NCBI GenBank assembly: GCA_947034885.2
Contig: OZ019759.1
Location: forward strand, 17,176,501 to 17,240,500
Direction of reading: 5' to 3'
Length of the DNA: 64,000 nt
Source: Thuidium tamariscinum
Lineage: Eukaryota > Streptophyta > Bryopsida > Hypnales > Thuidiaceae
Position 1 is the first letter of the stretch. Each line of letters starts with the position of its first letter. Below, piece after piece: positions 1-64,000 of the stretch. The notes under the pieces are model-generated. The model was not told the origin of the DNA and searched no databases. It saw only the letters and a list, made by a program, of their open reading frames with translations. A program made the position numbers and the translations under genes.

Positions 1-59
1 AATTTGCTGGAACGGTGATCCGGTGTGAGTCCAGGAGTGACGCGGAGGAGGTTTCGGAA

Positions 60-580
60 CCGTAGGGGCGGATCCGTGCGGAGTTAAGCAGCCGCCATAG
101 GAAAGTTTCCGTCCACCGGAAGGTCTGCCAACCACTGAGTCGATCCGTGGAACTAGGGAAGTACGTCCTTTCAGGTTTTGGGAGTCTTTTTGATCTGTCG
201 TTGTAGTAAGGGCAAGTGAAGTAGTCTTGAGTGACCTGCTAACCGAATTGGCTCAGAGCCATCCGGAAAGTTGTGAGGACCCGGATCCGTCTCTACTGCA
301 AAATCGTATACATTTGGGTGTCTTTGTGTGTTTTGTATATTTTGTTTAAGGGAAGAGAGTGTGAGGTTTATGAGTGGTAAGTCCCTACCCCTCTAAAAGA
401 TTAAGAGAGGACCCCCTGAGGGTAAAACAGGGGTATCTAAAACCGATAAATCAAAGTGACGGAACCGGAATCCGGATTGAGACGGATACGGGCGGAAGTG
501 AAATCCGGATCCGAAAAGGGAATCCGGCAATAGTTGGGATACGGATTTGGAGAGAAGTGACGGATCCGGGAAAAGGATTT
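60..580. repeat. Region with dispersed CGGATCCG-type palindromic motifs
   Basis: The octamer CGGATCCG or a one-base variant recurs near positions 69, 138, 283, 505 and 563, in otherwise non-coding, moderately GC-rich sequence. I see no open frame with coding character in 1-850. The GGATCC core is shared with the larger palindromes in the 41-49 kb introns, but arms like those are not visible here. The stretch could be the end of a repeat that continues outside the window. Confidence 0.3.
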
Positions 581-850
581 CGGAAAACGAATTGGTATTT
601 CGGATTGAGAGTAGTAACTTGGGTGTTTTGAGTTGGGAAACCTAGAAACCGGAAAACACAACTATTAGTAACGTCTAGAATCTCCTGGGACGATATTCCG
701 TGTCATATTATCACGTGTGGGTGTGATAAAGGTGCTTTCTGCTAGACTGCGCTTACGACAGAAATGTTGAAGGCCTTAATGACCTCCCAGGGTGCATTTC
801 CTCGTGTTCCAAGCAATGACCGCAGTGAGAGAGTGTTAACTCCCAACTGA

Positions 851-1587
851 CCTGACAAAACAAGTATTGGCACCAACCAAGATAGGGTGCCACAACAGAG
901 CAACGCGTCGTTTGTGTCCGATTCAACAATTCACAAAGACAATGTGCCTGAAGATGTGTTGGGTGACAAGGGTGGACCATCTCAAAAGGAAGTACCTATT
1001 CCAGACTTGCAAGTCTATGACTTCCTCAAATTACTACTACAAGAGCATGATGGAGTTCTAGGCTTGCCCAAGGGGGTCAAATCAGCAGACACAGTGCTCT
1101 TGAGTGGCCACAGTGACAACATTGGTCGAACTGTGATTGTTGATGCAGTCACCATCGGTGCATCAGTTGGCAAAGGCGGGGACAAAACAATGAACTTGCA
1201 GCCCGATGAGGTATAGTTTATTATTTGTTCTTTGCATACTTGTAATGACTAATGTTTTCAAAGCTGATGTCACATCCAATTCTATTTGCCATGATTGTTG
1301 CTTTTAGTGCTATGATGTTCAAATGTAAATTGCATTTTTCAATTTCCCTTGTGGAACATGCTCCCTCTAAATGTGGAGGAAGTAGTACATTTGAAAGAAA
1401 ATGGAAATTTGAAAAATTACAAATAATACTCTTGGTGTTGCAGGAGGATATAGGTGTGGAATCAAGCTTGCGACCAAGGCACAATGTCTTAAAAGAGAAG
1501 CCACCACAGCCAATGTCCACTGTTGGAGCATCGAAGGCTACCAAAGCATTTGTAGCTAAGGCAGGTGCAAATCCCAAATATACATAG
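851..1587 (+). CDS. Two-exon hypothetical gene fragment
   Basis: The first exon is open from 851 after an in-frame stop and ends at 1210, just before GTATAG. The second runs 1444-1587 after a TTGCAG acceptor and ends in TAG. Both junctions are phase 0, and joining them removes a 233-bp intron rich in T. The product includes a stretch reading VLLSGHSDNIGRTVIVDAV and a Lys/Pro/Ala-rich C-terminus. I recognise no domain. No ATG lies near the left end of the open frame, so a further upstream exon is likely (candidate acceptors near 863 and 884). It may be a gene remnant rather than a working gene. Confidence 0.4.
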
Positions 1588-3984
1588 TTGCCGATGAAGG
1601 TAGGAAGTATATTCCGATATCAATCAACCGTTAAGAATACATGCCAATCTGTTCTGTCATGTATTCCAACATTGTGGATTTGCTATTGTACATTGTTGTT
1701 ACTGTTCTTTTAAAACTAAGGTTATATCTAGCGAAGGAGCTCATCATGTTCTTTTCCCAACTCTTCAGCAGGTCTCTAATTCTAAGAAAGCTGATGTGTC
1801 CAAGAAAAAGTGACAAGTATACACGTATAGAAGGTGATGAGTGGACAGAATCCTTTTTTGGTACCATGTGAAGTATATGTAGTTGTTTCACTTCAAGGTC
1901 TGTACTTTGTTCATGACTACAAATTTGAATTCCAACGCTCCTAACTATGAAGCCAATTAGAATCCATTTTAGGAGAAGAAGAAAATGAATGATGTTCAAA
2001 AGTTCACATTCTATGATAATGCATTTAATTTTTTCAATCATAACACAATTTGCGCACTTTAGTACTAATGCCATATATAAATCTATTCCGTGCAAATGTG
2101 CCCAGGTTGTGGTCGATTGTGGCCACGTAGTGCTCATGCAGCAATGTAGACTTATTACCGTATATCTCCCAACTTAGCATTTTTCATTAGAGTGCAAATA
2201 GGCAACTAGGTAGTATGTATATGCTATTGTAGAATATTCAGGATATTTTATGTTCCTCATTCCGCTTCAATTGTTTAGTCCATAGATCGGATGAAGTAGT
2301 AGAAGGACTTTGAAATTTTTTGAAGTCGATGTTCTAAAAGAAGAATGCACACTTTGTGCCTGACAAGCATCCAATTTTCTTAAGGTAAACCATTTTAATT
2401 AAAGGAGTGCTGTAAAATGCACTAATTGTACAAAAACTCCGATGACCATACTCTTCTGTTTGCATTCATTGCATTGTCACCTGTCTTGTTGGAAAGTGCA
2501 TACTCAATACGTAGGTGCTTGTTGTCTTAGAAATGCTATGGCTTTGCTTCTAAGGGACCCGATAGAACACCAGCCAGACTTCGTGGAGTTGTCACCAACA
2601 AATTGAAACCAATTTGAAACATAGTCAATTTATAGGGTGCATGTGTATTGAACTGCTATTGTTTTGATCATGGCCACTTGTATTATCTAGCACGACCATA
2701 TATTATATAGACACGCATAAGATGTCATAGATTATGAGAATGCTTACAATATAAACACAGAGCTATATCCACTAACAAGTTTCTCATCGATCAGTATGTA
2801 GGGTAAACCATAATTGTGATGCCTAAACCACCTATCAATTTTGATTCATACATCGCTTCTAAATGATGACACGCTACATGAACATACTTAGCGAAACACC
2901 ATATTCAGAACACCATCTTCTACATAACAAGGTCATTAGCGTTCTTCCAAAATGCTAAGCACGTTTGCAATAACTGAACAATGGCACTTTTGACAATGTT
3001 TTGAGGAACTAATGCATGCTACGGCTTACTTAATATGTCCATTCTATGACAAGGTTAGCAACTTCAACCGCTCAGGAAAACAATAGCATCAATACGAAAC
3101 CCCCATATTCATGTCTACAAGTACAGGACATTGCAGAACCTCTACATTACTAGACGAGCACTTGTTTTGTCTAAATTTGTCAGCAAGGACCAAAGAGCAT
3201 GTTGTTTCTATTAGGTGCTACGTCCAAGTAAATTTTATAATGACAGTTGTAGCGCACGCTATGGCAAGCAAGATTTGGAAGTCAATGTTGTCTAATACCA
3301 ACTCTATATCTTTTTTAATCACGTAACAGTGATTGAATTATATTTCGACATGCATCAACGTTAGAAAGGACGCCTTCATTTGCAAAATTGCATTGACTAG
3401 AACGTGGACCGGAACAATCAGTTAGATCGCTAATGGCTGTCCACTCGGCTGTCCACTTGCAATGGGCACAAGCTACGTGTTTTGTTTTTGTTTTTTACGG
3501 CAAATGTAAACACAGCACGATCAAAGGTACTAGAACAAAAAACTTGCCACATGGCAAATTATGCCCGCGTGGCAATGACGTGGCACTGGACCGGCAGGTC
3601 CTTGTAAGCTTCGAACAACACGTTGGAAGAAATTATCTGAAATAACAGACTCCTCAGACGTGTGTTCTCTCAAATCTTCACGTGTTTTGGACATGTCAAT
3701 TATAAGGGATTTTGGGTGATGTCCATGTCCACAACCATTTATATTTTTTCAAACACATATAGTTGTTTTAGCATCAGTCACAAACAACAATGGATTCTTC
3801 TAGTGAATTATTCATGCCATATTTAACTACTTTCGGACTTTGGTGTTAAATCCGGACTTTGTCATGGTACTATCGGGAGATTTTTCATATTAAATAGGGT
3901 TTTAGATTCTATATTTTGCAATATAAGTAGGGTTTTGGGGACTTGGGGAGTTGGAGTACACCCAACTTCATCAAATTATATAGA
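1588..3984. other. Spacer with no supported gene
   Basis: This is AT-rich sequence with only short chance open frames on both strands. I see no splice-flanked exons, RNA genes or strong repeats. Confidence 0.5.
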
Positions 3985-4590
3985 GTACTTGAGATGAATC
4001 ATCAGGAGATTTCTCGATGTAAGGGTATAGCACAATATGGAGGTTCTTGGGGTTTAGGGAATTGAAAAACTACATTGAACTTCATTAATTTATACATAGT
4101 ACTTGAAATGAATCATCTGGAGATTTCCCGATCCAAGGGAATAGCACATAATGGAGGTTCTTGGAGTTTAGGGACTTGGAGAAGTACATCAAACTTCATT
4201 AATTTACATATAGTACTTGAGATGAATCATCCGAAGATTTCCAGATGAACATGGGAATAGCACATAATAGAGGTTCTTGGAGTTTAGGGAATTGGAGAAG
4301 TACATTGAACTTAATTGAACTTAACTTAACTTAATTGAAGTACATTGAGCTTCATCAAGGTACAGTCATGTAATACTTGAGAAAATCATCGGGAGATTTC
4401 CCGATGTAAGGGAACAACACATAATGGAGGTTCTCGATGTTGCAAGAAAGCCAGGGCTGAACCTAAATCCAATTGATATAAGTCTAAACAATTCTCTTGT
4501 CCCAATTGGATAGCCTACAAGAAGACTACATTTACTTGTATACAGAAAGGAATATGAATCATCAGGAGATTTTCCGATGAAAGGGAAGAA
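3985..4590. repeat. Degenerate tandem repeat of about 112-160 bp carrying a GGAGATTTCCC palindrome
   Basis: Successive units start at about 3989, 4101, 4215 and 4373, with a partial unit at about 4554. Each has the order 'acttgagatgaatcat', a GGAGATTTCCCGATG-like palindrome, 'gggaatagcacataatgg', 'aggttcttggagtttaggga', and an A-rich tail with 'gtacat...aacttca'. The palindrome at 4387-4406 is the best preserved (CATCGGGAGATTTCCCGATG). These are decayed members of the 18-bp family seen at 34-37 and 60-64 kb. Confidence 0.7.
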
Positions 4591-4864
4591 TAGACATTTG
4601 GAATTTTTTGAGTTGCCCCAAGGCAATGAACTAGGGATTACTTTAACATAAATAAGAAAGCTTTACTTCAGGCTTCACTGGATTGGTCGAGAGATCTCCG
4701 GATACAATTCTCATAACATTACAAGAGAATGTAGTGAATGACAAGTGAATGACAAACATTTGGTACATAGGAATTAGTTACAGTCGGGTGGAGAAGAAAG
4801 GTTCACCATATTTTACTAATTTTCATACCAAAAATTACAAACATGTGCCTTCATTATAACCACA

Positions 4865-6751
4865 CTAGTGCACTTCATGGTATCTTTCTCCCCTTATATT
4901 CAATTCTGGTCCTATGTAGTAGGGACGTTGCAATTTGATAAGATCTACATCATCTCCCACACGTATCCACGGTCCTATAACGCGTGGACGTTGCCAGTTC
5001 AGAGGATCTACCTCAAGCAATGCAATAGTTTGATTCCAAAGAACCCTACGCAATCGAGGACTACCTAGAACACGCTCCAACATTGCTACACGATTCGGAT
5101 AGGGATCGTTCTTGTCATGAGTTTCGGCACTGGATATGAAAAGGAACCGGTCTATAATATTTTGTCGTAAAAGACGTCGAACAAGCTCCAACAAAGTCGA
5201 AGCACGCATGCATGACCACAAGCCACAGTGAGAATTGTCAACAAGGTATTGAAAAAACTCGTTAAAACCATCCAGTATGTTGATATCGTGAGGGAGATCC
5301 GCGACACCGCCTTCAACGCACAACGCACCAGTCAAAACAACGAGCAACGCCTTCTGCCAAGACCCATTCACTGCAGTAGTCAATTCTACATGCAAAGGAG
5401 GACCTCCAGTCATTGGGAGAACTTCCGATGAATATGGGTGGCGTATAAGTGTAGAAGACAATGGAGTACATAAGATGTACACGGAGGAAGTCATATGTAG
5501 ATACATTTCACACTGAGGTTCCTAATCAAGACAGTAGACTTGGAATTCATTTGTAGGACATTAAATTGTACCAAGGAGAGCGGATATCACTGGTGGTAAA
5601 ATACACAAATTACTTACTAAGTGCAACTATCTATGAACAATTGAAGTCATATAAATTAGTGTATGTCTACAAAGGCATCATTAATCACTACCAACAGTCC
5701 AACGTAGTCAGTAATATTCTGACCATATTCTGACCATATTCCTCTCGTGGTATGAATAATGCACAAGCAAGCAAATAATAGCGGGAGATTTCCAGATGAA
5801 TCATAACAGAGGAATAAAAAAACTTGGATGTCCCACTTGAGATGAAGAACACAGTAATACGCATGTGTAAATTTTCTTTTTTATGACAACCTTCAGAATA
5901 CAACTGCAATGTCCTCATCCACCTGTCTATATACAAGTTCCAACAGGGGACATGTAGTGAAAGTAAGGTTACAAAATTCCACTAAGTTGAAGTTGCAGAA
6001 ATTATTGTTCATCTACAATTGTGCACTAGTACATCCCATCAATAAGCAAAACCAGGTATACAGAGATCTCCGGATGAAGCCACCCTCAAAAGAAACTAGA
6101 GTCCAACCACTACCTTCAGAATCTCATGTCCCTCCCTGGACAACGCATCTAAAGGACTCTGACAGCCATCCAAGGGATTGTTCTTCACAAAATGTACCAC
6201 AGTTTCGTTTGATTTGAATAAACGATCAAGCCAAGGAAATAGATGCCCAGTCAAGAAATTGTCCTCTGAGTCACCTTTCCAAGTCTGTGGGAAGATGGCG
6301 TTGTTAGAATCATTAAGAAGGTTCTTTGAGGGAGAGTCATCGATAAGAAGTACGTTCTCCGCAGACGACAAACCTACAGCAAGCGTATAGGTGTTAAGTT
6401 CTTTCAAAAAGGTCGGTTTATCAGGTTTCTCTTTGCTCCTATACGAGGATTCCGCGCAATCAATCTGTGTGAGGGCATGGACGTTATCCTCCCCAAAAGA
6501 AGTATCCGCTAGCACGGTTCTTAACAAACCCTTCATAGTACGATTCGAAACACTGCTCCAGAAGGCTACATCTGCCTTGGAATACAACCATTCAAGGAAG
6601 ACTGTGACACCGGGTCTTCTTTTTACGACATGTTTTTTCTTGTAAAAAGCCCTGTATACAAGAACTCCGTTCATGTCTAGGATCACTATATACCGTCGTT
6701 GGGGTACCTCTTTAGACATTGTACCCTCTATCGACCCATCCCCTCTCACAT
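4865..6751 (-). CDS. FCP1/SCP-like (NIF) HAD-family phosphatase, multi-exon
   Basis: Two exons are supported: 6751-6114 and 5513-4865. They are joined phase 0 across a 600-bp intron (donor AAG|GTAGTG, acceptor CCTCAG). The ATG at 6719 gives a start reading MSKEVPQRRY; a TTGCAG acceptor at 6752 allows an upstream exon instead. Exon one has the NLI-interacting-factor HAD motifs: VILDMNGVLV (nucleophile Asp about residue 15), RPGVTVFLEWL followed by WSSVS, and VLLIDDSP (about 123-130), ending in an NxxAI...W.GD..D..L block. Such enzymes dephosphorylate Ser/Thr in proteins such as the RNA polymerase II tail. The second acidic residue of DxD is Asn, a substitution I associate with a plant subgroup; catalysis may be weak. 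Exon two (about 215 codons) is unrecognised and contains SSEVLPM, which is a palindrome-derived peptide. Confidence 0.65.
5412..5431. repeat. 18-bp palindrome family, degenerate copy inside an exon
   Basis: The sequence CATTGGGAGAACTTCCGATG is a variant of ATCGGGAGATCTCCCGAT. On the minus strand it encodes SEVLPM in the second exon of the HAD-type gene. Further variants lie at about 5781 in the intron and 6063 near the exon end. Confidence 0.6.
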
Positions 6752-7749
6752 CTGCAAGACAACAGAATCATGACATAGTTAGTGACACCCAAAAGAACTG
6801 CTACAGAGGGAGACAACCCATCCCTAAAAAACATTGATGTCAACTGAAGCACTTGTATCGGTAACCTCTTGGGCCACCGCTCTTTGGACAACGCCGCCTA
6901 CCTGAGGCAAATGTAAAGCATTCGAACCTTTAGCCTCATGGGCAGGTGTGAGCGCTCCTAACTCCACCCTCGAGCTAAGAGTTTTTCACACGGGTCCTGT
7001 GTCTAATTGAGTTTTCTTTCTAATTGGGTATGAAAAGAAAGCCTTCCAAGCAATGAACTCTTTTAGTCACGTCTTTTAAGTGTTTTTAATCTAATTTGTG
7101 TTTATGATTCGATCTTTTTTAGTCTGAAATTCAACCAAGCGACCCTACTCTATTCTATTCTATAGTTTTGCCTAAATCTAATTCCAAGGGTTTGGTAAAA
7201 AGAAACTTAACAGTAAAATAATGAGAATGAAAATCAAATGTGAGCGGTTTACCTCCTCTGCGTAAATCTCCATGGTCCCGTCGTCAAACATCATCATGTG
7301 TAAATATTCCCCTACGACCTCGCCATCGAAATCATCCCGATTCTCCATCTAATCCATAGTAATTTCCCACAACTGTTGGTAAATTTTATCCTAATTAAAA
7401 GAAACCACTGGAAGTTATGTAGGTTCAAGTTAATTGCACATTCTCTCTTCAATTCCTAATTTATTGGTAATTGGAAAATGTTACAATATTTTGAATCTAC
7501 TAAATAGTTCGAATGATTAATGGAAATCCTATCTAATTGTTAGTATTATTATTCTTTGATTTATGATTTCATCCTTTAAAATTAATTGAATTAGCAAATT
7601 AATTGAATTACGAATTTATCTAATTTTAAGAATTAAATTTCACCTAATTTTGAAGTAATGAGTTGTTCTTTTGTTTTCTTTCTTTTGGCTTTCGTGAATT
7701 AATTAGAATTAAAATATTATCACCAAACCTAATTAATTCAATTTCTTGG
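6752..7749. other. Spacer upstream of the HAD gene, no supported gene
   Basis: This is mixed-composition then AT-rich sequence without coding signal. It would contain the promoter or a first exon of the minus-strand HAD-like gene, but I see no clear TATA box. Confidence 0.4.
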
Positions 7750-8000
7750 TAATTCCTAACGAAATTGGTTGTCAATTAGTTTGTTTTTTTAGAATTAATT
7801 TAAATAAAGAATTGCAACCAAATCTTTTATAATCCAATTAATTTTAATTTCTTTTAAATTCCTAAGGAAATTGGTTGTCAATTTGTCTTTTTTAATTTGG
7901 CTTATTAGGATTAATTTGAATAAAGAATTGCAACCAAATCTTTTATAATCCAATTAATTTTTATTTTCTTAAAATTCCTAAAGAAATTGGTTGTCAATTT
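7750..8000. repeat. AT-rich tandem repeat, unit about 105-117 bp
   Basis: The phrase GAAATTGGTTGTCAATTTG recurs at about 7759, 7868 and 7983. It is followed by 'aataaagaattgcaaccaa' and 'tcttttataatccaatta' in the first two units. That makes a little over two copies. Confidence 0.75.
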
Positions 8001-8549
8001 GTTGTTTTCCTTTTGGCTTATTAGGCCTAATAAAACAAAACTAACAAAATCCAAACCTTCTAAGAATCTAATAGCCAAAGAATGTAGAACATTCCAAAAG
8101 ACCGAGAACAAGTTCAATAGTGTTATTCCAAATAAATGGATTTTTTATTCCCAAAGGTCAACCCCCAAGAATAAAGAATCCCACTCTATAGTGTTATTCC
8201 AAAGAAATTACTTTTTTAATCTAATTTGTCACGGTTAGAAATCTCACAACCTTAATCTTCCACCTAGTTCTCTTTCTTTCTCATTCTTGTTGTGCAAAAG
8301 TTGTTGCAATTTTGAGAGTTAGAGGATGGCTATGGCGGTTGAGTTGTCGATGGTTGAAGAACTTCTTTAGATGTTGCAAATTTTAAGTTTTTTGATGGAA
8401 AATTGAAGGGAGAGGTTGGGAATTTCCCTTCCAACTCCTTTTAATTTGGTCAAAAATTTCAATGTTTGCAATGTCAAAAAATGGTTGAACTTACTTGTAA
8501 AGTGTGAGTTGTGATTTCCTTTTGAATTCCGGTCTTAGATAAGCGACTT

Positions 8550-8835
8550 AAGCTCCTGGACTCCCAACCTGAGCTCTTGGACTCCCCGACTCTGCTCCTG
8601 GACTCCCCGGCTACCGCCCCTGGACTCCCCGACTCTGCCCCAGCCAGGCTCCCACTCCCCCCCGTACACGTAGCGGTCGGTGGGTGGACGGACCCCCTCC
8701 CCTTGCCCCGTCAGCTCCCGCCACGTGGCGCGGCGCAATTGGTACATAGGGGGGGTCGTTCCCCCGTCAATACTGGTGCTGGACTGCTCCTTCGGTGCTG
8801 GACTGGCTCCTTCGGTGCTGGACTGGCTTTGAAAA
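8550..8835. repeat. GC-rich minisatellite cluster
   Basis: From 8553 to 8640, 'ctcctggactccccgac' or a close variant repeats about four times. From 8768 to 8827, 'ggtgctggactggctccttc' repeats about three times. Between them is GC-rich sequence with 'cccccccgtacacgtagcgg'. The open frames here come from the repeat and have no coding support. Confidence 0.7.
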
Positions 8836-9277
8836 TTCACTCTTTTTTTGGGTATTTTTGGACTTAACTAATTTTTGGATAACTAAAACTAACTAATCAC
8901 TCAATTTTCTTGGGATTTTTAGGCTAGACTAACTCACTAACTTAATCAATTGAATTCTCTAGGATTTTTGGGCTAAACCAAATACGAGGAGGGTTTTGAC
9001 ACACCACTTAATGACTCATCATTTTGGTGATCTAACAACGTGTCGTTCTAATAGAACAAGAGAAGTCGTTAAGGTTTCCACTGGAAATGCTAATAAAGGG
9101 TTGTGAGTGAGATATCAAGTCTTCCCTTATTCTTAGCATATAACCAACCTTGTACTATCTTTTCAACTTCAATTGTTTGATCGAAATTACTTTTAAATTG
9201 GTTGTCAAATTTCTTGTAAAAGGTTCAAGGCTCCGCCGTTTAAGAAGGTTCCAATAATATTTTGAATACTTTAATCG

Positions 9278-9420
9278 CAAAAGGAGGTGCACATGACAGT
9301 GCTTAACCGAACTTTCACTTTAAGTTTTCAAAATTTCCAGTATTTCAAGGTTTTGCAATCAAAGGAGGTACACATGATAGTGTTTAAACCGAACTTTGAT
9401 GCTTCACACTTGAAATTTCC
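9278..9420. repeat. Imperfect direct duplication of about 77 bp
   Basis: The unit 'aaaggaggtgcacatgacag' plus 'tgcttaaccgaactttcac' at about 9280 is repeated at about 9361 with a few changes ('aaaggaggtacacatgatag'). No function can be assigned. Confidence 0.6.
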
Positions 9421-11164
9421 ACTTCAAGTAGCGAACAAAAGATTGAAGATTATCCTCAAACGCAAACTAAAAGTCACTTGAAGGGGCCCTAAGCCTTCAA
9501 ATTCCAACAAAATACATAAAACTTGGTTAAGTCTTTGGTCCAAGTAATGCTCCAGCCATGCTAGTAGCACTTAAGTGAAATAACAAGTGTCGGTGCGAGA
9601 AATAAGGGTACTGGCAACCTCGAGGGGAGCCCTTATATACCCGTGGCCGGGCCCCTCTCGGTAATTGCAAGTGAAAACACTTTGTTACTTCCTACCCTAA
9701 ACTACCCTAATGTAATTCCAAAATATTAGTTGTTTAATGGTAGAAATTTCTAAAAACATCCCCATTTGGCAAAAGAAATCTTGGCCAAATCAAATCCAAG
9801 ATCTTAACCTAAAATATTTTGGAATTAACCCTAATTTACGTAGATATTTTGCAAATTAATCCAAAGTCATTTTGAAAATTGTCTTTCTTTAGCCCAAAGA
9901 TGGCTTTTTACGCAAGAAAGAGATCTTGACCAAATCCAATCTTTGATTTTCCAAGAGATATTTCCAAAATCACTTCTAATTAACCGCAATTAACGATTAA
10001 AAAGTCAAACTAAGAGCTGACTCTCTCTATCTTTTAGGGAACAACTCGAAACGGAAAACCGTCTACGCCATTGTCTTCAGAAGACCCCAAATAGCCTAAG
10101 GGACCCCTTACCCCTCACTCCTAGGCCATTTGCACGCCCAAATTGGAATTACGGTAACTCCAATTAAAAGTCAAAAATCTAACTTTTAGGATTTGCGCAT
10201 TTCGATGAATCTGTCAGGCCAGGGTTGTTAGGAATGTCCGTGAGAGTAAGGAATGACTCCTTATTTGCGACAATCGGACATCATTTGCTCCTGATACGCC
10301 GGTCAACCCGCCGCCAACTTGTAACTTCCAGTGAATTTCGATGTCGATGCCGGTTTTGGTAGTTGGGAATGTCGGAATGTCTTCAAACTTGACCGGGCTC
10401 TTATTAAGCACACAAAAACCTATCCTAATTTTTAGTGAGATTTTACCGCATCATATGTAATTTCTATGATTTTACGAACATTTCTATGTACGGTTGACTT
10501 CCCATGGAGTCAACGTGGAATTTCGGAAAAATCCGAAATAAATTGGGTAACATCTAGGGCACTCCTAGATTCTTGGTGTAAGTCCCACGCAACCTTGCAC
10601 CTTTCTAATTTTAGCAATTTGGAATTACTTTGCCCAATTGGACAATTTAATTCCCAATGCCCGGGAATCTTGGACAATTGTTTGATTCTTGTTCGCTCCT
10701 GGCATGCTCCTACCCTTGGAACACCTCTCTGTAGTCTTCAATCTCCAATCCTCCATCTTTTGTCTCGTGAAATTCGAATTCTCCAAATCCATTGTAGTGG
10801 TTTTACCTTTAAATCCAATTTATTCCAAAATTGAACTTAATCCCTGGTAACTCTTCTAGGCTCGTAGTAGACTCTTTTAGCTTAGTCAGTATGTTGTGTG
10901 CATCCTTAAAAGGTTGACTTTGCACAGACACTTGCTAGGACTGGCTAACTCTCTACTCCTTATTTCTCTCGGAATTACTAAATCTTCACATAATCTTGCT
11001 TTGGGGACTTAGAATGATTCAAATTTCTAGGATTAGGAATTTTCCACCTTCTAAGTTGGTTTTCCACCATTTTGGCATAGACTAACACCAAAACTCCCTC
11101 AACACTCTTTTTATGCCTTTTTCTTGAATATTTTGACTAATTTTCGCTATTTAATCGCGAAAAA
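9421..11164. other. Spacer with one minus-strand TATA-like site
   Basis: No gene is supported here. On the minus strand at 9631-9640 the sequence GGGTATATAAGGGCTCCCC is a good core-promoter look-alike set in a GC-rich context, directed leftward. No convincing downstream gene follows, so it may be the relic of an LTR or other element promoter. Confidence 0.35.
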
Positions 11165-11246
11165 TGGACCCAGAGTCCTGAGTGCCATCTCGAGGGCTCA
11201 CAGCAGGTACATCATCCTGTACAAGGACAATGTCAAAAAGGCTTTG
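11165..11246 (+). CDS. Candidate orphan exon ending at a GTAAGT donor
   Basis: The frame reads ...AISRAHSRYIILYKDNVKKAL and stops exactly before a consensus GTAAGT at 11247. The amino-acid composition looks coding, in contrast to its surroundings. No partner exon was found: the following 500 bp is a CGGACG array. It may be an exon captured or truncated by the repeat. Confidence 0.3.
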
Positions 11247-11281
11247 GTAAGTAAAACGAACTACTAGTCAACAACAGGGTT

Positions 11282-11746
11282 GTGCGGACTCTACGTCTTT
11301 TGGGAAATTACGCCCAAAATCCGGACGTCCGGACGCAGCGGGGCACAGCGGGCGTGCGGACGGCCAAATTACCGTGGCGGACGGCGTTTTTCCCGGCGGA
11401 CGGGCTGTCGGCAACGAGTACGGGGAAGCGGGACGGTCGGGGGCCGTTGAATTTGCGCGGACGGCGGGCAGACGGGGCGTATTGTGGCGAACGGCGAGAC
11501 TTTTGGCGGACGGCACGACGGACGGGAGGACCGACAGGCGGACGCGATGGCGGACGGGAGGACGGAGTGGCGGACGAGACAGCGGACGGGCGGTTTTGTG
11601 GCAGACGGGACGGCGGAATGGGCGGACGGGCGGGCCTCTGGCGGACGGGACGGCAGAATAGGCGGACGGGCGGTGCGTTGGCGGACGGGATGGCGGACGG
11701 GATGGCGGATGGGGTGGGGGAATGGGCGGACGGCGGACGGCTTTAG
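11282..11746. repeat. CGGACG array 1 (GC-rich, GCGGACGG orientation)
   Basis: Dense irregular repetition of GCGGACGG, GGCGGACGGGA and GGACGGGCGG fills 465 bp. It is open in several frames and would encode Ala-Asp-Gly-Arg-type repeats. I treat it as a non-coding CpG-rich array. Unlike arrays 2 to 5, no gene start lies beside it. Confidence 0.85.
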
Positions 11747-11799
11747 ACGGACCCCTTTTTATTTTTCAACCCTTGACCTCGGGTCTTAGGGGGGTTCAT

Positions 11800-12700
11800 A
11801 GTGTTCTTTAACATTCACATATTTCTTGGGATTCAGGTTCCTGTACGTACAATGTCCTAAGGGAATATTTAACCCCTAAATGTATTTGACTATGTTTTGC
11901 CAAAAACACTTTAAAACTGCCACTTCTAGTACAACAACAAAATCTTTTTTTAAAAACATTTTAAGACAAATGTAACCGTAGGATCTTATAGTAAACTAGT
12001 TTGAAAATATGTGGAGAAAATTTCAGAAATTTTCACCGTATAGATTGCAAGATAATAGTGTTTGAATTGTCAAAAATGCTTTTTTTGTCCCTGCGAAAAT
12101 CCGGGCAGCTGCACTTCAGTAGTTCACTTTTGTATGAAAAAAAGTCCAAAATGGTTGTTACTCTTTCGATTCATTCTTTTAGTCAAGTAAGCTACATGCC
12201 TAAAAAATTTCAAATCATTTGGAGTTCTACAACATGTAGAAAACAATTAGTAAGTAGAAAGAGGTAGAAAATGAATCAAAATATAAAAATAGTAATAATT
12301 AATTTTTGAAATTGAAAATTTCCAATCCCAATGGTTGTAATGTTGTAATAGACAATCTTCACCTAATGTGTTTAATTTTTTTCAAAAATATTAAAAATTG
12401 AGTAAAATAATGGACTTCAAAGTTTATTTTGGAGTAGAGATTCCATAACTTCCCACAAACTACCTTCAAACTAGAACTCCCATAACTTTCATTTCACAAA
12501 TCAAAATGGAATAATTAAAAGCTTTCCAAGTAGATAAAAATCTAAAGAATGAATTTCAAATTTTAGAAAAAGTGATTTCTGAAGAAGTTTTCAGCTGCCC
12601 GGGTTGCCCGCCGAGCAAAAGAAATCACATATCATGCAATAACTTTTTATTCATATTGTCAAAAGTTATGAAAATTGTTGGGCCTTAAAGTTACTCCTCG
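11800..12700 (+). repeat. Long inverted repeat, left arm
   Basis: This arm is AT-rich with landmarks 'aaactgccacttctagtac', 'tcaaatcatttggagttcta' and 'aatcccaatggttgtaatg'. It is matched in reverse complement by 13000-13980. The arms are diverged but colinear over several hundred bases. A third, direct-orientation relative lies at about 22440-23400 and a fourth partial one starts at about 24150. Confidence 0.7.
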
Positions 12701-12999
12701 AACATACGTTGTATGAGAATTTCAAAGAAAAAAATTAAAAACTCCATTCATAGTGAGCTGCCCAAAATTGCTATGTTGCCAAAAAATGCAGTTTGGGCGT
12801 TTAGGGGTTAAACATTTCAATGTTTCTTTAGGTTCCCATTCATGAACCTTCAACCCCTTAACCACACATTTAAACATTTCAATATTGAAATTGAATTAGG
12901 ATTTGTGAACCTACAACCCCTTAGATTTTAGGCAAATATTTTAACATTTTAACCCCTAAAGGACCAACATGCGTTTAGGGGCCGTATAGAAATTTTGGG

Positions 13000-13980
13000 C
13001 AGGTACGTGTGATTAGAAATTTGAATATTTTGGGCTCAAATTTTAATAGAAGGTGGGGGCAAGGAATATCTTCATGTGTATCAAATTTCATGACATTTGG
13101 AGATATGACTCAAAAGTTATGGCCTAATATGTTGCTTTTTTTGGTAAGTGGGCAGTTCAGGTCTTCGGGACTAAAAAAAGATCAGAAAAAATCACTTTTT
13201 TAAAAAATGAAAATTTTAAACTGGTTTTCTACATGTTTATATAAGTGGAAAGCTTTGAATCATTCCATTTCAATCAAAGAGTCAAAAGTTATGAGGTTTT
13301 TCTGTTTGCGGGTAGTAATGGATTCTCCACTATCAAAGAAACTTTGAAGTTGTTTATTTCACTCAAATTTCAATATTTAAATAAATAAATAAAACCCTAG
13401 GATGTAGATTGATTATTACAACATTACAACCATTGGGATTGTCATTTTCTAATTCTATAATTAAATTCTTAACAATTTAGTATTATGAATCATTCTCTAC
13501 TTCTTTTACTTACTATTTTTTTCCTATATGTTGTACAATTCCAAATGACATGAAATTTTTTGAGCATATCTCCATCTTGTTTAGGAAATTGAATTCAAAG
13601 AGGCACCACCATTTTCAACATTTTTTCCTTGAGAAGTGAGCTTGTGAAGTGTAGCTGCCCAATTCTTTGTAGGACTAAAAAAATGGTTTAGGGGAATTTG
13701 AATGCTTATATCTTTTGATCCACATGGTGGAATTTTCTGAAATTTTTACCACATGTTTTGTAGACATTATACTACAAGATCCTATAGTTACATGTATCAA
13801 AAAATGTTTTTATCAAGGAAATGGGTAGTTGCACTAGAAATGGTAGTTTTCGAGCGTTTTTGGAGAATACATAGTCATGGAACTTTAGGGGTTGAGGGTT
13901 TCTTCGATTCCCATTCCAACCTACAATCCCTTAGGCGCACATTTAAACATTCATATTGCATTTGATGTCCAATACTCCGA
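13000..13980 (-). repeat. Long inverted repeat, right arm
   Basis: Reverse complement of the 11.8-12.7 kb arm. For example, 'cattacaaccattgggatt' at about 13423 mirrors 12334-12352. The roughly 300-bp centre contains several 'accccttaa/aggggttaa' phrases. The structure could be the body of a foldback or MITE-like element, or two opposed copies of a dispersed repeat. Confidence 0.65.
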
Positions 13981-14028
13981 TTTAGCAAAGATGTTGTACC
14001 ATTCATGAAAGACAAAAACAAACATTGT

Positions 14029-14034
14029 TTATTA
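14029..14034 (-). terminator. Likely polyadenylation signal of the hAT gene
   Basis: An AATAAA hexamer on the minus strand lies about 80 bp downstream of the last stop of the hAT-type gene at 14112. Confidence 0.45.
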
Positions 14035-14111
14035 AAGTCTTCCTCAACAACAAATGGTAATCACCTACTCTTGGTATATATGAGCATCTAAAGCCCTAAG
14101 CTTACATCCCT

Positions 14112-17100
14112 TCAATTAGAAGGACAATAATCATCATCTCCTTTCATCTCTGCCCCACTACTCTCGCATCCTCGTCTGTATCCTACGTCTTCATCGCTCG
14201 ATGTGTTCTCCATACCATCTGATGAAGATCCTGCGCCTTCTACTTGCTTACTTCTCTTTGCTTTCCTTCGCTTGATTGGCTTCTTGTATTCCTCTTTTAC
14301 TTTCAATATGGCTTTGCTCATTTCTTCCCTAGAATTTAGACACGCGCCCGGTTTCATTTTCCTCTTCGCAACAGGTAGGCATGTATGAAGGGGGGTTCTA
14401 CCTGCATTCAATTTCTTCACTGGTGAAACCGCAAAAGGCTGCATAGGTCTTTTTTTATTACCTTCATTGCCTACTTTGACCTCTAATTTCACTACCTGGG
14501 GACATCCATGAACGATTATGTTTGTGGCCCTCAAAGATTGCGGTGGAGAGGTTGCTGATTTCAGATTGCATCGTGGCGGTGCGGTGTGCAAAGCTAAATT
14601 ACGTTTCATCTGTGCCAATGTCACATCTCCGTCATCATCGGTGGATGATAATACAGTGGCAGTAAATTCGATGCAAGGCTGCTTTGCCTTGCCAACATTA
14701 ACAAGCCGATGTCCAAGCCCTAAGCTCCTTGAACCGTCCGGATTTTGGCTACTAGTTCCAAATATGGCACCCGGTGCACCGCTCCGAGGTGGTTTTGGGG
14801 AATCTTGCATGAGCTCTTCTCTACGTTTGAGTGTATTGCCAAGCTTGGACTCTCGACCTCTTCTACACGTTCAATACCATTTTCCTTTACTACAATTGTA
14901 TTGATCGGGACCTCGTCATTGTCCGTACAACCCCTTTCTCCATCATTTTCTTCATCATTATCCTTTTCTTGAACCCCTCCTGTGGATGGAGATTGACAAA
15001 TACGAATGCCTTCATCCGTGCCACCATCCCCACCATCGGGAAGTGTTGTCCCATCCGCCTCCGCTATCTCTACAAAAGCGTCCTCCTTCTGCGATAGAAT
15101 AGATTCGCTATTCAAAAATCCGGATCCATCCACGAATCTTGCTATACGAGGTTCATCTTCACCGTACCCATCATTCTCCTCATCGGAGTGAAAGTCATAG
15201 ATGCTTGTATTATTGCCTCTCCACCCACCATTCATTGGACTAGGACTACGATACGTTTCGTCATACAAATTGTCCATGTCATTGTCCTCGTCACCTTCAT
15301 CCCGTTGGTCAAGTGGATGAAGTCCATCATCGATGTCTTCTGCATCGCTTCCCGCATCGGAGGACTCGTAGTCCACATTGTCTCTGTACCATTTCTTCTC
15401 ATCCTTGTTCTTCGATGCGCCCACAACTTTTGAATTGGTGTACACATACACCAAGTCCGCTGCCTGGGTTGTTGCCAATTTGTTCCGAGATTTGTTGTGA
15501 ACATAAGAGTAGCTACTCCAATTTCGTTCGCATGCAGATGATGACACCGGTTGGGCCAAAATCCTCTTGGCAATGGGAGCAATTAGCTTCCCACATGCAC
15601 CTTCAAAATCCCACCAAGCATGGGCCGACAACATTTGTTCTTGTGGCTCCAACATGGTATCGAATGGAGGGTCCCTATAGCGGAAGGCTATAAATTCCTT
15701 CACCACCTTCGCGTACTCTTCGGTAGAACATATCTTCGTTAGAACGTTCTTGCATCTCTCTGTTGCATCTTGATCGTCGGCTAGTTCTTTGTCGTGGAGA
15801 AGATACGGATTCAAAAGAGCGCCTGCATAATGGAGGTCTGTCTCCCCCATCTTTCGTCATTTTACGAAGGACTCCTCCAATGGTATCATCCGGTCAAGGT
15901 CCAAACAAAAAGGTGCTCCTCGTAGACCAAACACATGTTTTTCTAAATTCCGCATAATATGCAATACCTTCCCCATGCACGGCGTCTTTGCATCCAAATC
16001 ACGTAGACCGAATACAACTGGGGCTGTCAGTTCCCGCACATTGGTCAATCGGTCCCAGAAATGCTCATCCACAACTGTATTGTACACGTTCCTTGACTGC
16101 GATCGTGATTTGCCTTTGTCTCTATCATCTAATGTGTTCACGTACGCCACCCATTGTGGATCCACCACACTCTGCTTCAACGCATCCTTCACTTCCAACA
16201 AGCGGTCAATCATGATGAAATAAGAAGCAAACCTTGTTTCCAACGGCTTCAACAAACTGAACCTCCTCTCGTATTTCCGAAATATGGCAAGTGGCATGTG
16301 CCTCTTCTTGAAGAATTTGACAACGACCTCGGCAGCCTTCACGTAATCTTTGATCCATGGTTGCTTCGCCCAATCCTTAAGCAACAAGTTCAAGGCATGC
16401 ACCACACATCCTTGAAAATATATGTGTGGATATTTATGGGACACCAAATTCCATGCTGCGGGGTTTGTATTGGTATTATCCGCAGTCACTTGCACTACAT
16501 TCTTGGGGCCCACTTGCTCTATGAATTCTTCCAAGATAGAAGCCACATACGGTGTTGTCTTCTTCTGTCCACTCGTATCCACGGATCCAAGGAATTGTTC
16601 ACCTGCTGAAGATATGAGCATTGCATTTATTAATGGACGGTTTGTCACCGAGCTCCATCCATCAAAAGATAGTGTTGCTCCGAACTTCCTCACACTGTCT
16701 TCAGTCCTCAAAAGCAACTTCGTTTGAATATCTGACTTCGCTTGATCAAGCAATTTATGTCACAGATCATTGTATGATGGAGGAGTGTAGGACTTTTTAA
16801 ACTCAGCCGTCAACTTCACCGCTTCCCAAAAGGCTGGATTCCGAGCTACTGAAAATGGTATATTCGCCGAATAAAAAAAATGAGCCCACGTTGCATGTAA
16901 TTTGCGTCTGTTGACTTCATCAAATCCATCCACTAGCCTACTCTGCGTTGCAGGCCTACTGCTTGATGCCCTCGAAGTATGCCGATTACCACCTGATTCC
17001 GTAGTTGGAGTTATTTGTGAACCCACAACGACCACTTCTTCCGATGCGGTGCATGAATCTTCTTGCGTAGAACACGGCGTGCCCCTATCATTCAAAAGAT

Positions 17101-17371
17101 TGCTTGTGGACATTGGCATGTCGTTGCCATCCGTTCCGTCCGCAACAGGTCTTTTGGGAAACAGCCCTTTGCAATTAACAAATAAGGATTTTGTTGTGGA
17201 TGTCAACTACGAGCACAAGCCGATGCCCCTATCACGCTGTCCCGTAGGGCCTTCGTATCCCAAGTGGCTCAACATACGGCTAGTTTTTCGGGCGAACACA
17301 CACTTGCAAGCCTTGCATTGTATTTTGTTTGTTTCCGGGATCGTGTACCAAGTGGTGAAGTCTTTGTTCAT
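14112..17371 (-). pseudogene. hAT-superfamily transposase with BED zinc finger, broken by three stops and a frameshift
   Basis: One frame runs from the ATG at 17371 to 14720 and is interrupted only by TAG (17207-17209), TGA (16760-16762) and TGA (15857-15859). The first 54 codons hold a BED-type finger (CKACKC ... HLGYEG ... C). Next come the DUF659/hAT core with LSFDGWS and VTADNTNTNP, carrying two catalytic Asp, and the C-terminal dimerisation block with SSACERNWSSYSYVHNKSRN. A DDE enzyme of this kind would cut and paste its own element. Beyond the hAT domain is an unusually long acidic tail (many Asp/Glu, 15.4-14.9 kb). Near 14870 the sensible frame changes; the new frame continues to 14112 with a Lys/Arg-rich KRRKAKRSK cluster and an acidic end. 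The stops fit C-to-T changes (for example CGA to TGA). Terminal repeats were not identified. Confidence 0.85.
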
Positions 17372-17599
17372 ATTGAATTCTTTTTCCCTTCAATTGTAAT
17401 TGGTAACGTTAGCACTATGTTGTAAAAGTCCACAATCAAATAAGCACTGAGTGCAAAAAGCCTTCAAAATGAAAGCCCCCCCTTCCACCAAACTATGCAT
17501 TACCAAGCAAGGGACACAAATAAATTTGCAGCGCCTAGCCCTTGGAAATCTTAGTGTTCAGTTCATCAAGAGTGCTTACAAATGACTTCTCTCAGTCTA

Positions 17600-17605
17600 C
17601 TTATA
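17600..17605 (-). promoter_or_regulatory. TATA box of the hAT gene
   Basis: CTATAAGTAG on the minus strand lies about 230 bp upstream of the ATG at 17371 and directly downstream of CGGACG array 2. The same order is found at three other genes in the window. Confidence 0.5.
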
Positions 17606-17619
17606 GTAAACTGAGCGCA

Positions 17620-17775
17620 GTTGACCGTTGGAGCGGACAGTCTAATACCCGTTGCAACAGTCGCTGAATCGAAGCGGACGGCCACTTCGGTCGGGGCGGA
17701 CAGCCAATTCGGTCGGGGCGGACGACCAGTTTGGTTAGGGGCGGACGGCGACTTCGGTCCAAGCAGACTGGCCGT
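17620..17775. repeat. CGGACG array 2, upstream of the hAT gene
   Basis: The unit 'cggtcggggcggacggccag' and variants repeat over about 150 bp. The array sits immediately 5' of the TATA box of the minus-strand hAT gene. Confidence 0.8.
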
Positions 17776-18757
17776 GCGTAAAACATATACAGTAAGGTCT
17801 ACTTCATTTACGAATTCTTGCTGTCACATGGAAAAAAAAATCCCCTACTGCTACCATCTTTGACGCCCTCCCTAGGGCTCAAAAATTGTTATTTTTACAT
17901 TTAATTTTCTGCACAAGATCGTCTCTATGTTCATAACACATGCGTCAAATTTCAAGGCCAAAAGATTTGCCCGGAAAAAGATTTTTCAAAATCTACGTAC
18001 ATGTGTGGTTGTGTCTAAAATTCCAATGCTACCAACTTTGACACCCTCCCAAAGAAGCAGAGATTGAGAAATTAAAATTTGGCCATGAAATTCTTGGCAT
18101 GAGATCATCTTAGTGTTGATAATATGTATGCCAAATTTCAGGTTCTAAGGATTTGCTCATACAAAGCAACTTCAAATCTACTGACGGAAGTAGTTCTTAG
18201 AAATTTTTTGACAACTATACATGTTTACTGAAAATAATATTTTATTGAAAACACCTCTAGTGTATGTCCAAGGCCTCTTTTGAGCATCGACGAATTTGTT
18301 CAAATTGAACAAACAACAAACATTTTTATAAGTTGTATATTTCTTTTTCTGCATGGTAACCGTGCCAATTGAAACTAGGCATATTAGAGATCATATACAA
18401 AAACAAAACAAATCAAAATCAATTAAGAATTCAAAGATTATAATATTCAATCACAATTTCTTACATCCAATACCATGCCTCTAATAGCATACATTCCACA
18501 TCAAAAAGTATTGTGCATAGTGAATACGTACATTGACTAATTGATACATACATAAATAGATAGATAAATGAATAGATAGATAAATAATTCCATATATATG
18601 TTCATATTAAAAACCGATAATAAGTCAAAGCATATTCCGTGTACGTTTACCTAGTATTGCTCTATCCTTCTAAAATCCACATCACCATCTAACCATCCAT
18701 AGTCCATACAATACGATGGTTCAATCAAAAACTCATACAAGACGTATAGGTCCATGT
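17776..18757. other. AT-rich spacer
   Basis: No gene is seen. It contains a short simple repeat of GATA type at about 18555-18590 ('atagatagataaatgaatagatagataaat') and two loosely similar blocks with 'ccctcccta/aagg' near 17865 and 18048. It would hold the 3' UTR of the RING gene. Confidence 0.5.
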
Positions 18758-21700
18758 CTACTTTGTTTTACTACTACTACCCTCTCCCGAACCACAAGAC
18801 GATTCATCTTTAGTGCGTCGAGCTGCACTTCTTAGACTTTCTCGACGAGCTTGGGCCTCAGGGCTTTCAGTCGTTTCAAGGCCAACTAGTCGTGCAGATT
18901 TGTTAGTCCGCTCAACTACTTTGAATGCTTCTACCGTGTCCACTGTATAATGATCATCATCTTCCAACTTCCGTTTCTTCTCTCTTTTGGGAGTCAAATC
19001 CACAGACTTCAACTTCAAGGTTGACAAAGTAGACTGCAATCGAAGTAAGACCTCGTCTACCACTTTGTTGGCCACTTCAAATGAGAATTCATTCAATGAT
19101 TTTTCGGTTGTACATCCTTCGAATAGAAGTGTCCTCCACTGCTTTATGATTTCTCCAACCCGCCGGTCAAATGCCTCCACCACCTCCACCATTGGTTCGC
19201 TTGTGTTCCATTCCGCATCTATGTCTACGGAAGCACGATATTCGGCAGCTTCTTCCAACTTTGACAACAACAACGCCCGACGTATCAAACCGTGGTGGTA
19301 TGCCGCATATTGTTCCTTGAATTCTTCTGAATCCTCCACGACAACCCATTCTCCACCTTCCGTTTTCTCCACGTGCTTCTCTGGAAACCGGAAGAACTTA
19401 TTACATTGCACGCTCCAATGCCCCCCCATGTTGCGACAAAACAATTCACGACCCTCATCATCGTCAATTGAACGGGCACGTATTTCCACCTCGTTCGTTT
19501 GGGTCATCCAATTGAAAGCATCCACTGGACCACGGACGTCATCGTACAATGCATGCTTCCGTTCTGTTGGGTTCCATTGTAGAGGTTTGCCCCAATGCTT
19601 ATAATTCACAAATTCGTATGGCCCTTGGTCCAATGGAAGGGTCCACCTGTTGTATTCCTGGCCGGGGGGCATAACATCCAAGAGTCCAAACAATTCATAA
19701 AACCTAGGACTCAAAGGAGAACGACATTCGGCACAAACCGAGCTAAACATTGATGCTTTAATGATGCACCGCACGTGAAAAGTGTGGCCACAATGGCCCA
19801 AGGTTATGGCTCCTTCAGGTCCAAAACCGTATTGGCAAATTGTACAAACACCATCCAACATTTTATGACATGCATCAAAATTATGCATAACACGCTTCTC
19901 CTTGTTGTTGATGTGTGCTGAAAGCGTTTGGTAAGGGACCCATCCTTCCTCTACTTCCAAGGCCCAATTGATATTTCCACCCTCCGTTTTCTTTGTGTGG
20001 TTCAAGCGCTCCATCATAGCATCTGTGTTTCCCCAACATGTGATTGAAGCACTCTCAATTGGATGGCGATCCACCTCGCTCTCGAACTTCTTCAAATGTT
20101 TCTCGACGGCATTGCATTCATCGTTACCCTTCAATGCAATCGTACAAAGCTTATTCATTTCTCGAGCTGCTAACAAAGGTGGGTCTTGAAGTTTTTGTAC
20201 CCATCCCAACCAACGAGACTCCGATCCGCTCCTAGGCAAATATTCATCCATGGCCTGCACTCGTATCATTTGATCCAACTTGGGCTGAAGAAGGGCTTTT
20301 TCGGCATTCGACTGGTCCAGTTCTTTTTGCAAGTCAAGCCAACTTTTACGGCCAATCGGCAAAGTTCGTTCCTCTGGCTCGACATGAGCTTTGCCCTTGT
20401 CCATTGGAAGAGAGAGTTGATCGCTACCTTGAGTCCCTTGACTTGGCTCAATATATTTCAATGATTGAGCCATCCTTTGAATCCTGTCCTCGCGTTTCTC
20501 TTCTTCAAGTTCACTGGTGAGCGCAACCTTCAACCGTATAATATCTCTTCCTCTTTCTTTTAGCTCCTGCCTTAATTGAGCGTGACTTTCTTCACAATGA
20601 ATCGCAGACGTGAGAATTGGTAACATTTGATCGGTGAAGTGCAGGAAAGCCGTCGCATCGCTCAATAGTGTAGGAGCTAGGGACGCTAATTCATCAGCAA
20701 ACGCACCAACCCTTGGAGCCAATTCATCTATCCATGTGGCAGTTCTTGTCAATGCCAAAGCGGCATGTGGAAAGTCAGCGGGTTTATATACTTTCTTCGG
20801 TGGAGTACTGCTTTCCGGCTCGTTCTGCTCAGTTCGTTGCTCAAATGGAAACAAACGTTCTTCAATTGTCTTCCACTTCATACTAAGGTCAAGCATGCCT
20901 TCCAAATGCGGAATCTGTGGCATTGCAACAAGATTCTTGAAGCTAGTCGAGTCTAAATTTGACAAATGTGGATACTTTTTTATAAACTCATATGTATCCA
21001 CTGTCACATTCGTCTTTGCAGCATTGGGTTGTTGCACATTCGTTCTTGACAGGTCCTCTTGAGTGATTGGAGTACACAATGGGCTCTCCGATGTTGGCAA
21101 CTGTGGATTTGGAGCTGCATATCCCAAACTATCTAAAACACCGCTGTCTACATAATGTCCAATTGTGACATTGGCCCCTACAACCTCTTCATCCGTGGGG
21201 TCCGTCTTCGGAGAAGACAAGCCACCATTTTTGTTGACGAGCTCTTCCCGGTTGGGAGATTTGTTTTGGTCATTCACATGAACCGCAGAAACGTCCATAA
21301 CTTTCGATGTTGTCTCCCTCGAATCCAACTGCGGTTTCGCACATGCGCTTGCTGAGGCCATCGTTGTAGGCGTTGCTGGATTTTGTAAGCTTGGTTGTAC
21401 CCTCTGCGCCGTCGTTGGCCAGGAATCAGGAATATCCTTTTGATTTTGCTGCAGCAGTAGAGGATTCTTCTTTGTTGTTTAGAACGTGCTCCAATCCACC
21501 TTGCGTTTCAATCTCAGTTCTGCATACACCATGGACGCCAAGCTGTAGTTGATGTACCCTTTAGACATTGGTTTAGGGCCAAACATGGCCCCCTACACCT
21601 TTGTCGCTCGATGGACAAAGTGCGGGTCAATGCAACCGTGTGGTTTACAGTTGAAATCCGCAGTCTGGCGTGCGTGTGCATCCCGAGGCCACAACTTGTT

Positions 21701-21907
21701 GATGTGGTACATTTTAACGTACTGCTTACATAGTTTGGAGGTCCAATAATTTGCGGTCTCATTTTCCCAACCGCTCTCTGCTATGATGTTCGGATCATCC
21801 AAAATTTCATAATGTAGTCCATGTGTAGTCCCCTTCGCTTTATTTCGCTTTTTCTGGTCACCTCCTGAATTCATCCCATCAGTACCTGCACCGCTGTCTG
21901 TAGCCAT
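18758..21907 (-). pseudogene. Transposon-associated RING-H2 gene with shared N-terminal domain, two in-frame stops
   Basis: The frame opens at the ATG at 21907 and stays open to 18758 except for TAG (21593-21595) and TAA (21479-21481). The first 140 codons match the intact protein at 26216-27289 (pattern GWE.E...W...CK.YVKM.HI.KLW ... HFVHR), and the match continues past the TAG to KVDW. The remaining 867 codons after the ATG at 21361 are uninterrupted: a coiled-coil-like Glu/Arg/Lys stretch (about 260-300), a RING-H2 finger at about 506-546 (C-x2-C-x14-C-x-H-x2-H-x2-C-x10-C-x2-C) and a basic, Ser-rich tail with KREKKRK. RING-H2 domains usually recruit E2 enzymes for ubiquitination. The 867-residue part could be translated alone from 21361, so this may be a functional gene with a decayed leader. 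Confidence 0.7.
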
Positions 21908-22139
21908 GATAGAGAATCCGAATTTACAAGCCCTTGCAAATCAAAATTCTGTGAACCGGAGGGTATGAAACGTGTCTTCGTAATACAATCGGTCAAAGCT
22001 TCGACGTGAAAAAGTAATGACCCCTTCTCTCCGCCAAGTAGGAGCAACTAGCACCACGCACTTACACGTGGCAATAAGCAGCCCATCCGACTTGGGTCAC
22101 TTCGTGAGGAGAGAAGAAGTGAGGGAAAATGAAGGGGCC

Positions 22140-22410
22140 GTCCGACCATATACCCGTCCGCCGCCAGACCTAGACAGGTCCGGCACCGGACCGACGGACG
22201 GCCAGTGCGGACCATCGCCGGACGGGGCGTCCGCCTAGGGTCGTCCGACGACAGGCCCGTCCGGCGGACCTGTCGTCCGACCGCCCCGCCGCCCATCCGC
22301 CCGTGCGCTCTGCCGACCGCCCCCCGTCCGCCCTTCGGCCCTGCCCGTCCGCCTTGACGACCGACTGGGCGTCCAACAAAGGCGTCCGCCCTGCCGACCG
22401 CTCAGATTTC
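22140..22410. repeat. CGGACG array 3, upstream of the RING-H2 gene
   Basis: CCGTCCGCC and GACCGCCC motifs are densely repeated over about 270 bp. The array is 5' of the minus-strand gene starting at 21907. Confidence 0.85.
22146..22155 (-). promoter_or_regulatory. TATA box of the RING-H2 gene
   Basis: GGGTATATGG on the minus strand sits at the gene-proximal edge of CGGACG array 3, about 240 bp from the ATG at 21907. Confidence 0.5.
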
Positions 22411-22439
22411 AAGTCCAAACTGAACATTGGGTTCTCCAG

Positions 22440-23400
22440 AAGTCATATTTAAAGCTTGAACCCTTAAAGGACCATCAATATACTTTCACCAAAAGTGCTC
22501 CAATTGCCTCCAAAAAACCAAAACTGCCATTTCTAGTACAAGTACCAAAATCTTTGGAAAAAAACTTTTTTTGACATATCTGATCGTAGGATATTGTATT
22601 GTATAGTATCAAAAGCATGTGGTAAAAATTTCAAACATTTCCACCGAGTGGATTACAAGATATAAGCATTCAAATTAACTGAAATCATTTTTTTTACACT
22701 GCGAAAGCTGAAAAGCAAGGCAACTGCACTTCCCAAGCTCACATTTCTATGAAAAAATGACCTAAATGGTGGTGCTTCTTTGGATTTGTTTTCCTAGACA
22801 AGTTGGGCACATGCTTAAAAATTTTCAAATCATTTGGAACAGTACAACGTATAGGAAAAAATTAGTAAATACGTAGTAGTAGAGAATGATAAAACGCACT
22901 ACATTATTTACAGTTGAAATATGGAATTGAAAATTCCCAATCCCAAATTTCCAGTGGTTGCAAATTCGAAATGTTGTAATAATGTATCTACATCCTACGA
23001 TTTTTTTTTCGTCCAAAAATATTGGAAGTTGGGTAAGATAAAGGATTTCAAAGTTTATTTTAGAGTAGGAAATCCAAAATTACCCGGAAACAGAAAATCC
23101 ACATCCCTTTTGACTCATTCATCAAAAAGGAATGATTCAGAACTTCACGCATATTCAGAACTCTAGAAAAAGAATTTGTGGAATTCTTATTTATGAAATA
23201 AGTGATTTTCTTTGATTTGCATGAAATGCCCTGTTATAAAAAAAAAGTAACATGTTAGGCTATAACCTTTGACCGGTATTTTCAAATGCCATGAAAATTT
23301 GGTGCATATGACAGATCTTCTTCACCCCCACATTGGTCAATTGACTCAATTCCATTCAAATTTTAGCCTCAAATCTGGATATCCCCGCTCATAAGTAGTA
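22440..23400 (+). repeat. Dispersed repeat related to the 11.8-14.0 kb inverted repeat
   Basis: It shares colinear phrases with 11.8-12.7 kb: 'aaactgccatttctagtaca', 'tttcaaatcatttggaaca' and 'gaaatgttgtaataat'. As at 11.75 kb, it begins directly after a CGGACG array, so array plus repeat may be one unit. Confidence 0.65.
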
Positions 23401-25639
23401 GGTACCTACCCAAAATTTCTATACATCCCAAAAAAAAAGTGCGGGCTTTTAGGGGTAAAAATGGGAAGGGTTGGAAAAAGCATCCAATGTTCAATGTATT
23501 ATGTATGTGTGAAATTGAGTTTCATTCTGCACATTAAATTTTTTAAAGAAAGTAAGTCCTCAACCCTACACCCTATCCGAATAGCATCGACGTCCACTTT
23601 TGTAGAGTGTAGACAAGCCCGAACCCTAAACCTTAAACCCTAGAACCTAAACCCTAGCTTCTTCATCATTTTTGCATTATGGAAATATGGGTGTCATATA
23701 AAATAATAAATAGTGAAAATAAATTGATGAATGATTCAAGGATCCAACACATTATTAATTTAAAAAATGTATGCACCCTACTTTAATAGAGAAAACATAT
23801 ACTCTTTACATATTTCTAAATGCAAACCAGTAAGGCAGTAAGGGGTAAAATCATTTGAAGTACACTCCTTCATATTAACATTCACTTACATTGAAATGAA
23901 GGATTCTATAATTTTTCACATTTTGAAATCTTTTTTCAAGTATAATTGCATCATTTTCAAATTTCACTCATCCTCTAATGCAATCATGAATGTCACCATC
24001 TTCCAACTGTAGAATTGTAGAAAGTATGGTGATACATTTATCTAATTTGTTTAGAAATTGTTATATTAGGCCCTTACAAGTTAGAACTTGAGAGTTGAGA
24101 ATATCTTGCAATAAAATATGGTTATAAAATATAAATCTCTCCCTTTATTGTTAACCCTTAAAGGACCAAGGCCATTTTTTTGTTACAAACCACTCAAAAC
24201 TGTCATTTCTGCTGCGTTCACTATAAGAAAACCAAGAAAATACTTTTCTTTGGATCTAACCTTAGGATCTTGTACTTTACTTATCTAGGAAAAAGTGGCA
24301 AAAATATCAAATGACTTTGATCGCTATTCGTGGAATTTTTTGGAACTATGGAGTACGGAGTATGGACCTTGAATTAAAATTTTTGAAGGAATTTGAAGAA
24401 CTTAGATGGGAGTTGAAAGTCTAAGACAAAAATTTCAAGAAAAATAGGCTTGATTTTCATTATTCAAAAAATTCTTAAGTACAAGTAAGTCCAAGATTGA
24501 AAGAAAAACTAAATCATTAATAGCTCTAACATGGGATTGAAACACAATAATCTCAATGGTGAGATTGTTCTAGTTTTTTTCAACCCCCCGTCCCTTATTT
24601 TCAATATTTTGAGTTCATTGGATCATAGATGTTGTTATTGGGAATCAATTGTGAAAAAAATTACATTCCATGGAAGTTAATCAATTTTTTTATCTTTTGA
24701 AGAAATTTTTAAAAACTAAAAACAAGGATCGAATTCGAAATTTCAGCCCGCAGGTACTACCACAAATCCCATGTTTCCCCACAAGGGCCAAAAGTGAATG
24801 ACCCTTTAGGATTCCAACTTTCAATTGGAATTTCATTAAATTTGAATATTCCTTTGTCAATTGTCATAGAAGGTGTGTTACTATGTTTGGAACAATTTGA
24901 ATCACCTGAATTTCAACAAATGATATTGACAATTTCCAATATTTAAGACTAGTATCATTATAATTTCCTAGAATTACAAATTCTTCCAAAAGAAATTAAT
25001 TTCTGTTGAAATTGAAAACGTACTACGGTAATATAAATCATTCCTCTCTATCAAGTCCTAAGGTGAATTTTGGATACATATAATTTGAACATTGAAACCT
25101 AAAGTCATAGTTATTCCATGAAGTGTTCAAATTCCCCAAAATGCATGCAAATTGCAAAGAGAATCTAGCATTTATTTCTGATTTTCGAGAAGATTTAACA
25201 TCAACTTGGCTGGTTTCAGAACCTAAACCAGTGTAACATGCTTACTCAATGAATTTCAAGAATTCAAGTATCGATGTAAGGTAGAAGCACCCATTATTTT
25301 CAGTGTATCCATAGTTTGACATTAGAGTTTCTTACAAAGTGTCCCCACTAGTACCTTGAAACTTTAGTTGTGCTTGGTGGGTTCTGATTATTTTAGATTT
25401 TGGTGTGAGAATCTAGGCAGATTTACTAGGAGTGCAGATTTAGGTGCTCTATTAAGTCCTACTTTGAAAATTCACAGAAATTAGATGCCTCGTCCAAAAA
25501 TTCTAATTCTTTTTTTGGAAATTCATGATTTTCAGTTGCCAATACTACAAAAATATTCTTTATAGGAAAAGGTGCCTCCAACTATGCGGAAACTGCTAAC
25601 TAACTAACTTCGGCTGTAATAGGTGCTTCTACCTTAGGT
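23401..25639. other. AT-rich spacer with telomere-like and repeat fragments
   Basis: No gene is supported. At about 23618-23656 there is a degenerate CCCTAAA stretch ('accctaaaccttaaaccct'), resembling plant telomere repeats but far too short and imperfect to be a telomere. From about 24150 ('aacccttaaaggaccaag' then 'aaaactgtcatttctgctg') another partial copy of the 11.8/22.4 kb repeat begins. Confidence 0.5.
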
Positions 25640-25935
25640 CTTTGAGGGTTTCAAACCCCCCGCCCGTCCGTCCGCTCTTCCGTCGGTGTCACCGTCCGCC
25701 CGTCGGTTCCCCCGTCCGCTTGTCCGCCCGTCCGTCCGTCTCTGCGTCCGCCACCGACGGGCGCTGTCCGCGTCGTCCGTCTCTCGGTGAGTCCGCCCGA
25801 TGTCCGTGCGATCCAGCGGACGCCGATTTCTGTCCGCTAGATTCTGCCGTCCGCCTCTCGGCCGTCGGATGAGCATTTGGCCGTCCGCCTCAGTGGGGGG
25901 CGGACGGCTCAGTATAAGAAGCGGGGCGGACGGCT
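25640..25935. repeat. CGGACG array 4, upstream of the Gly/Tyr-rich gene
   Basis: CCGTCCG/CCGCCCG repeats change to the GCGGACGG orientation near 25900, so the array is partly inverted on itself. It precedes the plus-strand gene at 26216. Confidence 0.85.
25913..25918 (+). promoter_or_regulatory. TATA box of the Gly/Tyr-rich gene
   Basis: CAGTATAAGAAGCGGGGCGG lies at the gene-proximal end of array 4, 298 bp before the ATG. The TATAAGA followed by a GGGGCGG motif is repeated almost exactly at 29117. Confidence 0.55.
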
Positions 25936-26215
25936 CATTTGGCCACAACCGTTTCCCTCCGGAGTGGACGATCCAGTGCCTTGATTTTAATTTGTGGCTC
26001 TACGCGCCCCTTCCGACGTTGTGTGCAAACGGTTGTGCTTCATTAATCATCACTAAAATGCTTCACGAACTTTAGTTAAAGTAATGATCAGGCTCTGAGG
26101 GACTACAACTTCATCTAAACTGCATCGCACTGTAACTTTGAAGCATTTTGATTTCTTATTGCTGGAATTAGTGTGAACGAAGTCATCAGCTGCTCTCATT
26201 TTAGTCAACGCCACC

Positions 26216-27289
26216 ATGCCTCGTGATGAAAACAAGAGAAACAAGGGGAAATCCCAAAGCATAAATTGGGATGATTGGAATGATCCAATGTGTGTTGGTG
26301 AACCCGGATGGGAGAGTGAACCAAAGAAAGTTTGGACCGCCACTACGTGCAAGAAGTACGTGAAAATGACGCACATTGCCAAATTGTGGGCATCGGACCG
26401 TGTAGCGCAACAAGTTCGCCGTTGGGAAGGGCAAACATCCACGTGTCTCACTAGGCACTTTGTTCACCGATACGATGAAGTGACGCGTAATGCTGGTATA
26501 CGTGACTCCAAACCAAATGTCATGAATTATACGAACATGGCCATGGTCTGGGCAGAGATTGTACTTCACAAAGATGTTGATTGGCGCACAATATATGGAA
26601 AAGATGTGGCGACTCTCAATCGCAACGAAGCAGTCATTTATACGAGCTGGACTAATGCAAGCGATTGCATGCCCGAATGGTCCAATCGAGGCCAATTTGG
26701 ATTTCCTGCAATAGTGATGCCGGATGCAGAGGAGCCCGTCCCAGATGATGATGATGATGTTGAAGAGGCTACTGCACCCGTGGCCGGTGGAGAGAGGCAT
26801 GAACGTAGAGAAGCTCGAGAGGACATTCAATACGAGCATGAAATGCGTGAGGCAATGCGGAGAAGCATAGAAGATCGTGGTCCACAATATGGTTACGATG
26901 GGTACTATGAACGTGAACGTGGTACACATGACCCACGAGGTGGGCAAAGTCGTTCTCAAATCGTAGAAGGAAGCTGCGGAACCGCGCACAATGCTCCTTC
27001 TACCCAAGAAGGCTCCCAATACCATTCGAGGTCTAGTGGAGGTGGTTCATATGGAAATTATGGGCATCATGGAGGGTCTTACCATGGCCGTTCAAATGAA
27101 GGAGGCTCCTACTATGGAGATTCAGTTCCTCCTCCAACCTTTGGAGGGCCTCATTACGGGAACTATGGACAAGGAGGAGCGGGAAGCGGAGCAGGAGACG
27201 TGTACGGTAGAGGACCATATATGGGGGTGTATGGATCTAGTTCTGTAGGCCATAGTCAGAGAGATGATACCGACTCAGATTCCGAGTGA
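26216..27289 (+). CDS. Transposon-associated protein: conserved N-terminal domain plus Gly/Tyr/Ser-rich tail
   Basis: This is a single uninterrupted frame of 357 codons. Its ATG sits in a strong context, GCCACCATGC. Residues about 31-124 match the N-terminus of the minus-strand RING-H2 gene at 21907 (GWE.E...W, CK.YVKM.HI.KLW, C...HFVHR, VDW), so the domain is real, though I cannot name it. After about residue 170 come an acidic run (DDDDD about 177-181), a charged Arg/Glu stretch (about 190-220) and a low-complexity tail rich in Gly, Tyr, Ser and His ending DDTDSDSE. Tails like this are common in RNA-binding or condensate-forming proteins; that function is inference. There is no transposase core, so it may be an accessory protein of a transposon. 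It follows CGGACG array 4 and a TATA box. Confidence 0.75.
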   Translation: MPRDENKRNKGKSQSINWDDWNDPMCVGEPGWESEPKKVWTATTCKKYVKMTHIAKLWASDRVAQQVRRWEGQTSTCLTRHFVHRYDEVTRNAGIRDSKPNVMNYTNMAMVWAEIVLHKDVDWRTIYGKDVATLNRNEAVIYTSWTNASDCMPEWSNRGQFGFPAIVMPDAEEPVPDDDDDVEEATAPVAGGERHERREAREDIQYEHEMREAMRRSIEDRGPQYGYDGYYERERGTHDPRGGQSRSQIVEGSCGTAHNAPSTQEGSQYHSRSSGGGSYGNYGHHGGSYHGRSNEGGSYYGDSVPPPTFGGPHYGNYGQGGAGSGAGDVYGRGPYMGVYGSSSVGHSQRDDTDSDSE

Positions 27290-27817
27290 AGTACAACAAA
27301 AAGACTACACTCTTGTAGTGGCTAGTCCGCACTACGGTGTAATGATTGTAATCCACTGCCATGTACCGTAGGTGGTGGCAATCATGGTATTGTAATGTTG
27401 GTGAGGGGTACTCACAAACCTATAAGTATTTATGAAAATACAAATTTTTGAAATGCGTGAGTACAATATTGGATCTATGGATGGGACCTTTGACCTGTAG
27501 TATTAAATTTAACCAATGTGTAGCTATTGTTATTATTTAAATATGAATATTACATCGGAATGTTTTCCCCTCTTTTCTAGTACTCCGATTATAATGCCTC
27601 CTCGAACATATATTTGAAATATAGTTTTAACAACTTAGAATTGTGAAGTAGAATTTAATAAGCTAAAAACTTGATTGGGGTTATGCTTGTTATGCCTTTG
27701 AACCTAATATTATTTTGATGACCAATTTTGAAAATTGTGAAAATTGTCAAGGCAATACTTAGTCATTTGGGGAATAAAAGAAATAGAAGACTTACATGTT
27801 AGTTTATTTAAGTTTAG
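27290..27817. other. 3' flank and AT-rich spacer
   Basis: A short Thr/Gly-poor, AT-rich stretch follows the stop at 27289. I see no gene and no clear polyadenylation hexamer close to the stop. Confidence 0.4.
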
Positions 27818-27975
27818 GAGAATAAAATAAGAGAGGCCCTAATTCCTCATCCGTAGTCCAAAGAGGTTGAATGAAACTTTCACGTGTTTTTTTTTCCCTA
27901 TGTGATCTCTAGCATGTCTATTTAGAATTTTTATGAGAATAAAATAAGAGAGGCCCTAATTCCTCATCCGTAGTC
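27818..27975. repeat. 41-bp direct repeat, two copies
   Basis: The block beginning 'gagaataaaataagagagg' and ending 'tcctcatccgtagtc' is present identically at 27818-27858 and 27935-27975. The copies are 117 bp apart, just before the satellite array. Confidence 0.8.
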
Positions 27976-28007
27976 AAAATTCAATGACATTCCAATTTCT
28001 CCAATTG

Positions 28008-28795
28008 TTCTATGACATTCCAACCTCTCCATATTTTTCTTGGCCCGTCTTCACGTGAAATTTGAAATGAATAGGCCATTTACAAAGTAGAAACAAAAAT
28101 GGCTACGTGGTGTATTTTTTGAAATAAAATCAAAACTAGACAATTTCAAATGTGGAATGAAAATTAGTCATAGAACATAAATGTCCTATGACATTCCAAC
28201 CTCTCCATATTTTTGTCGGCCCCTTTTTACGTGAAATTTGAAATGAATAGGGCACTTAGCAAAAAACTCCAAATATCGCAAGGGAGCCTATTTTTTGGAA
28301 TCCCACAAAAAATAGGCAATTTCAATTTCCAAATGGAAATTTGTCATAGAACACAAATGTTCTATGACATTCCAACTTCTCCATATTTTTTTTGGCCCGT
28401 CTTCACGTGCAATTTGAAATGAATAGGCCATTTACAAAGTAGACCCAAAAATGGCTACGTGGCGTATATTTTGAAATAAAATCAAAACTAGAGAATTTCA
28501 AATGTGGCATGGAAATTAGTCATAGAAAATAAATGTCCTATGACATTCAAACTTCTCCATATTTTTGTCGGCCCCTTTTCACGTGAAATTTGAAATGAAT
28601 AGGGCACTTAGCAAAAAACTCCAAATATCGCAAGGGAGCCTATTTTTTGGAATCTCATAAAAAATTGGCAATTTCAATTTCCAAATGGAAATTTGTCATA
28701 GAACACAAATGTTCTAAGAAATTTCAACCTCTCCATATTTTTTTGACCCTTCTTCACGTGAAATTTCAAATGAAGGCCTTCTACAAAGTAGACCG
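28008..28795 (+). repeat. 176-bp satellite array with alternating monomers
   Basis: The landmark 'tctatgacattccaac' recurs at 28008, 28184, 28360, 28536 and 28712: four intervals of exactly 176 bp. Units 1 and 3 share 'ggcccgtcttcacgtg' and 'ggctacgtgg'. Units 2 and 4 share 'gtcggcccc' and 'cttagcaaaaaactcc'. The real period is therefore a 352-bp dimer. The last unit is cut by CGGACG array 5. The family recurs at 55.4-56.7 kb. Confidence 0.85.
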
Positions 28796-29115
28796 TTGGA
28801 TTAGGCGGACGGCACCCGCCCGATCATGGTCGTCCGTCGGATCGATCGGACAGAGGACTTCCTGTCCGCCCGATCGGGCGGACGCGTTTCCGACGTGCAT
28901 TGCGTCGGCAGACGGACTGCTGCCGTCCGACGAGGCGGACGCATATCCGTCCGCTCATCCGATCGCGCGGACGCCCGATCCCACGGCCGCCCGATCACGC
29001 GGACGCCCGATCCCACGGCCGTCCGATCGCGCGGACGCATGCGCGCCGTCCGATCGATCGGACGGCGGACAGCGCCTCGTCGGGTCGTCCGCACAAGTTT
29101 AGGGCGTCCGCGAGG
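28795..29115. repeat. CGGACG array 5, upstream of the kinase-like gene
   Basis: GTCCGCCCGATCGGGCGGAC-type inverted motifs with CGATCG spacers fill about 320 bp. Compared with the other arrays it is enriched in self-complementary units such as CCGATCGG. It truncates the satellite and precedes the gene at 29301. Confidence 0.85.
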
Positions 29116-29116
29116 G

Positions 29117-29122
29117 TATAAG
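29117..29122 (+). promoter_or_regulatory. TATA box of the kinase-like gene
   Basis: GGGTATAAGAGGGGCGG at the edge of array 5, 184 bp before the ATG. It is almost the same as the TATAAGA/GGGGCGG element at 25913. Confidence 0.55.
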
Positions 29123-29300
29123 AGGGGCGGTTTAGGCCATCCGCCCTCACTCTTGTTTTCTCCCTTGCATTTTGCAAGCGTGGAGTGGAAAGCTTGGTGG
29201 CTTTTTAAGTCTCCATTGGTTCCCCTCCTAGGGAAAGCAAGGGTGACATTATTGGGGCCCCCTTGTTGCTTTTTTTCGAAGTTCTGACGTGATTTTTATC

Positions 29301-30803
29301 ATGATGGGACGAACAAAGAAGGCGGGTAAAAGGAAACTGGAGGAGGTGGCAGGTCCATCTAAAGAGGAGGCAAAAGCAAACAAGCCCTTTGAAGCATTCA
29401 ATGATATGATGATTAAAGTGATCGTGGACTTCTACGAATCGGAGAGCACGATGTCCTTGCAGATGAAGTATGTTCGCTACAATGAGGATTGTCCTAAAAA
29501 ATTCAAGGACGACATGTGGCAACGGTTGATGGATGCGGTTTCTGTTCCACAATGGCACAGTGAAATGGATAAGAGTGGCTTTGAGCAGTTATTGAAAAAT
29601 AAGGTGCATGACGCGTTGTGGAATGTGAAGGACATCTTAACGAAGTATGGGAAGCATCACCGTGAACATGATGCTGCATTTCAGCAAGTCATTCTAAGGC
29701 CTGAATTGTTTGTCGGCCGATGTGCTCCATTCGTGTCTGCCAGGAACAGACGAGGATCTATGGGTTGGTGGAAAACCAAGGATGGAATGGTTGAATTGAC
29801 GGAAGGCAGGAAGCATCTAATAGCACTTCCAGACATGGGGACCGTGATTTATTGTGATGATGTTGTGACCAAAGGCGGGTACGCAACAATTCGGAGGGTG
29901 CAAATTCGGGGATGCCGTGAAATACCTGAGTATTGGGAGTTTGCAGCAAAGCTATCTAATGTACAGCAGACGCTACCTCATCTTGCAAAGGCGGAACACC
30001 AAAATGAATCCATGGCGGTGCGGATTGGCCATCCCGGAGTGATACGGTTTTATGCAGTTCATGCAAGGAGGAATGAAGGGTATGCATATTGGTGGAATGG
30101 CGGGACCTTGCGGAAGATGATGCATTTGGATAGAACTTATCCAGACAACATAGGTATGCACTTGCAATATAGCTCGCCAACGGATGCGGATGTCATTGCC
30201 GCGGGTCATCTTGCACGATTTCGGAAGAAACGTACGGAGCTAGCATGGGCGTTGTTGCATATCATGCATGCGGTGCACGATGCAGGATATTTGCACAATG
30301 ATATTTCACTGGACAACATTATGTTGCACTTTCCCGCGAACGAGTCGCGGGTATACATTGGAGTGTGCGATTGGGGCATGACTTCGTACGTTACAGAACC
30401 ACCGAAGTCATTGTACGTGTTCACATCCAAACAAGAGATGGATGCTGCTTTGCAAAACCGTTGGTGGGTGACCTCGAAGATTGCATATTTGCACGAAAAA
30501 GACAAAAATGTGCAAGTAATTCCAAGTTTATCCATTGCAACGGAGGAGTACGCGGTGTGCAAAATAGCCATGGCAATTAACAGGGATTGCATGTCAGAGG
30601 AGTACCACAAGTTGAACATGGAAACGGCAAGCATGAGCAAATTTGATCACCAAGCGTTGGCAATGTCATTTCGTGCGTACTTGGAGCGCCCTTGCAAAGA
30701 CGGCCCGGAGAATGCAGGCGGTTTGGCACGCATCATCAATCGTTGGACTAGTACTTTCAACTGGCCTATTCCCAATGAACACTTTCGGCGTTCGTATGAA
30801 TAG
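29301..30803 (+). CDS. Divergent protein-kinase-like gene, transposon-associated
   Basis: This is a single frame of 500 codons from the ATG at 29301 (a second ATG follows at 29304). The N-terminus is basic (GRTKKAGKRK). A kinase fold is suggested by a Gly-loop-like GGYATIRRV (about 192-200), a HPGVIRFYAV stretch typical of the N-lobe, a catalytic loop HNDISLDNIML (HND about 332-334, in place of HRD) and CDWGM (about 356-360, in place of DFG). The Asp of the catalytic loop, its Asn and the metal-binding Asp are all kept, so activity is possible. The region after DWG is unusual and a clear APE motif is not visible. Family resemblance to eukaryotic protein kinases is inference from motifs. The gene has the same array-TATA-ATG layout as the transposon genes at 17.4, 21.9 and 26.2 kb and no introns. 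Confidence 0.7.
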   Translation: MMGRTKKAGKRKLEEVAGPSKEEAKANKPFEAFNDMMIKVIVDFYESESTMSLQMKYVRYNEDCPKKFKDDMWQRLMDAVSVPQWHSEMDKSGFEQLLKNKVHDALWNVKDILTKYGKHHREHDAAFQQVILRPELFVGRCAPFVSARNRRGSMGWWKTKDGMVELTEGRKHLIALPDMGTVIYCDDVVTKGGYATIRRVQIRGCREIPEYWEFAAKLSNVQQTLPHLAKAEHQNESMAVRIGHPGVIRFYAVHARRNEGYAYWWNGGTLRKMMHLDRTYPDNIGMHLQYSSPTDADVIAAGHLARFRKKRTELAWALLHIMHAVHDAGYLHNDISLDNIMLHFPANESRVYIGVCDWGMTSYVTEPPKSLYVFTSKQEMDAALQNRWWVTSKIAYLHEKDKNVQVIPSLSIATEEYAVCKIAMAINRDCMSEEYHKLNMETASMSKFDHQALAMSFRAYLERPCKDGPENAGGLARIINRWTSTFNWPIPNEHFRRSYE

Positions 30804-31433
30804 ATCGGCATAGTATAGTAGCATACGTAAGTATAGAATGATATGTAGTCTATGTTATAGAGAGAATGTACACGTGCGGCATATATAATACGTAGTATAT
30901 ATACGGAGCACCAATGTATGGCAACCCAAATGAAATCTATTATATTTTTTGAATTACTGAAAGCATTTGAAAATTTCAGCTATTAATGTTTTTGATCTTT
31001 GATACTTGATAGACAAACGTATTCATGGGGGGGATGAGATCAATAGTATTTATTGTTGGTAGATGTTGTTGTGCACATAGATACTTGATAAGGTTGTGTA
31101 ACAATTTGCATGATGTATAAGCCTATAAGGTCTAAATAGTAAGTAAGGTAGAAGTACCTATTAGCGCCCTGACTTGCAATCTGAGTATGTTAGGGTGAAC
31201 TTCAAGAGAGTTATATATTTTTCAGAGGTGTACAAACGTTTCACAAATGAAATTCAAATGACAAAATTCTTTTTGCGGAGCTCTGAGAAATTTATGGCAA
31301 TTTTAAATAAAATCATGACATGGACAAATCATGATTCAAAATTCGAAAATGCCATTAACCCCAAAAGCCAAAAGGATTCGTGCCCCAAATGCACTTCAAA
31401 ATACTAAAAACTTGTCCCGAAAGGAATGTCAGA

Positions 31434-31565
31434 AATCAAAATCTTCATGATTAAATTTTTTTTAAGAAAACCAACTTGTCGATCTTTTTGTTAACTTGTT
31501 CAAGTAATAGGGTACATTCTTCCAAAATTTTATTGTGAATTTCCCCACCAATTAATATTTGCAAC
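31434..31565 (+). repeat. Direct repeat of about 130 bp, copy 1
   Basis: Marked by 'aatcaaaatcttcat', 'aaaaccaacttgt', 'gttaacttgttcaagtaat' and 'gaatttccccaccaatt'. The second copy is at about 32797-32925, 1.36 kb away in the same orientation. Confidence 0.75.
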
Positions 31566-32796
31566 TAAAAATATGACTTAAATTTCTCTCAAAATCATTT
31601 GAATTTCCTCATAGTGATATAAAATTCATAGTTTCAAGTAATAAAAATATAAGATTGATGTTTGAACAAAATAAGATATGCTTATTTTAGCTTAAGGATG
31701 ATATTTGACCAAATGGAATAGAAACTATGAATTTTATCGATATAAAATTTATATTTTGGTTTCAATTGATTTTGTGCCGATTTTTAATTGAAACAAAAAT
31801 AACCAAATCAATTGAAACAATAGTTGATTATCAATTGAACCAAAAATGGGAGCAATTGATTTTGAGAAAAATTCTAATCGTTATCATTTTTTTACAAAAA
31901 TTAAAAATAAATATAAGAAAACTAGCAAAAAAAATCCGAAATACTTTCAATTTCTTCCAAAGGTACAAGTATAAATGGAGATCACTATATATAATTTTCA
32001 ATTTGCCTTTAAAAAATTTTGAACCAAAAACTACAATAACAAAGACCTCAAAGTCAAATTTGGCTATTAAAGAAAATTAAATTTTTGATTTTATACATTA
32101 TCAAGAGAAATTCTATTGTAAAATTCTACTTTCTACATATTCTATTTTTCTACAAATTGCTTCATGAAAACTACATATTATTGTAATAATTTTAAAGTAA
32201 AAAGTTAAGAAAATTATATCAATTATACTATATATTGGAATAGTTTGAAATTTTCACCATTAATGAATGTTAAATGGAAAACTGAATATTGCAATTGAAA
32301 TTAAGGATTGATCTTAAAACGAATAAATATGAATGAAAAAGACAATGTATTGTGTTTGATGGATTTCAACACATAGAACTTGCAATTGCAATAAATTTTT
32401 CAATTCTTGGAATTTTTCAAAATTTTAAGTTGAAATAAAAAGAAAAGTTTTCAAGCTTCATTTTCTTATTTTAAGTCAAATACCAAAATGGCTATATTGA
32501 AAGTTAGAATCAAAGTTGAACAAGGCACATCCACTTTTTTTATGCCTAAATTTTAGGGGTTAATGTGGAATCAATGTAACCACATAAAGATGTTGTTTTC
32601 AAGATTATTATTATTTTATTATTTTCATCATTATTTTAAAATTATTTTAATACTACTTAATATTCAATGTTTTTACTAGTAAAATTTAAATTTCTTGAAT
32701 TTAGAAACAAAATTATTAATTCTTTTAGTATCAGTTTAATAGGGTCATTTGCCATCATTGATGACTACTGACTATTAACGCCTAAAGGAATTATAA

Positions 32797-32925
32797 AATC
32801 AAAATCTTCATCATTAATTTTTTTTTGGGAAAACCAACTTGTTGATCTTCTTGTTAACTTGTTCAAGTAATCAAGTACATTGTTCCAAAAATTAATTATG
32901 AATTTCCCCACCAATTGCAAGTTCA
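32797..32925 (+). repeat. Direct repeat of about 130 bp, copy 2
   Basis: Same phrases in the same order as copy 1, with scattered substitutions. The interval between the copies contains no recognisable gene, so these may be the ends of a decayed non-autonomous element. Confidence 0.75.
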
Positions 32926-33239
32926 ATGCGCCTAAAACCGCCTACTTTCACTACTTGTACATGTTTGTTTTTGTAGCCTTCAGCAATGTACAAAGGGAGT
33001 ACATTGCAGGGGTGGGCGTTTTCAAAGCCCTATGCCCTTTCAACTTCAAAAATTCATAACTAATTCCACAAAACTTCAAAAATTATAAAACAATTTCGGT
33101 TAGATGTCAATTCCACTTGTCTTTCAAAGGCAATTTACTGGAAAATATTTTAAGATGTTTCCCCTCCCCAAAATTCAATTTTAGCTCTTAAATTGACTAG
33201 TTACCTTATACGGTGAAAAGTTTTAATTTTTTTTTCAGA

Positions 33240-33600
33240 CCTTCTCATCAGGGTCGATGCGGACGCCATCACGGACGCGTGGTGGACGCGCTTGGTCGGA
33301 GCGGACGGGATCGCTTTCGTGGCGGACGCCGGCGGTCGGACGGGACCTCCGACGCCGGCGGTCGGGGCGGACGGGCAGTCGGACGGGACCTCCGACGCCG
33401 CGGTCGGGGCGGACGGGCAGTCGGACGGGACCTCCGACGCCGCGGTCAGGCGGTTGGACGGGACCTCCGACGCCGGCTGTCGGGGCAGCCATCCGCCTCT
33501 GTATTTTACCGGGCGCACTAAATTTCGAAATTCAAATGTCACAGGACGTCCACGGGGTACCGGACGCTGGACGTTGGATGTCCGGACGCGGACGCGGACG
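33240..33600. repeat. CGGACG array 6 with 43-46 bp tandem unit
   Basis: 'gtcggacgggacctccgacg' recurs about four times between 33330 and 33475, with 'cggtcggggcggacgggcag' between copies. The flanks hold simpler GCGGACG repetition. It lies at the 3' side of the minus-strand gene ending at 33624. Confidence 0.85.
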
Positions 33601-33623
33601 CCCGAACGTCCGCACAGCCCTGG

Positions 33624-36022
33624 TCAATAAGCCTCAGTGTATCGAGATCTCCTATCGCTGGCGCCAGGACCTAAACTCATATTTGGAAGAAGACACAGCT
33701 TACGAAACGTCTCCCTTAATTTACACACCTCCTCACTTCCCATGACTATCGCGGTTTCCCCCCTCCCGACCGTCAAGGGCAAATTCTTTGAAAGCACCAC
33801 AGGGACCCCTTGGGTAGCGATTGAAACATCTTCTTCCTCCACAATAATGACGGGCTCCAATACTTCCGGACTCAAGGGGTCGAGATCAAGCATTGTATCA
33901 TTCCGAACCTCATCAGCCATAGTAGGAACAAAGATGAGTTCCGTGTCTTGTGCCATCGGGAGATCTCCTGCTGCAGAGCTTGTAAGGCCGATCTGTACAT
34001 CATTCATCGGGAGATCTCCCGATACAGCGCCAGTGACAACGACTTCTACATTGTTTATCGGGAGATCTTCCGATACAGCGCCACTGCAGTCCACAGGTAC
34101 ATCGCCCGCCCCTACATCCAGAGATTGTGGTTCAATCCGTTCGGTGGCTTGAGTACATGGAACTTCCTTCTCTGACTAGTTATCTTCTGAAGCTTTGCTT
34201 GCAAGGACCCCTACAGGAGCTCCTCCTTTGGAATAAGAAACCAAAATCGTCGCAACGTCCGCGACTCCAATGTTCTCCGCTACGACGGGCATAGTCTGTT
34301 CATCCAAACTATTTGATGGAGAACCATCCCCTCCAGACGTTGAGGCATTTGCCATCAACGAATTCACACTTTTCTTCTTCGTGATTCGCTTCGCTTTTGG
34401 GGGGGTGCTCACAGGATTAGGTCGCTTTGGATTCTTCAACTTCTTTGGACGACACAATGGTTCTGGAGACTTCTCCTGCGGTTTGAACAAGGATAGAGAC
34501 AGTCAACCACATAAGAAAACATGAATAACAAAAAGTTAACATCCGGAGATCTCCCGATAGATGTGTAAGGGAAAGGAAGACAGACCTTCAATATCTCTAT
34601 TGGTCTTTGAGTCTCCTCGATGTGTTCAGAGTACTCCGCATTGGAAGGTTCTGTAGTCTCATGCGAATCTGCATCATCCACCGAAAGCCGATTGATAGAA
34701 GGTTCACGCTCATGAGAATTAGGCCCTGCATCTTCGGCAAGCGTCTTCTGGACTTCATCCCAAATTTGCTTCCCCACAACTCGTGTTCCATCAGTATCCT
34801 TTGATTGAACTACCTCCAAGACCTTCGCTCGGGCGATCTGAATTGACATCAAGAATTATAAGTTAGAGTGCTTCTAAGTACCTACCTTTTGAGGATATAA
34901 GCATCTGGAGATCTCATGATAGATGAATAGAGGGTTCAAAATTAAAATCTTACCAGTCCGAGGAATGTAATCTCCGGCCCACCATTGACATTTACAATCA
35001 CCATATTGTCGTGTATATGATGTCGGAGAAGTGCAAGAGGAGTCGTGATCTTCAACCATGGTAGACAAGGGCACTTCCAATACGTGTACACGTCCTCCAT
35101 GTCGTCCGAGACGTAAAATGGCTTCATGGGAGGCTTGATTCCAGGGAAGAAGCAAGAAAAGCAATCCCTTCGACTTTGGCCCTCATTGTACCCAAATAAG
35201 TACACTACAAAAACATTGAATCTTGTCCCAATAGCGGGTCTCGGGAAGCCATCAACTCGCTTGCTAAAGTAGTGGATTACGTGATAATCCCATACCTTCT
35301 TCTTCTCTCGCCTACGGGTGTCCAAATGAACAAGTACCTCGTGGAAGCCATCGGCATCTGTGAAAAGAACAACTGGAGACCGTGCCAACAATGTTTGCTG
35401 ATTTGAATCACAGAACTCCAATGCTTCGAAAAGTCTTTTGAGTTTATGATCCTCCAGCTTCTTCGCCCTCACCGACTATTCCATCTTGGAAATGATCATC
35501 CGCCCTAAAGCAGATTATTTGACCTAACGCCAGTAACATGCCATCCGAATCTCTGTGATGCACCTCAAGACCCATCCAGTCGTCTAGACGAATGTAGTGA
35601 TCATGATCCATCGGGGGATCTCCCGATGACCTCATTACAACATCAACTCTCCATAACACTGTCCGATCAAGAACATCAGCTAAAGTTCTAAAACCCCTTT
35701 GGCAAGGGTCAACTCGAAGTTCTTGAGCTTCTAGATTGATCGTCCGAGGGCGTAGCAGAACAAATACCCAAGGCTCCATGGGGATTTGAACTCCAAGCCA
35801 CTCGCCTTGAGGACGAGCATCCACAATACATCATTTTCCAACTTCACCATATCCCGGCAAAAGCAACTTCACGACATCACCATTCTTGACTGGTGAGGAT
35901 GTAGCACTGGACTCCTGAGACTCATTCTCCTCATCGGTTCCACTTGAGTAAGAGAGTACAGCATCATCCATGGATTCATAGGATAAGTCCATTTCCTGTG
36001 AATCACTGTCGTCGAAAGCCAT
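33624..36022 (-). pseudogene. Unrecognised multi-exon gene bearing palindrome-derived repeats, disrupted
   Basis: Exons on the minus strand: 36022-34954, 34837-34586 and 34475-33624, joined phase 0 across introns of 117 and 110 bp (donors GTAAGA and GTCTGT, acceptors TTCAG and CCGCAG). In-frame TGA (35831-35833) and TAG (34176-34178) occur, plus a one-base frame change near 35460. The start reads MAFDDSDSQEM. The sequence GDVVKLLLPGYGEVGK-stop-CIVDARP suggests a Trp codon was lost. An SH3-like or KOW-like fold there is a guess. A middle block with FNVFVVYLFGYNEG is unrecognised. The last exon has Lys/Pro-rich KKLKNPKRPNP and three 17-residue repeats containing DLP. Both introns contain copies of the 18-bp palindrome. 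Confidence 0.5.
33955..34074. repeat. 51-bp spaced palindromes within an exon
   Basis: ATCGGGAGATCTCC-type palindromes start at 33955, 34006 and 34057, exactly 51 bp (17 codons) apart. The middle one (34006-34023) is a perfect 18-bp palindrome. On the minus strand they encode SEDLPI, SGDLPM and AGDLPM. Confidence 0.9.
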
Positions 36023-36375
36023 ACCGGAAGGTTTCTTGAATGACTATTGGATCTGAAAACATCGTCAAGGCACAAAGAAGTCAGACGGTCTGGGATGTAT
36101 ATTATTGCCATTGCCCTTCCATACACAATCTTCACATTTTGAAATGTCAAACAATTGCATATAATAAAATTCACTGCACATACAATTGGCCAAATTGAAT
36201 CCTACTTCCTTTCACTTTTGGAGTTCACGAGCTCATTCCTTTTGTAGCACATAATGTTGCATACATTCTTGAGATATCTTTAAAACTAGCCTAGAGCTAG
36301 TAGTCTTTGGATATGTCGAGTGCCCTTGATCTAAAAATGCACAAATGTTCATAGAGTATTCTTCAGAAATCAATT

Positions 36376-36956
36376 ATCCGGAGATCTCCCGATGGAACCA
36401 CTCAGCGGTATAACCGTCAAGGAATCGGACAAGCTCTTCATGAAAACATACTAAGAGCATTCAACATGTCGTTAGAACTTCGAATGCATTCAGTGCATTT
36501 GGATCAGACATAATCATCCGGAGATCTCCCGATGGAGCCATTCGGAGGTGTTACCACCCAACCATTGGAAGATATCCCCATGCGTTCAGTGCGAGAGCAT
36601 GTGATCCAACTATCCAGAGATCTCCCGATGGAACCACTACAGGAGATTGAAACTCACCACCTGGAAGATCTCTGGAAAGAAACATTACGAGAGTTTAAGG
36701 CTCATCTATCGGGAGATCTCCGGATGGAAATACAACTAGAATTCAGGGTTGGAGATCTTCGAATGAAAATATAGCTAGAGTTTAGGGCTCATCTATCGGA
36801 AGATCTCCGGATGGGAATACAACTTGAATTCAGGGCTCATCTATCGGGAGATATCCGAATGAAAATATAGCTAGAATTTAGGGCTCATCTATCGGGAGAT
36901 ATCCGAATGAAAATATAGCTAGAATTTAGGGCTCATCTATCGGGAGATCTCCGGAT
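36376..36956. repeat. Array of 18-bp palindromes upstream of the 36 kb gene
   Basis: Copies start at 36376, 36516, 36612, 36708, 36795, 36843, 36891 and 36939, with a degenerate one near 36749. The last four are spaced 48 bp, with the linker 'atagctagaatttagggctc'. Variation is concentrated in the palindrome arms and often stays balanced (for example CCGGAG...CTCCCG). Confidence 0.9.
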
Positions 36957-38678
36957 AGGACAAATACGTTCACAAGTGCAACCGTACTATACTGCATCTT
37001 CGTATAATGTACGCACTCGTATATTATTTTGATCTTCGTATGGGAGTGAGGTCCTGAGTACTTCGTATTGTGGATTCTTATACGGTATGTACTAGTAAGC
37101 CAAAGGTAGACGACCAACCATCATAAGGACAACCATACTAGATCATCTTCTACAGTAACCAAAAAGAGCTTTCAATTCCTAGGTATTGATCTCCAAATAC
37201 ATGTCGGCAATTGACAATGCATTTGAAAGTTATATGTAGTTGTGTTCTATGTGCAATATGCCGTGATGAAATCCAGCTAGATGCTCATGGTCTGTAACAC
37301 TGCTCAATAAGTAGCTAATGGTTATGCATTCATCAAGGGATATGAATCCACTGTTCAACATAAGCTTGGATACAAGAAACTACTGAAGCATTGCATTGCC
37401 GTCCTCATATCCTACTCGTTCCTATTGTTTGTTGACATGCAGAAACTCCAACTACACTACCGAAACCTCAAGATTATGAAACCCGAAGCAATAGAAGTTG
37501 AAGAAATCATACCTTGTAATAGTGAATTGACAAGACAGCTTGTGACCGCACGTCCAAGTGCTTGACACGCTGCAATGCACGAGCTCCAAACTCCTCAGCC
37601 TCAGCAAGCATGTTCACGACTTCACATGTGCAAAAGAGAAATTCCTAGCTAGCTTGGGGGCTTGACGCTAGTTCGTTAGGATTCAATATCCGTGCTTCCC
37701 GCCTCAAATTTCTATATGAAATGCGAATCTTGCACGTTTGAAATTGTTGACTGCCCTCCTCAAGTGAAGACTGCAATGACCAAGGGGAGGATCTCACCGG
37801 ATGCGGTCTCCTAAAGCAAATGTTGACCGCTTTCTTGGAGTTTGCGCAACACTACTATCGAGGAGCATCTCCGAATGTGAACCCCTCACTATAATTGCTT
37901 ACTGGATTCTTCATGTTCACATTAATCCAATCTATTGCAAAGTCACAGAGTTAAATTTGCGTATTTACAATTATTGTAACTGTTGACTTCACTCTCGAGA
38001 TTAGCGCAACTTGAAGACCCTGCAGAAGATGCACGTGGCCTTCTCTTTTGAATCTTTGGTAGATTCTTTGAATCTGTAGCATTGAAGTAGGGGACTTGCG
38101 GCATTCTGTCTATCAAATATACTCGTCACAATGACAATGAGCACTTCCGTGTCTTTTATCTTCATTGATATTAACCACTATTTATGTTGTGTTTCATTAT
38201 CTTATAGGCTCATCTATACCAATTATATGAAAGTCAAATACATTTTGGTTTGAAGCATATTTCCCATTGTACAGAATGACTACATATTATTCAGTGAATT
38301 TCTTTATCAATACTACTGAATTCACCATCTACATTTTATTATAGAGAAAACAAATGCAATGGATACATGACATTACAATAAATGATTAAATGGAAATTAA
38401 TTTAGAATCTTGGATCCACCATTTAAAGATGTAGATTCTCTACGAAACGAAGATCTCCCTTGCTCAAACTTCATTTCAATAAGAGGATGCCTGAGGATGT
38501 ATGCCCTAGTGTTTATATAAAGAGTTTGAAATTTAGGGTTCCAATCATTGGAAAATTCAACCTAAACAATTACAAGTTACACAGTTACACCTTACAATTT
38601 GACCATTGACCACACTTTCCTTTGAGGTCCATCATTTCTAGGATCATTCGAGGAGGTTCCACGGTTTTAGGGCTCAGG
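36957..38678. other. Spacer with few signals
   Basis: Apart from the candidate exon at 37513-37644 and weak palindrome remnants near 37788 and 37859, I see no gene or clear repeat. Confidence 0.4.
37513..37644 (-). CDS. Candidate upstream exon of the 33.6-36.0 kb gene
   Basis: An open stretch on the minus strand follows an AGCTAG acceptor and ends at AAG|GTATGA. It reads ...VNMLAEAEEFGARALQRVKH... and is phase 0. Joined to the acceptor at 36053 (GTTTTCAG) it enters the 36022 frame, but with a TAG at 36044-36046 before the ATG. It is either an upstream coding exon with one more stop, or 5' untranslated sequence. Confidence 0.35.
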
Positions 38679-38745
38679 GTATAGCATCCACGGTCTTAGG
38701 GTATGGCATCCACGGTCTTAGGATACGGCATCCACGATCTTAGGA
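38679..38745. repeat. 23-bp minisatellite, three copies
   Basis: 'gcatccacggtcttagg' with a variable 'gtat' or 'atac' lead repeats three times, with a decayed copy before it. A related phrase, 'atccacggtcata', occurs at about 54800-54830 near the other end of the proposed large element. Confidence 0.75.
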
Positions 38746-39182
38746 AAGAGGCTCTATGGCCTTAGGGTTTAGGGTTCAAGGTTTAGGGTCTCAGTTTCTT
38801 TCAAATTATTCGTTCTACGAGTTGCGATTGACAATGAAATGGTCATTGGTATAATGGTTTAGAGGGTTAGGGTCTACATTCTCATGTTCTTGAATGGCGT
38901 AAAGGTTGTAGATTGTACTATCTAGGGTTTTATATCAAAGATTTATAAATTAGGATTCCTGGTTTTTGATATGAGATTCAGTGAATTCTAAGTTTTTTAT
39001 TTCGAGGGTCATGAGACTATGATATTTCAAATTAGGGTGCCTAAATATTGAATGATTATGAGGGTTTGGGTTACAATATTGATTTTATTCTTGTTGGAGT
39101 TCAGGTATATTATTCAAGGTAGTAGGGCCTTTTTAGGATTCAAGTTTTTCTAAAATTCATGATTGGATGAGGGTTTTTTTAT
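38746..39182. other. Spacer with TTTAGGG-like text
   Basis: Several 'ttagggttt' and 'tagggtt' phrases occur (38760-38790 and 38900-38950). No gene is seen. Confidence 0.4.
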
Positions 39183-39237
39183 CAACGACGCTAGCGTTCG
39201 AGCGTGGAGCGGTGAGCTCGTGAGTTGCGAGCGGGAA
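39183..39237 (+). repeat. Candidate left terminal inverted repeat of a large MULE-type element
   Basis: The order GCTAGC (39190-39195), CGAGC, GGTGAGC, TGTGAG-like and GCGGGAA recurs in reverse complement at 54855-54900. The match is imperfect, with small gaps. Between the two lie the divergent MULE and ParB-methyltransferase genes. Confidence 0.4.
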
Positions 39238-40126
39238 TCTTGTGAGCGGTGAGCCTCAACAAGACTTAATTGTTGAAGAAGTTGGTGAAAAAAGGAATTG
39301 GGCCAGAATTATTCAAAAATATTTCTGAATTTACTATTTGTATGAAGTTCTGTGACCTATTACCGTGCCCCCCTATAATCGTGGATTGTCATGAAAAATT
39401 ATATTGAGTAGCCATACATTGTTTAGGGTTTAGGTGTAGGGTTCCAAAGTTTTGTGCAAAGTATCAAATCCAAAACTTGATTTACAGTTAAGAACTTTCA
39501 GACTGCTTCAGGTATTATGAACTCATCATGTCACTTTTGGAATAGTCACTAGTATTTGTGGGAGGGTATATAAAACAAATAAGCAAAATTGAGGCATATA
39601 ACTATCCTATACAAATAGGGATTTGGGACATGTGTTGGTACAAGTGTAGATGTAAAGCAAAAAAAAAGGCTAAGGTATAGAAATGAGTTTAAAATGGGAA
39701 AAATGGGGAGATATTTTGTGAAAATGGAAGATAAATGGAAACAATGGAAGAAAATTTAAAAGAAAATACTTAACAAATGCATCTCCCAAATTAAAACCAA
39801 ATAATGATGGAGGAGGGGGAGAAAAGACAAGAGAAAAGGAATTTTGGCTTTTTATAAAATGGACTACAATGGTTTAGGAAATGATTCAGAAAAGAAAATG
39901 TGTTTCATATTCACATGTGCATTATCATGATGAGATATACAATTTGAACTTGTACATATGCATTTGAAAAATTATCCCACATTTCCCTTACTTTTGAGGG
40001 TTAAGGGTCATGTATTCATGTCATGCATATATTTCCTTCTATTCCATGATTTTCATATGATTTCATGCACTGAAAATGTCCAATGATACAATATGGATGA
40101 GGTACATTGAAAATAAGAAGCTATGC
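39238..40126. other. AT-rich flank between the candidate terminal repeat and the MULE gene
   Basis: No gene is seen. It would hold the 3' UTR of the minus-strand transposase. No obvious polyadenylation hexamer stands out. Confidence 0.4.
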
Positions 40127-43100
40127 CTATTTCGAGACTATAATGATCCCTGCACGGACTAGGAGTACCTTCAACTCATTGAAGCTATAACTAGGTGCAT
40201 GAATGAATTTATCATCATGAATATCCATCTTGCAGAAATACCTGTACAAATAGTACAAGTGCTTGCAGTTCACGTATTGTGCTCGCCCTCCAATAGCAGA
40301 TACAACCATGTTCACGAAGTCTGGGCATGTACATGTAGGGAACATATCCATTGTCACTCGATAAACGTTTTTTGTAGATTCCATCCCAGTTTCCAAAACT
40401 ACTATTGCACCAAGTCCTGGAAAAGGGAGAAGAGTCACTTCTAGAATTTGTCTTCTAATATTCCCAGCACTCTCCCATTTGTTTCGTTGCTCTACAGTTG
40501 GGGCATTTGCAAGTCTCCTAATAGTTCGGTTGTTTCTCACTGTTGGATGTACATCCGCATTAGGTGGAGATGGTTGGTCAAGAAGGAAAGGCGTGAAAAT
40601 CTTAGACATGGTAAAGAGCTTACGTGGTGACAATATCGGCTTCTCTTGAAGATGGAAGCCTGCATGCTGCAACAACAAAGTCTCTTCTCGATTGAGGTTT
40701 GTTCCACTCAAAATAGGCCAAACCTCTGGCACCTCTGGCCAATCAATGACCCACTTCCGCTTGGTACCTTTGACGCATCGTTCAATATCATCCCAACAAA
40801 ACCAGAAGTCTACCATGACCTCCCGTTTAGTGCCATACTCTTCTTTTCTACCACGATACATAGGAGCAGGGGTTCCCTTTTTCCCCTTCGAAATCCTACA
40901 AGTACATTTGATGTTGGATGTTCGTTGTTGAGCTGAACATCTAGCATTTGATTTTTGATTGATCCTAGCAATGTGCCACTTTGATGTGTCACAATCACTT
41001 TCAAATGCTACAGTCACAAATTGAAAGGGATTTACCTCACTTTGTGATGCATTGACCTCCAATGGCTCTTGTACTATCTTAGTTGACCTTGTTCGAACAC
41101 GGGGTTGGGAGAAGTTCATTTTGTCTGGTCTATGCGAATCTCCATCATCACCAATAGGCACATCCAACTTTCGCTTAGTGCTTCCAAATATTTCTTCTCC
41201 TTCTAAATGTGGTACTCGAGTTCCCACACCATGAGCTTCTGGCAATGTGTTCAACGCTTCCGCTATTTTCTTAGGGCATCCGCTACGTCTTGTAGCTCTC
41301 AACTTCAATTCCCCCTTGGATGGGCCTGAACCAGATGCGTGTCCTTTGAGATATGCACGGTAGTTCGTCATTTGCATCCAAGCGCGAATACTATCATCAC
41401 AAGTAGCATCCAACAAATTATTTGCGCGTTTTCCAGACATTTGTAGCCACTTGTTATGAATCGTTTCAGATAAATTACAGAAAGGTAGATCTGTCATCTC
41501 TTCCAAACTCAAACCCTGAAAATTTAATGATATTGGTTAGAGACACAATATTTGCCAAAATTTAGATTCAAGATTGCATCCTTCCCTTCCAAATAATCTA
41601 AATGTGGGTGTAGGATAGTTTGCAAGATAAATGAAGAATGAAAATCCTAATGGACAAACGTACAGAATTCTTTACAAGTGATAAATATCCAGAATGGTAT
41701 TATTTTGAGGCAACCAATATGATTCCGTCGGATCCGACGGAACCACATGTGTGGCCTCAGAGCAATCCCATTTCACATACAAGGATACCAAGACAGGATT
41801 TCTAGTTCTCTATACTCACACAACAAATACTAGAATACAAAGACTTAGTCCTTCTATTTGTAAATTTAATTATATACCTTCCACATTTTCTAGCAAATAT
41901 AAGAAAAAACTACAAACAAATCATTATTTTGTGTACCATTGTCATAAAGCCTCCCCATTGTAAATACCGAAAATGCCAAAATGCCAGCCAATGCTCTAAG
42001 TGATGAAGAGACTCTTCGCTTGCAGCTCCAGATGACAACCACCATGACCGGATTGCAAGATATCGTGTCTCTGCTTCATCCATGGTCTTGGATTCTTTGT
42101 ATTGCTTGCACAGCATATTGTGTTGGTGTTGGAATGCTTGCTTGATATGTTTCTGAGTGTGCTTGATAAGAGAAGAAGTCCAATGCAACAAGCATGTCCT
42201 CTCTCGGTTTTCCATGACCTCATTCGGAGAACCACTGCCAAAGACAATACGTACTGCATTTCAATTTGCCATTGCACTGTCTGCCATGAAGCCCTTAAAG
42301 TTTGTGTCAGACACACCATGATTAGTCATGACAGCCTTCAAACTCCTCCAGAATTGTACTTGAACTTCTGTATCTTCAGACTGCATGTCACATACTGCAA
42401 TGGTCATCACTTTCTTGTACTGTGCGTCATACACGTGGCAAGCCATCGTGGTCCAGTCCTTCACGCGCTTCACGTGGTCAAACATCATCCACGCATTGTG
42501 AAGATCTCTTTGGGGTTGCATGCGCTTGACGAGGTCGACTCCACTTCCAGGTCCTTCGGTAAGCATTTTGAATATATACACTTTCTCCTTGCCTTGGCCT
42601 GGGAAAACGCTGTCGTGGATGAATTCAAATTTGGATTCTTTCTTCATAGTCATAATGTTGTCGATAACACCTCCTCGATTGTTTGTGCGGAAAGAAGAGA
42701 TGACATTCCGTATACTAGGACTGCTTAGAACTTGGAAGCGGTCCATAACCTCTTCCATCTCTTCTCCCTTAAGCAACTCCTTCTCTCCGGTTCCGTAGTG
42801 AAATAAATGATTCGTCAAGAAGTCTTTGCTAGCAGACAACGCAATAGCAGAGTTTGTAGCCGTTGGAGTTTTGGCCACTTGTTTTGCAATGAGTTCGCTA
42901 ATTTCTTTGGCGGAGTCTCTATACATGCCTTTAGCTACCGGGTGAGTATGACTTCCAAAGTGAATAGCGGCTCTAGTCATTTCGGGATTATCACTGTAGC
43001 AATAGTATATCCTAGCGTCACACATGCCAATGCAAGTAGGTATATTTTTGCACACTTTGCAAATAAGCCTACAATCTTTAGGAGGACCTTCTCCTACTAC

Positions 43101-44099
43101 AAAAGGGAAAATAGTAGACCCTATCCACTCTGTTTCATTCTTTCTAGAAGCCCTCTTCAAGTACTCACACTCAGTATTCTTACAAACAAGATGACCAGCG
43201 CAGTATGACTTACGAAACTTAAGATTGTCTGTGTTGTGGATGTTTGTTGTCACCAGTTTGCACCAAGGATGTCCGTCATAACGCTTATCCATTCCCTCCA
43301 AATTCTTGGCAGCCGATGAAGAAGATGAGGATTGACAAGGTGGTAACTCAAAAATAGAGTCTCCATTGTATGCAGGTGGTAGAAACGCTACCCGATGATG
43401 TTTCATGATATTCAGGTCTACTGTAGACAATTCACTCCTAGAACGATGAAGAGTAGCAAGTCTATGTAGACAATCCATTATACTGACAGATCTCACAGTA
43501 TTTGCTTGTGGCAAAGGACTAGAAAGCAAAGACTGAGAAATAGAACTACCTTCCATTTTCTTGTTTGAGTGAGGGGTGGACTTTTCACTTGAATCAATTA
43601 TAATCATGGAGGGTTTAGGGGTAAGAGACGAGGGTACGAACTCTCCTTCCGAATCGCTAGATAAATCTACAATAGTATCCAACTTCTCTACCTTCACAAG
43701 AACATCATTTTCATTTGTAGCAAACATTGGGAGAGGACTGCGAGTACTAGGACATGGTATAGTTGCCTTAGCCGCGAAGGGCATGTCCACTGTTGAGTTG
43801 GCCGACTGGCGACTTCCTATTTCAGTTGACATAGGATGCATCGGTAGAGGGAGACCATACACTCTATAATTTCCAGAACCCAAAGACCAACAATGTCCTT
43901 CTTCACATAGTGACTTCATGAGAGGAATAGATTGTAGTAGTTCACCTGCCTCAGACTTTCTCTCTTCCTCAATATAGACAGATGACTCAATGAACTTGAA
44001 CCTCACATGAAGAAAGTGGCTGAAAACAGTAGCATACCCTTTTTCATCAAGTGGGAAGACTAAGGGGACCTCGTGACCATCTACACGTATAGAAGCCAT
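40127..44099 (-). pseudogene. MULE-type transposase with SWIM zinc finger, one in-frame TGA
   Basis: Two exons: 44099-41937 and 41515-40127, joined phase 0 across a 421-bp intron (AATG|GTACAC, TTTTCAG). This predicts about 1,180 residues from the ATG at 44099. The N-terminal half is Ser-rich with Cys motifs (C.NTEC, C.VC.NIPTC). The MULE catalytic region follows: WTTMACHVYDA...IAVCDMQSED and FMADSAMAN. A TGA at 42261-42263 comes right after this, where this family has Trp (ANWNAVR); the frame then continues as NAVRIVFG. The second exon begins LSLEEMTDLP and contains ETIHNKWLQMSGKR, both typical of the family, and ends with a SWIM finger (CTC-x19-CKH). The protein would cut its own element's ends. 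The single G-to-A change is the only lesion seen. The gene is divergent from the ParB-methyltransferase gene at 44871. Confidence 0.85.
41723..41742. repeat. BamHI-core palindrome in the MULE intron
   Basis: TTCCGTCGGATCCGACGGAA is a perfect 20-bp palindrome, flanked by shorter outer arms TGAGGCAACC and TGTGGCCTCA. It is the only copy outside the ParB-methyltransferase introns. Confidence 0.9.
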
Positions 44100-44870
44100 A
44101 TTTCTAGCAATAGACCAATCCAATCCAATACTAAAAAGGGAGACTCTGGTAAGAGTATTTAGAATTCATAAGGAAGAGTTTTGGGAATGAAGGGGTTACA
44201 GCAGTCACCACAAATGATTTATGTGGCAAGAACAACGGAGCTCATTAATTTCACTATGAAGTTCAATGATGGTAGGACCTGCTTTCTCATTGTTAACGTC
44301 CTTTATTGAAGCCGCCGCTTAGTGAAAATTTGAAATGGTATTGTTCTTAATTACTAATTTATGGGACATTCTATTAATGCTTTCAATTTTGAAATGTTGA
44401 AATTTTCATATAGTAATTACATTGAAATTCTAAATATTATCTACTACTATAGTACTTGTATGCTTCTTGTACCTTTTGAGTGTGCCACATTCAGTTCTGA
44501 AATAGTACTTAGATGAACTAATTAAATTCTTTGGATTCTATGACAGCAAATACATGCGTAGTTGATTCATTCAAGATTTGGCGGCACCCAGAAATATCAT
44601 TCTTGGATATCATTGATGTGCGGGAATCTCTGACGGCATGCGAAATGACGGCAACGGAAGGACGTTGGCTAAGACGGCACGTTTATGAGTATTGGGCATA
44701 GTGTTGGACAAAGAAACGTAGTACCGCCGACTGCATAGTTAAGGCAAACTTCTACATTTGAAGACTATTTAGATCCTCCCCTTCAGAAACAATGCTCATT
44801 TCAGATTGTCTTGTTCGTTGTCTCAGAGGTTTTTTTCTTACATAGTTCAGGACCTTGATGCTTTACGCGT
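44100..44870. promoter_or_regulatory. Divergent intergenic region between the MULE and ParB-methyltransferase genes
   Basis: The two start codons lie 772 bp apart and back to back, so this spacer must serve both promoters. It is AT-rich at the MULE side. I see no CGGACG array and no clear TATA box of the kind found at the other transposon genes, which sets this pair apart. Confidence 0.5.
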
Positions 44871-47800
44871 ATGCTCTTAGAGGGCCAGACTTCTATTGTT
44901 GATAACTCACAGCCTGTTAGAAAGAGGAGAAAGCGAAGATTGTTTCTTTTTTCTTCCAATAGAGATCTCCGTAGGGCTAGGATGACACGGGCTAAGAGGG
45001 CTCTCTCTAAGTTGAGTGACTCAGGAGCTGCTGAAACTCGGAAGACTCTACGTTTTGAAGGTGGAGCAAGCGGCGAGTCTGTGATTGCTGTGCACAAGGA
45101 TGTGGAGGCAGGGCATGGCGATTTCAACCCCAATTTGGAGGCTCACGAACCTGCACCTCCAGATGAAGTTGAGAATGTAAGAAACTTGTAGTCTATTCCA
45201 ACTCCTTCACCCTTCACTGCCTTCCATCTATTGGACATTTACTTTATGTAAAGATTAAAATAGGAGCCATGATAGACAAAGGCTCATCTCTCCAGAATTC
45301 TTCATTGGCATTAGAATCGATAACAGCGATATGCTTTTAATTGAAAGAGTAGAGTATACATCTAAACCTTCTACGAAACTAGGATATATAGATCTAAGAT
45401 TACAGTGAGAAAGCTCCATAGGAAATGAGGGTGCACTTCCAAGTTTCTCTAAACTAAAATGAAATACATAAGTAGAAGTTATAGTTTACAGTGCGTTCAT
45501 GTAAGAGGAGACATTATAGACTAATCGTAGACTTCAATTTAGATGTAAGAGGGTTAGACCAAGTACTCATACAGTGAAAGAAATAGGGTACTCAATTTCA
45601 GAGGGAGGGAAACTATAGACGGTACCAAAAAGAATTTTCTGGAAGTCACTCTCTTTTACAATGATTGTCTTCCTACTCATTTCCACATCTACAAGGCCTC
45701 TTGATCATTAATGGAGTAAATTGTAAATAATTGTTTTGACTATGTCATTCTTTAGGTTTAGAAAAGCTTTAGGTGTTCTCAATTTTCTTCTTGAATGAAA
45801 TTTTTGGCATGCATGATGAGTCTTAAACAAAATTCATTTCAAATACTTAAAATTTAATTAGGACAATAATGATAGATTGTTATATTGTTCACGGCTTATT
45901 CTGTAGTCTATCAATGTAAGCTAAACCCTAAATGCAACAAAGACAAATGACTGATTCAAGAACTTGAGGCAGTGAATCAAATGTAATGATTTATGCTTCC
46001 AAAGCACACCGAAATATTTGGGTGGGAAGTAGTGCGCCTGGTTTACCCTTTCTAGCATTACTAGTAAATCTCAAGAATTCTGAATACTGAAGTTCACTCC
46101 GTGATTTCGAATCCTGTATCATCAACACTAAGCGTTAAATGGACAAATGAAAACTGTCCTGGTCCTTGTCATAATTCAGGCTACATTTCTCCCAGAAAAA
46201 GGAATAGTAGTCGGTCTAACCTCGTCCAAAACCATGTATGAGAAGAATGCAGATTGCTATGCGTGTACCTTGAATGACGCGCATGTCCAGGACCTGATTT
46301 ATTGCTCAGCGGGTTCACTTTCCAAAATTCCTTGATCACTTGCAAGGCTGCAACGTCCTGGAATCAGGACTGCTCCGGTGACTGAAACGTGTCTCGAATG
46401 CCGAGTCGTGCCAGCTCCTACAAGCCTACAGAATCCCACTTGTCCCGAAAAGCAAGGATCGGGAGTTCAGAGCGCACCTTCCACCTGCGGATCCTCTGAA
46501 TTCTCTTGTCTCTATTTGGAAATGGAATTCGGATCTTTCACTCACCGTGTCCAACTTTAGGCTGCATTTGCCCCCGCGTCCAGCATTCGCAACGACCTCC
46601 TCACACCTGCTCAGTGCAGATCACCTGCGCTAGAGAGTTTCTCCATCTGTGTGTGCTTGTGCACAGCTCCCGTGGCGAGTGTCATTCCTCAGCAGGTCTT
46701 CCTATACCTCAAGAAGTTTCGTTTCTCTTGCAGAGCCCTTCAACGATGACGCGCGCCACGCGGAGTCGCTCCAAACAAGGGGAGGCGACGGGAGCTGAAG
46801 TGAGGAATCCAAGAAGGCCGCAAACGATCCCCGCTCCTCAGGTAAGCAGCTTAATGGACTCTCTAAGTGAAATGGAATGCAAAGTGTGGATCTTCTTGTT
46901 AGTGGTAGCCCGTCACGGCATCCTGAGTACCAACAGCCCAGGACCCAACGTGTGCAACCTTAGTCCGCACACGAGCTTGGACGTCAGAGCGTGCGCCACC
47001 AGCCTGCGCGCCACCACCCTGTTGCGTGCCACCACCCTGTTGCCTCCAGACTGCGCGACTCCAACGAATTTCACGCTCCCTCGCCACGAATCTCCTTGCG
47101 CCGGTGGTGGCGCGCATCTCCTCGCGCCGGTGCGGATCTCCTCGCGCCGGTGGTGGCGCGGCTGCTCCCCCGCCACAGCGCGCGTTGGTCGTGGCGCGAG
47201 CGCTCCCCGCGGTGGAGGCGCGGATGCTCTCCCGCCACGGCGCGCGCTAGTCGTGGCGCACCCTATCCCCGAGGTCCTCGCGCAGATGCTCCCCCGCCCT
47301 AGCGCGTGCCGGTCGTGGCGCCTTGACAGGATTTTTTTTTCCCAATGTAGTCTCAAATTCTCAATTCTGTGAGTACCCCAACCCTCGGCAGAAATCTCCG
47401 TCGGATCCGACGTGACCTTCAGGGGCGAATCCGAGTACCCCAGAATCTGAACGTTCCAAACATTCTGCTTCAATTTAGTGAATCATGGGGAGTGGGGGGA
47501 GCCGTCTTAGCGCCGCAGATGTTCACAATTTCAGGCATCCAAGCCGCTGAGGCTCGTCCAGGCTGCCTCGAGCCAAGGTCGCTCCGGAAGAAACCTCACT
47601 CCCGGCACTTGGATCCAACGTTGCCGGAGATGCTCCCCACGCCGGAAACCAGAGTCACGGCACGCGGATGCTAGGCCCCGGAGATGGTGCCCAATATTCT
47701 ACAGGTGTTATTTGCGATTGTTTCTCTCAGTTAGGAGGATTTGGGGGTACCCCGACCCTGAACAAGAATCTCCTTCGGATCCGACGGGATTTTCTGTTTA

Positions 47801-50800
47801 CGGTCGTGGTACCCCTCGTTTTCAATATCTACGGAATTGACAATGAAGTCTAGCTTCTCAGAGAAGATAAAAACGAAATTCAAATGCCAAGCTTCATTCA
47901 CAGGTTGAAGAAGAGGTACGCTAAACTTCATGCATATTAATGTGAAATTTTGTTTTGGTATCATCTCAGTACCTGCAGGTGCTGTTTTCTTTAGTTTGAT
48001 CTCGTAGGTACTTCGGAATTGATCTCCAGGTAGTCTACGACTTGTCTTTTCTCCTCGCTGAGCTGAAATGTCTGATATTTTTCGTCGCTGTGCCGGAATT
48101 GGGGGTAGCAGGAGCTACCCCAGGAAACACCGTCGGATCCGACGGTGATTCGTGGGGTAGCTCCTGCTAACCCCCATTTCGGCACAGCAAGAAGGCGCCC
48201 TCGACTTCAAAGAAGGCACCTGATTCAGGATTGAGTTTTAAAGTTCATAAGGATGCTGGCTGGTTCATTCGGACTTAGTTTTCGAGCTCTCCAATCTTCG
48301 TGGAGTGAAACCTTAGCAGGTGTTGTTCATGGAAAATTGAACGGAATTCCATCCATATAGTCAGACTGTACTTCGGGAATTTGGTTTTTGATTTCATTTT
48401 TGAATATCGGGCATCGAAGTCAGAGTACCGCGAGGTACCGGCCAGACTACCGTCGGATCCGACGGTAAGATCTCGAGAGAGTCAGGGTACCCAGAATTTG
48501 GTTTCATCCAAGTGACCGTTGGTTTCGGGGTCATGATATTTTTTTCTCTCTCAGGTACCTCAGCCTTGTACGACCTCATCTGATGATGTGATGAAGAATT
48601 CTGAGAAGGTGAGTCCTCCTGACATTTCACTTTCATTCGTATTTGTTGAAGTATTCTCCATGTCAAAGTTTATATAATTTGATATTGTGTTTTAATTTTT
48701 GTTTCAATTTATTATTATTCATCCCCTTGAATCTTGCACCTTCCCCATGAATCAAAGATATTTTTTAATATTTGGAATGTTTATTACAAGTCCGGATGAT
48801 TATTGATGTGTATAAAGATGGTGATGAATTTTTTCATACAAAATCCTTAATCTATGAAGTCAATAAATTTTCTTGAAGTATGGAAATCTAGGGTACCACG
48901 AGGTGCCACGGGGAGGACCGTCGGATCCGACGGTCCTTTCCATGTTACCTCATGGTACCCTAGATTTTCATTTGTTGAAAGGGTCAAACTATTTTTTCTT
49001 CATAAGCATTCCTAAGGGTTTAGGGACAATTGGTGGAAACGCAATAAAAAAGTAAGAGAAAAGATTTTGTAAAATTAAAATTCTCTAAGTCTTTAACGTC
49101 CTTGAAAGTTTTCATAAAGGATTCTATTGATATTATTTTGATGTCATATTACTATATTCTTGTTGGAATAAAGATAGATAACCTTATGAACATGCTTCTT
49201 TGCTATTTCATTCTTCACAAATGCCTAATTTCATTTGTCATTGAATAGTTGTAAATATTCATTTATATTTTTTTTTTCATTTTTTGCAGGATGGTCAACG
49301 AAGAGGTAAACGTTTGAAGACTTCCTTTACAGAGAAGCAACCCCCCCTAGAGCAATCTTTTCCAGCTCTTGACATTGGAGGACCATCGGAGCCAAAGAAG
49401 TGGCCACAGCCTGGTGTACCACTCTCAAGTGATTCTAGTGACGAAGAACAAACTCTGGTGAGTTTTGCAGATATAATGGATGCTGCTGAGCGAGCTGCCA
49501 ATGATTTTGAGGGAGATAGATTGAGTTGGAACCGTGGCCCCGGTCCTTGGTTTTCTTCAGAGAGCTCAGAAACAGAGTATTCCTCTGCTATAGAACTCTC
49601 CAATGCTAGTTCTAGTCCTCCGTTTGAGGAAGCCTATGAATCAAACCACACTGGTAAATTTTATACTTACAAGGTCATCATCCTCAGTTCTGACTCTGAG
49701 GATGATGATGTTGACATCATAGGGTAGATTTGGTTTCCTTAGGTTCAATCATCCTAGCAATATTTCTTTGTATGGCCCATAAACAAAGCCTTGTAAAGGC
49801 TCATTTTGTCTCAATCTCACCTGAGCATTTTTCAATTGAGAAATATCATTATATTAGTAAAGCAATTAACATTGCAAATTTTGTTACGTGCTTACACGAT
49901 TAGTACATTTTTTTTGTTGACTTTGCTCTCAATCAATAATATCTTTGAACTTGTACTTCCAGATGGATGTCTCACCTGTCAAAGAAACTCAAGCGGAAAC
50001 CATCTATGAGACTCCAAAAACAGATGAGGCAAGACAACCACATATTGTCGGAGGAGAGGAAGACCTTCCAATGGAAATGATTTACGATGAAGAGGAGAAG
50101 AAAATGTTGGAGGACGACTTGAGGCGTATTCAAAAGGGCGATTCAGTGGACATTCTCTCCCAACTTCGCATGAAGCCCGAAGAGCTTTATCGGCTTCGCA
50201 TTCCCCTTTGCAGGCTAGTAGCCATGCCCATGGTAAGGCCTACTCTAGCTTCTGATATTGTCAAGTTGGAGCAAGAATTTGCTGGGGGATATCAGGATGG
50301 AGCGGCTGCTTTCTACGTGTCTACCACGAATGAGGAAGGATACAGCTCAGAGTTCACTGAGGCTGAGATGAGTGAATGGGACCCCATTTGGAGAGAAAAG
50401 AATGAGGTATTTGAGCGGTACCTGGAGTCCACGGTCGAACTCAAGTCCCTGAAGAACTTGAAGTTCTTCATTTGCGATGGGAATCACAGAAGAATTGCCT
50501 GGATGAATCTCATAGATAGGTGTTATACTTTGATCCCAAAGTGGCACTATGTTGTGGATAGCATTCTATTGGATACTAAAGGGAGAACGGAGCTTGTTAT
50601 GCAAGTGATGCATGATATCAACAAGTAAGTTCTCCAATTCAAATGTTTTCAAGATTTCAGTTGTTTACAATTTTATTTTATGTTTCTTTAGTAGAAAATA
50701 GAAGGACTTACTTTGATTTCATTGTCATTGATGACGTACAGATCGGTGGAGGACTCTCATGTCAAGACTAACTTGGTACATACTTTGTACCAAGTGCAAA

Positions 50801-53800
50801 AGTATGGACTTCTACCAATTGAAAGGTTTGCAGATCTTCTAAGGCCCTCAGAGAAGAAGAAGTGTCTTGAAAACAAGGTTTCTCGGAAGTGGTACAACAT
50901 ACCCGTGGAGGTTTTCACGTCCTTCATTTTCAGGGTAAGAATTTATTTCCTATAGAAATTATATATTGTTCAAATTGACAAACGTTTGAACTCTGGGATT
51001 TACTAATTTCCAAAATTGGTTTATTATGCAGCAAGAGATTTCTCAAGCTGCAGATTCTGCAGTGAGAAAGTATAATGATGTTACAGCAGAATGCGATAGG
51101 AAGGCAGAACTGGCTGCCCAGGCTATGCGGGAAGGAGCTAGGGAGAAAACCAAGGTTTTGATGGGGAAGATGGGCAAACTGCTAGCAGTGGCTAACCCTT
51201 ACAATGGACCTGGCTTTCTTGAGGAGGTGAGTAATGTATAAATGTGGTGCATGATTATGTGTTGGTCTTTCAATAAATGGATTTGGAACTAAAAATCTGA
51301 AGATTTCTTATATAGGTGGAGAGGCATTGGAGCACCAATGAAGTGCCCGAGATGACATTGGAGAAACTGCAACTTGTGTCCACGTGTAGTATGACTTCAG
51401 CGCACAAGATCAAGATCTTGAGCTGGTGGAATTCTTCTGTTCTATCTCGTGAAGCACGAAAGTTCCCACCGAAACCTGTTTCCGAGCTTCTCCTTCCTCA
51501 ATTTCTTGCCAAATGCGTTTGGTATGCACGGGTAAGTAATAAATTGGTTGTGTACATTGGTTTGTAGTTTTTCATTATTTGTTCTCAATATGGCATTTTA
51601 GCCTTTATATTCACTTAATGAAATATTGAAGTGTGCATTTTGGTTTGCAATATGTTTTTAGATTGAAGATGCGGCTTTGGAATACTTTGATTCGGTTGTC
51701 AAGCAAGATAACATCATGATCAATTACAAGCTCCCAACACAACCAGAGTCCTTGGTAGAGTACATTGAGAGGTGGAGGGTCATTATATGGGATCATGGCT
51801 TTATGAATTATTTCAAGGGCCAAAATTACTTTAAGAAGGGTGACTCCTTCATGGCGCACGAAGGTTCAGCTGCTGTAGTTCGGAGAGTGCTTTTCCGGTA
51901 TGTACTATTCTATTTTTTTATACCAATTATGGATAATATTTAGTTATGTGTCTTTCATGACTTAGAAATTAAAGTGATTCATTTTTTGTGTTTCTAAATT
52001 ATTAATTTTTTATATGAGGTTCATTTGTTAAGGCTAAATTGACATGCAAGCATGTCTACATTTTGAATCGGATATCACTGAATTCTAGAAGATGAGGACT
52101 TCAGTTATGAATTATAATGTACTGTCTTGAAGAAAGTGTATTCTACTTTTTAAACTTTTATTTGCTTCTATTATTCTCAAAATTGTTGACCTATCCATTA
52201 ATGGAATTTTCAAATATAATGTTATTCTCCTAGTTATATTGGCATGATCAAAAATGTCCCTTTAAAATGTTTATCCTTGTGTTGCAGGTATTTTAAATTT
52301 GAGCTTGAAGGAAAAGGGGCAATCGCACGCTTAGACCTCCCTCCGTTTCTGCCAGCATTCCTTGATCGTGGTTCTTCAGATTGCATGTTTAGTGCACACC
52401 AACTCCGAACTTATACTACGGCGCATCTTACTTCAGGAGGGTGGTACCTTGATTGTACACTCGAGTTCACTCCACCATCAGAGATTGAGCTGAGGAGGTC
52501 TTTGGATGGAAAAGGGGTCGTGGACTGTGACGTCGATGAGTTTGTTGGACTTGATCAGAACGCAAGAAGGAGGGCCATTGCAAGGAGGGATGCTGTTGAC
52601 AGAAAGAAAGCAGCTCAAGTCCAACTTCACCTTGAAAACAAGGAGAAAAAGGAGGCTGAGCGAGCAGCAAAGAAAGCACAGAAAGACCAGGAAGACAAGG
52701 ACAAGGAAGAAAAGGGCAAAGGCAAAGGTAAGAAGAAGGAGGAAGCAGGGGCACAAGGGGTGCCATCTTCTACAGTGGATCAAGGTTCACAGATGGAATT
52801 CAAAGTGGTGAGAAAGGTCACTCTCTCCCAGCTCACCGAAGAAGTCATCACACATGTTACACAAGGTATGGTCCTCACTGAAGATGATGCGGTGAAGAGT
52901 GAGGATTTAATCCTCAACTTCTCCATTCAAGACCTTGCAGACGACATGGAGGAAGACAAACCGACTTTGTACAAGGACGTGGTACAATTTCTAGAGAAGG
53001 TACCAATGTTTATTGTCATTTTTGAACTTCATTGTTTTATTTCAAGTCATTTGATTCTTGTTTTATTTTTTAACTAATTCGGAGTTGTATTACATATTTG
53101 CAGATGTCAAATGGGAAGACTCGCATGTTTGAAGGTGTGCCAAACGTGCGAGTAGGGGTGGATGTCATTTTCATTGATTGCCCTGAGAATTTACCCGTGC
53201 CAGGGCTTTCTTCATCACCAAACGATGTGCCAGAGTGGAACGCAGATGTAGAGGCGGAAGCACTACAATCAGCTTGTAGCTTTGCCATGGAGCATCTACA
53301 AGACCATGGATGCATCATAGTGTTTCACTCATACAGTATGAAGTCCAGGCAAGACATTGCTGGAGTTTGTGAGGCATATGACTTGGTGCACAAGAAGGAG
53401 TGGATGGGGATGAACCGCATGCACCTTACCTCGGCTGCAGAGAAGACCAAGACGGTAATTTCAATTGACTTTTAGTGTCTTTCATCAAAATTGTATATTT
53501 CCCTACATTTTAAGCGTTCTAATGTACATTTGGCCTAAATGTGCAGACACAGAAGTTTGGAGTCACCTTGCTTGTGAAGAAGCTTGGCTCCAAGGGACCA
53601 TCCAAATTTTCCTTCAAGAAAACCAATATTATGGCAAAGGCAGGTGTTGATGTTGCAGAGGATGACATGCTCATGAACTACACCCATCCATATGACATGG
53701 CCATGAATGGGGAGTGGCCTTGGCGGGGTGGGCGTGAAAAAGATCCAAGGTTTTTTACCATCCTCCTCGAAGCTACAAGCATTGAAGGAGATTTGATATT

Positions 53801-54473
53801 GGATTGCACCGCATCTACAGGTCAGTGTTTAATTCAAATCTTTTACACTATAATTGTATTTCACAAATTCAATCAAAGCACTAATACATTTTATTTCATT
53901 CGCAATAGGTGCATGCATTACAGCTTGCCGTGCCACTGGACGCCACATTGTGGCTTTAGAGGGCAACAAAGACATTTATGATGCTATCCTCAAGCCGATG
54001 AAGAAGTCACTCGAGCGTGTAGTAGAAACAGTGCAGTCAACGCCGGTGGTGGAGCCTTCACAGGATTTGGAGGACATGCCTGTGGTGCCTCGCAAGTTTG
54101 TTCGCAAGGGGAAATCTAGTAAGTAAGTTGGCAATATTTAAATTATTTTTTCACATGTTTGATTCTCTTTTGTGTTCCAGAAACCTAATACCATGTCTTA
54201 TTTTTTTGCAGAGGTCGTGGATTGATGCCAACTTTTGTCATCATTCCAAAACAAAGTCTTCTCATCAGCCCAGAGAAGACTTTTGAGCTCCCTATCTATG
54301 CTGAGCAATTGGCAAGTGCCTTTGCGGAGTTTGGTTGTTCCAAACCAAAGCACCGTAAAGATACTTATGCTCTAAATGTCTTGCAGTTTGTAGATGTGTC
54401 TGCATCTGAGGGTAGAGAGTCCTCAGAGTCATCTACAGGTTCAGATTCTGCAACAGAGTCTACAGCGATTTAG
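44871..54473 (+). CDS. ParB-like domain fused to an N4C/N6A-type DNA methyltransferase fold, about 14 exons
   Basis: Exons: 44871-45176, 46734-46841, 48555-48608, 49290-49673, 49963-50624, 50742-50934, 51032-51226, 51316-51531, 51662-51897, 52288-52999, 53104-53454, 53547-53820, 53909-54122 and 54212-54473. All are GT-AG and phase-consistent, about 1,388 residues with no internal stop. The N-terminus is basic (VRKRRKRR). A ParB/Srx-like core reads FFICDGNHRRIAW (about 453-465). A Lys/Glu-rich helix follows (about 875-935). The methyltransferase part has motif IV as DVIFIDCPENL (about 1042) before motif I as DLILDCTASTG then ATGRHIVALEG (about 1222-1245), the beta-class order. DPPY is replaced by DCPE, so catalysis is doubtful or altered. 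The donor at 49674 (GTCATC) is weak: an alternative reading ends one protein at 49727 and starts another at 49963. The first-exon join is also tentative; an ATG at 46746 could start the protein. Confidence 0.75.
47080..47325. repeat. GC-rich tandem repeat, unit about 62 bp
   Basis: 'ctcccccgccacagcgcgcg' plus 'gtcgtggcgc' and a GAGG...GCGGATG tail repeats about 2.6 times from 47165. Before it, 'ctcctcgcgccggtg' repeats three times. The long open frames over this stretch have no coding support because it lies inside a well-supported intron. Confidence 0.75.
47399..47412. repeat. BamHI-core palindrome, copy in intron
   Basis: CGTCGGATCCGACG, flanked on both sides by GAGTACCCC in direct orientation. 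The arms are partly decayed. Confidence 0.8.
47775..47784. repeat. BamHI-core palindrome, decayed copy
   Basis: TCGGATCCGA core with flanking GGGGGTACCCC (about 47750) and GTGGTACCCC (about 47807), again giving nested symmetrical arms. Confidence 0.7.
48089..48185. repeat. 97-bp near-perfect hairpin with BamHI-core palindrome at its centre
   Basis: The outer arms of about 32 bp (48089-48121 and 48154-48185, reading GTGCCGGAATTGGGGG... and its complement) match with only a few changes. At the centre, 48128-48147 is a perfect 20-bp palindrome (CACCGTCGGATCCGACGGTG). This is the best-preserved member of the family. Confidence 0.9.
48449..48466. repeat. BamHI-core palindrome, copy in intron
   Basis: ACCGTCGGATCCGACGGT, a perfect 18-bp palindrome, with weak outer arms around GGTACC. 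Confidence 0.85.
48883..48971. repeat. 89-bp hairpin with 24-bp central palindrome
   Basis: It lies in the next intron (48609-49289). The arms 'gaaatctagggtaccacgag' and their inverted partner ending at about 48971 enclose a perfect 24-bp palindrome at 48914-48937 with the same TCGGATCCGA centre. Confidence 0.9.
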
Positions 54474-54854
54474 ATTCAGAAGATTGATAAATCTCTTGGA
54501 TCAAACTTTTGTGTATTGATTTTTATTATGATTGGATTTGTGTGTTTTATGGCTACTTCTTTGATGTATTTCATTTTCTTGCATAAAAATGTTTATTGCT
54601 TCATTTATATTTATTTAAATAATATTTAATCTTTGTCTTGTAGAAAATCATATAAAGAATAATCAATTAGTTGTCTTATTGGACAAAGGTATTCCCCTAA
54701 ACCCTAAACCCTATACTCTTACCATGAATTTAAATTGTTCTAAAACAATTTCCTAAACAATGAACAAATAAGTGACAGATAATGTATATTTTGGCAACCA
54801 CGGTCATAGGACCATCCACGGTCATAGATCCTTCATCAATTTTTGTGAATTTTT
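54474..54854. other. 3' flank of the ParB-methyltransferase gene
   Basis: AT-rich, with a short CCCTAAACCCTA stretch at about 54698 and two 'ccacggtcatag' phrases at 54798-54830. No further gene is seen. Confidence 0.45.
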
Positions 54855-54900
54855 TTTTCCCGCTCACAGGCTCACAGGCTCGCCTGCTAGCAACCCTGGT
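54855..54900 (-). repeat. Candidate right terminal inverted repeat of a large MULE-type element
   Basis: On the minus strand the order is GCTAGC (54886-54891), GCGAGC, GTGAGC, TGTGAGC and GGGAA, mirroring 39183-39237. The 15.7 kb enclosed contain exactly the MULE and ParB-methyltransferase genes. No target-site duplication was identified by eye. Confidence 0.4.
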
Positions 54901-55411
54901 TTTTTTATGAGAACAATAGAATTAGTCAATTCATATTTATTAATAAGATTATGAGCTTGCTTTTGTGGGATTTTTAATTAAAGGCCTAACTTCAGATTCT
55001 ATACCTACCATTAGTTTTACTTGCCAATAATGAAAATGTGTATTGTTAATATTCAATAGACTTACTATCCTTCCAATTCTTATTTACCGAATAAATAATT
55101 TTGAATTCGAAAAAATAAATGATTGTAAAGTAGTTACCTTTCCAACTTTGTTGAATAGCTACAATTATCATGTTATTTGCTAAAAAACATAAGATTAATA
55201 TTCATTCCTCTCATTCATCATTTATCTGTAGGCCAATATAATTTAAAGCTTCTTTCAAATAAGTAAATAATTTTGTCCATTATCTTATGTCATTGAAAAT
55301 AACAAATCTTTACTTGTTTATATAATTCTTTACAAATAATGTAATTATAGGATTCTTATTCTAAATGCAAACCTAACATCATGAATTTATAAATTGCTAT
55401 GTTGGAAATGT
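54901..55411. other. AT-rich spacer
   Basis: No coding or repeat signal is seen before the satellite array. Confidence 0.4.
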
Positions 55412-56690
55412 GTAAGTTGCAATGTCATAGAGCAATCATGTTCTATGACAAATTTCAACTTTCAAGTTGAAATTGTCTATATTTCATTTGATTCCTCAAA
55501 AAAGGGCACCCAACCATTCTTTGCATCTTTTGCCAAATGCCGTTTAAAATTTGAAATCAACGTGACTAGGAGACAAAAAAAATATGTGTAAGTTGCAATG
55601 TCATAAATCAATCAATTTATATGACAAATTTCAACTTTCAAGTTGAAATTGTCTTTATTTCATTTGATTCCCTAAAAAAGGGCACCTTGCCATTCTTTGC
55701 ACCCATTGCCAAATGCAAGCTATGAATTGAAAATCAACGTGACTAGGAGACAAAAAAAATACGTGTAAGTTGCAATGTCATAGAACAATCAATTTATATG
55801 ACAAATTTCAACTTTCAAGTTGAAATTGTCTTTATTTCATTTGATTCCCTAAAAAAGGGCACCCTGCCATTCTTTGCACCCATTGCCAAATGCAAGCTAT
55901 GAATTGAAAATCAACGTGAGTAGGAGACAAAAAAATACGTGTAAGTTGCAATGTCATAGAACAATCATTTTCTATGACAAATTTCAACTTTCAAGTTGAA
56001 ATTGTCTTTATTTCATTTGATTCCTAAAAAAGGGCACCCTGCCATTTTTTGCACCCTTTGCCAAATGCCATTTAAAATTTGAAATCAATGTGACTAGGAG
56101 ACAAAAAAAATATGTGTAAGTTGAAATGTCATAGAAAAATCATGTTCTATGACAAATTTCAACTTTCAAGTTAAAATTGTGTTTATTTCATTTGATTCCC
56201 TAAAAAAGGGCACCCTACCATTCTCTGCATCCATTTCCAAATGCAAGCTATGAATTGGAAATCAACGTGAATAGGGGCCAAAAAAATATGTGTAAGTTGC
56301 AATGTTATAGAACAATCATGTTCTATGACAAATTTCAACTTTCAAGTTGAAATTGTCTATTTTTTATTTGAATTCTCAAAAAAGGGCACCCTGCCATTTT
56401 TTGCACCCTTTGCCAAATGCCATTTAAAATTCAAAATCAATGTGACTAGGAGACAAAAAGAATATGTGTAAGTTGAAATGTCATAGAACAATCATGTTCT
56501 ATGACAAATTTCAACTTTCAAGTTGAAATTGTCTTTATTTCATTTGATTCCTCAAAAAAGGGAACCCTCCCATTCTTTGCACCTTTTGCCAAATGCCGTT
56601 TAAAATTCGAAATCAATGTGACTAGGAGACAAAAAAAATATGTGTAAGTTGCAATGTCATAGAACAATCAATTTCTATGATAATTTGGGT
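55412..56690 (+). repeat. 176-bp satellite array, seven full units
   Basis: 'gtaagttgcaatgtcatag' starts at 55412, 55588, 55765, 55941, 56116, 56292, 56468 and 56644, so intervals are 175-177 bp. Each unit contains two small inverted repeats, 'tcatagaacaatcatgttctatga' in pieces and CAACTTTCAAGTTG. The core 'catagaac...tgttctatgac' is shared with the array at 28.0-28.8 kb. Confidence 0.9.
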
Positions 56691-58259
56691 TTGACTTCCA
56701 AATTAGAGTAGAATCCATTGTAATGGCTTAATAGTATATAAGTTTTCACGGAACTTAAATACACATGTATGCCTAGTTTGGGGCACATACCATCAAATGA
56801 ATTTTAAATAGTATAAATAAATTTAAGTTGAATGATTTCGTAATGATAATTTTAATGTATTGGTATAGAACATCCAAATTTTAGTCCTATATGATGGACT
56901 CTATGAATAGCACAATAATGTTAATGCAATTATGTGATTTGAGACATTTGGCCAAAACCTTGTTTGATATGACTTTGTTAATATTTGTAGGTAATCATGT
57001 TCAATTATCTATAATGATTGTGATATAATTGTTGATGAAGAAGGTTAATATCACCTTTAGTCTGTCAAAGACAATGGTGCCAAAATCATTGAATTGTGTC
57101 AATTGATAGAAGTAAATTTATATACTTTGGTACATAAAATTTATGTTGCTTTATTACAATAGAAACTTTGTATTTCACTTTCAATTTTAAAATGGAAATG
57201 AAATCCTTTTATGGTTAAGAATAGGGTGCTCTAAAAAATTTTGAGATAGTTTAACACTAATTTAACTATTTTAAGGGATTCATTAAAAACATAGGGTGCA
57301 AAAACTTGAATATATAACACCTTTGAATAAAAGCTTTTTTTGGTAAAAAAAATAAGGTGTGAATTCTAAATTAGAGAGAATTTCCCACCAACAATACAAA
57401 GTGTTTAAAAAGAAATAGGGTGAAAAAAATAAAAGGACTTGTAACAACTACAAACCAAATTGTTTTAGCCAAAAATGTAGGGGGTGGTAAAAAAAGGACA
57501 ACATTTGAATCATCACTTTCCTTTTTGATCCTTTATATCAAATTACATTTTTAGAGGAAATTATTTTCATATTGATTTTCCTAGCACTTGCATCTAGCTT
57601 GAATTGTTGATTTGTGGATATGCATAACTTTAATTGTGGTAATCCAAGTAACCATGGTTCAAAATACTAGTAAGTGTACCTTCAAAGTATAATAATTATG
57701 AAGAGCATTATACAAGTGGTATGTAAAGTTATATAATTGGTAGTGAATATTAAATTATTTATTTATCAAAATTTTCCAATTGTAAAGTTTAAACTTATAG
57801 CTCTATAGTATAGACCCAAGCATTGTAGCAAACATTAGTGGTCACTCATATTTTTGTAATAAAAAACTTGGCACTTTTTCACAAACCCCAACAAAGGGTT
57901 ACTAAACACTCCAAGACCCTAAAAACAAATGCATTTTTTTAATGATGATTTCTTTTTGTGATCAAAACCCACACATTTTGTTTTGTTTTGTAAGCTTTTG
58001 GATGCCACATATGACATGTTATTTCCCAAAACCCTGAACTTTCAATTTTTAAACCCATAAAATTATGGTAATGAAGCCCTAATGACCATCATTACCCCAC
58101 TAATGGCAAGACTTCTCATCATGACAGTGAGTGTAATGAATGTTGCGCCCCCCCTGTGGAAGCGACATTCACTTTGTCATTAGTGTGCCGCTCCACGTGT
58201 ATGTGCAGCTTCCGTTGGGCCTCCCTCCCGATGTCGCTCCTGCTCACTTCATTTCTCCG
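56691..58259. other. AT-rich spacer
   Basis: No gene is supported, and base composition shifts to GC-richer only near 58140. Confidence 0.5.
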
Positions 58260-58372
58260 GGTTTAGGTCCTCGGTCTTCCTCCCGAGTCGTCATTCTTGT
58301 ATCCGATTGCTTGTCACTCCTCCGTCTTCCTCTCGAGTCGTCGCTAACCTTGTATCCGATTACTTGTCTTGA
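58260..58372. repeat. Direct duplication of about 50 bp
   Basis: 'gtcttcctcccgagtcgtc' through 'tgtatccgattgcttgtc' (58274-58315) is repeated at 58324-58369 with minor changes. Confidence 0.75.
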
Positions 58373-58494
58373 ATGTGTGCTTGGGGAATTGGTCCATGCG
58401 CATTGATGCGCGCACTTGACTTCAAACTTGCTACTCTCGCGCTGCAACCGCTGGTACGTTGAGCCTGGAGGATTATGGTACGTACTTTGAGTAA

Positions 58495-58677
58495 TTTTGT
58501 AGAGCTGTGTCGTTGACGCTTGCACGTGGAGGTGGCTCTGGGCGTTTGATCGCGTTGCTGGAGTTCCCCGAAGTGAGTTTGGGAGAGGTGAAAAGCTATC
58601 GGGGGAGGCTGCTGCAGGAAGCGCTTCTTCTGCACCCAGGTTTCGGTGTGGTTTCCATTTCGCGAAACACCTCGCAA
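58495..58677 (+). CDS. Candidate 5' exon of the 60.8-63.9 kb ParB-like gene
   Basis: This frame reads ...LIALLEFPEVSLGEVKSYRG...ISRNTSQ and ends phase 0 at a consensus GTAAGC. It can be joined to the exon starting at 60839, also phase 0. The intervening 2.16 kb would be an intron carrying most of the local 18-bp palindromes. No ATG is visible within the frame. Confidence 0.3.
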
Positions 58678-59327
58678 GTAAGCATGCTTCATTTTTGTAT
58701 CTGTGAGGTAGACGTTCATTTCATGCACTTTTCTTATTTTCACGCTTTTCTATGGGAAAAGTGAGCATGGTCTCCTCACCAGTTGTGAAAGCACAACGTG
58801 AGTAGAAGTCAGTAATTTAGATCAGGGTATAGCATACCATTCAGCATTGCATAGTCATTCCAAGTTGTTACTGTAACTTTCAATTGCTGATTAGAAACCA
58901 ACTTCAAAATCTCCGCTTCAAGGTGTACACGTTTTCCGTAGGGTGTCCTCCAGAAGTCAGTGTGCGGCTGTGCGCATCGCATCGGAACTTTTTGTTCACA
59001 CTTGCCAACTAGCAAGCGCACCCTAACTTCATTTTGTAAATTTCAAGATCAAAAGCCAGGTAGTACAGAACTTGATGCTATATTAGCTTCCAGTGAGTGA
59101 TGTGGGTTTAAAAACCCGAGTCCTTGAGTTCTGTCGATTTGAATTGTGGCTAAACAATAGAAATCGGTGATGGTTTCAATTGAATGTTGTGAGTCGATGT
59201 TTTTTTGAAATCAAAGTTTAGAGTCAGTCTATATCTTGATGCCCTCAGCCACAGTCTTTCACAACTTCTATATCCATGCGCATTGATTCACGTTGATATC
59301 CCCTTTTTTATGTTGCCCATCGCACAG

Positions 59328-59431
59328 AAGTTCACTTGAAGACTACTTGTCTAAGTACTTGCTCGAAATTTCCACACAATGGAAGTGGACTCTTCATAGC
59401 CGGCGGAAGAGCTTCCGATGTGGAACAATCC
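59328..59431 (+). CDS. Candidate orphan exon
   Basis: It is flanked by CGCACAG and GTAAGT and reads SSLEDYLSKYLLEISTQW. Its phases do not match the neighbouring candidate exons, so it is weakly supported. Confidence 0.25.
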
Positions 59432-60007
59432 GTAAGTATCTACTCACAAAGAACTTAGTGTTGCACGGATCCATTTGCATCTCACTGAATGTTGGAATTC
59501 ATTGGCAATTCAAGTGTATGTAATGGTAGTGAGACTAACATCATCCACAGTTTTCCATGTTTTTAAAAAGTTCAGGTTAGTGTATTAAGATGTATGATTG
59601 TAGAAGGGGCAGCGGGATGTGCACATAGCAAGATCATTCAGTGTTTAGGCGTTACATAGTACTAAAAAGCCATAGTAGTACACATCCAGGGATTTTCGTA
59701 TGGTTACTGTAGCCTAAACCGAGAACCGTAATTCCTGTAACTGAAGTATTGAAGACTTTTCAATGAATCCTGTATTACCACGTATCCGAAGAAATCAGTA
59801 TGGTGTCCTATAACTGCGCATCTGGAGGAATCCAGAGGATACCTTATAACCGTGCATCGGGAGTTTTCGACAAAAGAACCCTATAACCGTGGAAACGTAG
59901 AGCGCAATGTGTCACCAATTATAACTAATTCCTGATCGCTAGAAGAAATCCCTATTACCACGGAACGGGAGCACCCCCGATGATCCTTAGTCATGAAAAT
60001 CAAGGCC

Positions 60008-60781
60008 GCAAAATCATCTGGAGATCTCCTGATAAGTACGAGAAAAGAACTTCGATAACGAAAGCAATGACGAATGTAAACGGAAAAAAAAGCCATCCGG
60101 AGATCTCCCGATAGTAAGAAACTAAATGACGGTAGTATTATTTCCCTAATGCCATGAAGCCTAAAGGAAGCCTAAATTCATAGTATGGCTCCTGATCTAT
60201 CCGGAGATCTCCCAATGCTGCCTAATCCAAAATTCTTATATCAACGGGAGGTCTCCCGATGAATATGAGACATAGTTATGAGTTTTATCCCGAGTTGTAA
60301 AGACAAATGAAGATGTAGAAAATAGGAATCGTTTAGGGAGAGAGCCCGCGGTGGAAAGACTTGAAGATACAATAAGTGTTGATGGATAATAAGATATCCT
60401 TGGACAGAAGTTCATGGATAGTTCAATGTCAAAGCTATTGGGAGATCTCCCGATAGTTGCTTTAATTAAGGATTAGAAGGGTCCTGGAGTGCCTATAACT
60501 AGAATATCAGTTTCTTGGAGTAAGGTAGGGCATCCATCGGGAGATCTTCTGATAGTTGCTCTAGGCATTACAATGGTCTTCAACTGCCTATAATTACAAA
60601 GTGGGTCTGGAAATATGGCCTTGAGGCCATTGGGAGATCTCTTGATGGCTGGCAGTAGTACAACTGCAAACTGTTTTGAATCTCGTCACACTTGTCGATG
60701 TATGTGAGAAGAGCACTCATATTGAATGCCGCTCAGTATTCCTGAATGGCTTAAAGTAGTGACATCAGGAGATCTCCCGAT
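60008..60781. repeat. Scattered 18-bp palindromes upstream of the second ParB-like gene
   Basis: Copies lie at about 60014, 60095, 60196, 60241, 60437, 60535, 60625 and 60764. Examples are ATCCGGAGATCTCCCGAT (60095-60112) and ATTGGGAGATCTCCCGAT (60437-60454). Spacing is irregular (about 45-200 bp), unlike the 48- and 51-bp arrays at 34-37 kb. Confidence 0.9.
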
Positions 60782-60838
60782 GATTGAGGTTCGTAGGTAC
60801 TTCAGCATCTAACAACTTTTGTTCTGCTTAATTGCAAG

Positions 60839-63800
60839 GATGTTTTGTACTCTGAAATACCACCGGACATGAGCTCTAAAAGGCTTGCAGCCTTTGTTGA
60901 CAGGTGGGTTCCTACTTATAGATACAAGGGGGCTCATCACCTGGTGGGCGTTTCCCGGTGCCGCAACAAAGTTACTACGTGGGGCATTGAGTGGAAGGTG
61001 GATAGTGATAAGCGAGTGACTATCGTACCTACACTAATGTACATGGACCAGAAGTCAGCATCGTCCGGGCTAGACGTGTTGGAGATACAGGGTCTAAATG
61101 ATTCCACAGCTCTTGTGGTAATTCAAGAGAAAATTGCCAAGTCCAACGATGACTTAACATTCGGTTTAATTTTGGACTATAGGTTGATGAGGAAAGAGTT
61201 GTGCTTAACCGTTTTGCAACATGGGTATTTGTATTCGGCATCTGGCTTTTGTCAGTGGACTCCTGAAGAAATGAAGACGTAGTGGAACATCATGGACCAG
61301 GACCGCCAGGAGGCAAACATGACAAATAGTGCCCTTGTAGTAGCAGCTCCAGCAGCATCACCAGCAAAGAAGGGAACAAAATGGAAAGCACTAGTCGGAG
61401 CACCAGGGGATGATGCCACAAATGATAGTAATGCAAAGGCCAAGATCTTGAAGACTATCACAATTGAAAGATGCGTGGCCTTCACAGATGCAGAAGTAAA
61501 GAAGTTGACCAAAGGGCAGATGTCGGCTATGCAACAACTTTACAAGAGGGTCTTTGGAGTGATGTATAAGTGGGGGAAGAGACCTCTAGTGGATGCAAAC
61601 GGTAAAGCAATTCGTGTGCACTACAAGCACTTGCATAAGGCTCTACCAGGGAAGATTGTGTACATAGGTATTGAGAGGGCTAGGTTGGAGGGGATCCTAA
61701 ACCAAGTCCGAATCAAGGCAGACTACGACTCTGAATTGAGACACATCACAGTCCTTCCCCTGAAACTTGGTCCGTATGGTGGTGATGGTTCCAATGCAAG
61801 GGTTGCTTTCTGGGATTCCGCTCCGAATAAGAGAGATCTAACGAGCACAACGAATTACTACATCATTAGTGGACAACACACAGTCGAAGCGCATAAGAGA
61901 CTCTTGGAGTTAGGCGAGATCCCGGAGTGTGATAGAGTGCAAGCATCCACCTTTGAAATCATTCCTATTTGGGCACCAGTGAGTACTACGACACATAGTA
62001 GTGACAACCTTGTCTACCTCTCTCGATCACTGAACCAGAACATTGCTGGTCAACAACGCGAGCAATGTTTCACCCAGCAACTCCTGAATGCATGAGTGAA
62101 ATGGAGGGATATGGATAGCCCACAACCAGCGTATGGTGGCAGAATTCACTCGCCTGAGTATGCGGTAAGGAGTACACCACTCTTCTTTTGGAATTGATTC
62201 TCACTTTTTCATTAGTTTTGGAGGGGGGCTTGGCATTGGGAGATCTCCCAATAGTTGCTTCTCGTAGGAAAGAGTTTTGTCCTTGGAATTTCAACTAATT
62301 GTGATGTGGCCCTGGCGTAGAGGTTCCATCCTGTAATGAGTGCAATCTTCACAGGAGTTAAGCACAATGACGCGGCAGATTTGAGAATTCCACTTCTCTT
62401 CCTTGAAGACGATGACAATGTCAAACGATGGATAAAGATCGAGGAGAACTACATGAATCAGCGCCTTCCGGACAATGCCGGAGATTATGGAGGTCCAAAA
62501 ACAAAGCAAAAACCACTGTTTCAGAATGACTTCAGGCCTCTATACGGCCTTCGCCCAGAGGATGTGAACTACCTGGCGACTTTGGTGGAGAATAAGGAGG
62601 TGTCAATGAAGAGCTCTAAGGCAAAGGCGTTGGAGAACCACCAAAAGCTCCCTACCCTCGTTCAAGCAGCAGCTCTGGAGAAGCAAGTTCGACTTATGAA
62701 GAACGAGCTAATATGCCAGTATAAATCGCACCTGCTTTCGAGCAAGAGGCCTGAGTATATCCCATACACTGCTGATCAGTGGAATGCATTTGCGGCGGAG
62801 AAGAAAATCAGCCGTCGTCATCTGGAGCTTTGGGTTCACAAGTCGAATGACTTTGAGGAAAAACAGGAGTGGTTTAAGGGGTGAGGGCAAGCTCTGAACA
62901 AGACATGGGACCTCGAGGACTATCCCCGTTTTTTGAGAAACCTCTGGGAAGCACACATGAGTACCGATGAAGGGGTGCAAGTCAACCAGGTCTTGGCATC
63001 AAGTTTTGATGATTCATACATGTGCATGTCCATGGACGAGAGCAACTGGAACATTAGTGGCGTCCTCGCTAACCCAGTTGTGAAGAATTGGCGTGGAGAG
63101 AAGAAAAAACACCTATACATTTGGTTTCTTTTCGAAGCTACGGCGACTGGCTTCGTGGGTGTTACTATACTGGACGTTTTTGTTGGTAACAAAGATACCA
63201 TAATGAATCATGCTCGGTGGCCCTTACTGCATTCTTGGTTCCCATATGGACGATCGTTGATGGAGACTGTTGACCACTTTCGGGCCCATCCCGAAGTTCA
63301 GGACCCCTTAGCTTATCTAGGTGGTCGCAAGAAGTCCCCCTATCGCTATATCGTTCGTCGATCCAAGCTTGACGAGCAGGATTCACAATATGTTCGAAAA
63401 ACTAGGGAAGATGAAATACGGAAGGTTAGTTTACAAAAATGTTGCGCAAACTGATGTTGCCAAATGTTTCATCATGAGAGTACGTTGAAGGTGAGGAAGA
63501 CATTTTACTTAAAGTCATTTGAAGACCATCGGAATATGGGATCGCAGTGGGTGGGCAATTGTATAGTGGGAACGGGAATCGGAAGCGTAAATATGTTACA
63601 TTGGAGGGAGCTGAAGTATGTACTACGGCGTGGTACATTATTCACGGAATTCCGAAGTCGACCTATCACAGTTATATAAAGAAGTACAATGATGGTGTGG
63701 TCTCGGGAATGCACGGGAACAAAGGGATTAAGCGTCCCAGGATTCGAACCGTCCAAGTGACAGGAACGATAAAAGCAATCATAGATGAAACCGCTGATCA

Positions 63801-63942
63801 AATGCCACACCAAATGCGGGGCATTGGAAACGGAAGAATGGACACTTTGAAATTTCTGCTTGCTAGAAATAATTGGAAACGAGTTCAAGCTGATGCCAAT
63901 GAGGTAGCTGAATCACTCGAAATCTGTCTGTTGAGTCTGTGA
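60839..63942 (+). pseudogene. Second ParB-like gene with transposase-like C-terminal region, four in-frame stops
   Basis: Exons 60839-62164, 62321-63424 and 63481-63942 are joined phase 0 across introns of 156 and 56 bp (GTAAGG...GCGTAG; GTTAGT...GAGAG). In-frame stops: TAG 61280, TGA 62093, TGA 62882, TGA 63520. Otherwise the frame is open for about 960 codons. Exon one carries NYYIISGQHTVEAHKRLLEL, a ParB/Srx-like core. The last exon (CTTAWYIIHGIPKSTYHSY ... HGNKGIKRPR ... ADQMPHQMR) resembles, from memory, a helix-turn-helix-like block found next to DDE domains in uncharacterised eukaryotic transposon proteins. The middle exon is unrecognised. The gene may continue past the window. A perfect palindrome (62235-62252) sits in the first intron. 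Confidence 0.6.
62235..62252. repeat. 18-bp palindrome in an intron
   Basis: ATTGGGAGATCTCCCAAT is perfectly self-complementary despite two paired changes from the family consensus. It lies within the 62165-62320 intron. Confidence 0.9.
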
Positions 63943-63952
63943 GTTGCATTAT

Positions 63953-64000
63953 GCCATCGAGAGATCTCTGGATATATTATTACATCGGGAGAACTCCCGA
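63953..64000. repeat. Two 18-bp palindromes at the window edge
   Basis: Variants at about 63957 (ATCGAGAGATCTCTGGAT) and 63984 (ATCGGGAGAACTCCCGA, cut by the window end). The family therefore continues beyond the window. Confidence 0.85.

Follow-up and report, generated by a model that had tools for sequence, protein, structure and literature searches.

The 64,000-nt window analysed here, the whole stretch of moss (Thuidium tamariscinum) DNA under study, contains a transposable element of 15,716 bp at positions 39183–54898, with two divergent genes and both ends common to ten other copies. It is one copy of an approximately 15.7-kb family, provisionally classed as Mutator-like, that makes 10-bp target duplications; here these are the two GTTTTTTTAT sequences at 39173–39182 and 54899–54908. 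The left end (39183–39256, plus strand) carries CAACGACGCTAGC and inward GTGAGC-type subterminal repeats, and the right end (54859–54898, minus strand) carries, read inward, CAGGGTTGCTAGC and GTGAGC-type repeats. The left terminus begins at 39183 with CAACGAC-GCTAGC and the right, read inward from 54898, with CAGGGTT-GCTAGC, and in each case inward GTGAGC/GCGAGC repeats follow. A preliminary description of this DNA, made from its letters, had proposed boundaries at 39183 and 54900 with imperfect GCTAGC-containing inverted repeats around the gene pair; the boundaries are correct to within 2 bp, and short, imperfect repeats of this kind are present at both ends, with agreement at 14 of 22 bases by eye.

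Copies were sought in the whole genome (363 Mb), and the ends were read in 11 of them, the window copy and ten others. The ten others are 15,593–15,759 bp long and differ from the window ends by 0–1 mismatch in 30 bases on the left and 0–2 in 25 bases on the right. The preliminary description had advised looking for target duplications of 8–11 bp and for empty sites: all 11 copies have a perfect 10-bp duplication, different in sequence in each, and one copy that is inserted in an exon of a relative supplies a related empty site. The 11-mer GGTTTTTTTAT occurs in the 64 kb only at the two target-duplication places. As controls for chance, a match of at least 10 bases at a fixed place was found in 0 of 200,000 random position pairs, and in 10 of 20,000 pairs with a shift of 7 bases allowed at each place. 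There are also two shorter end-to-end derivatives, of 7.0 kb and 10.9 kb; of the second gene, only the last exon was found at its expected place in the latter.

Transposase and its linkage to a second gene

The transposase gene lies on the minus strand and consists of exon 1 (41937–44099), which encodes the first two acidic residues and CxxH, an intron (41516–41936) with one palindrome inside, and exon 2 (40127–41515), which encodes the E in NLSETIHN and a SWIM-like zinc finger. As described earlier, it diverges from the ParB/methyltransferase-like exons on the plus strand; the spacer occupies 44100–44870. Mutator/MULE transposases have the residue order D, D, E with CxxH before the E, and the order read by eye here is D, D, CxxH, E, SWIM-like. 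By eye, D/D/E and CxxH are kept in 10 aligned copies except for a change of the first D to N in copy L089, and the C-x-C...C-x-H is kept in five of six diverged transposase copies (L091 has lost one Cys). The SWIM profile gives E values of 0.16 with the exon alone and 8.2 with the whole protein, both below cut-off. The assembled transposase does not match the MULE profile PF10551, the window copy is absent among the 33 genome matches to that profile, and a profile-profile comparison with those ORFs of this genome that do match PF10551 scored 15.9, less than the best of 30 shuffles (23.5). The target-duplication length and the residue order read by eye favour the earlier assignment to the MULEs; because PF10551 is not matched, we use the label "Mutator-like, provisional". 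The window copy has a private in-frame stop at 42261–42263 (minus strand), which is private in that, of the other copies, 14 span this position and all 14 lack the stop (two more do not span it). By normal reading this copy therefore has no full-length transposase and would depend on copies elsewhere; copies without the stop exist in the genome.

The two divergent genes occur side by side in 31 copies, the most diverged of which have about 60% identity in the ParB exon. Of 37 transposase copies that were scored, 13 proved linked to the second gene by their coordinates; fetching showed linkage in 8 of 10 further ones and in 8 of 9 near-identical copies; the 31 comprise the coordinate set, both fetched sets, a 62% ParB group and the window copy. 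Unlinked genes, or ends that do not coincide with the repeats, would have spoken against a single element, and neither outcome was encountered: both genes lie inside all 11 copies whose ends were read, and the proposal of one mobile unit that carries both is borne out by the linked copies and the shared ends. The dN/dS ratio of the second gene, each copy being compared with the window copy, is 0.16–0.28 in 17 of 23 copies and 0.48–1.01 in six near-identical ones. In the exons compared, premature stops are present in 7 of the 23 copies and frameshifting gaps in 3. The values of 0.16–0.28 show past purifying selection on the second gene. Genome-wide searches with PF02195 and PF01555 turned up no host source for it, which says little, since the PF01555 search missed even the element's own gene.

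Structure of the second gene and its product

Ten exons, all on the plus strand (49963–54473), make up the coding sequence that closes in frame. The first (49963–50624) contains the ParB-like motif CDGNHR and begins with the residues MDxSP, which are kept in eight of eight members; it is followed by exons at 50742–50934, 51032–51226, 51316–51531, 51662–51897 and 52288–52999, by three methyltransferase-like exons at 53104–53454 (degenerate motif IV, DCPE), 53547–53820 (start of motif I, LDCTAST) and 53909–54122 (remainder of motif I), and by the last exon with the stop (54212–54473). Three upstream plus-strand exons at 44871–45176 (basic), 48555–48608 and 49290–49653 (coding-like, with an uncertain donor) are in frame with one another, and no in-frame join of these to the ParB exon at 49963 was found with the donor at 49654. 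Among five informative copies, conservation of exon 49290–49653 is 0.90–0.94 as against 0.72–0.78 in the preceding intron; the stretch after the exon is also conserved (0.87–0.95), and two of the five have a stop or frameshift in the exon. The earlier picture of an intact gene of 14 exons is thus not demonstrated. ORFs at 60.8–63.9 kb, considered as paralogues, have no similarity by blastp or phmmer.

The name ParB should be taken as a motif-level guess. Residues C171, G173, N174 and R176 of the CDGNHR-like motif, which we take to resemble a ParB motif, are invariant in eight of eight members; its D is changed in one member, and its H likewise in one. The ParB_N profile PF02195 has no matches in this genome and matches in 10 of 14 control genomes; in a Pfam scan of the eight members it was matched by none, the best match being DUF1015 (E 0.02, in two of eight). 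PHROG and PDB scans gave neither profile nor structure support for the assignment, and a single-sequence AlphaFold2 model of the ParB exon has a pLDDT of 33.8.

Single exons and assembled proteins were scanned against Pfam, PHROG and the PDB, and support was obtained only for the methyltransferase part, which, judged by its profile matches, is a genuine relative of the N6/N4-type enzymes. PF01555 is matched by four of four members (best E 4.7e-6; member 1, at 23.2 bits, is below the curated cut-off of 26.7). PDB profile matches include the DNA methyltransferases DpnA (E 8e-4) and CcrM (E 0.068), and phage DNA methylases are matched with a best E of 9e-4. Searched singly, the second protein matched N6_N4_Mtase (PF01555) at E 0.026 along with two weaker, chance-level Pfam matches, and the PDB scan found no DNA methyltransferase with it. 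Short degenerate patterns found no relatives in viral contigs or in prokaryotic genome contigs. The catalytic (D/N/S)PP(Y/F/W) is absent from all six sequences read, which have DCPE, DCPE, NCPK, DCLE, DCQE and DCQK. The earlier suggestion of a methyltransferase that marks element DNA fares poorly here, as loss of the catalytic DPPY makes marking by methylation unlikely.

Intronic palindromes and a possible role of the second protein

The 16-bp palindrome CCGTCGGATCCGACGG, whose centre is GATC, has 309 sites, and its reversed control has none. Introns of both genes retain it, including those whose sequences can no longer be aligned, and seven of eight further sites picked by hand also fall in introns of one or the other gene; the palindrome family noticed earlier in both genes is thus real and tied to the element. 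Perfect palindromes lie at 41723–41742 (20 bp), 48128–48147 (20 bp, inside a 102-bp quasi-palindrome at 48087–48188), 48448–48467 (20 bp) and 48914–48937 (24 bp), and sites with one mismatch to the 16-mer at 47398–47413 and 47772–47787. When eight diverged transposase introns were compared with the intron of the window copy, the longest match fell on the palindrome in all eight, and in six of them it exceeded all 60 shuffles. Some sites are quasi-palindromes of 60–100 bp in which the sequence of the arms changes and their complementarity stays (for example L089 and L097). At nine others (L086–L088, L099–L101 and L103–L105) the core is fixed and pairing of the arms, 10–25 bases from the centre, is close to chance (0.13–0.40 paired), a pattern more suggestive of a protein site than of a long hairpin. 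The palindromes may be binding sites of the transposase or of a host factor, or may owe their persistence to a mutational process.

The accessory protein and the conserved palindromes together suggest an element able to recognise its own DNA. By analogy with VANC, the reading that we favour, at a probability of about 0.45, is that the second protein may be a self-recognition or anti-silencing factor that binds the intronic palindromes, VANC-like and built from different parts. It would be a sequence-specific DNA-binding factor and no active methyltransferase, combining a ParB-like part with a dead N6/N4 methyltransferase fold, and would recognise the 16-bp palindromes that introns of the two genes retain, thereby marking the element as self; such marking would most likely serve freedom from host silencing or the gathering of element DNA for transposition. 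The stricter form of this idea, a transposon-borne parS/ParB-like self-recognition system in a eukaryote, with a ParB and dead-methyltransferase protein that reads an intronic palindrome conserved across diverged families, seems doubtful to us.

Several other explanations bear on the same observations. It is rather unlikely that the palindromes serve the transposase, a DNA cruciform or intronic RNA hairpins while the second protein does something else: arms that stay complementary while their sequence changes speak for this reading, and the nine sites with a fixed core and near-chance arms speak against it, as does the fact that the transposase should have its sites at the ends, whose repeat is GTGAGC-like instead. 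Were the protein an active adenine or cytosine-N4 methyltransferase marking the DNA of the element, this would account for the DpnA and CcrM matches and for the GATC centre (DpnA acts on GATC, CcrM on GANTC), but with the catalytic motif lost in every sequence read standard chemistry is unlikely, and we consider this very improbable. Two unrelated insertions that lie side by side by chance, with coincidental shared ends, might be imagined from the shortness and imperfection of the inverted ends, but are refuted by the sharing of both ends and by the duplication in all 11 copies, and we give the idea practically no credence. Finally, the second gene might be passenger cargo captured from a host or bacterial source, in the style of Pack-MULEs, and play no part in transposition. 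Captured sequence is frequent in Mutator-like elements (PMC13317346), and the premature stops in 7 of 23 copies agree with this; a multi-exon gene that stays beside the transposase in 31 copies, across such divergence, and the low dN/dS in 17 of the 23 comparisons do not, and we think it improbable.

Comparison with known systems

To our knowledge, a role is known for few accessory proteins of DNA transposons. Here one genome supplies an accessory gene, its probable cis-acting sites and tens of naturally occurring copies, full-length and deleted, with and without an open transposase, which makes discrimination between self and host DNA directly testable. In bacterial ParB-parS, as in the moss element, a protein with a ParB-like motif and 16-bp palindromes (parS sites are 16 bp) occur on the same DNA, but the moss protein has neither a ParB_N profile match nor fold evidence. 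No ParB or methyltransferase genes in DNA transposons were found among the literature matches listed, and the main text of a paper on the Mutator superfamily (PMC6446971) contains no occurrence of methyltransferase. That paper gives target duplications of 8–11 bp for Mutator/MULE elements and records non-TIR MULEs. With the Mutator/MuDR superfamily the moss element has in common a 10-bp duplication, a D, D, E order with CxxH as read by eye, a candidate SWIM-like zinc finger and extra ORFs; it differs in having a transposase that lacks a PF10551 match and inverted ends of short, imperfect form. DNA methyltransferase genes are described in retrotransposons of Symbiodinium and Klebsormidium, with Dam-like enzymes in DIRS elements (PMC5890265). 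A mobile element with a methyltransferase-type gene is common to both cases, but those retrotransposons carry cytosine or Dam-like enzymes, whereas the moss case is a DNA transposon whose gene has lost the catalytic motif.

The closest parallel is with the VANDAL elements of Arabidopsis, which are non-TIR and, like the moss element, Mutator-like, with a transposase, extra genes and motifs in introns. VANC binds short element-specific motifs in introns and other non-coding parts and removes silencing (PMC5735166, PMC10398659), and such motifs are located in the introns of VANC21 and VANB21 (PMC5735166). The VANC21 motif is 9 bp long and occurs in one-orientation arrays, whereas that of the moss element is a 16-bp palindrome; the likeness of VANC and the second protein is one of description, and Pfam finds in the latter only N6_N4_Mtase (E 0.026) and the two chance-level matches. 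If our favoured reading is true, the moss element would represent a second, independent invention of VANC's role, from bacterial-type parts.

Ends and mobility of the element

Both ends of the provisionally Mutator-like element (39183–54898; 15,716 bp) carry the pattern CA-5 nt-GCTAGC followed by inward-pointing GTGAGC-type repeats, and the 10-mer GTTTTTTTAT flanks it on both sides as an exact duplicate. In the ten other copies for which both ends were fetched, the end sequences lie at one fixed place per copy with 0–2 mismatches. Their BLAST matches to the window start at 39183 in eight copies and 1–2 bases earlier in two, and stop at 54898 in six and 1–5 bases beyond it in four; overruns of 1–5 bases are within the reach of chance extension. 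The ends and inverted repeats placed around the gene pair in the preliminary description therefore recur in ten other copies, which are 15,593–15,759 bp long, and the expected target duplication (8–11 bp) is a perfect 10 bp, different in each copy, in all 11 including the window's. A related empty site was found as well, for the copy at 38.28 Mb on contig C1: its rejoined flanks match window 53097–53463 unbroken (74% over 367 columns spanning the joint). The matched stretch is the second-gene exon 53104–53454, so this copy landed in a diverged member of the element's own family.

Among 40 listed left ends (41 rows, two of them pieces of one site and counted once), 21 pair with a same-orientation right end at 15.1–16.3 kb, nine pair at a spacing outside this range (below it in two, at 7.0 and 10.9 kb, and above it in seven), and ten have no partner among the 40 right ends listed, though one of these (contig C5, 652 kb) does have a right end in a separate listing. 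Related short repeats, CATCCACGGTCTTAGG (38670–38746) and CATCCACGGTCATAG (54795–54830), lie outside the left end and inside the right end, respectively, with TTTAGGG-type repeats close to both. Tandem arrays of 176-bp units occupy 55408–56680, just outside the right end, and 28002–28794.

The gene pair moves as one unit

A genome search with the transposase (exons 41937–44099 and 40127–41515, minus strand) gave at least 37 copies among the matches listed, the window's own being absent from that list, and 13 of these 37 have a listed second gene nearby in divergent orientation. The expected place of the second gene was fetched for ten of the remaining 24; its exon is present and divergent in eight (60.6–88.6% identity), its last exon alone is at that place in a 10.9-kb derivative (L067), and nothing of it was found in the 1.4 kb fetched at L070. 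Searching conversely with the second protein yielded 194 exon matches; those listed put its first closed exon (49963–50624, the "ParB exon") at 30 places or more, the best 39 of 2379 candidates being scored. When nine near-identical copies were chosen from this list, transposase DNA lay where expected in eight, and none was found in the 0.7 kb fetched at L085. A transposase (76.6%) is likewise in position in the group that has diverged furthest among those seen, whose ParB exon is 62% identical. Further copies bearing both genes, which the preliminary description had proposed seeking, thus exist: 31 carry the pair, window included, among them all 11 with ends read. The gene pair is mobile as one unit and co-inherited.

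Contig C11 (17.5 Mb, 4.8% of the genome) holds 12 of the 30 listed exon places of the second gene (binomial p ~6e-9) and 13 of the 40 listed left ends (p ~3e-8), values that come from the matches listed only, among which copies are possibly related locally. It may be a sex chromosome, or repeat-rich for another reason. The host assembly has 363,211,507 bases in 19 contigs, the window lying at C11 17,176,501–17,240,500; the assembly's LEAFY gene (SAM_LFY profile, best E 1.6e-27) has the DNA-binding part MRDYVHCYALHCLD, with an aspartate at a moss-typical position, which makes the host a plant and probably a moss.

The second protein

A single frame of the second gene (plus strand) is closed by ten exons with GT-AG borders (49963–54473). 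All eight aligned versions open with MDxSP, the seven others being 61–90% identical to the window's, which favours a start codon at the 49963 exon. Exons further upstream are coding-like without an in-frame join to this coding sequence and may encode a separate third small protein; the gene first described as intact with 14 exons thus closes its frame with ten. In its C-terminal third the protein is a relative of the N6/N4 DNA methyltransferases and has the order of DpnA, in which motif IV comes first and motif I last in the alignment. Although motif I is retained (LDC-AST-GA), the catalytic motif IV is lost: the six sequences read, of which two are closely related, have DCPE, DCPE, NCPK, DCLE, DCQE and DCQK at this point, so the protein probably does not methylate; degeneracy in all six speaks against a methyltransferase that marks element DNA. 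The N-terminal exon has the ParB-reminiscent motif CDGNHR, and neither profile nor structure searches supported the ParB half of the original name.

Compared with the window copy, the shared partner in all comparisons (498–1101 codons each), the second gene of 17 of 23 other copies has dS 0.067–0.115 and dN/dS 0.16–0.28, and six near-identical copies have dS <0.017 and dN/dS 0.48–1.01. Within the exons compared (five of the ten for 13 of the 23 copies), seven copies have 1–3 premature stops each and three a frameshifting gap. Given such lesions, the single shared partner and partial exon coverage, the substitution pattern shows past constraint on the second-gene lineage but does not show that each copy is functional. 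In the window, the transposase frame is interrupted by a stop (42261–42263) that is absent from all 14 other copies covering that site, and copies with open transposase exons are present in the genome.

A second multi-copy gene group lies at 60797–63942 (plus strand), where an ORF (61283–62095, plus) has the motif ISGQHT and a weak ParB-like match (phrog_723, E 0.23). With 29 matching genome pieces (70–100%) this group is a repeat too, and blastp and phmmer found no similarity between it and the ParB/methyltransferase gene. Other ORFs in the window have DUF659 (15857–16759, minus; E 2e-32), a domain found in hAT-type transposases, or are protein-kinase-like (29247–30803, plus; E 4e-6, below Pfam's cut-off).

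Intron palindromes and the VANC precedent

The palindrome family reported earlier from the introns of both genes is borne out by six window sites, four exact and two with one mismatch, which lie in the transposase intron (41516–41936) and in those introns of the second gene that precede the ParB exon. Genome-wide there are 309 sites with the 16-bp CCGTCGGATCCGACGG and 0 with its reversed control. Eight further sites were hand-picked from the first places listed on contigs C1 and C2 and fetched: four fall within diverged second genes, between the exons that match 52288–52999 and 53104–53454, two are in introns of the transposase, one is among the upstream introns, and the last (L102) has no recognisable exon adjoining; C2:115835, one of the eight, is separated by ~9 kb from a transposase copy on the list. 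When eight diverged transposase introns were compared with the window's, the longest exact match lay at the palindrome in all eight and exceeded all 60 shuffles in six (not in L089 and L091); several of these copies are closely related, and the eight therefore do not count as independent of one another. At the level of sequence, the palindrome sites are conserved. The symmetry at some sites extends 60–100 bp, with arms that vary yet are still complementary, which template switching at the palindrome core could have caused. At L089:1689 and L097:1818 there are 60-bp palindromes, nearly or fully perfect, with centre TCGGATCCGA and arms unlike those of other sites.

The second protein may bind the intron palindromes, and such binding would counter silencing or assist transposition. 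The closest precedent for this proposed role, by analogy, is VANC, the anti-silencing protein of Arabidopsis VANDAL elements; the VANC 9-bp motif is reported from introns of VANC21 and VANB21 (PMC5735166). That motif is a different type of site from the 16-bp moss palindrome, and the likeness is one of proposed role and site placement. If the second protein does bind these sites and counter silencing, it would be convergent with VANC.
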